DNA from: Cafeteria roenbergensis
Lineage: Eukaryota; Sar; Bigyra; Bicosoecida; Cafeteriaceae
Length of the DNA: 64,000 nucleotides
Assembly: GCA_008330645.1 (NCBI GenBank)
Contig: VLTN01000009.1
Coordinates: 62,001 to 126,000 of the forward strand
Direction of reading: 5' to 3'
Part shown: positions 1 to 64,000 of the stretch, one piece after another
Layout: each line of letters starts with the position of its first letter
How positions within the stretch are numbered: position 1 is the first letter of the stretch
Notes under the pieces: model-generated
Told to the model about the DNA's origin: nothing
Seen by the model: the letters and a program-made list of their open reading frames with translations, nothing else
Databases searched by the model: none
Program-made: the position numbers and the translations under genes

Positions 1-3000
1 CGCGAAGCGAGGAAGGCGCCTCGAGCGACGCGGTCACGCTCACTGCGGCCAGCGGAACCGTTGCGGCAGTGTCGGTCGCGGCCGCCGTCACGATGAGGCG
101 GAACGACGAGCGCGACGCCCCGCTCTGCCTAACGTCGGCGGATCCATCCCCCGGCCCGCCGTGCGCTGCCGACGAGCCGGACGCAGCCCCAGCTGACGCT
201 GCCGCCGATGCTGCCGCGACGGCAGCGGCCGAGCTTGAAGCAGCAGCTGCAACAGCCGCCGCTGCGGCCGCGGCAGCCGCGGCCTCAGCGTCGACGCCCC
301 CGTTGCCAGCCCGGCCCCGCCCGCCAGCGCCTCTCCCCGCGTCAACCTCAGCCATTGCGGCGATCTGCGCCCCGAGCACCGCCACCAGCACGCCCTGCCC
401 GTCCCCGCCCTTGGAGGCGGCTTCCGCCGCCGCCGCAGCGGCCGCTGCGATGGCCCGCGCAGCCGCAGCGCTGAGGTGAGCATTGGCGACCAGGACCCAC
501 CCGCCGCGCACAGCACCCCTGCGCACCACCTCCAGCACCGCCGCGTCGCCGCCGCCCCCCAGCGAGGTGCTCTCCAGCTTCGTCCGCGCCCGCCTCGCCG
601 CGGCCTCCACCTCCACCGTGGCGTCCGCACCCCGCTCCAGCATAAGCAGCACCGGCGTCCACGGGCCGGCCTCGGCAACCAGGTCCCACACCTGGGCGGC
701 GTTGCCAGCGGCCGCCTCCAGCCCCGGGCCCAGGCCGGGCAGCGACAGACGCGCCGCCATCGAGGCCGCGTCGCCGCCCGTCCCGGCGCCCCGCGCCGGG
801 GGCAGCCACCTGAGCCCGCGCAGGAACAACTTCGCCGCCTCGCTGGAGCGGTCCGGGCGCAGAGCCATCACCACCAGCATTCGCTCCAGCGACCACAGCA
901 GCCGCCCGCGAGAGTCGAGTCCCGCCAGGCTCGCCCCGGAGCTGCCGTCCGACGCATCCGCCACCGCGTGCGAGCCAGGCCAGGCAGGCGGAGCCACCTG
1001 CTCCGGCACCGCGCCCCCCATCCAGCTCCGCCAGCGGCCCTCGTTGGAGGTGATGTGCAGGCAGACTGAGGACAGAGAGCTGCCACCGCCCGCAGACAGC
1101 GCCTCGGCGCGCCGCCACGCCGACGGCGGGAACCACAGCGGACGACGAGTGCCGGTCTCGCCCAAGCCGCCTCCCCCGCCCCCGGCGCCCCTCTTGCCGC
1201 CCTCGCCAGCGGCAGCCCCCCCGCCGCCGCCCGCGGCGTCGCCCTCGCCGGCCGACGACCCCAGCGTCAGCAGCAGCCGCCTCGTCCCCTCAGGCAGCAG
1301 GCCCTGCCGCTCCAGCATGCGCATCGCCGCGTCCACGCGGAACGCAATGCCGAAACGGGGCCGCATTGCCCGGCATGCCCGCGAAACCGCGAGCGACGTC
1401 ACCGCGTGCGCGATGGACTGGACGCGCCGGGCGGCAGACCCCACGGCCGCCGGCGCGGCGGTGAGGCCGGCGCCGCCGCCGACGAGCCCCACTGCCCCGG
1501 GGGGAATCTGCCTGTCCGTGTCGGCCGCGTCCGCCCCGCCTTCCCCGTCCGCGCCGTCTCCCGCCGTGGTCCTCCGCCCGGCCGCCCCGGCCGCCACGCT
1601 CACCTCCATCGCGGTCTCGTACAGCTCCATGAACCGGTCCAGCGGCGTGCCCAGCGCCGGGTGGAGCTTGGCCGCCTGCCGCCAGCTGAAGAACAGCAGC
1701 GCCGCCCGCGCCGCCGCCGGCCTGTACGTCTCCCGCCGGTCGGCCAGCCGCAGGCGCGACCCCTCCGCCTCCGCGAGCTGCGCTGCCACCGTGTCCGCCG
1801 TCCGCTTCGTGTTCCGCAGCGCCGCGACCAGCACCTCGTCCTCCAGCAGGCTGCCGGAGGAGGCCGCGAGCCGGCTCAGCAGCAGCTGCTGCAGGGAGGC
1901 CAGCTCCGCCCTGGCGCTCGCCGCGTCCCGCTCCAGCGAGCGGAGTTTCGCCTCCGCAGCCGCCTGCTCTCGGGCCATAGTTCTGCCGAGAAGCTGCTCC
2001 TCCAGCCCCGCCTGCGAGACCCCAAAGTCCACGCACACGCACGTCCCCTGCAGCCCGGCCGAGAGACGCGCCAGCGGCAGGCACGTGACGAGGAAGAGCG
2101 CGAAACCGGGCGCCGCCTCCACCGCGCGCGTCGACCCGCCGCCCAGCGTCACCACCCGGCGCCTCCCCGCGGCCTCAGTGCGTCCCTCGAGCAGCGGCAG
2201 CAGCGACGGCGGCGCCGCGGCAGCGGAGACCATACCGGAGCCCCCCACGCCGGTGACCACCACCGGCCTGCCCGCCTCCATGGCCGCCTCCACCGCCGCG
2301 ACCAGACGCGGTGACGAGGCCGCCACCAGCTCCACGGGCTCCATCCCGGGGACCACGCCGCCCGCGGCCTCCACGGCGGCCAGCAGCTTCATGGCCGCCG
2401 TGTGAGCTCGCAGCGGCGGCAGGCCGCGCTGCTCCCTGCGCCTCGCCTCGGCGGCGGCGGCACGGGCCTCGGCCACGTGGGCGGCGCTCTCCGCGGCCAT
2501 GGCGGCGTCGGACACCCCCTGGATCCACCGCAGCGCCTGCCCCTGCGGGTCCAGAAGCAGGGGAAACCTGCCGGCCAGCCCGCCGCCGCCGCCCTCCACC
2601 GCGACGCCGCACGTGTCGAGCTCCCCGCTCCCGCCGTCTGCCGCCTCTTGGCCGCCGCCTGCGCTGGTGGCGCCTGGCCTCGTCGCGCCCTGCGCCGGCG
2701 CCCCGCTGCTCGCCACAGCCGCCCGCCGTGCCAGCGCGCTGGCCGCAGCCTGCGACCCGGACACCGACGCCACGGCCACCCGAACCGCGCGCTCAGTCAG
2801 CGCGCCGCTCAGCACGGCGTTGACGTTGGTCGGAAGCCCCGCCGCGCGCCACCCCGGCGCGGCCGCGCTCAGCCCGTCCCCGAGCAGCCACTGCCCCAGC
2901 TCGCCGGGCAGCAGCTGGCTGGCAGCTGCGCCCCGGCTCGCCACCACGCCCAGCGCGTCCGCCGCCGCTGTGCACTGCTTGCGGTGCGTCGCGCCCGAAG

Positions 3001-6000
3001 CCGGCCCGGCCTCGGACACAGTCGACGTCTCCCCCGAGAAGCTCGCGCGAAGCGCCGACGCCGCTGCGGGGGGCAGCAGGTCCGGCGAAACCGCGATGCC
3101 TCGGCGGAGCAGGTCGATGGCAGAGCCGCCCGCCCCCACAAGCAGCGCGGCGCGGCGCCCAGCGGCCAGCGGCCCGGCGTAGGCCGACACGGCGGCGGCC
3201 AGCGCTGCGTCCCCAGGCACCCGAGCGCGAGCCTCAGACGCCTCGTCCGCCTCCGCCTCCCACCGGGCCCGCTCCCCCGCCAGGCCCGCCAGCAGGCCCT
3301 CCGCCGCCCGGATCTTCCTCCTCGCCTCCGCGGCGCGAGCCTCAAGGCTCTCCCGCTCGGCAACCCTCGCCTCGAACGTCGCCTGGAGCGAGGCCACCTT
3401 CTCGTCGCACGCTCGGAGCCGGGCCGAGGCGCCGTCGAGCCGCCCCTGGGCGTCCCGCATCGCCGCCTCCGCCACTCGCAGCGCCTCAATGCGCGGTTTC
3501 ACGTCCCTGGAGGCGGCCCTGTAGTCCATGAGCGCGCGCACCCAGGCCAGCAGCCCGGCCGCCGCCTTGCTCACGGCGCCCACGCCGTCGAGCCCTGGCA
3601 GGCTCAGATAGGGCAGCAGGAGCTCCTCCACCTCGTCGGTGATGTCGTCGCGGTGGTCCGCCCCGAAGGACAGCAGAAGCTTCAGGAAGCCGGCGTCGGC
3701 CAGCGGACCCCGCTTGGCGTCGGCAAAGGAATCGGCCAAAAATTGCACCGAGACGCGTTCCCTGCCCGCCCCCAGCGCGGCGGTCGCGGGGCGCACCCTG
3801 TCCACGCGAAGGCTCAGCGTGATGAGAACGGCGTCCATCACCACGCGGACAACTGGCTTGGGCTTGGACATGCCCTTGAGCTCGGCGATGTCAGCGGCGC
3901 TGATGGCGGCCACGGCCGCCTCTGCGCGGTCGAAGAAGGGCATGGCCGTGGCCAGCTCCTCGTCGGCGTCGGCCTTTTGTTCTGCCGTCACGGCCGCTTC
4001 CGCGGCGAGCTCTGCGCGCAGGCCCTCCACGACCGCCCGCTCGTCCTCGGCCTCGCCCGTCTGCTTGCGCAACCCTTCCATGGCTCTGCCGACGGCCTCC
4101 TCCGAGCGACGCAGCTCGCGCTCGCTCTTTTCGAGAGCGACGCGGAGCGCGGTAACGCCCCGGGCGCCAGCGTCGAGGCGGGATACGCCGCGCCGCAGCC
4201 TGCCCTCCCGCTCGGCGAGCCCGGACGCGCGGCTCTGCAGCAGCACGGCGAACTCGGAGACGAGCGCCAGGAAGGTCCGTGGCGTGGCGGCCTCGCCGCC
4301 GGGACCGCGGCGGCCCCCCACCCGCGCGTGGGCTGCTGCCAGGTGCCACGATAGCGCCTTCACGGGCCACTGCTGTGCCGGGACGCGCGACTCTCCGTCC
4401 GCTGGCGACGCCGCCGCCCCTGCAGCCGCCGCCGCTGCGGCTTCGGGGGGTGTCTTTGCCTCGCTGCCTCCGCCGCCGGCGTCGGTCAGCACTGCGGGCA
4501 GGCGCACGCGCGACAGTTGCGCCTCCGCGATGCGGGCGAGGGCGGCGCGAGACCACGGCTCGACGTGGTGCACGGCCATGGCCGCCCGCAGCAGCGGGAA
4601 CGCCGACATCACCCCCGCCACCGGGGAGCCCAGAGAGGCTGCGGCGGCGCTGCCAAGCACCGCCTGCGCCAGCGGCGTGTCCGGTGACAACACCAGCGCG
4701 ACCGTGAGACACGTCCGCAGGCGGTGCTGAAGAAGCTCCTGGGCAAGCGCCTCCGGGCCCGCGGAGGGCGAGGGGGGCCCCGACGCGCCTGACACGGCGG
4801 AGGAGGCGGAGGACGAGGAGGACGAGGATCGCCGGAGCAGAGCCGGCGCTGCGCCGACCCGCTGGCCAGTCTGGCCGCCGGATGCCGACTGTGTCCCGCC
4901 CAGCCGGCGCTCCCTCGCAGCGGCCGCCGCGAGCTGCGCCGCCGCTGCTGCCTCTCTGGCCCGTTGCGCACGCAGGTGGGTCGCCAGCTTGGCCGCCGCC
5001 GGGGACAGCGCAGCCAACAGCAGGCCCAGCTCGTCTCGCGAGAAGAGAGCGGACACGTCCTGCCGCCCCGCGAGGGACGCCAGCGCGTGAAGAGCGACGC
5101 CGGCGCTCGTACCCGGAGCGCTCAGGTCACTGTCGCACACGACAACGACCACCCGCCGCCCGCTGGCAGCCGCCCTGGCCGCAGCGACGAGTGAGCGAAC
5201 GGCAGGGCTCGCAGTCGGCGCGGCGGAACCGCCGCCTCCGCCGCCGCCGTCTCCGCCATCGCCACTGCCACCGCCGCCGCCGCCACCGCCGCCACCGCTG
5301 GAGGGGTTCGCGCCACCCGCTGCGTCGTGAGTTCGCCCGCCCACCAGCATCGCCCCCCCCGCTGAGTCCAGGATCAAATCTGCGCCCGCCGCAACCGCAC
5401 CCAGCGTCGCCAGCGTCCTCCTCCCCGACCCCGCCTGCCCCACCAGAGCAATGTGCCGCCCCGGCGCCGAAACCGCCCTGGCGCAGGCCAGCGCCCCGCG
5501 CACCGCGTCAGGGAAGAGCTCGACTCGCACGGCGGCGCGCGGACGCTCCGCGTTGTGCCGCTCCAGCAGCCACCCCAGCGCGCGGCCGGCCCGGCCTACA
5601 GGCCCGAGCCCCTGCCGCGCCTCCGCCGCAGCGGCGTCCACCTCCTCCTGCGACAGCGACCACTGCCGCCCGTTCTCGCCGCCGCCCGCTCGGATCCCCA
5701 GCGCGGCCTGCGCGACGTCGGCTGCGAGTCCGCCGCTGGCGCCTCCGTCGTCGACTGTGCCGCCGCGGGCCTCGTCTTCGAGCGCGGGCACTCGCAGGTA
5801 CGGCGCAGCGGTTTCGAGGCCCACGCGGGCGCCGCCGCCGCCGTCGTCGGCCGACCCGGACCGCTCGGTCCAGCCGCCGCTCGCCTCTCCCGGCGTGTCC
5901 TCCAGCGACCCGAACGACAGCACCGACGCCTCGTCCTCCTCCTGCTCCCGCCTCAGAGCCTCGCTAAGCCCCACCCACGCGGAGAACACGCAGCCCTCGC

Positions 6001-9000
6001 CCTCCGCGCCGACGGCGAGCACAGCCCGGGCGTCGCGGTCGGTAGAGCCCAGGATCGCAATGAGCGACGCCGTGTCCTGGGCCGCCGTGGCGGGCGCGCC
6101 TGCCCAGCCCGGGGGCCGCTGCGCCCGCCGCCGCTCCAGCGCGCTGCGCACCCGCGCCAGCCCGGCCGAGGTCGCCTCCACGAGGCTGCTGACGGTCCCG
6201 CGCGGGGCGCTGCACGGCGAAACCGCCGCCAAAACCGCCGCCTCGGCGCGCACGTCGGCTGCGCCCGCCACCCCCGCCGCCCCGGCCAGGGGCCGACCGG
6301 CCTCCTCGGCAGCCGCGCCGGCAGCGTCAGCGGCCGCGCCCTGGGGATCCCACAGCGACCAGGCCGCGCCGCGTGCACCGCCCCACGCGCTGGCGTCGTC
6401 TCCGGCGGCGGACGATGCCACTGCCTGCACGGCCACGCGCAGCGCCGCGGCAGCCGCCCTCCGCACCGCCGCCCGCTCCGCTGGCGAGTCGAGCCGCGGG
6501 ACCAGCTCCGACAGCGCCTCGTGCCGCCACGCGCGCGCAAGCAGCGCCGCGGAGCGCGTGGCTCTGCCGCCCGCTTCGCCGGCAGGACCTGCCAGCCCGG
6601 GAGCGGCCGAGCCCCTCGCTGTGGCGGTTTCGCCGGCGGTCGCCCTGGCGTCGATCAGGGCGGGGATAGGCAGGCGGCACACGCCGAGCGCCACGCGAAT
6701 GGCATCTGGAAGGGACGTCCCGCCCAGCGGCCGGGCGGGCGTGGAGGGCATTGCGGCCCCGACCCACACTGCCAGGGACGCCGTGGCCAGCGGCAGCGCC
6801 GCAGCGACGAGACGAGCAGCGGCGTCGTCGGCCAGAGCCCCGCCCACGGCGCGCTCACCCAGCCCCACCAGCCACGGCAAGCGTCCGGCCAAGCCTGCGC
6901 CGGCGCTCGACACCTCGGCCAAGGCCTGCCCTGCCGCCTCTGCGGGAGCGGCGCCGCCGAACCTTGCCGCCACCACGGGCCCAAGGACCGACACCAGCTC
7001 TGCCGCGGACGGGGCGGGAACAGGCACGCATGCGAACAGACGCTGGATCCGCTCGGGGAGGGACACACCGGCTCTCGCGGCCGGCCGCGAAGCGCCCCCC
7101 GTCAGCGCCGCAGCGCCGGCAAGCGACCCGGTGGCGAGGCTCTCAGCTGCAAAGGCAGCCCCGGCAGCCTCCAGCGAGGAGGGGGAGGAGGAGGAGGAGG
7201 AGGAGGAGGCGCCGCCCGAGGTGGCGAGGCCTCCAGCGCCCAGGGCCCCGAGGGGCGCGTCGCCCGTTGCGAGGAGCAACAGACCCGCCACGCGCTTCCA
7301 CTCGCCGCGCCGCTCCGGCTGCAGGAACGGCAGGGTGCCCGTGGATACGAGGTGTCTGAGCACTTCGAGAGCGGTCTGAGTGCCCCAGTCATCGGGCGCG
7401 GGCGATGCCAGGTCCTCGACACACAGCGTCAGCACGGCAGAGCTGCCCCCCGCCGGGCCGTAGGTGCGGCCGCCGCGTCGCTCCAGGCAGCCTTCCACCG
7501 TGGCCTGCGCAGCTGCGTGATCGGTGGCCGCGCTGAAGCACGTCCAACGCATAGCGTGGACCGCTGCCGCCTCCTCGTCGTCGCCGTCGCCGCCGCCGCC
7601 GCCGCTCGCAGCCGCGCTCAGCGCTGCACCCGCAGACGCGGCGGCAGAGGTGGTGGCGGAAAGGGGCGACGGCGGAGCTGCGTGCCGCCGCCCCGGCGTC
7701 GCCGCCCCGTCCTCGTCCTCGTCCTCGTCCGCTTCGTCCTCCTCGCCGTCGGCAGCGCCTCCGGGATTGGTGCCGGCTCGGCCGCGACCCCGTCCCGCGG
7801 CTCTGCCTGCACCTTCGGCTGCGTCCCCAACCAGCCGTCCCGCGGCAAACCGGCCCGCGGCAGCTGCCTCCGCCTCCGCGAAGTCCGTCGCCGCAAGCCC
7901 GCTGCGGCCCTGGCCCGTGAGGGGCGCGAGCATAAGCTCGGCAACGGTGGCCTTGCCGGAGCCCCGGGGCCCTACGAGGAGGATCGGGGCACCGAGGCCG
8001 TGGAACATGGACGCGACACGCGAGCTGGCAGCCAGCCGCGGCGTCGGCACCAGGAGCGAGGCGAGTGACACTGGCACGTGAGGGGTCGTTGCCCGCACCA
8101 GCCGCGGGATGACGGGGGCGGGAACTCGGCGAGCCCAAAGGTCCCAGCGGCGCGCGCCTGTCGGCTCGATGCACAGATCAAAGACGCTGGGCGCAGCCCC
8201 GGCCTCCAGCCCCCCGGCGGCCGCGAAGGCCGCCTCCAGGGCCAGGTCGGCCCGCGGCGGGGTCCGCGCCAGCGCCTCGTCGGGCAGCACCGGCGGAGCC
8301 GGGCACGCAGACGCGGCCGCCAGCACGTCCGCGTGGGGTCTCCCGAGAGAGGCGGCCAGCGCCGCCGCGGGCGGGCACAGGGCAGCGCAGCGCCGGCCGC
8401 AGGGGGTCGCGCTCTCAGCTGCGGAGGCGTCTTCGTCGTCGCCCCCTCCGCCCGGCGCCCCCGCTGCAGAGGTGGGCGCGGCCGGCCTGCCCGGGAGCGG
8501 CGCCCCCGCCGCCCTCAGGTACGCGTCCAGCGCTCCACGGTCGCACGGGCGGACCAGGTCGCCGCCCGCCGCCCACGCCAGCGCCACCAGGAAGGCCCGC
8601 TCCAGCGCGTCCTCCTCCAGCGCCAGCGCCTCCTGCTGCGCCGCGGCAGAGCCGGTGCCTGCCTGCGCCGGGCCGCTGAGCGCCGAGCCGAAGGCAGCCG
8701 CCCGGAGCGACGCGGCGCTCTCTGCCGCCATCATGCGAGCGATTGACCGAGGCAGCGACGACACCGAGGCCCGAGCCGCCCGGCGCATGGCGGCGCCGGG
8801 GGTGCGCAGCTCGCCATCGAACCGCTGCTCGCGGCCCTGCCGGCGGCGCGGCCAGCGCTCCTCCTCGTCGCTGTCGCTGACCCCAGAGCCGGTGTCGCCG
8901 TCGCCGTCGCCGTGGCCGCCGCCGTCACCGGTACGCCTGCTTTTGCCCAGGCGCGGGGCTGCGACTGCAGTCACGTCCGGCCGCCCTGCCGCGTCCGCGT

Positions 9001-12000
9001 CGCTCCCGCCCGCCTCCTGCAGCGCGAACGAGAACACGCCCTGGGCCGGGCTGGCTAGCGGCGGGGCACGGCGGGGCGACCCCCGGGACCTGTGCAGGAG
9101 CAGCGACTGCGCCGCGGCGGCGGCAGACGACGCCTTGCCGCCCGCGGCCGCGACGCTGCCCCGGCCTGCGCCGCCGCGACGAACGCCCCGCCCCGACGCC
9201 CCGGCCAGCGCCGATGCCGCGCCGGCGAAGAGGTCCTCCCCGTCCGCGCCGTCCCGCCCCGCAACGTCGGGCGTGGCCACAAAGTCCGCCCCGAAGAACT
9301 CCCGCGACTGGGAAGCCGTGCCCCCCGCTGTGGACTGCGCCAGGGCGCCGAGCGCGGCCGCCTCCGCCTCGATGGCCTCCGCAAGCCCGGCCTCCCGCAG
9401 CAGCGCCGTCAGCAGGCTCAGAAGCGTGGAGACCACCGCCACGGCGCTGCGCGAGGCCGCTGGCTGCGTGAACTGGCGCAGGAACTGGAACAGGCAGCCC
9501 CCGCTCTCGGCAGCAGTGGCGGCCGCGGCGGCGAGCCGCGCGGGCATTGCCGCCGTTCCGAGGAGGGTCGCGTCTCCAGGCAGGCCCGGGTCGACGCCGT
9601 GCTCCCTCTCGTGACGGGCTCGCCACTCGCCCGTGGCCATGGCGCCGGGCTGCGGCTGGGTCGCCGCGGCGGGGGCGAAGGCGGCGGGCGAGGGGCTGGA
9701 CGACACGGCGGCGAGCTGACGGCGGTCCCCGACCACGTAGCGCCGGAACATTGCGCGGAAGTGCGTCGCGCGCTCAAAGGGCTGGTGCGCGAGCCACGCC
9801 TCCAGCACGGGCTCCCAGCCCAGGCTGAGCCTGCCGAAGAACACGATGCCGGCGCGCGAAACCGTCGCGGGAGAGGCGTTGGCCATGTCGCCAGCCTCGA
9901 GCAGCAAGCGCGTCGTGGGCTGCATGGGCAGGCGCTCGCCGTTGGACAGCGTCAGCGTCCTGGTATCGTCCATGGCTGAGTTGAGGTCCTCCACCCACCG
10001 CGGGTCGATCGGGCCGTCCAGCACGAGCCACGAGTCCGACGGGCCCGCCGCCGCGTTGGAGGCCGCCCACATGTTGGCCACCACGCCGGGAATCCACTCC
10101 CCGCTCCTGGCATCCCGCACGCCGAACAGGTCGGGGCCGGCAACGGCCTTGGGCGCCATCCGGCTGACCGTGACGGGCCGCCCGCCCGCCGCCTGCGACA
10201 GCGCCGAGAGGGCCGCCGCCAGCGTGTCCGTTGCGCAGGTCTTGCCGGTGCCGGCGCCCCCGATGACCGCCACAGCGTGCCGGGCCATGGCCGCGCTGTG
10301 CAGCTGACGGCACTTGGAGAGCCAGCCTGGGTGCGCAGTCAGGCCCTGGGAGGCCGCTGCCGCGCGCAGGGCTGCGTCCAACTCCCAGTTCCCGTCCTCC
10401 GCCTCGGCGCTGCCGGGAGAGGCGGCGCCGCCCTCCCGCCGCCCTGCCTCCCCGAACACGTCCGCCACCAGCCGAAGCAGCTGCGGCGCGTCCTCCGGTA
10501 CGAGCTTGCCGAGCGTGGCAGCCAGCACCGCCGCGCGCACCACAGCGTGCTCCGTCGCCGCGCTGGGCCGGGCAGCGTCCGCACCTCTGAACAGGGCGCC
10601 GCCGCCGCCGCCCCCGGCGCCGTCCGCGGCGGCCGACACTGCCCCCTCAAGGCCGACCGACGGCGTCGGGGCCGGGGTGCTTCCCAAGTCGCCCCCTGCC
10701 GCCGCCGCCTCCGCCCTCTCCGCCGCCTCGGCCGCCTCCGCCTCGGCCGCCTCCGCCCGGGCCGCCACCGCCGCGCTGCGCGCCGCCACCGCCCGCAGCT
10801 CCGTTCCGGCGGACCCCATCACAGCGAGCACGCCACGAAGCCCCCAGTCGTAGTGCCGCTGCGAGGACAGCGTCCGCTGGGCCATGCCGAACAGCGCGTC
10901 CAGCTTGGTCGCCAGGCCGGAAAATTCCCGGAAACCGAGTGCGCAGAGCCGCACGCGCAGGATGGCTTCGCGGTCGGGCACCATCATGGCCACGGGCCGG
11001 AAGAGGCTCTTGAGGTTGTCGGGCAGCTCGGAGCGGCCGGCGTAGTCCTTCCCGCGAGGGTTCATCGTCACGGCCACGTGGATGCAGCGGGGCAGCAGCG
11101 CCGCCGGCGAGGCGTCCCCGGGGAGCAACACCTCGGTGGCGCCCGCCCGCCGGGCCGCGGCCACCGCCCCGAACTGCTCCGCGGCCACCGACAGCGCCCC
11201 CACGAGCAGCCGGTTGAACTCGTCGAAGCAGCCGACGGCGCCCGCGCCCGCCAGGCCCTTGAGCACTCTGGCCAGGTCGGCCGGCGTGACCTGCTCGCTG
11301 CAGTTCGACACGACGCACGGCGCGTTCAGCAGCCGCGCCATGTCCTTGACGGTCTCGGTTTTGCCCGTTCCGGCCGGCCCGGCGGGCGCGAGCCCCGCGT
11401 GGAGCCGCGCCGCCTGCGTGAAGGCGAGGTAGGCTCTGTCCGTGAGGGGGGTCACCACCAGGCGGCTCGTGACGCCCAGCCACTCGTAGCTGCAGGGCAG
11501 CGTCACGTCCGCGACAGAGACCTGCAGCGCGCCGCTCCCGACGTGCGGGCTGTGGGCGTTGGGCGCGTCCGGCACCCAGTGCACCCGCGCGCGGCGAGTG
11601 AACTCGAAGTCGTCGGTGCCGCCGAGCTTGCGCTCCCGGTGCCGCCGGAACAGCTCCTGCACCACGTCGCGGTGGTGCAGCTGCAGCGTCACGAGCGTCT
11701 CCGCCTTGGTGCGGGAGAGCGCGCCAGGCACCCCCCTGATGAGGCCGCGAAGCATCGATTCGTCCGCGCCAGCGTGCGCCTGCAGCTCGCGGCCCGGCCC
11801 CACGGGGTTGGCGCGCTCCGCTTGCCGCACGGCCTCGCCCACGGCCGTCTGCCCTCCCAGGGCGCCGAGCCGCAGCCCGCCCGGCTTGGCGCCCTGCGCC
11901 GCCTCCGCGGCCTGCGCAGCTGCCTGCGCCGCCGCCGCCGCCTGCTGGGCCGCCGCCACGTCCAGCGACAGCTCCGAGAGCTCGGACAGCACGGCCGTCT

Positions 12001-15000
12001 GCCGCTTCAGCGCGTCGGCGAGCGCGGACCGCTGCCCAGCCACGGTCAGGTCGAGCGCCCTGGTCACCCCCTCCGCCCACTGCAGCTGCAGCCCCACCAC
12101 GGCCATCTGCGCCGGGAAGAGCGCGGCCAGGCGCCGCGGCGCGAGCCCCTCCAGGGCCGCCTCGGCCACCTCGCCGCACGCGTCGTGGACGCTGGCCTGC
12201 ATCGCGCGCTGCAGGCGGAGCAGCCACGCCTCGGTGGGACCCTCCGGGCTCACTTCGCAGCCCTCCGACAGCCTGAACTCCTCGCGCTCCTGGCGTGCCG
12301 CCCGCGCGACGGCGTTTCCGGCGCCCACAGCCGCCCCGCCGGCCGCCTGGCTGTCGCCGCCGCCGCACGAGTTGACCAGGGTCACGATCGGGCCGAAGAG
12401 CCGCCCAGCACCGCGGCCGGCGGCGTCGCGCTGCTCCGGCGTCGGGCGGGCGTGCACGACACGCGTCACCGCCTCGAACAGCTTGCTGTACAGCGGCTGG
12501 ACAGCCATCGGGTCGCTGCCCTTTGAGAGAAGCGTCAGCAGCGCCTGGTCCGACACCAGGAACAGGCGCGGCAGCTGACCGCGCTTGAGCTCCAGGAACC
12601 CCTCGAGGCGGTGGCGGGCCATTTCGAACGCGTCCAGCAGCCGGGGCAGCGTGCTGCGGAGCGAGTCGTTCCCCGTGCAGGCGGACACGGTGTGGAGCTC
12701 CTCCGCCTTGGCCATGAGGGCCGCCCACTCCCTGTCCGCCCGGGCGAAGCGCCGGCTGTCGGCGGGAAGCTGCCGAGAAATGTCCGTCCCCATGAACACG
12801 CTCTCGAGGCTGGACCACAGGTCCTGCACCCGCAGCCACAGCGTCATGGTGTCGCTAATGTCGCTGAGGTGGCGCAGCAGCCCCATGGTGGCGTCGCGGT
12901 AGGGCTCCACCTGCCGCATCGACAGCAGCGTCTGCGCCTGCAGCTGCGCCTCCTCCAGCTCCTCCAGCAGGGCTGTGTACCGCACCACCACCACCACGTC
13001 GCTGCGCTCGCGCCAGGGCTCAAAGTCCAGCCCTCGCTGCCACCAACGCTGCCGCAGCTCCGTCACGCGCGCCCCGATCACCGCCTGCTTGTCCGCCGTG
13101 TCGGCAATGTCCTCGATATCCGCGGCGTGCAGGGACAGGTTGCGCGCCACCAGCTCGCCGACGCGCAGCACCCCGTCACGGGCGAGCGGCACCGCCTCGC
13201 CCGCCACCACAGAGTCGGCTGCCCCCTCGGCGCCCGTCCCCCCCGCCGCCGACGCCGACGCCGCCGACGACCCGCTGGCCGCGTGCCGCCTGCTCGACGG
13301 GTACACGTCCATCGGCGCGGCCTCCAGCCCCGGGGTCGGGTGCGTCTGAAACATGGCTTCCATCGGCCACGTCGCGCCCAGCACTCGCATCACCGACCGC
13401 CAGTGCCACGGCCGGACCTGCGGCCGGACAAGCAGCTCCAGCGACGGCAGCGCCTCGCGGAAGTGCTCCAGAAGCTGCCCGAGCCGCCTGTGCGCAAGCC
13501 ACGCCCGCGTCTGCCGCGGCAGGCGGCGGTTTCGCTCCTCCAGCCGGGCCCAGGCCGCCCCAAAGGCCGAAACCGCGGGCGCCGCCTTGGACCAGGGCGA
13601 GGAGGCGAAGTCCTGCGCCGCGCGCTCCGCGTCCACGCAGAGGTCGAACAGGGTGCTGGCGATGCGCAGCTCGCGCTGCGTGCGGTCCAGAGCGGGGAAG
13701 GGCGTCTGCCTGAGGGCGAAGAGTCGCTCGCCGCGGCGCGCGTCCGCCAGCCGCCGCAGCAGCGCGGCCAGCTCGCCGCGCACGCGCGTGATCCGCACCA
13801 CCGCCTCGTCGGGCTGGAGGCCCCGCTCCATCGGCCCGTGGGCCTCAAAGTCGGCCCGGAAGGCCTCCACGTCCCTGGCCAGGGCCCGCACGCGCGCCAG
13901 CAGCTCCCCCTTGAATCCCGCCTGCCGCTCCGCCAGGGAGTCGCTCACTTCCTCCGCGCGGTCGGCGAGGCGCTCCCACTGCCTGCGCAGCGTGGCCTGC
14001 GCGTCCTGCTCGCTGGCCTCCTCGTACACGCCGGGGAGGTGGCGTCGAAGCACCGCGTACCGGTCGAGCACGGGCGAGATGCGGCCCTCGATGGCGCTCT
14101 CCCCCTCGCGCACCTCCTTGAGCACCTCCGCGAGCTCGTACAGCCCGGAGAGGTCCGACACCTCCCGGCCCAGGGCCTCGTTGATGCGTGCCATGTAGGA
14201 GGTCAGGTCGCCGAGCCCCTCCCGCGCGCGGTGGTGCAGCTGGTCGGCGAAGCGCCGCTTCCAGCGCGCGTTGAGCCCGACCAGCTGCGACTTTAGCGTC
14301 GAGGTGTTGAGGGCCAGGGCCCCGATGACGTGGACAACCAGCACGCGAGACACGTCCTCGTCCACGTGGGCGAGCTTGGACAGCTCCTGGTCAAAGTCCG
14401 AGAGCGTGGGCTGGCGGCGCAAAAACTGGGCCAGCGCGTGGGCCGGCTCGCCCCGCCACAGCCACGACAGCGACGTGAACTGCTGCAGGAACCGCGCGAC
14501 GGCCTTTCGCGTGCCGTGAAACGCCCCGGTGAGGAGCAGGACCATCTTGACGATTTCAATGTCGCGACCGATTCGGTCGAAGAACGCGACGCGGCGCCGG
14601 TGCCGGCTGGCAGCGGGGCGGTGGGGAGGCCAGCCCGCGCCGCCGCCGCTGAGCGCTGCGCTTCCCCTGTCGCTCCGCGCGGCGATGGGTGAGCCGAGGT
14701 CGTCGTCCTCGGCGTCGCCGCGCCGCGGGCCCAGGGACCGCGCCAGCGCGGCGCTTTCCGCGGGGTTGAGCGCGCCCGACGACGACAGCGGGTTCGGCCT
14801 GGTGTTCCGGCCCGCCGAGGCGGCAGCGGCTCCCGACGCCGCCGCCGCTGTGGCCGCCCCGCCCGCGGCCAGCGGGACGCCGGGCCTGGAAGGCGGAGCC
14901 GAGGACAGCCTGAACGGCGGGGGAGGCGACTCGAGCGCGGCTGTGCTGCGCACCTGCCCCGACGCAAAGGAGGCGGCCGCGGAGGAGGGCGGGCGGCTCT

Positions 15001-18000
15001 GGCCGAGGTCGTTCGGGTCGGGAGAGAAGAAGGACGACTCATCGTCCGCCCGCCCGCTCCAGGGGGTTCCGGGGGAGGGGTTGGCTGCTGGGAGGTCGGC
15101 GGGCTGCCGGGAGGCCTTGCCCGTGACAGCGATGCTCGGCCTGGCGGGCGTGCGGGGTTCGAGCGAGGCGGCGGCGGAGGCGGCCCCGTCCCAGAGCGCG
15201 TCGTCAAGGTCCGCGCTGGAGGGCTCCCACTCGAAGACGCGCTTGCTGGTCCGGATGACCGCAGCCGCCGCCTTGTTCAGCGCCCGCTGCACGTCGTCGA
15301 GCGAGGGCACGAGCCGTACGGCCGGCGCGCTGAGCTGCACGTCCAGCACGAAGAACGGGCGCTCGATGAAGAAGATACCCGACGTCTTGGCGCAGACCCG
15401 GTCGCGCAGCTTCTGCAGGCTCGAGCGAACGCAGCTGAGCAGCGACGAGTACATGCTGTCGTTGTAGTGGCTGCGGAAGCGCCGTCGGGCCGCGGCCGAC
15501 GGGGGCGCCACCCCCTCGTCCAGCGGAAAGGCCATCACCTCGGCCACGGCGTCCGCGACCGCCGCCTCCACCTCGGCGTTCTTGCTTGCCAGGGCACGGC
15601 CCTCGGTCCGCACCCGCGCCTGCTGCGCCTGCACGAACTGGTCGAGCGTGAAACCGCGGTCCTTGGGCAGGTCAACCAGCACCGTCTTGGCCACCAGCCC
15701 GAGGTTGCGCTGCACGCGCAGGTCGACCAGGTCGGCCAGGCGCTGCACCAGCCCGCGCAGGCGCTCCACCTCTGCGCCGGCGTCGGCCACCCAGTGCTGA
15801 ATGCGGAGGCTCGTCCACGTGTGCGTGCGCAGCCCCGGCCACATGCGCCTCCTGACTGACTGCACGGCGGGGCCCAGCAGCTCCCTGGCCGTGGGGGGGA
15901 TGGCCCCCTGCACCGCCTCGAACCGCGAGAGCAGGTCCGTGATGGCCAGAAAGTTCCCCTTGTGCTTGGCCTGCTGCGCCAGCACCATGTCCGCTCGCTC
16001 GGGGATCGGACAGCCCATGCGCCGCAGGCAGCGCGCCTCGCGCGCGAGCTGCAGGGCAGCGGCGTCGAAGTTGACCTCCAGAGGCGCCAAGCTGTCGCCC
16101 GCCTCCCCCTCCGGCGTCGCGCCCGTGGGCTCCGCCAGACGCAGCACCGGCAGCGAGAGGCCGCGGCACGCGTCGGGCACCGCCTCCGCCCACGCGCCGA
16201 GCCACGACTCCTCGAAGGCCACGAGCGTGCAGGCCAGGCGGTTGTAGAGCCGGACGATGCGGCGGCAGTCGCGGTCCGCGTTGAGGACGTCGGGCGCCTG
16301 CTGGCGAAACAGCTCCATCGGCTCCTGCACCCGCCGGAGCAGGTGCCGCGCCCAGGCGATGTGCCCGGCCACGGGGGGCAGGTCCCTCGGCAGCGGCGGG
16401 TCGTCCTTGTCCTCCTCGTAGATGCGCTGCGCCTGCAGAATCTGCAGTCCGAACTGGTGGAAGACCAGCACCTGCTTCTCGTCCAGGTCCCGCAGGAGGT
16501 GGTCGCGACGCAGCAGCTGGCGGAAGCGCCGCAGGAGGGAGAGCGCCTCCCGGACCGAGTAGGCCTTTTCAAAGGCGCGGTTGATGAAGAACTGGAGGGA
16601 CGTGTCCAGGTCCGAGAGGCGGACGTTGAACTCAATGTACGCGCGGTCGAAGGCGCCGTCGCGGTAGTCGAGCACGTCCAGGCGCCTGCCGCGCAGCTCG
16701 TCAAGGAGCGCGAAGAAGGCTGCGCAGAGCTCCAGCATCACGTCGATGCGCTCCGCCTGCAGCCGGCGGAACTGGTGCACCGTGCTGAACAGATCCAGCA
16801 GCTTGAGCAGGCGGCGGCAAAACACGTCCAGCTCCCCAAACACCTGCGCCTCGGACATGTCGAACTGCCGGCCCCGCGGGTTGGCCTCCAGGTCCGCCTT
16901 GGTGCGGCGGAACTGCGCCTGGTAGGCCTCGTTGAGGTTCACGCAGTCCTCCAGCGCCGAGCACACGGCCTCGGCGCTCCGTCCCCACAGCTCCTGCGCC
17001 GGCCTGCCGCCCAGAATGTGCTTGCGGCAGGCGAGGACGAGCTGGTTGGTGAGCCGGACGAAGAAGGCCGTCATTCGCTCCGTCGTGCAGAAGAAGCGGG
17101 ACACCCCGTGCACCATGCGGATGGCGTTGAGCAGCGCAGGCAGCGCGTCCACGATGACGCCCGGGGAGCCGGTGTAGAGCGGGTCCACGAAGGGCTCCAG
17201 CGTCCCGAGGTACTTACAGGTGTCCGCCGCCTCGTTGAACGCCTCGGTCACGTGCATCCGCATGGCGCGCCACCGCCGCAGCAGCGCCGACACTGCGCGC
17301 GGGTCCACGCCGAAGTCGGACGTCGACCGGGATGCCGCGGCGAGGCACTCGGCGGCAGCCTCCACGCCCGGCTGTGCCAGCTGCTCCGTGATTGAGGCGA
17401 GGCGCTGCTGCCGCCGCCGCCACTCCGCAAAGTCCCGTCGCGGGCCCGGCAGCGCGGCCGCTGCCGCCGCCTCGCTGGCCACGAAGGCGGCCAGTGCGGC
17501 CGACCCGGGGGGCGGTCCGCGTGAGGCGGCCCCGCCCGAGGCGGCCTCGCTAGCGGCCGCGGCAGCGTCCATCGTGTCCAGGTCGACGTCCACCGCGTCG
17601 GCGCTGCCGCCCGTGGCCCAGCTTCGGGGCGCTGCCGCGTCGCTCCCCACCTTGACCACGAGGTGCGACGAATTGCGCCGAGCGCGGGTGTGCGGGGCAG
17701 AGGCCGCCTGACCCTGGACAAACGCCTCCACCTGCTGGCAGTGGCTGGATATCACGTCCACAAGGTGCCTCACGAGCGCCGGCTGCGGGGCGGACACGCC
17801 CTCGATGACCCGCTGCATCTCCAGTTGCGCCCGGGACTGCGGCTGGCGCAGGCGCAGCCCCTCGTACACCGTCGCTCGCGCGTCGCGCACGCCCTTGCCG
17901 GCGCGGTCGACGCCCGCCGCCACGTCCGCCAGCGCCCCCGACGCGCCCTCGCCCCACTCGGCAGCCGTGGTGGCTCGCAGGCAGGGACCCAGCACGCCCC

Positions 18001-18718
18001 GCACCACCCCGTCCAGGTCCTTGAGCAGCGCCGACGTCACGGCCCCCACTGCGAGGCAGCCGTCGTCCGCTTTGGTCCTGTCCAGAGGCGCGAGGCGCGG
18101 CCGGCTGCCCTCCGGCGCCTCCGCGCCGCGCCCCAGAGTGGCCTCGGCCCGCTTGCTGTCCTGCTCCGTGCCTGCGGCGGCGGCGGCAGCAGCCGTCACG
18201 CCGCCGCCGCCGGCCGCTGCGGCGAGCGAGAGCGACTCGTCGTCCCTCGCCTCGCTGGCGGCAGCCAGGAGGTTCAACCCCGCTGCGCCGCTGCCGGGCG
18301 CCGCTGCCCACGCCGCGTCGATTCGCATGCAGTACGCCGCCGCAGCGCGCAGCGGGCGGCCGTGCCTCGCGTCCATGACTGTGACGCAATCGGGCCCGAT
18401 GCCGGGCGCCGCCTCCTCGTTCGGCCCCACCGCCTCCTCGGGCTGGCAAAGCCACACCAGCGCGCTGGGGGCGCCTTGGTCGCCGTCCAGCATGGCCTCG
18501 ACGAGGGCCCAGCCGCTGTCCGACTGCATCGCAGAGACCACGCCGCCAGCGTCGACCAGGCCGAGCGCTGCGGCCACGGTCTCGGCAATCCAGCGGTGCC
18601 GCGGCGTGAGCAGCCGCCGCCGCCGCCGCGACCGCGATGCGTGGCGGCGCATGCGGGGCGCGAGCCCGCCCTTTGGCCCGCCAGGCCCCGAGCCTGGTTC
18701 TCCCCCGGTCGATTGCAT
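1..18718 (-). CDS. Dynein heavy chain, axonemal-like (C-terminus beyond left edge)
   Basis: ATP-driven microtubule motor. I read one open frame of about 6,239 codons from the ATG at 18718 to the edge, with no intron apparent. Domains in order: N-terminal tail with a DHC_N1-like stretch (nt ~16.5-16.7 kb); linker/DHC_N2 (nt ~12.9-12.5 kb); AAA1 P-loop GPAGTGKTET with Lys ~2453 and Walker B CFDEFNR; AAA2 P-loop GGAGTGKT, Lys ~2826, followed by WLVLDGPIDPRWVEDLNS; AAA3 GPRGSGKA, Lys ~3589; AAA4 GQAGSGRR, where the Walker lysine is Arg (~4433); stalk and microtubule-binding domain (nt ~4.2-3.3 kb, WVRALMDY at ~5059); AAA5 LLLDPQGQALRWI (~5390); AAA6 region with LRPDR and WVLVANAHL (nt ~880-470). 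Roughly the last 300 residues are off-window. RSELPDNLKSLFRPVAMMVPD-type residues after AAA1 favour an axonemal class, but the sub-class is uncertain. Spacing between AAA modules is more than doubled by Ala/Gly/Ser-rich insertions. An in-frame ATG at 18988 could add 90 low-complexity residues. Confidence 0.95.
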   Translation of the reverse strand, partial: MQSTGGEPGSGPGGPKGGLAPRMRRHASRSRRRRRLLTPRHRWIAETVAAALGLVDAGGVVSAMQSDSGWALVEAMLDGDQGAPSALVWLCQPEEAVGPNEEAAPGIGPDCVTVMDARHGRPLRAAAAYCMRIDAAWAAAPGSGAAGLNLLAAASEARDDESLSLAAAAGGGGVTAAAAAAAGTEQDSKRAEATLGRGAEAPEGSRPRLAPLDRTKADDGCLAVGAVTSALLKDLDGVVRGVLGPCLRATTAAEWGEGASGALADVAAGVDRAGKGVRDARATVYEGLRLRQPQSRAQLEMQRVIEGVSAPQPALVRHLVDVISSHCQQVEAFVQGQAASAPHTRARRNSSHLVVKVGSDAAAPRSWATGGSADAVDVDLDTMDAAAAASEAASGGAASRGPPPGSAALAAFVASEAAAAAALPGPRRDFAEWRRRQQRLASITEQLAQPGVEAAAECLAAASRSTSDFGVDPRAVSALLRRWRAMRMHVTEAFNEAADTCKYLGTLEPFVDPLYTGSPGVIVDALPALLNAIRMVHGVSRFFCTTERMTAFFVRLTNQLVLACRKHILGGRPAQELWGRSAEAVCSALEDCVNLNEAYQAQFRRTKADLEANPRGRQFDMSEAQVFGELDVFCRRLLKLLDLFSTVHQFRRLQAERIDVMLELCAAFFALLDELRGRRLDVLDYRDGAFDRAYIEFNVRLSDLDTSLQFFINRAFEKAYSVREALSLLRRFRQLLRRDHLLRDLDEKQVLVFHQFGLQILQAQRIYEEDKDDPPLPRDLPPVAGHIAWARHLLRRVQEPMELFRQQAPDVLNADRDCRRIVRLYNRLACTLVAFEESWLGAWAEAVPDACRGLSLPVLRLAEPTGATPEGEAGDSLAPLEVNFDAAALQLAREARCLRRMGCPIPERADMVLAQQAKHKGNFLAITDLLSRFEAVQGAIPPTARELLGPAVQSVRRRMWPGLRTHTWTSLRIQHWVADAGAEVERLRGLVQRLADLVDLRVQRNLGLVAKTVLVDLPKDRGFTLDQFVQAQQARVRTEGRALASKNAEVEAAVADAVAEVMAFPLDEGVAPPSAAARRRFRSHYNDSMYSSLLSCVRSSLQKLRDRVCAKTSGIFFIERPFFVLDVQLSAPAVRLVPSLDDVQRALNKAAAAVIRTSKRVFEWEPSSADLDDALWDGAASAAASLEPRTPARPSIAVTGKASRQPADLPAANPSPGTPWSGRADDESSFFSPDPNDLGQSRPPSSAAASFASGQVRSTAALESPPPPFRLSSAPPSRPGVPLAAGGAATAAAASGAAAASAGRNTRPNPLSSSGALNPAESAALARSLGPRRGDAEDDDLGSPIAARSDRGSAALSGGGAGWPPHRPAASRHRRRVAFFDRIGRDIEIVKMVLLLTGAFHGTRKAVARFLQQFTSLSWLWRGEPAHALAQFLRRQPTLSDFDQELSKLAHVDEDVSRVLVVHVIGALALNTSTLKSQLVGLNARWKRRFADQLHHRAREGLGDLTSYMARINEALGREVSDLSGLYELAEVLKEVREGESAIEGRISPVLDRYAVLRRHLPGVYEEASEQDAQATLRRQWERLADRAEEVSDSLAERQAGFKGELLARVRALARDVEAFRADFEAHGPMERGLQPDEAVVRITRVRGELAALLRRLADARRGERLFALRQTPFPALDRTQRELRIASTLFDLCVDAERAAQDFASSPWSKAAPAVSAFGAAWARLEERNRRLPRQTRAWLAHRRLGQLLEHFREALPSLELLVRPQVRPWHWRSVMRVLGATWPMEAMFQTHPTPGLEAAPMDVYPSSRRHAASGSSAASASAAGGTGAEGAADSVVAGEAVPLARDGVLRVGELVARNLSLHAADIEDIADTADKQAVIGARVTELRQRWWQRGLDFEPWRERSDVVVVVRYTALLEELEEAQLQAQTLLSMRQVEPYRDATMGLLRHLSDISDTMTLWLRVQDLWSSLESVFMGTDISRQLPADSRRFARADREWAALMAKAEELHTVSACTGNDSLRSTLPRLLDAFEMARHRLEGFLELKRGQLPRLFLVSDQALLTLLSKGSDPMAVQPLYSKLFEAVTRVVHARPTPEQRDAAGRGAGRLFGPIVTLVNSCGGGDSQAAGGAAVGAGNAVARAARQEREEFRLSEGCEVSPEGPTEAWLLRLQRAMQASVHDACGEVAEAALEGLAPRRLAALFPAQMAVVGLQLQWAEGVTRALDLTVAGQRSALADALKRQTAVLSELSELSLDVAAAQQAAAAAQAAAQAAEAAQGAKPGGLRLGALGGQTAVGEAVRQAERANPVGPGRELQAHAGADESMLRGLIRGVPGALSRTKAETLVTLQLHHRDVVQELFRRHRERKLGGTDDFEFTRRARVHWVPDAPNAHSPHVGSGALQVSVADVTLPCSYEWLGVTSRLVVTPLTDRAYLAFTQAARLHAGLAPAGPAGTGKTETVKDMARLLNAPCVVSNCSEQVTPADLARVLKGLAGAGAVGCFDEFNRLLVGALSVAAEQFGAVAAARRAGATEVLLPGDASPAALLPRCIHVAVTMNPRGKDYAGRSELPDNLKSLFRPVAMMVPDREAILRVRLCALGFREFSGLATKLDALFGMAQRTLSSQRHYDWGLRGVLAVMGSAGTELRAVAARSAAVAARAEAAEAEAAEAAERAEAAAAGGDLGSTPAPTPSVGLEGAVSAAADGAGGGGGGALFRGADAARPSAATEHAVVRAAVLAATLGKLVPEDAPQLLRLVADVFGEAGRREGGAASPGSAEAEDGNWELDAALRAAAASQGLTAHPGWLSKCRQLHSAAMARHAVAVIGGAGTGKTCATDTLAAALSALSQAAGGRPVTVSRMAPKAVAGPDLFGVRDARSGEWIPGVVANMWAASNAAAGPSDSWLVLDGPIDPRWVEDLNSAMDDTRTLTLSNGERLPMQPTTRLLLEAGDMANASPATVSRAGIVFFGRLSLGWEPVLEAWLAHQPFERATHFRAMFRRYVVGDRRQLAAVSSSPSPAAFAPAAATQPQPGAMATGEWRARHEREHGVDPGLPGDATLLGTAAMPARLAAAAATAAESGGCLFQFLRQFTQPAASRSAVAVVSTLLSLLTALLREAGLAEAIEAEAAALGALAQSTAGGTASQSREFFGADFVATPDVAGRDGADGEDLFAGAASALAGASGRGVRRGGAGRGSVAAAGGKASSAAAAAQSLLLHRSRGSPRRAPPLASPAQGVFSFALQEAGGSDADAAGRPDVTAVAAPRLGKSRRTGDGGGHGDGDGDTGSGVSDSDEEERWPRRRQGREQRFDGELRTPGAAMRRAARASVSSLPRSIARMMAAESAASLRAAAFGSALSGPAQAGTGSAAAQQEALALEEDALERAFLVALAWAAGGDLVRPCDRGALDAYLRAAGAPLPGRPAAPTSAAGAPGGGGDDEDASAAESATPCGRRCAALCPPAAALAASLGRPHADVLAAASACPAPPVLPDEALARTPPRADLALEAAFAAAGGLEAGAAPSVFDLCIEPTGARRWDLWARRVPAPVIPRLVRATTPHVPVSLASLLVPTPRLAASSRVASMFHGLGAPILLVGPRGSGKATVAELMLAPLTGQGRSGLAATDFAEAEAAAAGRFAAGRLVGDAAEGAGRAAGRGRGRAGTNPGGAADGEEDEADEDEDEDGAATPGRRHAAPPSPLSATTSAAASAGAALSAAASGGGGGDGDDEEAAAVHAMRWTCFSAATDHAAAQATVEGCLERRGGRTYGPAGGSSAVLTLCVEDLASPAPDDWGTQTALEVLRHLVSTGTLPFLQPERRGEWKRVAGLLLLATGDAPLGALGAGGLATSGGASSSSSSSSPSSLEAAGAAFAAESLATGSLAGAAALTGGASRPAARAGVSLPERIQRLFACVPVPAPSAAELVSVLGPVVAARFGGAAPAEAAGQALAEVSSAGAGLAGRLPWLVGLGERAVGGALADDAAARLVAAALPLATASLAVWVGAAMPSTPARPLGGTSLPDAIRVALGVCRLPIPALIDARATAGETATARGSAAPGLAGPAGEAGGRATRSAALLARAWRHEALSELVPRLDSPAERAAVRRAAAAALRVAVQAVASSAAGDDASAWGGARGAAWSLWDPQGAAADAAGAAAEEAGRPLAGAAGVAGAADVRAEAAVLAAVSPCSAPRGTVSSLVEATSAGLARVRSALERRRAQRPPGWAGAPATAAQDTASLIAILGSTDRDARAVLAVGAEGEGCVFSAWVGLSEALRREQEEDEASVLSFGSLEDTPGEASGGWTERSGSADDGGGGARVGLETAAPYLRVPALEDEARGGTVDDGGASGGLAADVAQAALGIRAGGGENGRQWSLSQEEVDAAAAEARQGLGPVGRAGRALGWLLERHNAERPRAAVRVELFPDAVRGALACARAVSAPGRHIALVGQAGSGRRTLATLGAVAAGADLILDSAGGAMLVGGRTHDAAGGANPSSGGGGGGGGGGSGDGGDGGGGGGGSAAPTASPAVRSLVAAARAAASGRRVVVVVCDSDLSAPGTSAGVALHALASLAGRQDVSALFSRDELGLLLAALSPAAAKLATHLRAQRAREAAAAAQLAAAAARERRLGGTQSASGGQTGQRVGAAPALLRRSSSSSSSASSAVSGASGPPSPSAGPEALAQELLQHRLRTCLTVALVLSPDTPLAQAVLGSAAAASLGSPVAGVMSAFPLLRAAMAVHHVEPWSRAALARIAEAQLSRVRLPAVLTDAGGGGSEAKTPPEAAAAAAAGAAASPADGESRVPAQQWPVKALSWHLAAAHARVGGRRGPGGEAATPRTFLALVSEFAVLLQSRASGLAEREGRLRRGVSRLDAGARGVTALRVALEKSERELRRSEEAVGRAMEGLRKQTGEAEDERAVVEGLRAELAAEAAVTAEQKADADEELATAMPFFDRAEAAVAAISAADIAELKGMSKPKPVVRVVMDAVLITLSLRVDRVRPATAALGAGRERVSVQFLADSFADAKRGPLADAGFLKLLLSFGADHRDDITDEVEELLLPYLSLPGLDGVGAVSKAAAGLLAWVRALMDYRAASRDVKPRIEALRVAEAAMRDAQGRLDGASARLRACDEKVASLQATFEARVAERESLEARAAEARRKIRAAEGLLAGLAGERARWEAEADEASEARARVPGDAALAAAVSAYAGPLAAGRRAALLVGAGGSAIDLLRRGIAVSPDLLPPAAASALRASFSGETSTVSEAGPASGATHRKQCTAAADALGVVASRGAAASQLLPGELGQWLLGDGLSAAAPGWRAAGLPTNVNAVLSGALTERAVRVAVASVSGSQAAASALARRAAVASSGAPAQGATRPGATSAGGGQEAADGGSGELDTCGVAVEGGGGGLAGRFPLLLDPQGQALRWIQGVSDAAMAAESAAHVAEARAAAAEARRREQRGLPPLRAHTAAMKLLAAVEAAGGVVPGMEPVELVAASSPRLVAAVEAAMEAGRPVVVTGVGGSGMVSAAAAPPSLLPLLEGRTEAAGRRRVVTLGGGSTRAVEAAPGFALFLVTCLPLARLSAGLQGTCVCVDFGVSQAGLEEQLLGRTMAREQAAAEAKLRSLERDAASARAELASLQQLLLSRLAASSGSLLEDEVLVAALRNTKRTADTVAAQLAEAEGSRLRLADRRETYRPAAARAALLFFSWRQAAKLHPALGTPLDRFMELYETAMEVSVAAGAAGRRTTAGDGADGEGGADAADTDRQIPPGAVGLVGGGAGLTAAPAAVGSAARRVQSIAHAVTSLAVSRACRAMRPRFGIAFRVDAAMRMLERQGLLPEGTRRLLLTLGSSAGEGDAAGGGGGAAAGEGGKRGAGGGGGGLGETGTRRPLWFPPSAWRRAEALSAGGGSSLSSVCLHITSNEGRWRSWMGGAVPEQVAPPAWPGSHAVADASDGSSGASLAGLDSRGRLLWSLERMLVVMALRPDRSSEAAKLFLRGLRWLPPARGAGTGGDAASMAARLSLPGLGPGLEAAAGNAAQVWDLVAEAGPWTPVLLMLERGADATVEVEAAARRARTKLESTSLGGGGDAAVLEVVRRGAVRGGWVLVANAHLSAAAARAIAAAAAAAAEAASKGGDGQGVLVAVLGAQIAAMAEVDAGRGAGGRGRAGNGGVDAEAAAAAAAAAAVAAAASSSAAAVAAASAAASAGAASGSSAAHGGPGDGSADVRQSGASRSSFRLIVTAAATDTAATVPLAAVSVTASLEAPSSLR
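7176..7209. repeat. GAG/AGG triplet tract inside the dynein gene
   Basis: Imperfect GAG triplets that read as a serine run on the minus strand, in the low-complexity insertion between AAA3 and AAA4 of the dynein heavy chain. The tract length is a multiple of three and stays in frame. Confidence 0.85.
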
Positions 18719-19304
18719 CGTTTTGAAGCGGAGCCTGCCTTGGCCCGCCTGCGAGCGCGCACGGGCGCCCGACCCAGGGACGAGCCGCCGGCAGCCAAGG
18801 TGGGAGGCTTCGTCGCCCCGCGCGAGTGAGTGCACTGCCGGGCCGCGCGCTGGCGGCGGGCTGGGGGGGGGCTGCAAGGGCCGCGGGACGGGGAGCGACA
18901 GTGCCCTGCTTCCCAGGGGCAACCGCCAGCCGACGGACGCGCGGTCGCTCCTCGCAACTAGGGGGCCCGAGTTGGGGGCGGGTCCCATTCAGCGGTATTC
19001 GGGCGCCAAATGGGCGACGGTCGGGCGTCGTGGCAGAGCGCCGGCCGGGGAACGGCCAGCGCGGGATTGCTGTGCAAGCGCCGGCATTTCGGCAGGTGGG
19101 ATCGAGCCGCCCACCCGCCAAGCGCGCGCCAACCCGCGTCAGCCCGCCACCCTTCTGGGCCGCCAGTCGCGAGGCTCGCGAGGTGGCAGCGGGCTGCCTT
19201 CGCTGCGGCGCTCGAGGCGCTCCGCTCCGGTCGGCTGGCCCGCGCTTGAAGCCCTCGAAAAGGAGCGCCCGACTCGCGCGCCCGGCCTGCCCAGGGAGGG
19301 CGCA
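18719..19304. promoter_or_regulatory. Divergent intergenic region, presumptive bidirectional promoter
   Basis: 586 bp separate the ATG of the minus-strand dynein gene (18718) from the ATG of the plus-strand nucleotidyltransferase gene (19305), so both promoters must lie here or overlap. I see no TATA box. Two weak sites stand out: an imperfect X-box-like inverted motif at 18909-18923 (GTTGCC CCT GGGAAG on the minus strand, one mismatch to the RFX consensus) and an E2F-like octamer TTTGGCGC at 19003-19010 (minus strand). Either could be chance in such GC-rich DNA. If the dynein starts at 18988 the X-box-like site would be coding. Confidence 0.5.
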
Positions 19305-20468
19305 ATGGCGGACCCGATGCGCAGGCAGGAGGCCCTGCGGATTGTGTACGGGATCCAGACCACGTCCGTCCGAAGGCGCACGCCCCCTGGCATGCTCGGG
19401 CTGCGCAAGGCAGTCTGGGCCTGGTTCCGACAGGTGCTCACTGACGAGGAGCGCGCCATGGTGAGTCCCAACAGCGCCCGCCACGCCAGCAGCCGACGGC
19501 GTCGCGCCACAAGCGAGAGGCCGCCGCTTTCCGGCGCCCGCTCCGCCCGGGGGCGGCCGGAGCAGGGGGCGCGAGGCCACACGCTTTTGCGTGCTCGTCA
19601 CAGCCGGGCACACCCCGCCTCAACTCTGCCGCAGCGCCCGCTTCAAGCCCCGCCCAGCCCGGCCGCTCCGCCCCACGGGCTGCTGATCGGTGCCGCGTTT
19701 GCCTCTGAGTTTGGGAGCCGGTCGCGGGCCGCTGTCCGGCGCGCTGTGGCGCGGGACGGAGCAGAAGCCGTGGCAAAGCCTCTCGAGCACGCCCGTCTCA
19801 TCGATGGCGACTGCTGCCGGCAGCGCGCGGGTGGGCCGAGTCCTGGGGGCCTTGCGGTGGAACGGCGCCGCCCTTGACAACCGGGGCGGGGGCGGGGGAT
19901 GGGGGAGGGACGCCAGGCCAAGCCGGGGCGCGCCGGCGTCAGGGGAGCTCGATGGCGGCAGCGGCCTGGCTGGCTCGCCGGCGCCGCGCCGAGCGCCTGC
20001 CATGCCGGCCTGGGCTCTGTGCCGCGCAGCTCGATGCAAGCGTTGCACCAGGACCTTGCGCGTGCGGGCCTGCGCTTGCGATGCGACGCTCCTGCGCTCC
20101 ACCCTGCACGCGGCGCTTTCGCTCCGCAGGTGTTTTGCCTCGTCGACAGGCAATGGTGCCTCTTCGTGAAGGACCTGTTCCAGTCCAACGCTGACAAGAA
20201 CTGCGACGGCGTGTTCGTTTTCGCCAACGCGCAGCCCAAGCGGCGCGGGTCTGCGGGGCCGAGGCGCAGCACCTCGCCAGCGCCTCGCCCGTCCTCGAAG
20301 CGCATGCTCGTCAGCCCGGAGGGGAAGACGACGAGCAGGGTTGCCGAGTCTGGCAGCACTGCCTCCCCTCTCGCGCAGCCGATGTTTATTTCGTGGAAGG
20401 AGCTGGAGGAGGCCTGGGCCGCGCACCTGAAGCAGCAGCAGCGGCGGGCGCGCGACGCCGAGCCGAGC

Positions 20469-20501
<33 letters not shown>

Positions 20502-23500
20502 TGGCAGTCCGCGGGAATGCCTGGGGCACGGCCGCCGCTCGCCACCTCGGGGCCCCTTGCGGACACCAGCCTGCCCGCTGACATGCTGGCCTGGCGAAAC
20601 GCCAGCCGGCGGCTGCAGGATTGTGCGCGACTTCTCGACTCGCGATGCGGGTACGACACGCTCACGCTGTCCAAGGAGCTGCTTCGCAACCCGGTGGCCG
20701 CCGAGGCCGTGCTCACGGACGTGTCGGCCGGCCGGTTTCTCACCCACCAGCCCCCGCGCGACACCATCACGGGGATGCCCCGCTCGATGGCGCTTCAGGC
20801 GCGCCGCAAGGGGTGGTCTGAGTACCACCGCTTCGCCGCGCCCACGTCGCCGGCCTCCGGCGCCGGGTGCCTCCCGTGGTACCTGTCCCTCCCCGCCCAC
20901 ACTGTGGGCTCCATCGTCGCGCACCGCCTCGAGCTAGCCCTCTGGCACGCCTTCTGGGAGTGGCAGTCCACCCTCCACCGCGCCGCCAGGCCCCTTCTCC
21001 CCCGCATCCCCGAGACTGGCGTGGCAGCCACCAGGCACCCGCACGACGCGGCCGCGGCCCCGGCCGCGGCTACGGCTTCGACCGCCGCCGCGGCGGCGGC
21101 AGGGGCGGCTCCCCCGTCAGGTTTGGCTTCTGCTGGCGCTGCTGCTGCTGCTGCTGCTGCCGCCCGAGCCCCTGCCTCGAGGGCGTCGGCAGCAAGCGCA
21201 GCCACCGGGGGCGGCGGGCCAGGCTTCTGCAGCCCGGCCTCCTCCCAAGCCCGCCTCGCCCCGCGGGGTGCGGCGGCAGTGCCTGGCAGCGAGGCGGATA
21301 CGGACGCCGACCTCGACGCCGACCATGCCTCAGGCCCGGGGCCCGGCAAGGGTGGCGCGACTGCGGCGTCCACGGCTGGGGCGAAAGGCTCAACACAGGC
21401 CGCTGCGCCGGGAACCCACGCCTCGGCGGCGGAAGCCGCCACGGAGGCCTCCGCGGGCTCTGGGCCGGCATCTGCTCCTTCCGCCCCCGCGCCCGCACCC
21501 GCGCCCGCGCCGGTGCCGGTGTCCGTGTCAGGGATGTCGTCTGGGTCCCTGTCAGCGCGCCGCCTGGCAGCCCGTATCGGGGAGGAGCACAGCTGGTCCA
21601 CGGACCAGGGCGTGATGGCTGACGCGCGGGCGGCGCTCTCAATCCTCAGGCTGGGCACAGCCTCGCCCTCGCGGAGGGAGCGCGAGCGGGCCAGGCGCCG
21701 CCACCGCCGGCATGAGGCGTCGCGGGCGCGGCTTCTCGGCCGCATCGGCCAGGCCGGCACCCTCGACCTGCCGCCCGCCAACTCCTCCGGGACGCTCCCT
21801 GCCGACCGCCGCGCCGCCCGCGATGGCCCCGCCGCTGGCGCGGCTGACGATGCCACGGCGCGAGGCGACAGCGGCTCGGTCGACGAGTCGGACGCCGCTG
21901 CTCGCCGCGAAGGGGGCGGGGCCGGGGGCGGCCACCCGAGCGACGCTGGGCCTGGAGCACCGGCGGCTGAGGATTCCGCCGCCGCCGCGGATGCTGCTGC
22001 TGCTGGCGCAGGTACTGGTGCTGGTGCGGGCGCGGGCGCGGCATGCCTTGAGGTGGAGGGGTCAGATGACGATGAGGACGGGGAGGACGGCGTCCCGCTT
22101 GGAGCCTCCTGCAGCGCGGCCGGGCGCAGCTCCGTGTGGAACGTGCCCGCGTCGCCCAGCAGCTTCACCATGTCCGGGTGCGCTGCTGGGGCGGGAACGG
22201 CGCGTACGACGTCGTCGTCGGGGCGCAACGCATCGGCGGCCCGCAGGCTTCGCCGCAAGCGGCGGAGGCGTGGCGGGGGCGGAGGTGGCGGCCGCAGTCA
22301 GAACGGCAGCAAGCGCGGCGGGGCTTGCCACGCATTCTCCAGTTCTCGCACGGCAGAGGCCATGTCGCTCCGCGCAACGTCGTCCGTTGTGTCGGCAACT
22401 GGCACGGCGCCGGGCGGACCGGGAAACACAACGGTCGCAAGCGGCTTTCAGCTGTCCGGCCCGGCATCTGGCCAGAGCCTTGGATGGGGCCACCTCGGCG
22501 GCCTGGACACGGGCACGACTCGGTCAGCGCAGGCGGCGACTGGCCGCAACCCGCGCCGCGGCGACGGCCACCTCGACAGCCGCCCGGCGGGCGCAGCTGG
22601 TGCCGGGGCGGCCGCGGCGGCTGCGTCGCTGGCCCTGGCGTACCCGTCGCCTGCTTCGCACGGCGGGACCCACGGCCGTCCGGGCGGCTCCGGGCAGGCG
22701 GAGGTGGGTACCGCGCCTCCGGCACTCGCTGCTGCGGAGGGCTGCCCGCCGTGCGCTGCCCGCGGCCGCAGCGGGTCGGGGCCCGCCCCGCACCCGACTG
22801 TGTCGGCGCCCCACCAGCGGGCCGCGGACGCGGCGTCCGCTGGCGTCGCGGCCGGCGCCGCACCCCTGGGTGCCGTGCTCCCGGCGGACGCCGGCGCTCC
22901 CGAGGGCCGCTCGGCGGGCCGGGCAGCGGCCGGCAGCGGCGGGCGCAGCGGCAGCGAGTGCGGCCAGTGCAGCAGCGGCGGCGAGGAGGCTCGCTCGGGC
23001 AGCCTCGCCCCGCCCGCCTTTGCATTCACAACAGCGCGGGTGAGGGCCATGCGTGGGCTGCCGCGCGCCCTTGGGCTGGGCGTCCTCGCCCCCAGCAGAG
23101 ATAGTCTCGTGTCCAGGGCCCACCTCGCGCGCTTCTGGGACGGCCTCTCCCTCGCCGACCGGCGGAAGCTTCTCACCGGCAGCCTCCCGGATTCGGGCGC
23201 CCAGCCGACAGCCGTGTCCTCGGGGATGTCGCTCTCGCCCCCGCGCCACGTCGCCAGGACTTCGGCCCCCCTGCAGGAACACCACCACCAGCGCCAGCAG
23301 GAGCAGAGCGATGCCTCGCACCCGCCCAGCCACGCCAGCCTGGCCAGCCCAATGCTGACTGCCCAGGACGGCGAGGCCGCCAGCTCCAGCGCCACCGCGC
23401 TGGCGCCCCGCTCGGCGGCGCCCTCCCTCTCGGGCTCGGTGAGCGGCCCCAGCCTCGCCGCCCACCAGGGGGCCGACGCCTTCTCGCAGCCCAACGCTTG

Positions 23501-25115
23501 CGACGGCTGCCGCGGCAGCCACGCGACTGCCCACGCGGGCATGGGCTCAGGGCCCAAGTGCGGGGGCGCTGCGCTCGACGGGTGCTGCCCCGCCTCCCGC
23601 CCGCTCCAGGGTCTGTCGGAGCTGGACAGGGCGCTGTGCGCGTCGCTCGGGGGACTGGCCCCGGAGGGGGACGCCGGTGCGTCGGTGGCGTCGTGGCGCG
23701 CGTCAGTCATGTCGGCAGCGTCGCCCACGGCAGCCGGCGACGCGGCCCCACTCCAGAGCCGGTCTGGCGAGCGGCGGTTTAGCGTGGACCGCAGCCAGCA
23801 GCGCCGCCGTGGCGCCGCCCATTCCCGCGCGCCGGCTGCCACGTCACCGAGCTTCGTCAGCCCGGCGGCCGCCCCCTCCGTAGCCACCGCCACCAGCGCG
23901 GGAGCCCCCGGGGCGGCCAGCACTGGCCCAGAGCGGCCCTCGGCCACCATCTCCCCGTCTGCCGGCCCGTCGTGCCTTGCCGTGGGCCCATCAACGCAGG
24001 CCGCCAACGCCGCTGTCCAGAGCTCCGCGGACCCGCGGACGGCGACTTCCCCCGCCGCCGTCGCTTCTGGGCACGGCGGCGCACTCCAGAAGCTGCTCCA
24101 TCGCGCTGGCAGCGCCTCGTCCGGCCTCAAAACCGACGTTCACCTCACAGCCGCCGCGGGTGCCTGCGAGCCCGACGCCGTGTACTGCGCAGACGCCCCA
24201 GCCGCCCAGGTCATCGCCGTCCGCCTTTCTCGCCGCTCCGTCTCGGAAACGGAGCCGTTGCCTCGCAACGCCGATGAGCGCAACCAGAAGCAGCACAAGC
24301 ACGAGCACGAGAACCAGCAGCTGGGGGGAGGCGAGAGCCCGGCCAAGGCCGCTGGCGCCTCTGCCGACAGCGCGCTCCGTTCGGCACCAAAGTCGGCAGC
24401 AGCGGCAGCTGGCGCGACTTCAGCAGCTGACCAGGAAGGGCCGCTCGCCCCGGCTGCTCTGGCCCACGACGCGGCCGGGCCAGTCTCGGACCGGCCAGCC
24501 GCTGCCGACGTTGGCACCGGCCCTCTGGACGCCGACTCGCCATCGGATTCCGACGCTCTTTCCAAGATTGACAAGGACGCCCACGCCTCCGCCGCAGAGC
24601 TGGCAGAGCCGACTGCGGACACCTGGCCGCTGTGCTGCGAGACGTGGGCCGGAGACGCGGTGATGGCGTCGCTGTTCCAGATTCCGCTGGACAGGCTAGG
24701 GACGAAGCAAGAGGCCGCTGCCCGTGGCGTGGGCCGGAGGCTCGCGTCTGCCTGGGCTCGCGGTTTCGCGGGGATGGACTTGCACATGCCGCTTGTGGAG
24801 CGCGGGAGCGGCCGGCCAGTTCTGCAGTCGGCTGCAGCGGCGCCCGCGGCGGAAGCTGCGGGCGCCGCGCCACAGGCCCGGGGAAGCGGTTTGCCGGTGG
24901 CTGCGGTGGTCTGCGACAGCGGAGCTGCGGCCTTTGGTGTGGCTGCAGGAGCGCTGCCAGGGGGCAAGGCCAGCGCTGCGGCCGTGGCAGACGGGGAGGC
25001 GAAGCCCTGTGCCCCAGAGGGCGCGGGCACGACAGACACGGGGGCGAGCGGCACTGGCGGCACCAGCACCAGCGGCAAGGGCAGTGGCGGCGCTGGTGGC
25101 GGTGGCGGTGGAGAA

Positions 25116-25147
<32 letters not shown>

Positions 25148-28100
25148 ATCTGGGCGCGGCCGGAGGGGCAGCAGCGGCACCGCCAAGCGAGGATCGCGGG
25201 GCGGCAAGCGCAGCGGGAAGAAGTACCGCGGCCGCAGCGACCATGCAGGGGAGGGAGGTGCGGACGGCGACGACGGTGACGACAGCAGCGACGACGACCA
25301 ACGCCGCCGCGCGACTGGTCTGCCAACGGAGCACGACGGAGCCGACGGCCCCGCCAAGCCCAAGTCACGCCGGCGTCGCAGGGCTGCCGGCGCCAACGAA
25401 GGCGCTGCCGCTCAAGACGACGCGCGCGGTGGCGCTGCCGGCGCCGGCCACAGCGAGGAGGACCATAGCGATGACGACAGACGCAAGGGCAAGGGCACGG
25501 GCGGGGCGGCGGCAGCAGCTCCCGAGCCAGCACCAGCAGCAGCCAAGGCTGCCCGCAGAAAGCACTCTGCTGGCCAGGTCGGGGTGCGTAGCGTGAGCTG
25601 TGGCACGGCGAGCAGGGCCGACACAGCCGGTCCGAGCAGCGGCAGCGGCAGCGGTGGCGGTGGCGGCGGCGGTGGCAGCGGCGGCGCAAGTGCCGCGGCC
25701 AGTGGCCGCAAGTCGCGGCGGAAGCCTCGCAGCCCCGCCCGCGCCGCTGCCGCCGCTGCACGGGCCTCTGCCGACGCCGTGACGCCCATCGCGCCTCCCG
25801 ACGCCTCCTCCTTTTCTCCTCCGGGCACCATGGCGTCCTCCCATCGCATGGTCGAGGCGGTGCATGTGCCGGCGCCGGCGTCGTCCGGCCTGGCCTCGCT
25901 CCAGCCCCCCGCGGCCGCGGACCCGTTCCGCCGCTCCGGGAAGCCCGTGACCGCATTCTCCGGCACGGCCCCTGGGTCGGGGGGAGCCGACCCCGCCTCC
26001 AAGAACACATCGCCCTCCTCGTGGGGACCGGGGGGCCGGTCGCCCGTTGCCATTCGCCGCCCTCGGCCCCCCTCTTGCGAGGCCGGGACCAGCGCGTCGT
26101 CGCTAGACTTCCTCTCCCCGAGCGCTCACCGCTCCGGCAGGCGCGTGAACCCCTCCCCCTCCCCCAAGTCCACCGGCGCCCCCGGCCCCGCGGAGGGAGG
26201 CTCCCAGGTGGAGGCAATGCTGCTTGAGCCCTTCTCCGGCGATGCCACGTCATCCACGGCGCGCAGCCTCTTTGGAGCCGCCGCCGCTGCAAAGTCCTCG
26301 TCCGCCTCCGCCCCCGTGTCCGAGGGCGAGGCCGGGTCCGGGCCGCCGTCGCAGGCAGCCTCGGAGCTTGGTGCTCGGCCCCACTCCTCGTCCTCGGCGG
26401 CGGGCAGCCCGTCGCGGCAGCGCGCCGCCCGTGCCAGCGGCGGGGAGGACCATGACGGCGACGGCGCGCTGCCGCCCAGCACCCACTGCGGTCCGCCCAG
26501 CCCTCAGCGGCCGGCTGCCGCCACGCAGCCAGAGGCTGCTGCTCCCTGCGCCAGCGCAACCACCCACTCGTTGGCGACAGCCACGGCCTCCACAGGCACC
26601 GACGCCGCGACCAGCGCCCCCCGGCAGCCAGCGCCTGCGCCCGAGCCTGCGCCGGTTAGCGCTGCTGCTGCGGCGCCCCGCCCCGCTCCGTCGGCAGTGC
26701 CGCTCTGGCGGCAGGGCCTTCCACAGGCCCGCCCTGCGGCCGCGAGCCACGCCCCCGCTGCGGCATTGCCCCAGCTGCCGGCGACGGCGCCCGTCTCAGC
26801 GGCAGTCACCGCGCCTGCGGCAGCTGCCCCGCCCGTCCCAGTAACGGACGAACCGCCGGCCGGCGTGCCTGTGCACAGCCATGCCATCGCGGCGCCCTGC
26901 GCGCAGGACGCGGCCTCCTTCGCCCCGCCCCAGCTCGAGGTGGAGCTCGACTGCCCGCCCGACCACGGCTGGCTGCAGGCATGGCTGGGGGACGAGATCC
27001 TTGCCCACAAGCAGTGGGCGCTCGAGCACGCCCAGTGGCGCCGCGGGGCGGAGCTGGCGGCCGTGTGGCGCGTGCTGGTGCTCTCCCAGCAGCACTGCGC
27101 GGGCGAGGCCCGCCGCAGTCGCTCCGCCCGCTCCAGGCGCACGCGTCGGGTGCGCCCGTCGGGCGTGACCGTGCGTATCTTCGGCTCGATGATCAGCGGC
27201 CTCGCCCTGCCCCTCTCCGACGTCGACGTCGTTCTGGAGGGCGCCTCGGAGCGCGACTTCCACGCCACGGCCCAGGCCCTCCGCCAGCAGGCGTGGGTGC
27301 GCAGCTCCAAGGAGATCATGTACACGTCCGTGCCCATCATCAAGGTGGTCACGACCCAGCCTGCGTACCAGGCAACCTCGCTCGCTTCGCGCTCACCCCT
27401 CGCCGACCTCCCGTCCTCCGTCGCCTCGCTCTCCAGGTCGGCCCTCGATTCCCCGGCGGTCCCTGGCGCCGCGGCCGCCTCGGCCGCCTCGGCCTCCGCC
27501 ATCGTGTCCGCGGCCGCCGTCGCCTCCGCCGGGCTCCAGGACCGCATTGACGCCGGCATCGAGACGAGCGGTGGCTTCACCTCGTCGGGCGCGGGGCAAG
27601 CCTCGGCCAAGCCGCCCCCCTCGCCAGCGGAGGCCGCGGAGGCGGCGGCGCCGTCGGCGGCAGCGGCAGCGGTTCCGGCAGAGCTGCATGGAGCGCGTCA
27701 ACCAGCAGCTGCTGCAGGGGCGTCTGTGGGGGAAATGGCTGCGGCGCCGTCAGCTGAAGCCACGCCAGCAGCAGCACCGTCTGCTCCAAGCGCGGCAGGA
27801 GCAGCGCCCCACTGCCAGAGTGAGGCCCACGGGACAGCCACAGACGCGGCCAAGGACTCGCCTGCCTCCAGAAGCTCCGCCTCTGGGGCGTCGGGGCTTG
27901 CCGCTCCGCCCCGAGCCGCCCAGGCCGGCGGCGCGGCAGGCGGCCGTCACGCCGACCCCCCCCAGCGCAGCGACGGCGAGTGGGCGGTCCAGCTCGACCT
28001 TACCATGCACACGCCCATGCACCGGGGGCTGCTTACGACCGAGTTCGCCATGAACAGCGTCGCCGCGGTGCCAGCCCTTGCCCCCCTCGTGCTCTTCTTC

Positions 28101-31100
28101 AAGCACGTTCTCAGGGCGGCCGACCTCCACGACAGCGCCACGGGCGGCCTCCCCTCCTACGCCGTCCTCGTCATCGTTAGGGCCTACCTTGAGTCGCCGG
28201 CCGCACTCGCAGCCGCCGCCCAGCACGGCGGCAGCACGCTCACGCCCTCGCCGCCCGCGCAGGCGCAGGCGCAGGCGCCGGCACAGGCGCAGGCGCCCGT
28301 CCCGGCAAGCGGAAGCGGCCAGCGCGGAGCCCACCTGCCGCTGGCAGGTCACCTGCACGCCCAGGGCAACGACCTGGCGCGTCCGCTCCCGTGGCAGGCG
28401 CCGGCCTCCAGCCAACCCCCCCGGTCGGTCACTGCCCCGGCGCTGGCGTCGGTCGTCGCCTCCGCAGCTGCGGCAGGGCACGCCACCGAGCATGCGCCCG
28501 CCGCGCACACCAATGCGCCGGTGTCGGTCGCTGCCTCCGGCATGCCGGCGCAGCCCGCGCTCGAGGGGCTGGGCAGGACTGCATCGCCCGCGGGCACCGC
28601 TTCAGCCGCCGCTGCCGCCGCCGCCGCCGCCGCGAGGGCCGCGCCGGTGCTCGGGCCGTGGGGCGTGCGCAGCGGCGCGGCCGTGCTCTCTGGCGAGCAG
28701 CCGTCAGCCATGCTGCCCGCCTCCACCCTGCAGGCCCGCCGCGGTCTCGGCGTCGCGATGGACGACAGCATGACGGCGTCACACATCGTGCATCGGGCGA
28801 GTGAGGCGCACGGTCCCGTCCGCGCCAGCGCAGGCGCCGGCGCTTCCGGAGTTGCAGACGGAAGGTTGGGGGCTGCTCCTGTCCCGGCAGCGCCGTCGCA
28901 GGGCAGCGCCTCGACGCGGCACCACAGCCAGAGCGACGCGTCGCTCGCCGCTGCAGCGGATACGCCGTCCGTGGCCGCGTCCGAGGCGGGCTCTGCTGCG
29001 CGCGAGGGCAAGCACGGCTCCCGGAGGACCCGCCGCCGCGGCCGCCGGTCCGGCGGCGATGCTGGCGTCTCAGCGCCGGGCCGCGTCGGCGCTGCGACGG
29101 GCGACGGCGTCGGCCTGCGCTTGCAAGCTGACGGCTCCCAGGCGGGTGTGGCCGCCACGAGTCAGCTCATGCACGTCCACATGCCGCCGCTGCATATGTC
29201 GGCAGACTCTCTCGACGCGGGGGGCGTGGTGTCCTGGCGAGGCCATGGCGGGTCGTTCGGCCCTGCCGACGGCATCGGCGGCCGCGCAAGCGACGACGAC
29301 GACGACGAAGATGACGAAGATGATGAAGATGACGACGACGGCGGCGGCGGCGGCGAGGGCAACGACGATGAGGACGACGGCGGTGACGAGACCTGCAGCG
29401 GTAGCGGCAGCAGCGCACTTCACTCCAGCGAGGGGGGCCTGGACGGCCGTGGCGACGGCGCCGACGTCGCCGGCGTCACAGGCGTCGCTGGTGGGCTCGC
29501 CTCCGGCCGCCGCCGCTCCCGACGAAGCAAGGGCGGCATTCCGTCGTCGGCCAGCTCGGCGCCCGGCAGCCCCCAGCGCACGCAGGCTGCTGGCGAGGCG
29601 GAGCAGCGTGCCGCCCGCATGGGCATTCAGTCCGGCCGCGTCGCCGGCGCCCGCGCTCTCGACGTTGACAGCTTGCCCTTCCATCACGCCGGCAGCATCG
29701 CCGTGCCCCAGGCCGGTGGCGGCATCGCCGCGGCGCAGCCGTCTCGTGTGGCTGCGCCGCCGCTGCACGCCGCGCCGTCTGACGCCGGCAGGCCCCCCAC
29801 CGCGGGGCGCCCAGGCGCTGGCGGCAGTTGCGGCGCCGCCGTCCCCGGTGACGCTGAGGCAGCAGCTGCCGCCGCAGTTGCCATGTCGGGCGAGAATCAG
29901 GCGACCAGGCTTCGACCCGGCAGCGCCGGCCCCGGCCGCCGCGCCTCCGAGGGCGACGTGTCCGCAGCGAGCCGGGGCGCAGGGCAGGGCTTCGGCGCGG
30001 CCCCCGAGGCAGGCGGAGCGGGCCAGCCGGCCCAGCCACGCCACCCTCACGCCGCGATGGTCGGTGTGCCCCCCTTCCCCGGGGCGCCGCTCCACACGGG
30101 CCAGCGCCACCCAGTTGGGTTCCTCCCCACCGGCGCCATTCCGCTCCAGCGTGTCATGAGGGTTCCCCCGCAGGGGGCGCCGTCAACCATGCTGCCCGGC
30201 GGGCCGCCCTTCCCGCTCCGCGCCCCCGTGGTGGTGGCCTCGGCCCACTCTGCCCGAACCGCGCCCTCCCCCGCGGCCCACTCCTCGGCCTCGTCCGTGC
30301 AGTTCTCCCCCCGCACGCCGAGCGGCCGCCCTCCCGCCGCGTTCATCCCGGCCGACGCCGCCCCTCACGTCGTGCTCCGCCGGCCCTCCGTGTCCAGCGT
30401 CGCGTCGCGCCACACCGCGACGGCCTTCCCTCCGGGCATGTCCCCCTCCTCGGGCCAGGCCTCGCCGCGCATGCTGCCGGCGAGCTCCGGCTCTGTCACG
30501 CCCATGGGCGCATCCCACGCCTCGCCGGCCCTTGCCCCCCACCCCGGATTCGTGCCGCACGGCGGCTCCGCGTCGGCGCTGCAGCAGCACCAAGGCTTGC
30601 ACCCCCACCCCCACCCCCACCCTCACCCTCACCATCTCTTGCCGCCGCCACACCACCAGCCGCACCAGCTCGCTCACCAGGTGGTCGTGACCTCGCAGCC
30701 CGGATCCCTCCAGCCGGCGCCGGCCATGCACGCGCAGCGCCACCTCCCGCCCCCCATGCAGCCCGTGGCAGAAGCCCCCGCCCCGGCAGCGCAGCCGACC
30801 TCGGCACCGGCGGGCGCTTCTGCCGCCTGGCCCGTCGGCATGGTCGCGTCTAGCCGCGACGTTGACGCGGAGGCGGCCGACGCGCCCCCAGAGTCCCACG
30901 AGGCTGACGCCGACCCCGCAGCGGCGGGCGGCACGGCTTCCTGGCGGGGCAAGAACACGCGGCGCGTCCGGACGTCGCAGCGGCGCGTTCGGGCCGTGGA
31001 GTCGGAAGCGGCGCACCTCCGTCCCACAGCCAGCGTCGCTGCGGACCCCGCTGCGCCAGCGGCGGCCCATGAGCCGGCGGCAGCACCCGAGCACACGCGG

Positions 31101-31673
31101 ACCATCGGGGCGCAGACGAGCCTGCCCGCGCAGACCGTGGGGGCGCTCGCGCTGGGGCTGCTTCGGTTCGTTGCCGAGGACATTGACCAGCGCGAGGTGG
31201 CCGTGGCGCTGCCGCAGTCGCTAGAGGTGCACGCCAGGCTCAAGCCCGAGGCCCGCGCGTACATCGGCATCGGGACCGCGGGCGGCGTGGGCCCGCTGGT
31301 GCCCAAGAACTGCGGGCTCCTGGCCCAGCCCACGAGCGAGGACCCTGTTGTGGTGCTTGACCCGCTCGACCCGTCGCTGACGTCAAACGTGGCCCGCTCG
31401 TGTTTCCGCTTCTCGCAAGTGCGGACCCACTGCCGCGCGCTGCTGGAGCAGCTGTCGTCGCTGACTCCGCAGCGAGTGCGCGCGGCCTCGGACGCCACCG
31501 ACGCCCTTTTCACGTCGCCGCTGCCTCGGGGAAGGGACGAGCCGCCGCGCCGCGTGTCCCGGCTCCTGCGCAGGCTGCCAGTGCTCTGCGAGGCGCTCGG
31601 CATCCGCCCCCACACCACAAGCGGCAGGCCCTCTGGGCCCGTCGCAGCGACTGCAGGGACGCCGCGAGCATAA
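19305..31673 (+). CDS. Giant non-canonical poly(A) polymerase-like nucleotidyltransferase (Trf4/PAPD5 superfamily), spliced 19305-19460 + 20130-31673
   Basis: Predicted 3'-nucleotidyltransferase of the Pol-beta/Trf4 type, a class that tails RNAs for surveillance or processing in nucleus or cytoplasm. Spliced length is about 3,899 residues, versus several hundred to ~1,500 in known relatives. Evidence: GS motif FGSMISGLALPLSDVDVVLEG (Gly ~2404) with catalytic Asp ~2416 and ~2418; SVPIIKVVTT downstream; third catalytic Asp ~2675 in VQLDLTMH; central-domain helix LVLFFKHVLR and GGLPSYAVLVIVRAYLE; and a PAP-associated C-terminal segment (nt ~31.14-31.45 kb) with VVLDPLDPSLTSNVARSCFRFS. The N-terminal ~100 residues plus the region at nt 20.58-20.98 kb (ending VAHRLELALWHAFWEW) recall, from memory, the N-terminal module of large plant MEE44-type nucleotidyltransferases; this is tentative. 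The remainder is Ala/Gly/Ser/Pro low complexity with Asp, Gly and His-Pro tracts. The exon 1 start is chosen because it splices in phase into the long frame. Confidence 0.9.
19461..20129 (+). other. Spliceosomal-type intron of the nucleotidyltransferase gene
   Basis: The donor is ATG|GTGAGT at 19460/19461 and the acceptor is a pyrimidine-rich stretch ending GCTCCGCAG at 20129. Exon 1 is exactly 52 codons, so the intron is phase 0 and exon 2 enters the long frame directly (VFCLVDRQW). An in-frame TGA at 19875-19877 inside the intron means exon 1 can only reach the body of the protein by splicing. An in-frame ATG at 19899 lies within the intron and could start an N-terminally different form if unspliced. 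Confidence 0.8.
20467..20502. repeat. GAGCCG hexanucleotide tract
   Basis: Tandem GAGCCG units that encode alternating Glu-Pro in the nucleotidyltransferase N-terminal region. Confidence 0.85.
25087..25146. repeat. GGC-rich triplet tract encoding poly-Gly
   Basis: Imperfect GGC/GGT triplets, nearly pure GGC from 25114. They encode a glycine run with one Glu inside the disordered region of the nucleotidyltransferase. Confidence 0.85.
29291..29341. repeat. GAC/GAT/GAA triplet tract encoding an acidic run
   Basis: Encodes an Asp/Glu run followed by glycines. It lies inside the large insertion that separates the central domain of the nucleotidyltransferase from its PAP-associated segment. Confidence 0.85.
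30600..30650. repeat. CACCCC-type tract encoding His-Pro repeats
   Basis: Tandem CACCCC/CACCCT hexamers encode alternating His-Pro, followed by a His/Pro/Gln/Leu-rich stretch. It is part of the same disordered insertion in the nucleotidyltransferase. Confidence 0.8.
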
Positions 31674-31722
31674 GCGGCCCTCCTGCTCTCGGCCTTCGTT
31701 GACGTGTGACTCCAGTGCGCAC

Positions 31723-31739
31723 GTGTGTGTGTGTGTGTG
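31723..31739. repeat. GT dinucleotide microsatellite in the convergent spacer
   Basis: About eight GT units in the 218-bp gap (31674-31891) between the stop codons of the convergent nucleotidyltransferase and methyltransferase genes. This gap must hold both 3' ends. I see no clear AATAAA-type polyadenylation signal. Confidence 0.85.
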
Positions 31740-31891
31740 AGGAGTCGCACCTGCTTGCACTTGCTTCGCTCAATCCCCCTATGTGCTGGGATCGCGAGCG
31801 TGCCCCGCACACAGTCGGCCCGCTGTTTTTCCGGAACTGACACAAGCCGTCGCATCGCCAAGGACTGAGCATTGGGTGTTTTCTCCGACGC

Positions 31892-32650
31892 TCAATCCTT
31901 GCGCAGAACGACATACACAAAGCGCTGCGAACTTCCAGCCGGGGTGGTGTGAACCTCTCTCTCCGTGTGCGTCAGCGAGAAGCCGCCCTCGCTGAACGCC
32001 TTGGCCAGGCCCTCGGCATCCCAGCGCCGGACCGGCAGGCCGGAACACCGCAGCGGCCCGCCATCGCTGTCGAAGGCGGCAAGGACCACCGCACCGCCAC
32101 GCTTCACGCTGTCGCCTGCGATGCGCACGTACGCTGCCTGGTCGGCGGGCTCGGTCAGGAAATGAAATGCCGCTCGGTCGTGCCAAACGTCAACCGATGC
32201 AGGAGCCAGCTTGGCCTCGAGAATGTTGCCGCACTCGAACGCGACCATGGATCGCTCGTGCTCGGTCATGGCTGCGGCGCTGCCTTTGAGCGCCTGAGAG
32301 CTGATGTCATGGACGGCAACTCGCACCGGGGTCGCCCCTTGTGCCGAGTGCAGCCGAACCAGGCCCTTGGCCAGCCCCGACATGCCGCCGCCCACGTCCA
32401 AGACGGACTGCGCGGCTCCTGCTGCGTCGGCCCTGGAAAGCTCCGCCTCTACGAGGTCCATGGAGCGCATGGAGTCGGTTTGCGTCCAGCTGAACGAGGT
32501 GCCGGACTCGTCGCTTGCGTACTTGGCGTTCCAGTGCGCGGTCAAGCCCTCCTCCGGGGCTGCTGTCGAGGAGCTTGCCATGCGTGCCGGGCTGAGCAGG
32601 CGCGTGACAACTGTGCGGACTCGGGCGGGTAGCCTTGCTGTTGCCAGCAT
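31892..32650 (-). CDS. Class I SAM-dependent methyltransferase, probably mitochondrial
   Basis: Predicted 252-residue methyltransferase; the substrate is not identified. Motif I is VLDVGGGMSG (about residues 83-92) for SAM binding, and the acidic residue of motif II is in VAVHDIS (~Asp115). It carries the block DVWHDRAAFHFLTEPADQ (154-171), then CSGLPVRRWDAEGL and a C-terminal TPAGSSQRFVYVVLR. This pattern is typical of a bacterial-like small methyltransferase family that, from memory, resembles the citrate-synthase/EEF1A lysine methyltransferase relatives. The first ~23 residues are rich in Arg, Ala and Val with no acidic residue, which fits a mitochondrial targeting peptide and is why I chose the ATG at 32650. 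In-frame alternatives are 32581 (MASSST) and 32866 (72 extra residues). It lies downstream of the DNA-PKcs gene on the same strand, 314 bp away. Confidence 0.85.
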   Translation of the reverse strand: MLATARLPARVRTVVTRLLSPARMASSSTAAPEEGLTAHWNAKYASDESGTSFSWTQTDSMRSMDLVEAELSRADAAGAAQSVLDVGGGMSGLAKGLVRLHSAQGATPVRVAVHDISSQALKGSAAAMTEHERSMVAFECGNILEAKLAPASVDVWHDRAAFHFLTEPADQAAYVRIAGDSVKRGGAVVLAAFDSDGGPLRCSGLPVRRWDAEGLAKAFSEGGFSLTHTEREVHTTPAGSSQRFVYVVLRKD

Positions 32651-32964
32651 GGGCAGAGTGGGCGCTGATGCTTTTCGTTCTTTGTTCGGCAATCGCGTCA
32701 GCTGACAGCTGCGCCAAGCATTTCCAGAGCGCTCGTCTGGCGGCCCGGCGAGGGCGGCAGCCGGCAGCCTCCGCCCGCGGAGTGAGCACGAGCCCTTGTG
32801 GCAGTTGTGTTCAATGATGCGCCAGCTGGAGCTGCAAGCGCCTGCCCGTCGTGAGTGGCTGCGCACGGCGCCGCTGCGACAACAATTGCCGCTTTGGGAA
32901 GCGCTTGGGCATCATCGCCTTCAACCACTCGCGCACTCTTGCATGCGACGCTTCGCAAGTGCCC
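32651..32964. other. Intergenic gap between DNA-PKcs stop and methyltransferase start
   Basis: 314 bp holding the 3' end of the DNA-PKcs gene and the promoter of the methyltransferase, both on the minus strand. The long upstream ATG of the methyltransferase frame (32866) falls here. No RNA gene, repeat or clear promoter motif is visible. Confidence 0.6.
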
Positions 32965-35900
32965 TCACAAGAACAGCGCAAGGCCTTGCCACTGACGAAT
33001 CATGATGTTCGGGTCGGTTGCCAGGCTCACGAGCGCCTCAACATGGTCCTCAACTGACTCGCACGGCCCTTGCGGTGGGGCATCGTCGCCGTGCAGCGCC
33101 TGCTTGATTCCCAGAAGGCAGCGTTTATGGCGCTGAACATGCGGGTTCTTGTCCACCTCTTGCGCGATGAGCGTTGCTGGGTGCCAAATGGCCAGCTTGC
33201 GGCGGGCGGTCTGAACCTTGGCGAGCGCATTGGAGAAGTCGATGCCCTCGAGCGCCACGCCCGCCGGGGTGCCCGGGCTCTGTTCGGCTGGCATGTCCAC
33301 GACCGTCTCGTCCCCGTCAGCTTCGTCTTGGCCGGCCGCCGCTGCGGATTCTGAGGCCTTGCTGCGCGACCGACGCGACCGAGCAGCAGCAGCCGCGGAC
33401 GGCGTGCCTCTCGCCGGCCTGGCGGGCAGGCCCTCCATCATCGTGGGGACGCCCCCAACTCCGACGCTGGACCCCGTGCCGTCGCTCTCTTCCCCGTCGC
33501 TCGCACTGGGCTCGCCGCCCGGAGCTGCGGCCCCGCCCTTGTGGATGTGAAGGCGAGTCCCTGGCCCGCGCGCAACACGGGTCATGGAGCTGACGCCGCT
33601 GAGGCTTTCGGACACAGCCCTGCCCGTCGCTTGCTCTGCGGCCTTGGTCGCTGCTGGCCGGCGCCAGTCCAGCGTCGGCTCCCGAACGAACACGTCGAGA
33701 GTGTCGCCCAGCACAGACTGCCACGGGTCGCGGCGGAGCGCCTTGAGCAGAGCGGCCATCTTCACGGAGAGGAGGGCCCGCGGGTCCAGCGGGCTGAGAA
33801 CGTCCGCCAGCGCAGGCGAGAGGCGGAAGGGGATGAGCTCCGGCACGGGCAGGTGCGAGGTGGCGAAGCCAAAGGCGTACCCGAAGTCGATGGGGACGAG
33901 CGACCAGTCGGACTGGGCGATGAGGAAGTTGTCGGGGTGCCTGTCGCCGATGCCGAGGACCCACCCCGACAGCGAGACTGCGGCCAGCGTGGAGGCGAAG
34001 CGGGACCGCAGCGCGAGCAGCGCTTGCGGCGAGGAAGCTGCCGCCTGCGCGGCCTCGAGCAAGGCGCCTCGCCCATTGGTGCTGACCGCCGCGCGGAACA
34101 CGGCCCTCGCTTCTTCCTCCGGGGCCCTGGCGTAGCGGTCGAGATACCAGGCCGTCTCGGGCTTGTCCGACTTGTACCGCTTGAGCCAGGTCCGGTGGAC
34201 GCTCTTTGCCCGCTCGTGGGCACTGGTGCGCGCATCGCCGTCCAGCACCACGTCCCGGAGCGGGCGCGTGGAGGGCACCCACTCGATCGCCCCCACGCGC
34301 GGGGTCAGGGGCAGCACGCCGTACGTGGGCAAGATCACGTCGATGGCTTGCTGCGCCGCCCGCCTGCCGGCTCCGGCACCGCCCGCGTCGCCGCTGCCGC
34401 CGCCCACAATCGAGGGTTCGTCGTCCGGGCCCCAGGTGCCGGTGCCCCATGATGCCGCCGCCCTGTTCACGAGCTCAAAAACGCCCTCGATGCGCTGGTC
34501 CAGCCGCAGGTCCTCCCCCGCCTTGACCAGCATTTGACGCGGCCGCTCGTCGCTGCCCAGGCCCGTGACCCGGCGCGGCCGGCGGATGCTGCTAAGGGTC
34601 AGCACATCGGACGAAAAGCCGACGAGGAAGGGCCGAACCCACGCCCCGTCCGCGGGACTCTGCAGGCTGGCCGGCGCGCCGCTGGCTCCAGGCAGGGACA
34701 GGCGCTGCGAGGGCGCGCCGGGCGTAGGCAGCGGGGCGTCACGAGCGACCGGCTCGTCGGCCAGCCCCGCTCCCCACACTCCCCCGACGTCGCCGCCGCC
34801 AAAGACGTCGAGCCTGAGGTGCTGCGGCAGGTCCAGCGCGTTGTAGGCGGCCATCCACGCGGACAGCTCGCCCAGCGTCTCGTGGCCGCCCGCGCTGCGC
34901 CTCTGCCTCTCAGCTTGGCTGCGGAACTCCGACGACCGGGCTCGCGACTGCACGGGGTGCCTGCCCTTCGCCCAGGCATCGGCGTCCTCCCTGGCCGCGT
35001 CCATGGCCGCCTTCACCTTGCTCTTCGCAAGGCCCGAGCAGTCGGCGTCGGCAAAATCTGCGGCCAGCAGCAACGTCTCGGAGGGGGCGTCGCCGGTGCC
35101 CGAGCGGGCAGAGCGCTGCCTGGCCGAGGCGCCCGAGGAGGAGGAGGAGGAGGAGGAGGAGGAGGAGGAGGAGGAGGTTGAAGCTGAGCTGCCGCGGCGA
35201 GCGGCGACCCGCGCGTTCATTCGCACCAGCGCCGTGGGACAGAGCAGGCCGGTGTACTTGGCCGCTAGGCCGCGGGCGAAGAGCGATCCGTCCTCCGACA
35301 GCGGGTTGACCGACGGCCGCTCCCCGAACACGCGCAGCAGGAGGCGGCGCACGCGGCGGGTGACGGCTGGCCCCCTGTCGGCGCCTGCGTTCTCTCGGCC
35401 CATCCACCTGTACAGGTCCTTGATGTCGTCGTTCAGCCGGATCGGGGCCGGGGTGAGGCCGTCCATGGCGTCGGTGAGGGCCTCCAGCGTCGGGTGGCGC
35501 AGCTGAGACCACAGCGGGCCCAGAACAGGGCCCAGCATGTCCGAGGGCTGGGTCGGCGTGGCAGCGGCGGCGGCCGCCGCGGCGCTGGCGGACCCCGCCG
35601 CAGCGTGGGCCCGCCCGCGAGCAGACGACGAGGAGGACGAAGATGACGACTGCGGCGACGGCCGGAAGACGGGCGGGGTCGTCGCCGTCGCGCTGAAGAG
35701 AGCATCGTCGGCAGGGTCGACGGCGTCGTCAAATGTGACCCGGAAGGGCGGGTGGAGGGTCTGCGGGCTGGAGCGCGCGACTGCCATGAGCAAGGACGAG
35801 AGCGCTGCGACCGGGTCCGGGCCGCCCGCGGCGCCCGTCTGCGCACGGGAGGCCGTTGCCGCTGGGGAGGCCGGCGTCTCCAGCGTTGCCTGCAGAGCCG

Positions 35901-38900
35901 CGAACAGCGAAGAGGTCGCCTGCGCGCTCCACGGCAGCCACGCAGCTGTGGGAACGGACCGCGCCCCCTCTAGCAGAGCGGCGGCGGCAGCGCGGCGGGC
36001 GGCAGGAGCGCCCCGCGACGGCAGCGAGAGCACGACGCCGATTCGAAGCGCTGCCTGAGGGTGGCCCAGCGCGGCGGCCTTGAGCACCGACAACACTGCC
36101 GAGCGAGTCACCTCCTCGTGCGGGGAGCGCACCGCCCCCGCGTCCGCGCCGGAGCTGTCGAAGAGCACCGCCGCAGCCGCCTTCCCGGCCACGCTCGAGT
36201 CGCCGCCACGCTTCGCAGCCTCGGCATGAGCATCAGCATCGGACAGGATGCTGCTGCAGAGGCGAGCCAGCTGAAGGTGGGCCTCGGCCGCGCTGACCCA
36301 GAGCGCCCCGTCGCCGCAGCAGAGGCGCATGGCTCGCCCGCCGCGCGGCGCTGCGGCTGCTCCCGCCAGCCCGACTGCGGTCTGCGCCAGCGAGGTAAAC
36401 GCCGCCTGGGGGGACGCCGCCTCGGCAGGCGGCGCGCGGCGCTGGCGCTTGCTGGAAGGCCCTGCGTCGCCCTCGTCCTCCGCGTCGCTAGCGGCGTCGC
36501 CAGCGGCCTCGGCAGCGGAGGCCTCCTCGTCCGGCGAGCCGCCAGCGGTCGCGGCCGCGGCGGCAGCTGCAAAGGGGTCGGCGAGGAGCACTCCCCTGCG
36601 CAGCCACGCCAGTGCTTCGTGCAACAGCAGCGCCTGCTTAGCCGGCGCGAGGGGCGGGCGCTCGCTGGAGCGAGCCGCCCTCAGCCCCGCCGCCCCGGCC
36701 ACCGCTGCAGCGAGGCTGCCCCGCAGTAGCGCCACCGCGCCCGGCCTGACCCGACCCTCGGCCAGAGCGTCTGCGTCGCTGCGGGCTGGCTCCAGCGCTT
36801 GGTGGTACGCATCGGCGTGCGATGTCGGTCCAGCGGCCGTCGCGCCGTCCTCGGCGCTGCAGTCCTGCGCCCACAGCCGCCGCGCTTCGCGAAGGCGCCT
36901 TTCCAGCTCTGACACGGCCTTGGAGGGATCGTGGCTCCCGGGTAGAGCGGCGCGTGCCGCGTACAGCTCCGCCTCCGTCGCAAGCTGCCGAGCGCGCCAG
37001 CCGGCAGCCTCGGCCCTGCTCTTCGCGCTCTGGCGGGCGCGGCGCGCGAGCACGAGTGCCTCCGACAGGAAGCCCTGTGACGCTGTGAGGGCGAGGCCGT
37101 CCTGGGCGGCCCACTCGCTGGCCGAGGCGAGGTCTTGCGCCGCAGCCGAAGCGACCTCCGCCGCCACGCCGCGGGTGGTGGCTCCTCGGGCGGCCTCTGC
37201 CAGCACGTCAGCGAGCTGCGCCCGAGTGGCGGCCAGGCGCACGATGTGGTCGGGGGGGGCGAGGGCGGGCGACGGGTGGGGCACCGAGCGCCGCCACGCG
37301 GCGCCGACGGCCTGCATCGCCGATACGAGGTCTGAGGGACTCGGGGCGAGCTTCTGCGCCCCGGCTGGCGCGAGCGTCGCAGGCGCGGCCGGGGCCTCGG
37401 CCGCAGGCGACGCAGGATGCAGGGGCGCTCCGAGGGCACCCGCAGCCGATGCAAACGCCGACGCCGAGGAGGACGACGAGGACGAGAACGAGGACGAGGA
37501 CGAGGAGGCGCCACCGTGGGGAGTGCTGTGCGCGGCCACGGCAGGCCTGACTCTGCCGGCAAGCTTGGCTGCCTCGGCAGCCATGCTGACTTCGCCCGCG
37601 ACGACAAGTTCCCGAATTGCGGCGTGCCGGAGGGAGGGGGCGAAGGGCGAGGCCGTGACAAGCGCTCGCGTGGCCGCCCCGAGGGCCGCGTCGGCCCACA
37701 GCGTGGCCTGCCTGCCCTCGCCCTCGGACAGCAGGAAGAGGGCGACGGGTCCCGCTGCGGTGGCGCGCAGCCAGTCTCGCGCGTCCCTGTCCGCGTCTGC
37801 GGCGCGCAGCATCGCCCTGGCGGCGACGCGAAGGCGGTGGGGCGAGCCTGGCTGGGCCGCCACTCGCCAGGATCCCTCCAGCAGGGCGTGGACGCGGCTG
37901 CCTCGATAGGCCTCGTCCGCCCTCCCCAGCGCAACCGCGGCGCCGGCGCTTGCGGCGGCGTCGCCGTCATCGAGGCGCAGGGACTGCGCCGCCGTCCGGA
38001 GCATCGCCACGGCCACGGCCGCGACGTCCGGCTTGGAGCCGCTCGGCTTGGACCAAGAGGCCGCGCCCAGTGCCTCCTCCAGCGCGCCGTCGCCAACCTG
38101 GCTCCACTTGCCCAGGCGCTGCAGGCACACGACCTGCCGCTGCTGCCACTCCGCCACGTCGAGCGCCGAAGCGCGCGGCACCGCGGCGGACACTCCGGAC
38201 TCGGCGCGCGAGACAGCGCCGCCAGCGGAGGCCGCTTTCGCCGCAGCTGAGTCGCCGGCGGGGGCCGCGACGATTGAGAGGGCGCTCTTGTAGGCCTCCA
38301 GCGCCTCGAGCGTGCGCCCCTGGGCCTCCAGCGCGGCTGCGCGGCGCGAGGCAGGGTGCGACGACGCTGAGAGCAGCATCGCAAGGTGCGACGGCTCGTC
38401 GACCACGCTATAGAGACGCCGCATCGCAGCCCGTGCCTCGGCCTGCTCCTCGGGCGAGCGCATCACCGCCGCCGGCTGGGCCGGCCACGCGCTGGTGACT
38501 CGGCGCAGCCAGCTCGGACCGCGCGCGGCCTCGGCGTGCGCACGGCTCGCCCCGCGCTGTCGGCTCGGCTGCGACGAGCTCAGCGTCGAGGACTGGCCGT
38601 CGTCGTCGCCGCCAGCGCCGCCAGAGGCCGGAACCACCCAGCCCAGCCCCGCGCCGGTGAGGCTGTCGTCGAGCATGCTGCCCCCTACGCCCCCGGCAGC
38701 GCGAAGCAGGCCGGACTCGAGCAGGCGCAGCGCCTGGGGCACCGCCCCGCAGCGCAGCGCCGCCCCACAGACTACTTGCGGCCTGACGGGGAAGGCGAGA
38801 CTGGCCTGCGCCTCAACGGACAGGTCGAGCAGCTCGCCGCCGTCGCTGCTGTCTGCGCGCAACAGGGCGGAGCGGCCAGCACCTCCGCCCGTCGCACCGC

Positions 38901-41485
38901 GGCGCCCGCCGGAAGCGCTCGCGGCCCCGTCGCCGTGGGAGCGGACCGAGAGGTGGAAGAGGGCCGCCTTGGGCGCGACCAGGGGCGCCTGCGACGGCTG
39001 CGAGTCTGGTTCCGACTGCGTTGCGGGGCCGGACGCGCGGCCGCGGCGGCCCTGCGTGTCGGCTGCCATCGAAGCCAGCGTCGGGTCGTCGGCGCCCGTC
39101 GCCAACGAGACTGCCCCGCCGCCCGCGCCGGACAGCGCTGTCGCCATCAGCGCGCTGTCCACTTCAGCCATGCCCGACGCGGCTCCGATGAGGGTGCTTG
39201 CAAGCACGCTGTCGGACGAGCAGGCGTCCAACGCCCCGGACACCAGCAGCCGCAGGCGAAGCCGCTGGCGAGGGTTGCAAGCGGGCGGGTCTGGCTTGGA
39301 CGCGTACACGCCCTGCCACAGGCCCTGGAGCACCGCCCCAGCGAGCTCCGCGTCAGCCTCCACGAGGCAGCGAAGCGGGTCAATGATGTCCCGAAACGGA
39401 AACTGGACGTCCGGCAGCTCGCCGCGGCGGTAGCGGCGGAATGTCCGAACACGGAACTGCTGCTTGCGCTGCTCAGCCAGCTCGAGGCGCCGCGTTGCCG
39501 CTCGCCTGCTGGCCCCGGAGGACAGGAAATGGCTGTGGCTCTGCGCGCCAAACGAGCCCACGCTCGTGGGCTGAGAGCGCAGCAGCGCCGTCGAGGCGCT
39601 TGACGCGCCAGGGTCGTACCGCACCCGCAGCGTTGCCTGGGAGGTGGCGGCAAGCTGCTCGGCGGCTTGGGCCAGGACGGCTGCAGTCCCGTCGCGGGGC
39701 TCCCCCCGCTGGCCCGGCGTGGCTGCGGGCGAAACGCCTTCGGACCTGCCTTGTCGGGCCGTGCTCTGCATTGCCTGTGACTGCGAGGCCCCGCCCAGGA
39801 TGCCGCTTCGGCTGTCCGCCAGCAGGCCCGCTTGCTGCATTGACGCTGGCAGAAAGGATGACTGCAGGCCGCCGCCAGCGTGGGCGCGCACCGCGGAGCC
39901 GTCGGCCCCGACGGTCGCCTGCTCGCCCCCAGCCTGGGTGCGCTGGAACAGCACAAGGCCTCCGGGGCCGCGGTCGGAGCCGTCGCCCTGGCTGGCTCCA
40001 ATGCCTGGCCCGCCTGCCTGCGATGCGAGCACGGCGCCGGCGGCAGCGCCGAACTGGGATCGCAGCGCCTTGAGCGCACTTGCTGCCTCTCTGCTGTCCC
40101 GCCCGTGACGCAGCGCCGCCCACGCCCGCTGCACCGGGTCGAGCACCTGCGTCGAGAAGAGCGGCGCGTCTGCCGAGTCGTCCCACCCGGTGCCAAGCTC
40201 AAACTCCTCGCCAAGAGCGCCCCCAGCGGGGCCGCCGGCGCCTGCCTGCGTGGCCGCGGCTCCGCCACGGAGGGCCTCCAGCGGGTGCTCCAGCACCGGC
40301 AGGCCAAAGCGCTCGGAGCGTGTGGCAAGCGACAGCATCAGGTGCGGGGCGTAGCGCAGCCACGCCTGCTCCTTGGCCGGGTCGAACATCTTGGCCACCA
40401 GCCCCTCGAGCCGCGCTGAGGGGTCGCCGGGGAGCCGGTCTTCAGCGTCCCACCACGCGTAGAGTCGCGCCCGGAGCGCGCCGGACGCGTCCTGCAGGCC
40501 GTCGAGGAGGTACCGAAGCACCAGCCGCCACGGCTTGCCGAGGCTCGCGGCGCCTCCCGCCGCCCTGGCTGTCGCCGAGGCTCCAGCAGCGCCACTAGCG
40601 CTCCCATGCGCGACTGCATTTCCACCACCGCCGCCGCCGCCGCCGCCGCCGTCAACATCCGCGTCGTCGCCGTCGTCATCTTCACCGTCATCGGGGCCGG
40701 CCGCGCCGTCACCGGGGCCGCCATCGTCCTCGATGTCTCCACAAGCTCCGCTGGTCAGCGCCTCCACCGAGGGCGGCGAGAACCCAGGAACGTCTTGCCA
40801 CAGCTTGGAGAGAAAGTCGTACCAGGCAGAGCGCACCCCCTCTGACTCGTGGCTCGCGCAAGCCCTCGACAGCGATGTGGAGCTCGCCGGGTGCAGCATG
40901 CGGGCCAGAGAGGCGGCGCTGGCGTCTTCAGCCACCACCGTCAGCAGCTCCAGAGCGCCCTGCAGAATTGCGGGCGACTCGGAGGCCAGCACCAGCCGCA
41001 GCTGGGGGCGCAACAGCTTGAAGGCGTCTGCCCTGTCCTCGGCAGAGAGGTGGGGCAGGCCCAGTGCCGCGACGCGCGCAACGCGCGAGAGCAGGGGCAG
41101 CTTTGTTGCGCCTGCTGCCACCCCTGTGAGCCCAAACGCGCAGGAGAGGATGGCCTTGTTCACGATCCCGGGGAAGTGCTGGGCCACCGCCACGGTGGAG
41201 TCCAGGCAACGGATGGCTGCGTCCTGCGCGGTCGCGCGCCCGGGTGCCGTGGGCATGGCGCGCAGCGCATCCTGCAGCGGCCGAAGCAGGTAGCGGATGG
41301 AGTCCTCAGGTCCAGTGCTGGCCGCCTCCTCGTCGGTGACCCCGTTCACGCCAGGCGTGGCCACGCCTGCGGCCCGCCGCCGCTCGGCGTCAACTCGCAG
41401 CGCTAGGCCAGCGAGCTCTGCGTACCGAATCGTGAGCGCCCTGGCCGCCCTGCGCGTGGCCGGGGCAGGCGCTGCGGCCGATGAG

Positions 41486-41544
<59 letters not shown>

Positions 41545-44500
41545 AGCATGACGGCTGGGGCGCGCACGCCCTGAAGCTGCTGCAGCTGCCGCTTCCTCCC
41601 CGCGGCGAGGGTCGACGACCCTTGCGACGACCATGGTGGCTCCTCGCGCGAGCCAGGCGAAGAACGGCTCGGCCGACAGCACGCGACCGTGGGGCCCGGT
41701 GGCTTCGTCAAAGGCGCTGTCCCAGACGGCCTGCCCTGTTGCCACGGTGGCGAGAAGCGCGTCCAGTGCTGAGGCTGCGCATCGGTCCCTGACGCTCAGC
41801 TGGATCATGGAGCGACTGGCGTGGTCGGCGAGCTTCGTCAGGGGCAGGAAAGCCCGCTTATTCAGGCGCACGCCCTGCGGCGCCCATGCCTCCACGAGGC
41901 CCCGGATCAGCGACATGTGCACGCGCCAGAGCTTGCCGCCACTGCCTCGCTGGCCCGGGGCGGTAAGCTGGTTCGGTGCCGAACGCACGAGCCACGACAG
42001 CAGCTCGGAGGCAGCCGCCGCTGCGCTCGCGGCGCGCATGGGCACGATCGCGCCCCACTTGGCCAGAAGGCAGCACAGGTCCCGCACCAGGTAGTTGATG
42101 CCGGGCGATGCGTCAGCGTGAAGAGCGGGAAGCCCGCCAGCCTCGTCGGACCGCTCGTGCGCTGTCTCCTTGGCGTCTGCTTGTGGTGACCTGTAGGGCA
42201 GCCGCTGGGCTCGAGCGCGGTGCGTCAGGTCCACTGCGAGCTGCACTAGCGCGGGCCCGAACTTGTCAGCCCAGGCCTCGAACAGGTCGGGCCTTGCCAG
42301 CACCAAGCGGCCGACGAACACCCGCGTGGGGATGGGCACGCTGTGGCCTCGCGCGGTCATCCCCGCCAGGTTGCCCAAGACAGAGCGAACCCACTTTGGC
42401 ATGGAAAGCGCAGGCCGGGACGCGCCCACTGCCCCGCCGACGTTTGCTCCAGACGCCGACGGCGCCGCTTGCCCAGCCCCCCCCAGCCCGCTGCCAGCGG
42501 ACGCGGCTGCCGCCGCCCCTGCGCGTTGCAGCCCTGGCGCCGATGAGTCAGCGAACACCTCGCTGGGAAACACGACGGAGATCTCGTCGAGCAGGCGCAG
42601 AGCCGTGGTAAACGCGGGGTTGGCGCCAACGGAGTCCAGCTCTACATCGGTGATGACGTCACCCTCCCCGCCCGTGAGCACGGCCAGCGCCTCGGTGTCC
42701 TCCAGCTGGTCCTCGCTGCCGGGACGGCCGTCTCGGCCAGCTGCCTCGCCTTCGGAGGCGAGCTCGCCTTGGGGCTGAGCACGCGCGCCGGTGCTAGATG
42801 CGGCAGCGGCTGTGCCTGGCGCCAACGGCTTGGACGACCGGCTCGAGCCTGAGATGTCGTCCGGGAGGTCCCAGCCGCCATTGCCGTCGCCATCGCCGTC
42901 TTCGTCACTCTGGGTCAGCGTCCAGCTGGCAGAGACTTCCTCGACCTCGCCCCCCTGAGACGCGGAGCGGGGTCCGCGCCACGCGGACGACCGGGCGGGC
43001 ACAAACGCGTCGAGAGACGCCCTGGCACCCACGGCGGGCACCACCTGGTCAAGCGCCACGGGCGGCGGCAGCCCTGGCTGCCACGCCATGATGGCGCTGG
43101 CGGCGCGGCCGCTTGCTTCCATCGTCCCTGCACGGAACAGCCCGCCGAGGTCCTCCCCCCCAGCAACGCCCGTCGGAGGGGTGGCGACAAGCGTTCGTCT
43201 GAGGGAGACCCGCATTCGCCTGTGTGCCGTCACAACAGGGAGGCTGAGCGCCGCGCCGTTGTCCACCAGCCGAGCCCAGATGCTTCGGTTGTCCTCCTCC
43301 GCCGCAACGAACTTGGACCAGGCGCCGCCACTCCCCTTGCTCGCCGGGACGTCGCGCTGCGTGCGGCAAAATGCCGCCACGAGGCAGGCCCAGGCGGAAC
43401 GGCGCAGCGACAGCCGGGCCTCGCAGGCAGAGGCCGCGTCGAACAGCGGGTCCGGACCGCCCTGGAAGGCGTCTGCGGCCACTGGGATGACCGCCTTGTG
43501 GAGGGGCTTTGGCTTGGCTGCCTTGCCGGGGAGGACCGCTGCCGGGCACTCGAGCAGCCTGCGCGAGGGCCGGAGCGCGGCTCCCGAAGGGTGCCGGCCT
43601 GCCGCATCCGCGGCTTGCTCGGCTTGCGCTGCGGCCATCGAGCTGGGAGCGCTGCTTGCATCCTGCCGCTCCACAAAGTGATCCGAGGGCAAAGCGTCAA
43701 AGACAGCGGCAAGCAGCGCCAGGCCCGCCGCCCGGGCGTTCAGCGCTGCCTCCTCGTCCGCGGAAGGCTGCCCATGAACGGCCGAAGGCCGAGCGCCTTC
43801 GAGCACAGCGTCCACCACAGGGCGCAGCAGGCCAGCAGCGAGAGCCACCATGAGCCCGAGCGTTGTCGCCGTGGCGGGCGGAACACCAGCCCCCGGCTCC
43901 GCAGCGCCGCCGGCCGTGTCAGCCGCCAGCTCCAGCTGCGGCATCGGAACGCAGCCTGGCAAGACGGCAGCGCGGCCCACGGGGGGCTGGCTCGCCAGGG
44001 CCATGGCGACCGCGAAGTGCGACTCCAGCAGCTCGCGCAGCGCCGGCGCTCGCACGCGTTGCAAGTAGGGCACAAGGACTGTGCCAAGCAGCAGGCGCCG
44101 CCCCGGGCCGCGCAGCAGGAGTGCCACCTTGGCTCCGCTCGAGGGCTCAAGCGACGGGCGCGTTGCCTCCACCGCAGCAGGGTCTGCAGCAGCTGCCTCG
44201 GCCAGCTGATCCTTCGCTGGCTTGGCCAGGCCTCCGAGCGGAGGAAGTGCCAGAGCCAGCAGGGCCCCCGCCGCGCGCTGCACCGTCGGGCCGTCCACCG
44301 GGAGGAGGTCCGCGCACGCTCGCAGGGCAGCATCGATGCTAGACGCATGCAGGTGCGCGGAGCCCTCCTCCAGGAAGCGGCCGATGATGGGTCTCGAGAG
44401 CAGAAGCAGGCTGCCTTCCTCCGCCAGCAGGCGCAAAAGACACGCCAGCCCGTCGTCATAGCACCGCCGCTGAGCCGACGTCACCCCCTCGGCCCCAGTT

Positions 44501-47500
44501 TCTAGGTCGCGGGACGACGGCGCAGACATGTGGTCCGCAACGAGGCCGCGAGCCACAAGGTCGAGCACCCGCCAAGCCAGGCCCGCGTTCACGCGCGGAA
44601 CGGCAGCGTGGCCTTGCGACGCCAGAACCTCCTGTTCCGCCTCGCCTCGCGCCAACGCCGCGAGCGTCGCCATGGGTACGTCCGCGGCGCGGACACGTGC
44701 GGAGGCGGAAAATCCCGGGACGGCAAACCGAACGAACACCCAAGCGGCCTTGGTCTGCAGCGACGGCTTGGCTCCGGGCGAAAGGCACCTCGTGGCGCAC
44801 GCCAAGGCAATTTCCACGACACTCGCTCCCGGCCCTGAGGCCCTCTGCGCCTCGCCGGACGGCGCAGTCAGGCTCCACGGAGCAAGCTCCAAGCACTCCT
44901 CTAGCAGCTCCAGCAGGCCCATCGCCGCACCGTCGGTGGACACGGGCTCCGCCCATCGCTTCAGCACATGAAGCCTCTCCAGGACGGCGCTCGCGACTGC
45001 TGAGGGGGACTCCAGCCGGGGCCCGGCACTCCGGCGCGCGCGGTGCGCCGGCGCAGTGCTCAAGTCAGGGCCGGCTGCGCGGCTGCGCGCGTCGGCGAGG
45101 ACAGCCATGAGAATGCGCTGGGCAAAGACAGAGGCGTGCGTGCGGTTGGGCCCCCTGGCCGGGCTGCCAGCAGCCGATGCAGCCAGGGCCGCCGCCGAGC
45201 CCGACATGGGCGACGAAGTGGTGGCCGCACAGGCGCGCAGCAGGGCGGTGGAAACCTTGCTCCAAACCCCGCGCTCAGTCAGCCTCCGCACCACCGACTG
45301 CGGGGCACGAGCAAGCAGCAGCTCGCCAGTGCGCGACTCGCTGGACGCCGGGGCGTGTCCCTCGCCGAGGAGCAACGATACCAGGTCCGGCGACGAAGCA
45401 TCGGTCACCACGTGGAGCCCGGGCAGTTGGACCGCCACGACGGCGCATCGCCTTGCGAGCTGCTCCAGGTGGGGCGGAGCGTCCAGCCCGATGCTTGCAA
45501 CCAGCTTGAGCATGGCCAGCCCCAGCGCGGCCTGCGTGCACTGCGCGCCGTCTTCCTCCGCGGGCCCGTGCCGCAGCACCTCGTCGAGCAGCCGCCCTTC
45601 GCCAATTGGGCCGAGGCAGCCGAGCAGCTGCAGAAGACCCGAGGCCGACTGCAGCCCGAGGCGCGTCTGGGCAAGCGCCGCACCACTCTGCGACTCCGTG
45701 CTGGAGGCTGCGGCAAGGTGTAGCCACTCCCCCAAGGCTGCAGAGATCCGCCCGTGAGCTGTGGGCGGCAAGGACGCCGCCACGGCGCTCGCGATCTCGG
45801 CGGCAAAGTCTGACGCCTCGGCCTGCCCGACGCGCATGAATTCCGCCGTGAGAAAGTGCAACGCCGCCTCTCGGGCCCCGGTGCTGCTTGGCGAGCTTGC
45901 GCTGTGGCCCTGGTCCAGCCACGGACTCACCAGCAGCCCCGCCGCAAGCCCGGCGATGCGGGGCACAGGCAAGCCAGCCGCCCCAAGCAGCACAGCCGCG
46001 TCGGTGCGATCCTCGGCCGCCTCGAGCGCAGACAGCACGAACAAGAGAACGCGGCTGGCTGCGAGCGCGAGCGCTTCTCCGCAAAGCGGCCGCCAGTCGT
46101 CCAGCGTCGGACCACGAGGCGCTGACATACTGCTCGGCGACAGAGCCGTCTCAAGGAGAAACGCGGCGGACTGGACGGCCCAAACGCCGGCCGTCGGTTG
46201 CCCGCTCGCGCCCTCGCCGTCGTCTGCCGCCGTCTCCGAGCTGTGGCGCCCTCGCTTGGCTGCGCGGGAGGGCTTGCCGTCGTGGCGCAGGCCGCGAGGT
46301 GACAGCACCTCCGCGGGCGCAGCGAGTCCCCGGCGCAGCGCCCATCGGAAGGCGTCAAGCGCGCCGCTGACCCTTCCGAGGAACGTCCTTACGCTGCCAA
46401 TGCAGCGCGGCTGCACGCACGGGTGCGCTGCCAGCGCTGGCCGCACGAAGACTGGCTGGGGAGGCCACGGCACCGCTGCGCCTTGCAGCACGTAGAATAG
46501 GGCTTCCGGCCCACTTACAAGCCACTCCGGCACGCCAGTGGGCCCTGCAGCCCGTGCCCCATCGCCGGGCCCGCAGCTCACCAGACTCTCGGCTCCTTGC
46601 GCGCTCGGGTGGCAGTCCTGCCAGCGGCGGCGAAAATCGAGAGCTGACGTGCTCCAGCCCTTGGATTCGCTTCCTCGAAGGACGAGGGTGCGCGCCCACT
46701 CAGCGGATGTCGTGGCCGCGGTGGCCGGCAGCACTTGACAGATGCTGTCGAGCAGCGCAGCGCACTTGCGCCTGGCATGAGTGGCAGGCGACCCGGCTTG
46801 CAGCAAGAGCCAAAACGCAAAACGGGGGCTTCCCGACAGGAGCCCCGGCGTCGCAGAATCCGGCACCTCGCCCAAGTCGCGCGCATCCAGCACTCCCGAC
46901 TTTGCCCGGGCGAGATATCCGCGAACGATCCTGCCCAGAGCATCCACTGCCACTGCAGACGCCTCTGCAGTGCCCATGGCGCGAACGTCGGTTTCCGACA
47001 ACCGCAAGCTGACGATGAACGCCTCCAGCAACGGAAGGGCGACCGGCCCTGCTGCCTCGGGCTGCTCGCGCAGCCACCGATGTGCTCGAACGACCACCTG
47101 GGCCGCGCCCAGGCGCGCGAACGGACTCGGCTGCCTTGCCAAGGCGATGACCCGACGAAGCAACGCTTGGGGCTGAAAAGGGGCCGCGCTCGGCTCGCTG
47201 TGTCGCCCGCGCGCGCCGGCGTGCGCGAGCGAGCCGCCCGTGCTGCGCAAGCTCCACACGAGCAGCTCGCCGAAGCAGAGCGCAGAAAAGCGGCGCCGGG
47301 CCGCGTCGTGCGACTCCAGGCCACTGCAAACGCTGTCCACAAAGGTCCCCGGCGCGGTTTTCAGCTTGCCCCCTCGGGAAAAGTAGCGGGCGAGCTGGAG
47401 ACAAAAGGTACTGAACAACTCTTTGACCAAATTGTCGCGGTCCGTCGCAAGCTGGAGCACGCAAGGGAGCGTTGCCGCCAATGCAAGGTCGTGAGCCTGA

Positions 47501-50500
47501 CCCGCTCCCGCCGAATCCGCGTGTCCAAGGCAAAGCATGCACATCGCATGCAACAGCTCGCCCGCTGCGCTGCGCGTCTGCCGGCTCTCGACTGAGCCCT
47601 TGGCTAGCTCCATCAGCCGCGGGAGAATTGCCCCGATACGGACGTCAACGCGCCTGCCGCCCATGGGCAACGCAACGACCACTTGCTCTGCTCCCGCGAA
47701 TGCCATCCCCGCTTGCCTTGCGCTTGCAGCCCTGGACACGGACTCATGAGCAGCGCCCCCAAGAAACGCCAGCAGCTGTGCGATGCGGCGTCGCAGAGGG
47801 AGGCCCGCCTCTTGCGCGCGGCGGCTGCTGCCTGCATCGCGAGCAGGCGAAGGGCGAATCGCTTGAGCGGCAGCCGATTGTGCGGTGCTCTCTCGCCAGC
47901 CTGTCTGGCTGGCGGGAGGCATCCTGCCGCTGGCCGCGTCCTCGAAGCCAGGCCCTCCAGCCGCGCTCCGGGCGTCGTGCGCAGACCCCAGCCGCTCGAG
48001 CAGCCGCCCCAGCGCCGGCGCAAGCTCGCTGGCATGGGAATGCAGCAGACCGGGAGAGTCCCTCCGCCAAGTCTCGAGAGTTTGCACTGCCGAGGCTTGC
48101 ACCCGTGCCGAGCGAGCACTCGCTGCAGCGTTCAAGTTGAGGGCCGTGCAGACAGCCTGCGATGCCCGGGCGCCGCCGCAGACGGATGGTGGCAGCAGCA
48201 TCAAGAACTCGACAGCCGCCAGCAGCGTTTCGCCTTGGTATTGCTTGCACCGGGCAGCCGCGTCTGCCGCCAGCCGCCTCAGAGCGACAACTGCCGCTTC
48301 GGACAGGCGGCAGCACAAGCCCTTGCTTTCCGCGGAAAAAAATCCGGTTTGGGCCTGCAGTGCAGGATTGCAAGACGCCGGGGAGCCGCACGCCCGGACC
48401 CAAGCGGAGGCGAGCTTGTAGGAGCCAGACACATGGGGAAACCTAGATACTAACTCGGCGCAAACATCCACCCCACGGTCGGCCCACCGTAAGGCGTCTG
48501 ACTTGGGCACCCCGGGAATCAGCCGCTCGATGGCATCCACTGCCGACAAGAATGTGCTCCACGAGGATGGGCTCCGAGGCACCACTGCAGTGGCCGCTGC
48601 GGCGACCGTATCGAGGCGCGCGCTGCCTGGCTCAACACGGCCCAGAGCTGCTCCGCTGAGCGTGACTTCTGCGATTGCTGCGGCCGCCTCTTCGCGGTCT
48701 TGTCCACCAGCCGCCACGTGGGTGCAACGCACAGCCAAGCTGAGGTCGCACGCCAGCAGCACGCCGAGAACTCGGCGCATCACGGCATCGAACACGAGAG
48801 CAGACGCCGGCGCGCCCGCGGAACCAGGGAGGGAGGAGGAGCCCGACCTGGCCTCCTTGCAGCTTTGCGCCGGACGGCGAGGACCGCTGTCATCCATGCT
48901 CCGGCTTGACGGCGAGACGCCTCGCAACCCCGTCGCCGCTTCGGCGTCGGAAGCTGAGGGCCCTGGGCGGCAGAGAGCGGCAATCATGGGGACGACCTCG
49001 AACACCTGACGCAGCTCGCGCTCGCCAGATCTCGGATGTGTGAGGCGCAAAGCAGGGTTCGCGTCGGCAAGGCACTCCTCCACCAACCGCGATGCAAGTT
49101 CGTCCAAGCAGTCCCAGAACGGCCAGCCAATCGGATGCAGAGCGCGCAAAAAGGCGCCCACTGCGTCAGTCACTTGCTCCCTTCCTGCTTCGTTGTCTGT
49201 CATCGTCACGTACGTCGGCACGAGACCGACAGCCAAGGCGCTCATGTGGCGCACAAGCCTGCCCGAGATGTCCTTCGCAGGAAGCAGCCGGCAAAACGCC
49301 GACAGCGCACACAGAACCTCGGCGTTGTGCTTTGCCCAAGCTGCGCTCGACTGTACCGCTGGGCTTGCCGCTGCAGCTGTCGACCTCCAAGCCGGGGCAC
49401 CACCATCAGAAGCTCCGTTTCCCCAGGCTGGCTCGCCCGCCAAAGAGCGTGCGTCGTCCTGCGATGATTTGTCGCCAACCTCCGCCAGCCGGGTCCTGCC
49501 CTCGGCCGCGGCTTCCTCGGCGAGGGCCATCAGTCGCTCCAGCCAGTCGCCAGTTGCCTCCGGGCCGAGTTGCGCAACGATACGGGGGGCCAGACGTCCG
49601 AAGCCGCGGACTGCAAGCCGAATGTCGTCCGCACGAATGGTTGCCATGCCCACACCAAAAGAGGAGCCGGATGCAAGCCTGCCCGCAGTTGCCAACTGGC
49701 GCTCGTACTCGCTCATGACACCCTCAAGCATCGAGGAAAACCTCGAGTACAGAGCATGATACAGCAGCTCTCTCTGCTCAGGCGCCAAGGAGCTTTCCTC
49801 CGCTCCAGTTCTCGTTGCCGCACAAAGCACTTGCGAAGCGGCTTCAAACGCGGTTGATGCCGCCTGCCGAACTCCAAGGTGACTCAGGCGGCGCAAAGCG
49901 TGCAGGCGTGCAAGGAGAGACTCTGAGGCGCCCCCGGCCGGCAGCGCAGCCGGTGAACCGTGCGCCTCAGCGGCGGCAAGGATCTCAAGACGCGCGAGCT
50001 GGGCTCGGAACAGGCAGGCATGGGCAGATACTAGGCGCATCCCAGCGAGGGCCACTCGGTGCCGCTGACCCGCAGGCGAGGCGGGAGAAATCCAAACGGC
50101 TTGCATCACCACATTGGCAAACAAGGACTCAAAGCCAAAAGTGGCACTCCCTCGGCAATCGCTGTGTTCTGCCAGTTCTGGCAGGCGTGGGTCTGCCAGC
50201 AGCAGCAACCTGAGGCACTCCAACGAACCTTCGATCACTGGCTCTCGCTGCGTGCCGCGCCGAGCAGTCCGTTGTTCGGCCAACGTAGCACAGGTCAGCT
50301 TGAATGCGTCCAGAACAGCAGCATCGCCCAGCGACTGGCGATACCGCACGACCACTTGGCCAACCAGATGCCGGGCCATCCCATCCGTAGTGTCTCGCAG
50401 TCGCCCAGCGACGCTCCGCCCATCGATCCAGCGGAGGGCTTGATCGAGCAACTCCACCGGCTCCACAGCATCGGCAGTGGCGGGCTCGGAGGAAACAAGC

Positions 50501-50988
50501 CAACAGAGCGTAGAGAGCGCCTCCGTGCCGGAGGGACTGTGGTGCAGCGCTGCGGCCGGAAAGGCTGCGACGATGCTTTGGCGAAGCGGTCCCAGAAACG
50601 GGACGGAATCGGTCGGACCCAAGGCATCCAACAGTTGAGGCATGAGTGCCCAAAGGCGCTGCCGGGCGGACCCAAGCGCCCGGCGCCACGCTGGGTCTTG
50701 GTTTGCCTGCGTGAGGGTCGACCGCGCAGCCCAACCGAGCAAGCTGCCAGGCCGCTCGCGGCAGTGCTCGCCTTCGGCGCGCAAGAAGAACAGACCAGCG
50801 AGCGCATCGATCCCCATGGACGCCGCGGAAGAGTCCAAGGCACGAGTCACCAGCCCTTCTAGAGACGCGATGGCCGCAGCGGTTTGTTCTGGCGTCACAT
50901 CGGCACGCTCGCCGCACGCTCCGGCAAGGGCAGCGAAAAGGTCCTGGACGTGCAAACGGGCTTCGTCAACGAAGTCGCTCGCAGACAT
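32965..50988 (-). CDS. PRKDC: DNA-PKcs homologue (DNA-dependent protein kinase catalytic subunit)
   Basis: Giant nuclear PI3K-like Ser/Thr kinase which, with Ku, acts in double-strand-break end joining. Intronless, about 6,007 residues (human ~4,128). N-terminal HEAT cradle includes a segment like human ELSIAIRGYG (DDIRLAVRGFGRL, ~residue 455). The FAT entry is FRRYRRGELPDVQFPF (Tyr ~3853), near-diagnostic of DNA-PKcs (human YRHGDLPDIQ). Kinase: RRPRRVTGLGSDERPRQMLV, then KAGEDLRLDQRIE (Lys ~5489), GIGDRHPDNF (catalytic Asp ~5682), PIDFGYAFGFATSHLPVPEL (DFG Asp ~5701). FATC ends in LATDPNIMIRQWQGLALFL, matching the human ATDPNILGRTWEG. All catalytic residues are present. An SQ/TQ-rich linker (3613-3805) precedes FAT. 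Long Ala/Gly/Ser insertions with triplet tracts account for the extra size. The start MSASDFVDEARL at 50988 is preferred because the frame upstream to 51219 is not HEAT-like. Confidence 0.96.
35135..35177. repeat. GAG triplet tract encoding poly-Ser in DNA-PKcs
   Basis: Near-perfect GAG triplets (plus strand) read as a serine run on the minus strand, in the region between the FAT domain and the kinase. Confidence 0.9.
37465..37508. repeat. GAG/GAC triplet tract encoding Ser-rich run in DNA-PKcs
   Basis: Imperfect GAG/GAC triplets encode a serine run broken by Phe on the minus strand, within the FAT region insertions. Confidence 0.85.
39560..40165 (-). other. SQ/TQ cluster of the DNA-PKcs linker
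   Basis: Eight or so Ser-Gln or Thr-Gln dipeptides fall between residues ~3613 (FSTQVLDP) and ~3805 (LLRSQPTS), including ASQAGG, GASQGDG, FQRTQAGG, ASQSQA and ATSQATL. The segment sits about 50 residues before the FAT entry motif. That is the position of the human ABCDE autophosphorylation cluster around Thr2609. SQ/TQ is the consensus of DNA-PK/ATM/ATR kinases. Homology of individual sites is not established. Confidence 0.75.
40624..40652. repeat. CCG/GCC triplet tract encoding poly-Gly in DNA-PKcs
   Basis: Pure CCG triplets on the plus strand that read as a glycine run on the minus strand, just after an Asp/Glu-rich stretch, in the M-HEAT region. Confidence 0.85.
41481..41545. repeat. GAC/GAT triplet tract encoding poly-Ser in DNA-PKcs
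   Basis: About 21 GAC/GAT triplets on the plus strand, the longest triplet tract in the window. On the minus strand they give a serine run of about 20-25 residues in the M-HEAT region. On the plus strand it would be poly-Asp, but that frame is not coding. Confidence 0.9.
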
Positions 50989-52704
50989 GAAGCGGCAGCA
51001 CGTTCGCGGCAAAGCCGCGCTTGGCGGGGCGGGGGATGGGGGCGAAGCTTGCTCGCCAGTCGCCCACAGAGGCGAGAAAACACACGCGTGGGTGCAGTGA
51101 GTGTGAGTGACCAGCGCCGACCTGGCAGAGCCGCAGTTGCAATGTGCCGTAAAGGCCTTTGGCAGACAAAGACGCGGCTGCAATTCGGGGCGTTCCAGAG
51201 CTTGCCGCGAGATGGGCAACGCTCGGGAGCGTCATTTGCCTCTCGCGTCTGAGACCGCTGTACTGCATGGCAACTGCGGTTGACGAAGGGGTGCTCGGCT
51301 CCTGACGACCAAAACAACCGAGCCGAGGCTTCAAACTGGAGGACTGGCCTCATCAGGCTGCAAATCAGCCGCGTGATGCAAAGCATGAGGGCCGAGGACC
51401 AGAGCGCCCTGCTAAGGCTTCCGCTGCAAGGCGTGAAGGGGTAGTAGCCGCCTTGGCTTGGCCTTGACAAGTTGGCCAGATGACACACGACGGCAAATTA
51501 CTCTTTGTTGTGTGATGACAATCTTGTGCTGCTGTCTCCTCGAGCTGAGCGGCCGCCGCCCTCAGATGCGGCAACGACCCCGGGCCCGCTCTGCCCCACG
51601 GCGAGCGCGGGCCACCCGACCCGCTCGCAAGTTCGCCTTCTGGGGCACACCGGCTCCAGTCCAAAAGGGGGCTCACCGGCCGTATCCCGTACCCGCACGC
51701 ACACACGCCCCGTGTGGTGTGTGTGTGAGCCCGGCTCAATCGTTTGACCCCTCCCTCCCGTCCCTCGGGCGACCCCGTGTGGTCCCCGCCGCGCCGAACT
51801 TTAGCCATTTGGGTCAACATCGGTCCTTCACCCGCACGTCCATACAGGTAAGCTCTACCAGTGTGTGTGCTGGAATGGGACTGCAGTTACATCCCGCCAG
51901 GTCAGGTACTATGTTGCACTATGGCGCGCATGCTCCGTCTGCTCTCGCAGCAATGAAGCTCAAAGCAGATCCAGATGTCAGACATGGTCATCGCTTCGGG
52001 CAATACCCGCCAAATTCGTCCCACGCGCTCAAGTCGTTCCATCACAGACTGCGCGGCGCGCGGGCCTCCGTTAGTAAGGACTGGCCTTTGCCTGCTTCAA
52101 TTGGTCAGACCGTTTGGAGCTGAGAGTCGAGATTTTGGGGTATTCGCTCTTGCGTGCTGTTTTCCTTCTGTTTGGCAGAGTGGAGGCGAGAATCGCCGCT
52201 GCTGACCTAGTCGCAAAAGGTTCGGCTTGGCGGGGACCGCCAGGGTCGCCCGAGGGACGGGAGGGTGGGTCAAACGAGTTCACGCACACACCACACCGGG
52301 CGCGCGCGCGAGACGGGTCGGAGGGTACGCCCGGGAAGCCCACGCGGGCTTGAGCACCGGTTGCGCTCGCTTCTTGACGGGCGCAAACGATTGACGTTCG
52401 GCGAGGTGCAGCTCTGCCGTAGAAAGCAGAGCCACATGCGCTCGCGAGGTTTTGCGGTAGCGTTTCGACGCCGACCAAGTTGAACAGCAGCCCTAGATTT
52501 CGATCATTTCCAATACACCACCAAAGGCGGCTGGAACCGCAGCGCAACACGTGTGTTTATGGGTTGACTGTGTGAGTTTTGCATTGTCGCGACACAACCA
52601 TTGAAGTCGAAAAGATTGAAATGATCCAACACGCAAAAGCAAACAGGCGTCAGCAAGCCGCCGCCTTGACCGAAAGCAAAACAGAGCAGCTGACCAACCA
52701 AAGC
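50989..52704. other. Intergenic region between the DNA-PKcs start and the repeat-protein stop
   Basis: 1.7 kb of clearly lower GC than the flanking genes. It must contain the DNA-PKcs promoter (near 51 kb) and the 3' end of the repeat gene. The only structured element is the inverted repeat at 51711-52297. I see no tRNA-like cloverleaf and no open frame with protein-like composition; the frame 51458-52123 (+) looks like chance. A perfect donor-like CAG|GTAAG lies at 51845-51852 (+), without a recognisable coding exon. Confidence 0.6.
51711..52297. repeat. Inverted repeat, ~90-bp arms around a ~410-bp loop
   Basis: Left arm 51711-51803 and right arm 52215-52297 are reverse complements at roughly 90% identity, apart from a small gap. 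Both contain, in opposite orientation, TCGTTTGACCC, then CCTCCCGTCCCTCGGGCGAC, then GGTCCCCGCC and GCCGAAC, and both carry a GTGTGGTGTGTG stretch at the outer end. Weak similarity continues inward for about 30 bp (GGTCAACATCGG versus GGTCAGCAGCGG). It could be a foldback/MITE-like element or two oppositely oriented copies of a short dispersed repeat or promoter block. No target-site duplication is obvious. Confidence 0.8.
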
Positions 52705-55700
52705 TCAGGAGGGTGTCTTTGGCGTCAAAATCACAAACAGCGAGTACACGTCCGATGTGCTGAACGCCAAGTCTGTCGTTGGGTGATGGTTGCATGCAAC
52801 GATCTCGAGCTCCGAGGTTGCGGGCGTTTTGACCTTCGCTCGAAGCGTGAATTGACGAGAATCCGAAGTTGTGCCCAGCGGCGAAATGAACACGACATCT
52901 GAAGTCGAAGCCGCCCAACTCATACTCGAACTGAGGGTGCTGAGGGTAACCGAGTACGTCGCGCAGGTTTGCGCGGTCAAGTCTGTCGCGCTAAGCTCCG
53001 CCGTGAACTGACCAACAACGAATCCACGCGACTGGCTTCCGGCAGATCCGATGGAGACGTACCCGTCCGTGCCGGAGCCGGTGCCCTCCGAAATCACCAC
53101 ATTCCCGCCAATCAAAGCAGTGCCACCAGCGATGATGGAAACAGAGCCACCGGTGCCAGAGCCCGTCCCAGTTCCGGTGCCGGGAGCAATGGTGATGCTT
53201 CCAGAGTTGAGCTTGTTTTCACTCACGATGGAAACGCCAGATGAGCCCTGAAGCGTGACCGCATCCGTGTCCGACATCAAAGAGAGAGCGCCAGAAGTGG
53301 AAGAGAGCAGAACGTCGTTGGTTGCCGACATGGACAGCGCAGCCGATGCGGCAGAAATCGTCAAGGTCGAAGGGGCCAATGTGATGAAGTCTTGACCAGC
53401 CGAGTTCTGCAAAACAACGTTGCCACCATTCGCAGGAGCTGTGCCGGCACCAGGAACCAGCGAAATAGAGCCACCATCGAACGACGCTGACGAAGCATCG
53501 CCTGCCTGGAGAAGCAAGGAACCGGCAGCCCCATCGGTAGCAGCGCCCGTGACAACCGAGATGGACCCTGAAACCCCCGACTGAGTCGTGCCCGTCGACA
53601 GCATCAGCCACCCGCTCACGCCCGCAGACGAAGCGTCCGACGACGACACCAACACGTGACCCGACGACGACGACGACCCGGCGCCGCTCACCACCGACAC
53701 GTGCCCGCCCTCGTACCGAGTGTCAGTCGTGGACCCCGCCGACACCACCACGTTGCCGCCCGACCCGCCAGACGACGTCCCCGCGCTCACAGACACCGAC
53801 CCGCCCGGCCCGCTGTTCGTCGACCCCACGCCCACCGACACCGACCCCGCAGCGCCCCCGGTGGCCGCGCCAGTCGACACCACCACGCTCCCGGCCGTGC
53901 CCGCCGTGGACGCGCCGCTCAGCACCGACACCGCACCCGACGCACCCGACTGCGTCGTGCCCGTCGACAGCGTCAGCCACCCGCTCACGCCCGCAGACGA
54001 AGCGTCCGACGACGACACCAACACGTGACCCGACGACGACGACGACCCGGCGCCGCTCACCACCGACACGTGCCCGCCCTCGTACCGAGTGTCAGTCGTG
54101 GACCCCGCCGACACCACCACGTTGCCGCCCGACCCGCCAGACGACGTCCCCGCGCTCACGGCCACGCTGCCGCCCGACCCGCCAGACGACGTCCCCGCGC
54201 TCACGGCCACGCTGCCGCCCGACCCGCCAGACGACGTCCCCGCGCTCACAGACACCGACCCGCCCGACCCGCTGTTCGTCGACCCCACGCCCACCGACAC
54301 CGACCCCGCAGCGCCCCCGGTGGCCGCACCAGTCGACACCACCACGCTCCCGGCCGTGCCCGCCGTGGACGCGCCGCTCAGCACCGACACTGCACCCGAC
54401 GCACCCGACTGCGTCGTGCCCGTCGACAGCGTCAGCCACCCGCTCACGCCCGCAGACGAAGCGTCCGACGACGACACCAACACGTGACCCGACGACGACG
54501 ACGAACCGCCGCCGCTCACCACCGACACGTGCCCGCCCTCGTACCGAGTGTCAGTCGTGGACCCCGCCGACACCACCACGTTGCCGCCCGACCCGCCAGA
54601 CGACGTCCCCGCGCTCACAGACACCGACCCGCCCGACCCGCTGTTCGTCGACCCCACGCCCACCGACACCGACCCCGCAGCGCCCCCGGTGGCCGCACCA
54701 GTCGACACCACCACGCTCCCGGCCGTGCCCGCCGTGGATGCGCCGCTCAGCACCGACACCGCACCCGACGCACCCGACTGCGTCGTGCCCGTCGACAGCG
54801 TCAGCCACCCGCTCACGCCCGCAGACGAAGCGTCCGACGACGACACCAACACGTGACCCGACGACGACGACGAACCGCCGCCGCTCACCACCGACACGTG
54901 CCCGCCCTCGTACCGAGTGTCAGTCGTGGACCCCGCCGACACCACCACGTTGCCGCCCGACCCGCCAGACGACGTCCCCGCGCTCACGGCCACGCTGCCG
55001 CCCGACCCGCCAGACGACGTCCCCGCGCTCACGGCCACGCTGCCGCCCGACCCGCCAGACGACGTCCCCGCGCTCACAGACACCGACCCGCCCGGCCCGC
55101 TGTTCGTCGACCCCACGCCCACCGACACCGACCCCGCAGCGCCCCCGGTGGCCGCACCAGTCGACACCACCACGCTCCCGGCCGTGCCCGCCGTGGACGC
55201 GCCGCTCAGCACCGACACCGCACCCGACGCACCCGACTGCGTCGTGCCCGTCGACAGCGTCAGCCACCCGCTCACGCCCGCAGACGAAGCGTCCGACGAC
55301 GACACCAACACGTGACCCGACGACGACGACGACCCGCCGCCGCTCACCACCGACACGTGCCCGCCCTCGTACCGAGTGTCAGTCGTGGACCCCGCCGACA
55401 CCACCACGTTGCCGCCCGACCCGCCAGACGACGTCCCCGCGCTCACGGCCACGCTGCCGCCCGACCCGCCAGACGACGTCCCCGCGCTCACAGACACCGA
55501 CCCGCCCGGCCCGCTGTTCGTCGACCCCACGCCCACCGACACCGACCCCGCAGCGCCCCCCGGTGGCCGCACCAGTCGACACCACCACGCTCCCGGCCGT
55601 GCCCGCCGTGGACGCGCCGCTCAGCACCGACACCGCACCCGACGCACCCGACTGCGTCGTGCCCGTCGACAGCGTCAGCCACCCGCTCACGCCCGCAGAC

Positions 55701-58700
55701 GAAGCGTCCGACGACGACACCAACACGTGACCCGACGACGACGACGAACCGCCGCCGCTCACCACCGACACGTGCCCGCCCTCGTACCGAGTGTCAGTCG
55801 TGGACCCGCCGACACCACCACGTTGCCGCCCGACCCGCCAGACGACGTCCCCGCGCTCACGGCCACGCTGCCGCCCGACCCGCCAGACGACGTCCCCGCG
55901 CTCACAGACACCGACCCGCCCGGCCCGCTGTTCGTCGACCCCACGCCCACCGACACCGACCCCGCAGCGCCCCGGTGGCCGCACCAGTCGACACCACCAC
56001 GCTCCCGGCCGTGCCCGCCGTGGACGCGCCGCTCAGCACCGACACCGCACCCGACGCACCCGACTGCGTCGTGCCCGTCGACAGCGTCAGCCACCCGCTC
56101 ACGCCCGCAGACGAAGCGTCCGACGACGACACCAACACGTGACCCGACGACGACGACGACCCGCCGCCGCTCACCACCGACACGTGCCCGCCCTCGTACC
56201 GAGTGTCAGTCGTGGACCCCGCCGACACCACCACGTTGCCGCCCGACCCGCCAGACGACGTCCCCGCGCTCACGGCCACGCTGCCGCCCGACCCGCCAGA
56301 CGACGTCCCCGCGCTCACAGACACCGACCCGCCCGACCCGCTGTTCGTCGACCCCACGCCCACCGACACCGACCCCGCAGCGCCCCCGGTGGCCGCACCA
56401 GTCGACACCACCACGCTCCCGGCCGTGCCCGCCGTGGACGCGCCGCTCAGCACCGACACCGCACCCGACGCACCCGACTGCGTCGTGCCCGTCGACAGCG
56501 TCAGCCACCCGCTCACGCCCGCAGACGAAGCGTCCGACGACGACACCAACACGTGACCCGACGACGACGACGACCCGGCGCCGCTCACCACCGACACGTG
56601 CCCGCCCTCGTACCGAGTGTCAGTCGTGGGACCCGCCTCCAGGATCAGGTCGCCACCATCGAAGCCTGTGCCACTGTCGAGCCCCGATGCTCACATGCCC
56701 GACGCTCACCTGACGTCGAAGCTCCGCGCTCAATCACAACGCTCCCACCGGTCCCAGTGCCGGACGAGCCACCAGCGATGCTCACGAAGCCGCCCACGCC
56801 CGTTGCCGAGCCGCCGAAATGCTCACCAGACCGCCCGTCGAGTCTCCGGACCCGGCCTGCATCAGCAGAGTGCCGCCGACTGACCCAGTGGCGGTGGACG
56901 ACCCGGAGCTCACAGACACCGACCCGCCCGACCCGCTGTTCGTCGACCCCACGCCCACCGACACCGACCCCGCAGCGCCCCCGGTGGCCGCACCAGTCGA
57001 CACCACCACGCTCCCGGCCGTGCCCGCCGTGGACGCGCCGCTCAGCACCGACACCGCACCCGACGCACCCGACTGCGTCGTGCCCGTCGACAGCGTCAGC
57101 CACCCGCTCACGCCCGCAGACGAAGCGTCCGACGACGACACCAACACGTGACCCGACGACGACGACGACCCGGCGCCGCTCACCACCGACACGTGCCCGC
57201 CCTCGTACCGAGTGTCAGTCGTGGACCCCGCCGCCACCACCACTGTCACCAGCCCCGACGTTGCCGCTCACCGACGAAGCCGCCAGACGACGTCCCCAGC
57301 GCTCACGAAGGCCACGCCGTTGCGGTCGAGCCGCCGGATGCTCACCCGCCCGTCGAGTCTCCGGACCCGGCTGCATCAGCAGAGTGCCGCCGACTGACCC
57401 AGTGGCGGTGGACGACCCGGAGCTCACAGACACCGACCCGCCCGACCCGCTGTTCGTCGACCCCACGCCCACCGACACCGACCCCGCAGCGCCCCCGGTG
57501 GCCGCACCAGTCGACACCACCACGCTCCCGGCCGTGCCCGCCGTGGACGCGCCGCTCAGCACCGACACCGCACCCGACGCACCCGACTGCGTCGTGCCCG
57601 TCGACAGCGTCAGCCACCCGCTCACGCCCGCAGACGAAGCGTCCGACGACGACACCAACACGTGACCCGACGACGACGACGACCCGCCGCCGCTCACCAC
57701 CGACACGTGCCCGCCCTCGTACCGAGTGTCAGTCGTGGACCCCGCCGACACCACCACGTTGCCGCCCGCCCGACCCGCCAGACGACGTCCCCGCGCTCAC
57801 GGCCACGCTGCCGCCCGACCCGCCAGACGACGTCCCCGCGCTCACAGACACCGACCCGCCCGGCCCGCTGTTCGTCGACCCCACGCCCACCGACACCGAC
57901 CCCGCAGCGCCCCCGGTGGCCGCACCAGTCGACACCACCACGCTCCCGGCCGTGCCCGCCGTGGACGCGCCGCTCAGCACCGACACCGCACCCGACGCAC
58001 CCGACTGCGTCGTGCCCGTCGACAGCGTCAGCCACCCGCTCACGCCCGCAGACGAAGCGTCCGACGACGACACCAACACGTGACCCGACGACGACGACGA
58101 CCCGCCGCCGCTCACCACCGACACGTGCCCGCCCTCGTACCGAGTGTCAGTCGTGGACCCCGCCGACACCACCACGTTGCCGCCCGACCCGCCAGACGAC
58201 GTCCCCGCGCTCACACGCCACGCTGCGCTCGACAGACGACACACGTCCCCGCGCTCACAGACCCGCCCGGCCCGCTGTTCGTCGACCCCACGCCCACCGA
58301 CACCGACCCCGCAGCGCCCCCGGTGGCCGCACCAGTCGACACCACCACGCTCCCGGCCGTGCCCGCCGTGGACGCGCCGCTCAGCACCGACACCGCACCC
58401 GACGCACCCGACTGCGTCGTGCCCGTCGACAGCGTCAGCCACCCGCTCACGCCCGCAGACGAAGCGTCCGACGACGACACCAACACGTGACCCGACGACG
58501 ACGACGACCCGCCGCCGCTCACCACCGACACGTGCCCGCCCTCGTACCGAGTGTCAGTCGTGGACCCCGCCGACACCACCACGTTGCCGCCCGACCCGCC
58601 AGACGACGTCCCCGCGCTCACGGCCACGCTGACCCGCCAGACGACGTCCCCGCGCTCACGCCACGCTGCCGCCCGACCCGCCAGACGCCGTCCCCGCGCT

Positions 58701-61700
58701 CACAGACACCGACCCGCCCGGCCCGCTGTTCGTCGACCCCACGCCCACCGACACCGACCCCGCAGCGCCCCCGGTGGCCGCACCAGTCGACACCACCACG
58801 CTCCCGGCCGTGCCCGCCGTGGACGCGCCGCTCAGCACCGACACCGCACCCGACGCACCCGACTGCGTCGTGCCCGTCGACAGCGTCAGCCACCCGCTCA
58901 CGCCCGCAGACGAAGCGTCCGACGACGACACCAACACGTGACCCGACGACGACGACGACCCGCCGCCGCTCACCACCGACACGTGCCCGCCCTCGTACCG
59001 AGTGTCAGTCGTGGACCCCGCCGACACCACCACGTTGCCGCCCGACCCGCCAGACGACGTCCCCGCGCTCACGGCCACGCTGCCGCCCGACCCGCCAGAC
59101 GACGTCCCCGCGCTCACAGACACCGACCCGCCCGGCCCGCTGTTCGTCGACCCCACGCCCACCGACACCGACCCCGCAGCGCCCCCGGTGGCCGCACCAG
59201 TCGACACCACCACGCTCCCGGCCGTGCCCGCCGTGGACGCGCCGCTCAGCACCGACACCGCACCCGACGCACCCGACTGCGTCGTGCCCGTCGACAGCGT
59301 CAGCCACCCGCTCACGCCCGCAGACGAAGCGTCCGACGACGACACCAACACGTGACCCGACGACGACGACGACCCGCCGCCGCTCACCACCGACACGTGC
59401 CCGCCCTCGTACCGAGTGTCAGTCGTGGACCCCGCCGACACCACCACGTTGCCGCCCGACCCGCCAGACGACGTCACCCGCGCTCACGGCCACGCTGCAC
59501 GCCCGACCCGCCAGACGACGTCCCCGCGCTCACAGACACCGACCCGCCCGGCCCGCTGTTCGTCGACCCCACGCCCACCGACACCGACCCCGCAGCGCCC
59601 CCGGTGGCCGCACCAGTCGACACCACCACGCTCCCGGCCGTGCCCGCCGTGGACGCGCCGCTCAGCACCGACACCGCACCCGACGCACCCGACTGCGTCG
59701 TGCCCGTCGACAGCGTCAGCCACCCGCTCACGCCCGCAGACGAAGCGTCCGACGACGACACCAACACGTGACCCGACGACGACGACGACCCGCCGCCGCT
59801 CACCACCGACACGTGCCCGCCCTCGTACCGAGTGTCAGTCGTGGACCCCGCCGACACCACCACGTTGCCGCCCGACCCGCCAGACGACGTCCCCGCGCTC
59901 ACGGCCACGCTGCCGCCCGACCCGCCAGACGACGTCCCCGCGCTCACAGACACCGACCCGCCCGGCCCGCTGTTCGTCGACCCCACGCCCACCGACACCG
60001 ACCCCGCAGCGCCCCCGGTGGCCGCACCAGTCGACACCACCACGCTCCCGGCCGTGCCCGCCGTGGACGCGCCGCTCAGCACCGACACCGCACCCGACGC
60101 ACCCGACTGCGTCGTGCCCGTCGACAGCGTCAGCCACCCGCTCACGCCCGCAGACGAAGCGTCCGACGACGACACCAACACGTGACCCGACGACGACGAC
60201 GACCCGCCGCCGCTCACCACCGACACGTGCCCGCCCTCGTACCGAGTGTCAGTCGTGGACCCCGCCGACACCACCACACGTTGCCGCCCGACCCGCCAGA
60301 CGACGTCCGCCAGCGCTCCCACGGCCGGCCACGCTGCCGCCCGACCCGCCAGACGACGTCCCCGCGCTCACAGACACCGACCCGCCCGGCCCGCTGTTCG
60401 TCGACCCCACGCCCACCGACACCGACCCCGCAGCGCCCCCGGTGGCCGCACCAGTCGACACCACCACGCTCCCGGCCGTGCCCGCCGTGGACGCGCCGCT
60501 CAGCACCGACACCGCACCCGACGCACCCGACTGCGTCGTGCCCGTCGACAGCGTCAGCCACCCGCTCACGCCCGCAGACGAAGCGTCCGACGACGACACC
60601 AACACGTGACCCGACGACGACGACGACCCGGCGCCGCTCACCACCGACACGTGCCCGCCCTCGTACCGAGTGTCAGTCGTGGACCCCGCCGACACCACCA
60701 CGTTGCCGCCCGACCCGCCAGACGACGTCCCGCGCTCACGGCCACGCTGCCGCCCGACCCGCCAGACGACGTCCCCGCGCTCACAGACACCGACCCGCCC
60801 GGCCCCGCTGTTCGTCGACCCCACGACACCCACCGACACCGACCGACCCGCAGCGCCCCCGGTGGCCGCACCAGTCGACACCACCACGCTCCCGGCCGTG
60901 CCCGCCGTGGACGCGCCGCTCAGCACCGACACCGCACCCGACGCACCCGACTGCGTCGTGCCGCCCCCGCAGCGCCCCCGGTGGCCGCACCAGTCGACAC
61001 CACCACGCTCCCGGCCGTGCCCGCCGTGGACGCGCCGCTCAGCACCGACACCGCACCCGACGCACCCGACTGCGTCGTGCCCGTCGACAGCGTCAGCCAC
61101 CCGCTCACGCCCGCAGACGAAGCGTCCGACGACGACACCAACACGTGACCCGACGACGACGACGACCCGCCGCCGCTCACCACCGACACGTGCCCGCCCT
61201 CGTACCGAGTGTCAGTCGTGGACCCCGCCGACACCACCACGTTGCCGCCCGACCCGCCAGACGACGTCCCCGCGCTCACGGCCACGCTGCCGCCCGACCC
61301 GCCAGACGACGTCCCCGCGCTCACAGACACCGACCGCCCGGCCCGCTGTTCGTCGACCCCACGCCCACCGACACCGACCCCGCAGCGCCCCCGGTGGCCG
61401 CACCAGTCGACACCACCACGCTCCCGGCCGTGCCCGCCGTGGACGCGCCGCTCAGCACCGACACCGCACCCGACGCACCCGACTGCGTCGTGCCCGTCGA
61501 CAGCGTCAGCCACCCGCTCACGCCCGCAGACGAAGCGTCCGACGACGACACCAACACGTGACCCGACGACGACGACGACCCGCCGCCGCTCACCACCGAC
61601 ACGTGCCCGCCCTCGTACCGAGTGTCAGTCGACACCACCATCCGCCGACACCACCACGTTGCCGCCCGACCCGCCAGACGACGTCCCCGCGCTCACGGCC

Positions 61701-64000
61701 ACGCTGCCGCCCGACCCGCCAGACGACGTCCCCGCGCTCACGGCCACGCTGCCGCCCGACCCGCCAGACGACGTCCCCGCGCTCACAGACACCGACCCGC
61801 CCGGCCCGCTGTTCGTCGACCCCACGCCCACCGACACCGACCCCGCAGCGCCCCCGGTGGCCGCACCAGTCGACACCACCACGCTCCCGGCCGTGCCCGC
61901 CGTGGACGCGCCGCTCAGCACCGACACCGCACCCGACGCACCCGACTGCGTCGTGCCCGTCGACAGCGTCAGCCACCCGCTCACGCCCGCAGACGAAGCG
62001 TCCGACGACGACACCAACACGTGACCCGACGACGACGACGACCCGCCGCCGCTCACCACCGACACGTGCCCGCCCTCGTACCGAGTGTCAGTCGTGGACG
62101 TTGCCCGCCGACCACCACCACGTTGCCGCCCGACCCGCCAGACGACGTCCCCGCGCTCACGGCCACGCTGCCGCCCGACCCGCCAGACGACGTCCCCGCG
62201 CTCACAGACACCGACCCGCCCGGCCCGCTGTTCGTCGACCCCACGCCCACCGACACCGACCCCGCAGCGCCCCCGGTGGCCGCACCAGTCGACACCACCA
62301 CGCGCTCCCGGCCGTGCCCGCCGTGGACGCGCCGCTCAGCACCGACACCGCACCCGACGCACCCGACTGCGTCGTGCCCGTCGACAGCGTCAGCCACCCG
62401 CTCACGCCCGCAGACGAAGCGTCCGACGACGACACCAACACGTGACCCGACGACGACGACGACCCGCCGCCGCTCACCACCGACACGTGCCCGCCCTCGT
62501 ACCGAGTGTCAGTCGTGGACCCCGCCGACACCACCACGTTGCCGCCCGACCCGCCAGACGACGTCCCCGCGCTCACGGCCACGCTGCCGCCCGACCCGCC
62601 AGACGACGTCCCCGCGCTCACGGCCACGCTGCCGCCCGACCCGCCAGACGACGTCCCCGCGCTCACAGACACCGACCCGCCCGGCCCGCTGTTCGTCGAC
62701 CCCACGCCCACCGACACCGACCCCGCAGCGCCCCCGGTGGCCGCACCAGTCGACACCACCACGCTCCCGGCCGTGCCCGCCGTGGACGCGCCGCTCAGCA
62801 CCGACACCGCACCCGACGCACCCGACTGCGTCGTGCCCGTCGACAGCGTCAGCCACCCGCTCACGCCCGCAGACGAAGCGTCCGACGACGACACCAACAC
62901 GTGACCCGACGACGACGACGACCCCGCGCCGCTCACCACCGACACGTGCCCGCCCTCGTACCGAGTGTCAGTCGTGGACCCCGCCGACACCACCACGTTG
63001 CCGCCCGACCCGCCAGACGACGTCCCCGCGCTCACGGCCACGCTGCCGCCCGACCCGCCAGACGACGTCCCCGCGCTCACAGACACCGACCCGCCCGGCC
63101 CGCTGTTCGTCGACCCCACGCCCACCGACACCGACCCCGCAGCGCCCCCGGTGGCCGCACCAGTCGACACCACCACGCTCCCGGCCGTGCCCGCCGTGGA
63201 CGCGCCGCTCAGCACCGACACCGCACCCGACGCACCCGACTGCGTCGTGCCCGTCGACAGCGTCAGCCACCCGCTCACGCCCGCAGACGAAGCGTCCGAC
63301 GACGACACCAACACGTGACCCGACGACGACGACGACCCGCCGCCGCTCACCACCGACACGTGCCCGCCCTCGTACCGAGTGTCAGTCGTGGACCCCGCCG
63401 ACACCACCACGTTGCCGCCCGACCCGCCAGACGACGTCCCCGCGCTCACGGCCACGCTGCCGCCCGACCCGCCAGACGACGTCCCCGCGCTCACGGCCAC
63501 GCTGCCGCCCGACCCGCCAGACGACGTCCCCGCGCTCACAGACACCGACCCGCCCGGCCCGCTGTTCGTCGACCCCACGCCCACCGACACCGACCCCGCA
63601 GCGCCCCCGGTGGCCGCACCAGTCGACACCACCACGCTCCCGGCCGTGCCCGCCGTGGACGCGCCGCTCAGCACCGACACCGCACCCGACGCACCCGACT
63701 GCGTCGTGCCCGTCGACAGCGTCAGCCACCCGCTCACGCCCGCAGACGTGGCGTCCGACGACGACACCAACACGTGACCCGACGACGACGACGACCCGCC
63801 GCCGCTCACCACCGACACGTGCCCGCCCTCGTACCGAGTGTCAGTCGTGGACCCCGCCGACACCACCACGTTGCCGCCCGACCCGCCAGACGACGTCCCC
63901 GCGCTCACGGCCACGCTGCCGCCCGACCCGCCAGACGACGTCCCCGCGCTCACAGACACCGACCCGCCCGGCCCGCTGTTCGTCGACCCCACGCCCACCG
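52705..64000 (-). CDS. Giant Gly/Ser/Val repeat protein, C-terminal portion (N-terminus beyond right edge; frame broken in the middle of the array)
   Basis: Function unknown. The stop is at 52705. The C-terminal ~290 residues (nt 52705-53577) are unique, lower in GC and beta-rich, with degenerating rungs such as GSISLVPGAG and GNVVLQNSAGQ, and the ending SLFVILTPKTPS. Upstream the protein is rungs of 15 residues of the form G-x-V-x-V-x-x-G, such as GSVAVSAGTSSGGSG, arranged in higher-order units of 8, 9 or 10 rungs. This suggests a beta-solenoid or fibrous extracellular protein; similar Gly/Ser/Thr/Val repeat proteins are, from memory, predicted in several algae and other protists. The frame is clean from 52705 to ~55570 and from ~62300 to 63998, but shifts repeatedly in between, either from sequence-consensus errors or real decay. 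The unique C-terminus and the stop support minus-strand coding; plus-strand open stretches in the array are shadows. Confidence 0.75.
56630..56910. repeat. Divergent module inside the array, copy 1
   Basis: A non-canonical block replaces the usual 45-bp subunits and lengthens this unit to 595 bp. On the minus strand it reads partly as rungs of another type (SSGSSTATGSVGGTLLMQAG, then SGDSTGGLVSI). Its last ~90 bp recur in the second divergent module at 57230-57430. Confidence 0.75.
57230..57430. repeat. Divergent module inside the array, copy 2
   Basis: Shorter relative of the block at 56630-56910, lengthening its unit to 514 bp. It shares the GTCGAGTCTCCGGACCCGG and GTGGCGGTGGACGACCCGG stretches with copy 1 but lacks part of its left half, and does not keep a single frame. 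Confidence 0.7.

Follow-up and report, generated by a model that had tools for sequence, protein, structure and literature searches.

Predicted giant proteins with a mastigoneme-type head and a rung-repeat array in Cafeteria roenbergensis, tentative candidates for the terminal filaments of flagellar hairs

Tripartite flagellar hairs are described as characteristic of the stramenopiles, where they enhance or reverse flagellar thrust (PMC11412368, PMC5756292); mastigoneme loss is cited for Cafileria marina (PMC11412368). In one study of marine heterokonts, the hairs end in a single terminal filament of 0.3-0.4 µm, and the passages in which these tip filaments are measured describe them as normally neglected, with a role in propulsion that is not clear (PMC9310263). 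A solved hair structure exists in the Protein Data Bank (9ufe). Its chain names carry the letters OCM, which we take to stand for Ochromonas mastigoneme. A literature search with preprints and most subscription journals outside its scope found neither a paper on 9ufe nor a giant rung array in any mastigoneme protein, and terminal filaments of Cafeteria itself were not found described in the literature searched. The gene analysed here very probably encodes a mastigoneme-family protein with a rung-type fibre. Its mastigoneme-type N-terminus lies outside the window, the whole 64,000-nucleotide stretch of DNA that was analysed, and was therefore beyond the view of the original prediction.

Gene model and mastigoneme-type head

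The repeat array had been bounded at positions 53580-64000, and these limits did not hold. Coding of the C9 gene, on the minus strand, starts at C9:137,322, 11.3 kb outside the window, and runs to a stop at window positions 52,705-52,707; the window holds the 3' part alone (Table 1). The predicted exon model has five exons and ~7,300 codons as assembled. It contains roughly 390-400 rungs, in keeping with the very long fibre of more than 200 rungs originally proposed. The exon joins were assigned manually using GT-AG sites and phase, and the four candidate introns (139-160 bp) all read GTGAG...CAG and are phase-consistent. The predicted protein leads from an OCM-like start through a stem of fibre-like segments to the rung array and a C-terminal domain, which has one clear relative in the same genome (C69, 52% identity). 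Plus-strand frames across the array region, such as one of 1,299 aa at 57,662-61,561, were set aside as a composition shadow because the EGF modules, the phase-consistent introns and the rung motif are all on the minus strand.

Table 1. Features of the C9 gene and its neighbours (window positions unless prefixed C9)
Feature	Position	Strand	Remark
Homogenised rung array, 3' part	53613..64000	-	8-, 9- or 10-rung, frame-shifted and damaged 13-rung units
Rung array beyond the window	extends to C9:133,238	-	
Clean array, three consecutive units of 369, 459 and 369 bp	53662..54858	-	structure-prediction input
Damaged 13-rung (600-bp type) unit	56559..57154	-	with a block of different rungs
Second damaged 13-rung unit	about 57,154-57,668	-	
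Clean copies of the 13-rung unit	about C9:128.8-129.4k and 131.6-132.8k		outside the window
Rung-like stretch, not homogenised, from array to C-terminal domain	53065..53612	-	low-confidence model
C-terminal domain (119 aa) and stop codon	52705..53064	-	
Longest in-window open frame on the coding strand, 955 aa	52705..55572	-	
Neighbour, outside the finding: DNA-PKcs-like kinase	32965..51219	-	single long open frame
Neighbour, outside the finding: dynein heavy chain	2..18988	-	runs off the window; axonemal type by a weak match

Evidence for the family assignment came from the spliced N-terminus (443 aa), which matched OCM5 of 9ufe at E 9.1e-34 in a search of PDB sequences. Residues 1-204 of the head align with residues 4-216, and residues 410-437 with residues 336-363, of the 368-residue OCM5 chain; the alignment takes in EGF modules 1-3 and then the final EGF module, with their order kept. 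Taken singly, the match at the final module is weak (i-E 0.036), and head residues 205-409 (~200) are unaligned. The predicted start of the protein looks hydrophobic and aligns with the start of OCM5. The best six PDB matches of the head are six distinct 9ufe chain sequences, followed by P-selectin at 0.017. PHROG profiles searched against head and stem gave only phrog_24098, of unknown function (E 0.082), and no tail-fibre profile match. At ~7,300 codons the protein exceeds the size yardstick of the mastigoneme family (748 residues, the longest 9ufe chain), and it is thus related to the OCM/MAS proteins by its head and is not a typical member.

Sister loci elsewhere in the same genome suggest that the C9 gene belongs to a family encoding such predicted giant proteins. 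An OCM-type head and rungs occur within one open frame at C42 (2,459 aa) and at C80 (2,122 aa), the latter matching 9ufe at 4e-34 as against 1.3e-9 for teneurin. The stem and first rungs of C80 had no match among the 9ufe chains (best E 0.17, lectin-like), and the fibre is therefore not part of the solved 9ufe hair. A smaller OCM-like open frame at C20 (396 aa, E 3.6e-47 to 9ufe) is a candidate shaft subunit.

From its sequence, the C9 candidate protein probably works in a flagellar hair as a fibre, and it may, with less confidence, be the terminal filament of the hair in particular. It is rather unlikely that the protein is instead a mastigoneme-like fibre outside the hair, a rod secreted to the cell coat or the flagellar surface that would serve adhesion, prey contact or shielding and would be bound through its EGF head to other EGF-head matrix proteins. 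Such a rod would suit the 51 EGF-head matches found on 20 contigs genome-wide, a count that includes exon pieces and weak matches; some lie in long frames that are not hair-protein sized (C25, 2,265 aa; C26, 1,551 aa; C65, 2,740 aa). EGF heads are not confined to small hair-sized proteins, and family membership therefore does not prove place. A stem stretch also resembles cyanophage fibre proteins, a surface-contacting class (56% over 39 aa, E 8e-4). However, the head fits mastigoneme proteins far better than other solved EGF proteins, and its EGF module order is that of OCM5 from start to end, although the middle is unaligned.

Nested periods and the rung motif of the array

Tandem Repeats Finder reported arrays with periods of 369, 414 and 459 bp and an inner 45-bp period at ~53.58-64.0 kb, which bears out the two nested periods described earlier. 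Unit spacings were measured by anchoring on one rung (40 anchors in the whole array, that is, the window plus flanking DNA). The window contains 23 successive spacings. Ten have exactly the 369, 414 or 459 bp stated for clean units; the other 13 are inexact and contain frame-shifting indels, damaged variant units or garbled sequence, which the original prediction had set aside as unclean. Across the whole array, 19/39 spacings obey 45n+9 (n = 8-11) and another three measure 600 bp. The 22 of 39 units that decode cleanly have 8 (3 units), 9 (9), 10 (6), 11 (1) or 13 (3) rungs; the originally proposed 8, 9 or 10 covers most of them, but 11- and 13-rung units exist too. All four of the latter are outside the window, with damaged 13-rung copies inside. 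The 153-aa unit consists of ten rungs, eight with 15 residues and the other two with 16 and 17, all beginning G-x-[VL]-x-[VL], which confirms the rung lengths given for the 459-bp unit. Copy number of the GSVAVSAGTSSGGSG rung, claimed as the sole site of variation, alone accounts for the length difference in 19/22 clean units. The exceptions are the three 13-rung units of 200 aa, which carry a block of other rungs and depart from the 15-residue rule, exceeding the shortest unit by 77 aa, not a multiple of 15.

Changes of length in whole-rung steps, which had been proposed to leave the fold unbroken, describe the same 19 units, but a structural cause is not needed. The varying rungs are nearly identical in DNA, so unequal exchange alone yields 45-bp steps, and because the units descend from one another, the 45-bp match of their lengths is not independent evidence. 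Exchange of this kind accounts for the exact steps. In addition, rungs at sister loci with little homogenisation are spaced mainly 14-17 residues apart, with a range of 13 to over 20, and the fold therefore does not demand exactly 15. The sister at C6 has 7-rung units of 108 aa (8 of its 12 clean units).

These little-homogenised sisters keep the G-x-phi-x-phi-x-x-G motif, which argues that the motif is a constraint at the protein level. A rung model trained on two such stretches gave chain scores of 762 and 648 on those same stretches, as against maxima of 17.8 and 13.6 among 20 residue shuffles of each. In sisters C2 and C6, respectively, glycine occupies rung position 1 in 115/116 and 106/111 rungs, and residues are hydrophobic at position 3 in 109/116 and 104/111, at position 5 in 112/116 and 108/111, and at position 2 in only 4/116 and 3/111. 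The alternation is looser at position 4 (33/116, 34/111) and position 6 (20/116, 26/111). This pattern suggests one strand per rung. The rungs are regular and short, with inward hydrophobics and turn glycines, as in a parallel beta-solenoid, and are loose at positions 4 and 6. Presumably comparable are the rungs of the YadA head and of insect antifreeze proteins and the 15-residue repeat of the adenovirus shaft.

Structure prediction, which had been proposed as a check, was confident of neither disorder nor a solenoid. Run without an alignment, AlphaFold2 predicted a short strand about every 15 residues in the clean three-unit stretch (mean pLDDT 42.2, pTM 0.43), and a second model made in this way, of the non-homogenised stretch, was likewise of low confidence (pLDDT 41-42 for the two models). 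Foldseek with the array model returned zero fold matches in the PDB. Pfam gave no family at E 0.1 for the 955-aa C-terminal part and none for C2 rungs (1,125 aa) at E 1; among PDB sequences the 955-aa part had no match at E 0.1 and the C2 rungs had none, and PHROG profiles gave nothing for the 955-aa part. The rung itself thus had no match in Pfam or among PDB sequences. The beta-solenoid-like fold originally proposed agrees with the sequence pattern of the sister rungs, but a confident fold did not emerge.

The low AlphaFold confidence throughout and the absence of a fold match would also suit a flexible or elastic, silk-like Gly/Ser/Ala-rich polymer, in which the rungs are loose repeats and form no folded rod. 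The array is indeed very G/S/A/T-rich, and strict alternation is lacking, since about 30% of rungs have a hydrophobic residue at position 4 and about 20% at position 6. Such a polymer is nevertheless improbable, given that glycine and the hydrophobics at positions 3 and 5 are fixed, and hydrophobics all but absent from position 2, in the >100 rungs of each of two little-homogenised loci, and that even the low-confidence model of the array shows about one strand per rung.

The array (17.6 kb as assembled) is interrupted by 19 frame skips and one in-frame stop and is garbled in places; its final skip (C9:117,561) falls at the first few codons of the 955-aa frame, with none later before the stop. 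Decodes of C69 and C6 have 13 skips each, and at three sister loci the open frame is cut off by the end of the contig. The published assembly was built from PacBio reads with Canu and polished by mapping with Racon, and errors of this sort are to be expected from that procedure wherever a repeat exceeds short-read length. Four strains have been sequenced (assemblies VLTL to VLTO, PMC6972860). Outside the array, the C9 gene has zero frame skips apart from an end effect at the stop, and long clean frames span array or rung regions of C69 (3,044 aa), C67 (4,781), C2 (5,014) and C6 (5,438). Non-synonymous changes per site are fewer in three of four paralogue comparisons; between the C9 and C67 consensus cores, 23 codons differ synonymously (84 sites) and 17 non-synonymously (189 sites), and C69 and C6 show no deficit (2 synonymous, 5 non-synonymous codons). 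That the gene is a decaying pseudogene or an assembly artefact, with an array made by frame shifts and repeat collapse and 45-bp steps that are errors, is consistent with the skips, the stop and the run-off frames but very improbable in view of the clean remainder of the gene, the long sister frames and the non-synonymous deficit.

Rung number and filament length

The most complete form of the hair proposal is also the most tentative: the giant proteins would be the terminal filaments of stramenopile hairs, each a solenoid rod on a shaft-type protomer that caps the hair, with rung number as a genetic ruler. The C9 product would be secreted, its OCM-like part would dock into the hair as a protomer, and the rung array would project from the hair as a parallel beta-solenoid-like rod, forming the hair's thin terminal filament. 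Filament length would then be set by the number of rungs, which could shift in whole-rung or whole-unit steps through unequal exchange between near-identical rungs. Under the ruler proposal, paralogues of different rod length would give filaments of different length.

The rise per beta-solenoid rung is ~0.47 nm, as against ~1.3 nm for each repeat of a triple beta-spiral. Assuming the solenoid value, the C9 rod would measure ~0.19 µm (185 nm), less than the 0.3-0.4 µm of the terminal filaments measured in other species. The paralogue rods, as assembled, would range from ~110 to >360 nm, an estimate in which C67 and C2 are partly known from matches alone. A hair-type head and a countable rod in one protein would supply a direct candidate for the terminal filament and would tie gene length to filament length in a way that is open to test. 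Such a protein would also exemplify a very long rod that can be extended stepwise by DNA recombination.

Comparison with known fibres and hair proteins

One stem segment locally resembles fibre proteins of the Synechococcus phages S-H1, S-CBP42, S-CBP3 and S-B05 (47-56% over 39-46 aa, E 8e-4 to 9e-3). The matches comprise seven of 50,697 records, from these four phages; three are annotated as tail fibre, one as putative endosialidase and three as hypothetical. The likeness is short and near the edge of significance, and it does not extend to the rungs: in BLAST searches with the low-complexity filter on, the 955-aa part and 216 aa of C2 rungs had no phage match, and a phage or viral origin was set aside. 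Two scans of viral contigs and one of genome contigs, made with exact short peptide patterns that reach close relatives only, yielded no confirmed relative.

Bacterial ice-nucleation proteins likewise have a long array of short repeats, described as modelled as a beta-solenoid, but their repeat is of 16 residues, unlike the C9 rung (PMC9418140). Mastigoneme proteins of Phytophthora such as PnMas1 (64 kDa) have a signal peptide and EGF-like domains; the C9 protein shares the EGF-like domains and may have a signal peptide. PnMas1 is roughly a tenth of the length, and the passages that describe it do not mention a rung array (PMC12223298).

The tubular mastigoneme proteins of 9ufe (OCM5, OCM3, OCM6 and others) share with the C9 protein the start, EGF modules 1-3 and the terminal EGF module, in the same order, together with a W-D ... 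G-C-x-C segment after modules 1-3. The region between the aligned head stretches is unaligned and differs in length, at about 205 residues in the C9 protein and 119 in OCM5. The 9ufe chains have 209-748 residues, and the OCM5 chain stops five residues past the last EGF match, whereas in the C9 protein the head is followed by a stem, the array of roughly 390-400 rungs and the C-terminal domain.

Gene model and mastigoneme-type head

The rung-coding frame of Cafeteria roenbergensis contig VLTN01000009.1 (C9) extends beyond the window into upstream exons, joined by four introns of 139-160 bp that all have the form GTGAG...CAG with matching phases; the exon joins are predicted and were chosen manually. 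As assembled, the predicted coding length is about 288 + about 7,050 codons, and the putative solenoid part, coded on the minus strand, occupies 18,624 bp, an estimated 390-400 rungs. Comparison of the first 443 residues with PDB sequences gave OCM5, a chain of the tubular mastigoneme (flagellar-hair) structure 9ufe, as the best match (E 9.1e-34). Residues 1-204 align to OCM5 4-216, through EGF3, and residues 410-437 align to OCM5 336-363, the last EGF module, close to the end of the 368-residue chain; the latter alignment is weak taken alone, and the roughly 200 residues between the two stretches were unaligned in this search. The six top matches are the six distinct 9ufe sequences, and the next protein is P-selectin (E 0.017). 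A related locus on contig C80 matches 9ufe at 4e-34, with teneurin as runner-up (1.3e-9), and its stem and first rungs matched no 9ufe chain. Taken together, these matches point to a C9 product in which a fibre is appended to a mastigoneme-type head, behind its last EGF module. A piece of the stem, possibly an exchanged module, matches seven records from four Synechococcus phages, at best with E 8e-4 (56% over 39 aa).

The window is G+C-rich (61-77% in 2-kb steps), and its other genes are ordinary eukaryotic genes, including one for a dynein heavy chain. At an E threshold of 0.001, the 3,924-aa frame has a sole Pfam match, which is weak and under the curated cut-off; the matched family is a palm domain of the poly(A)-polymerase-like type.

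Features of the C9 locus and of other loci in the same genome
Feature	Position	Strand	Remark
Exon 1	C9:137,322-137,175	minus	hand-joined gene model
Exon 2	C9:137,035-136,883	minus	hand-joined gene model
Exon 3	C9:136,729-136,532	minus	hand-joined gene model
Exon 4	C9:136,382-136,019	minus	hand-joined gene model
Exon 5	C9:135,858 to stop 114,705-114,707	minus	hand-joined gene model
Stem piece	about C9:133,930-134,070 (outside window)		resembles cyanophage fibre proteins
DNA-PKcs-like kinase	window 32965-51219	minus	single open frame, 6,084 aa over 18 kb
3,924-aa open frame	window 19899-31673	plus	one weak nucleotidyltransferase Pfam match
Interruption of rung pattern	C6:about 9.5-9.8k
OCM-like EGF heads	C20:424.9-436.2k		six matches, about five places
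Large frames	C25:457k, C26:279k, C65:46k		mastigoneme-type EGF module behind different N-terminal region
Longest sister array seen	C67:150,001-186,425		36-kb stretch running past contig end

Unit lengths and the rung motif

The original observation was that clean units are 369, 414 or 459 bp long. In the window, 10 of 23 spacings have exactly these values and the other 13 do not. Anchoring the whole array on one rung gave 40 anchors and 39 spacings. The rule 45n+9 bp, with n from 8 to 11, holds for 19 of these; another three measure 600 bp, and the remaining 17 deviate by small or mixed amounts. Among 39 decoded units, the 22 clean ones measure 123 aa (3 units), 138 aa (9), 153 aa (6), 168 aa (1) and 200 aa (3); the remaining 17 were excluded from the length counts. 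The make-up originally noted for the 153-aa unit was confirmed: eight 15-residue rungs plus a 16-residue and a 17-residue rung. The 200-aa unit has other rungs in place of the variable rungs, and exceeds the shortest unit by 77 aa, no multiple of 15. At the sister loci C69 and C6, 15-aa steps fit 26/29 clean units (42 decoded) and 11/12 (20 decoded), respectively. The repeat observation is sound overall, with corrections needed for the 168-aa and 200-aa units and the inexact spacings.

Homogenisation is strong in C9, with 10 variable codon positions, four of them residue-changing, among 34 clean 91-codon cores. The rung was examined as a protein feature in little-homogenised stretches of C2 (1,837 aa) and C6 (1,901 aa), where mean pairwise rung identity is 0.29 and 0.28, and 53/6,555 and 0/6,105 rung pairs are identical. 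Glycine occupies position 1 in 115/116 (C2) and 106/111 (C6) rungs and position 8 in 101/116 and 102/111. Positions 3 (109/116, 104/111) and 5 (112/116, 108/111) are hydrophobic, as are far fewer residues at positions 2 (4/116, 3/111), 4 (33/116, 34/111) and 6 (20/116, 26/111). These counts are biased toward the rung model, which was trained on the same stretches; with shuffles as the control, chain scores were 762 and 648, versus maxima of 17.8 and 13.6 (20 shuffles each). In C6, 109/111 rungs score above 0, and the two low-scoring rungs probably bridge the interruption, which may be an intron. The motif, kept at both loci despite little homogenisation, is a protein feature.

Rung spacing is exactly 15 residues in 55% (C2) and 41% (C6) of cases and 14 to 17 in 92% and 78%, with extremes beyond 20. 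Given this spread, 15 residues is the usual rung length rather than a strict quantum, and the exact 45-bp steps of C9 are a natural outcome of exchange between rungs of almost the same sequence.

AlphaFold2, run without an alignment, gave a three-unit model too weak for use (mean pLDDT 42.2, pTM 0.43), with strands about every 15 residues, and a C-terminal model with mean pLDDT 41.1 and pTM 0.32. Foldseek found no match to the three-unit model. The fold is therefore inferred from the rung motif, and a solenoid is a reasonable but unproven interpretation.

Frame shifts in the array

Frame-tracking decoding of the last exon required 20 skips, of which 19 fall within the array and the remaining skip, at the stop codon, is an end effect; garbled stretches and one in-frame stop were still present. 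The same decoding gave 13 skips each in C69 and C6. Against decay of the gene, sister loci have long clean frames of 3,044 aa (C69), 4,781 aa (C67), 5,014 aa (C2) and 5,438 aa (C6), those of C69, C67 and C6 being lower bounds because the frames extend past contig ends. Pairwise comparison of consensus cores (84 synonymous, 189 non-synonymous sites) gave 23 synonymous and 17 non-synonymous codon differences for C9-C67, 5 and 4 for C9-C69, 8 and 7 for C9-C6, and 2 and 5 for C69-C6. Per site, non-synonymous change is lower in three of the four comparisons, which also argues against decay; the exception is C69-C6. The C9 shifts lie in a near-identical array, where residual assembly errors would be expected; the published assembly is described as PacBio-based, with polishing by read mapping (PMC6972860). 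We read the C9 locus as a working gene carrying assembly errors.

Related genes and a possible role

A search of the genome (36.3 Mb, 167 contigs) with the array found relatives on at least C69, C6 and C67, and the rung query added at least C2, C42 and C80; these counts are lower bounds, since the best 40 of 221, 150 of 402 and 150 of 328 candidates were scored. The C67 stretch has rung coding at both ends and array matches between, with 156-181k known from matches only. The stem is common to C9 and C42 (38%), C80 (32%) and C59 (29%), and no rung chain was found within the 3.9 kb scanned at C59. The C-terminal domain has a single clear relative, C69 (52%); a third match (E 0.19) is chance-like. 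The EGF head gave 51 matches, as exon pieces, on 20 contigs. Chains of four or more rungs were found at 0/16 EGF-head loci, scanned within 3-4 kb each; neighbouring stretches of C42 and C80 do carry such chains. One tested OCM-like place on C20 matches 9ufe at E 3.6e-47, and the C20 loci are candidate hair-shaft genes. The N-terminal region of the C25, C26 and C65 frames looks cadherin-like by eye.

What sequence adds here is a giant rung fibre that carries a head of the mastigoneme family, together with a family of related genes; literature searches turned up no named protein of this kind. Most likely, the OCM-like part would be built into the flagellar hair, with the rod projecting from it. 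At a rise of 0.47 nm per rung, the rod would measure about 185 nm for the C9 gene and, if the whole stretch is rungs, about 360 nm for C67, where the two ends were read and the middle is taken from matches. The main rival is that the protein is a general surface fibre. In one study, marine heterokonts carried one terminal filament 0.3-0.4 um long, and the role of this filament in propulsion is called unclear (PMC9310263). The fibre protein is thus a natural candidate that may form the terminal filament of the flagellar hair.
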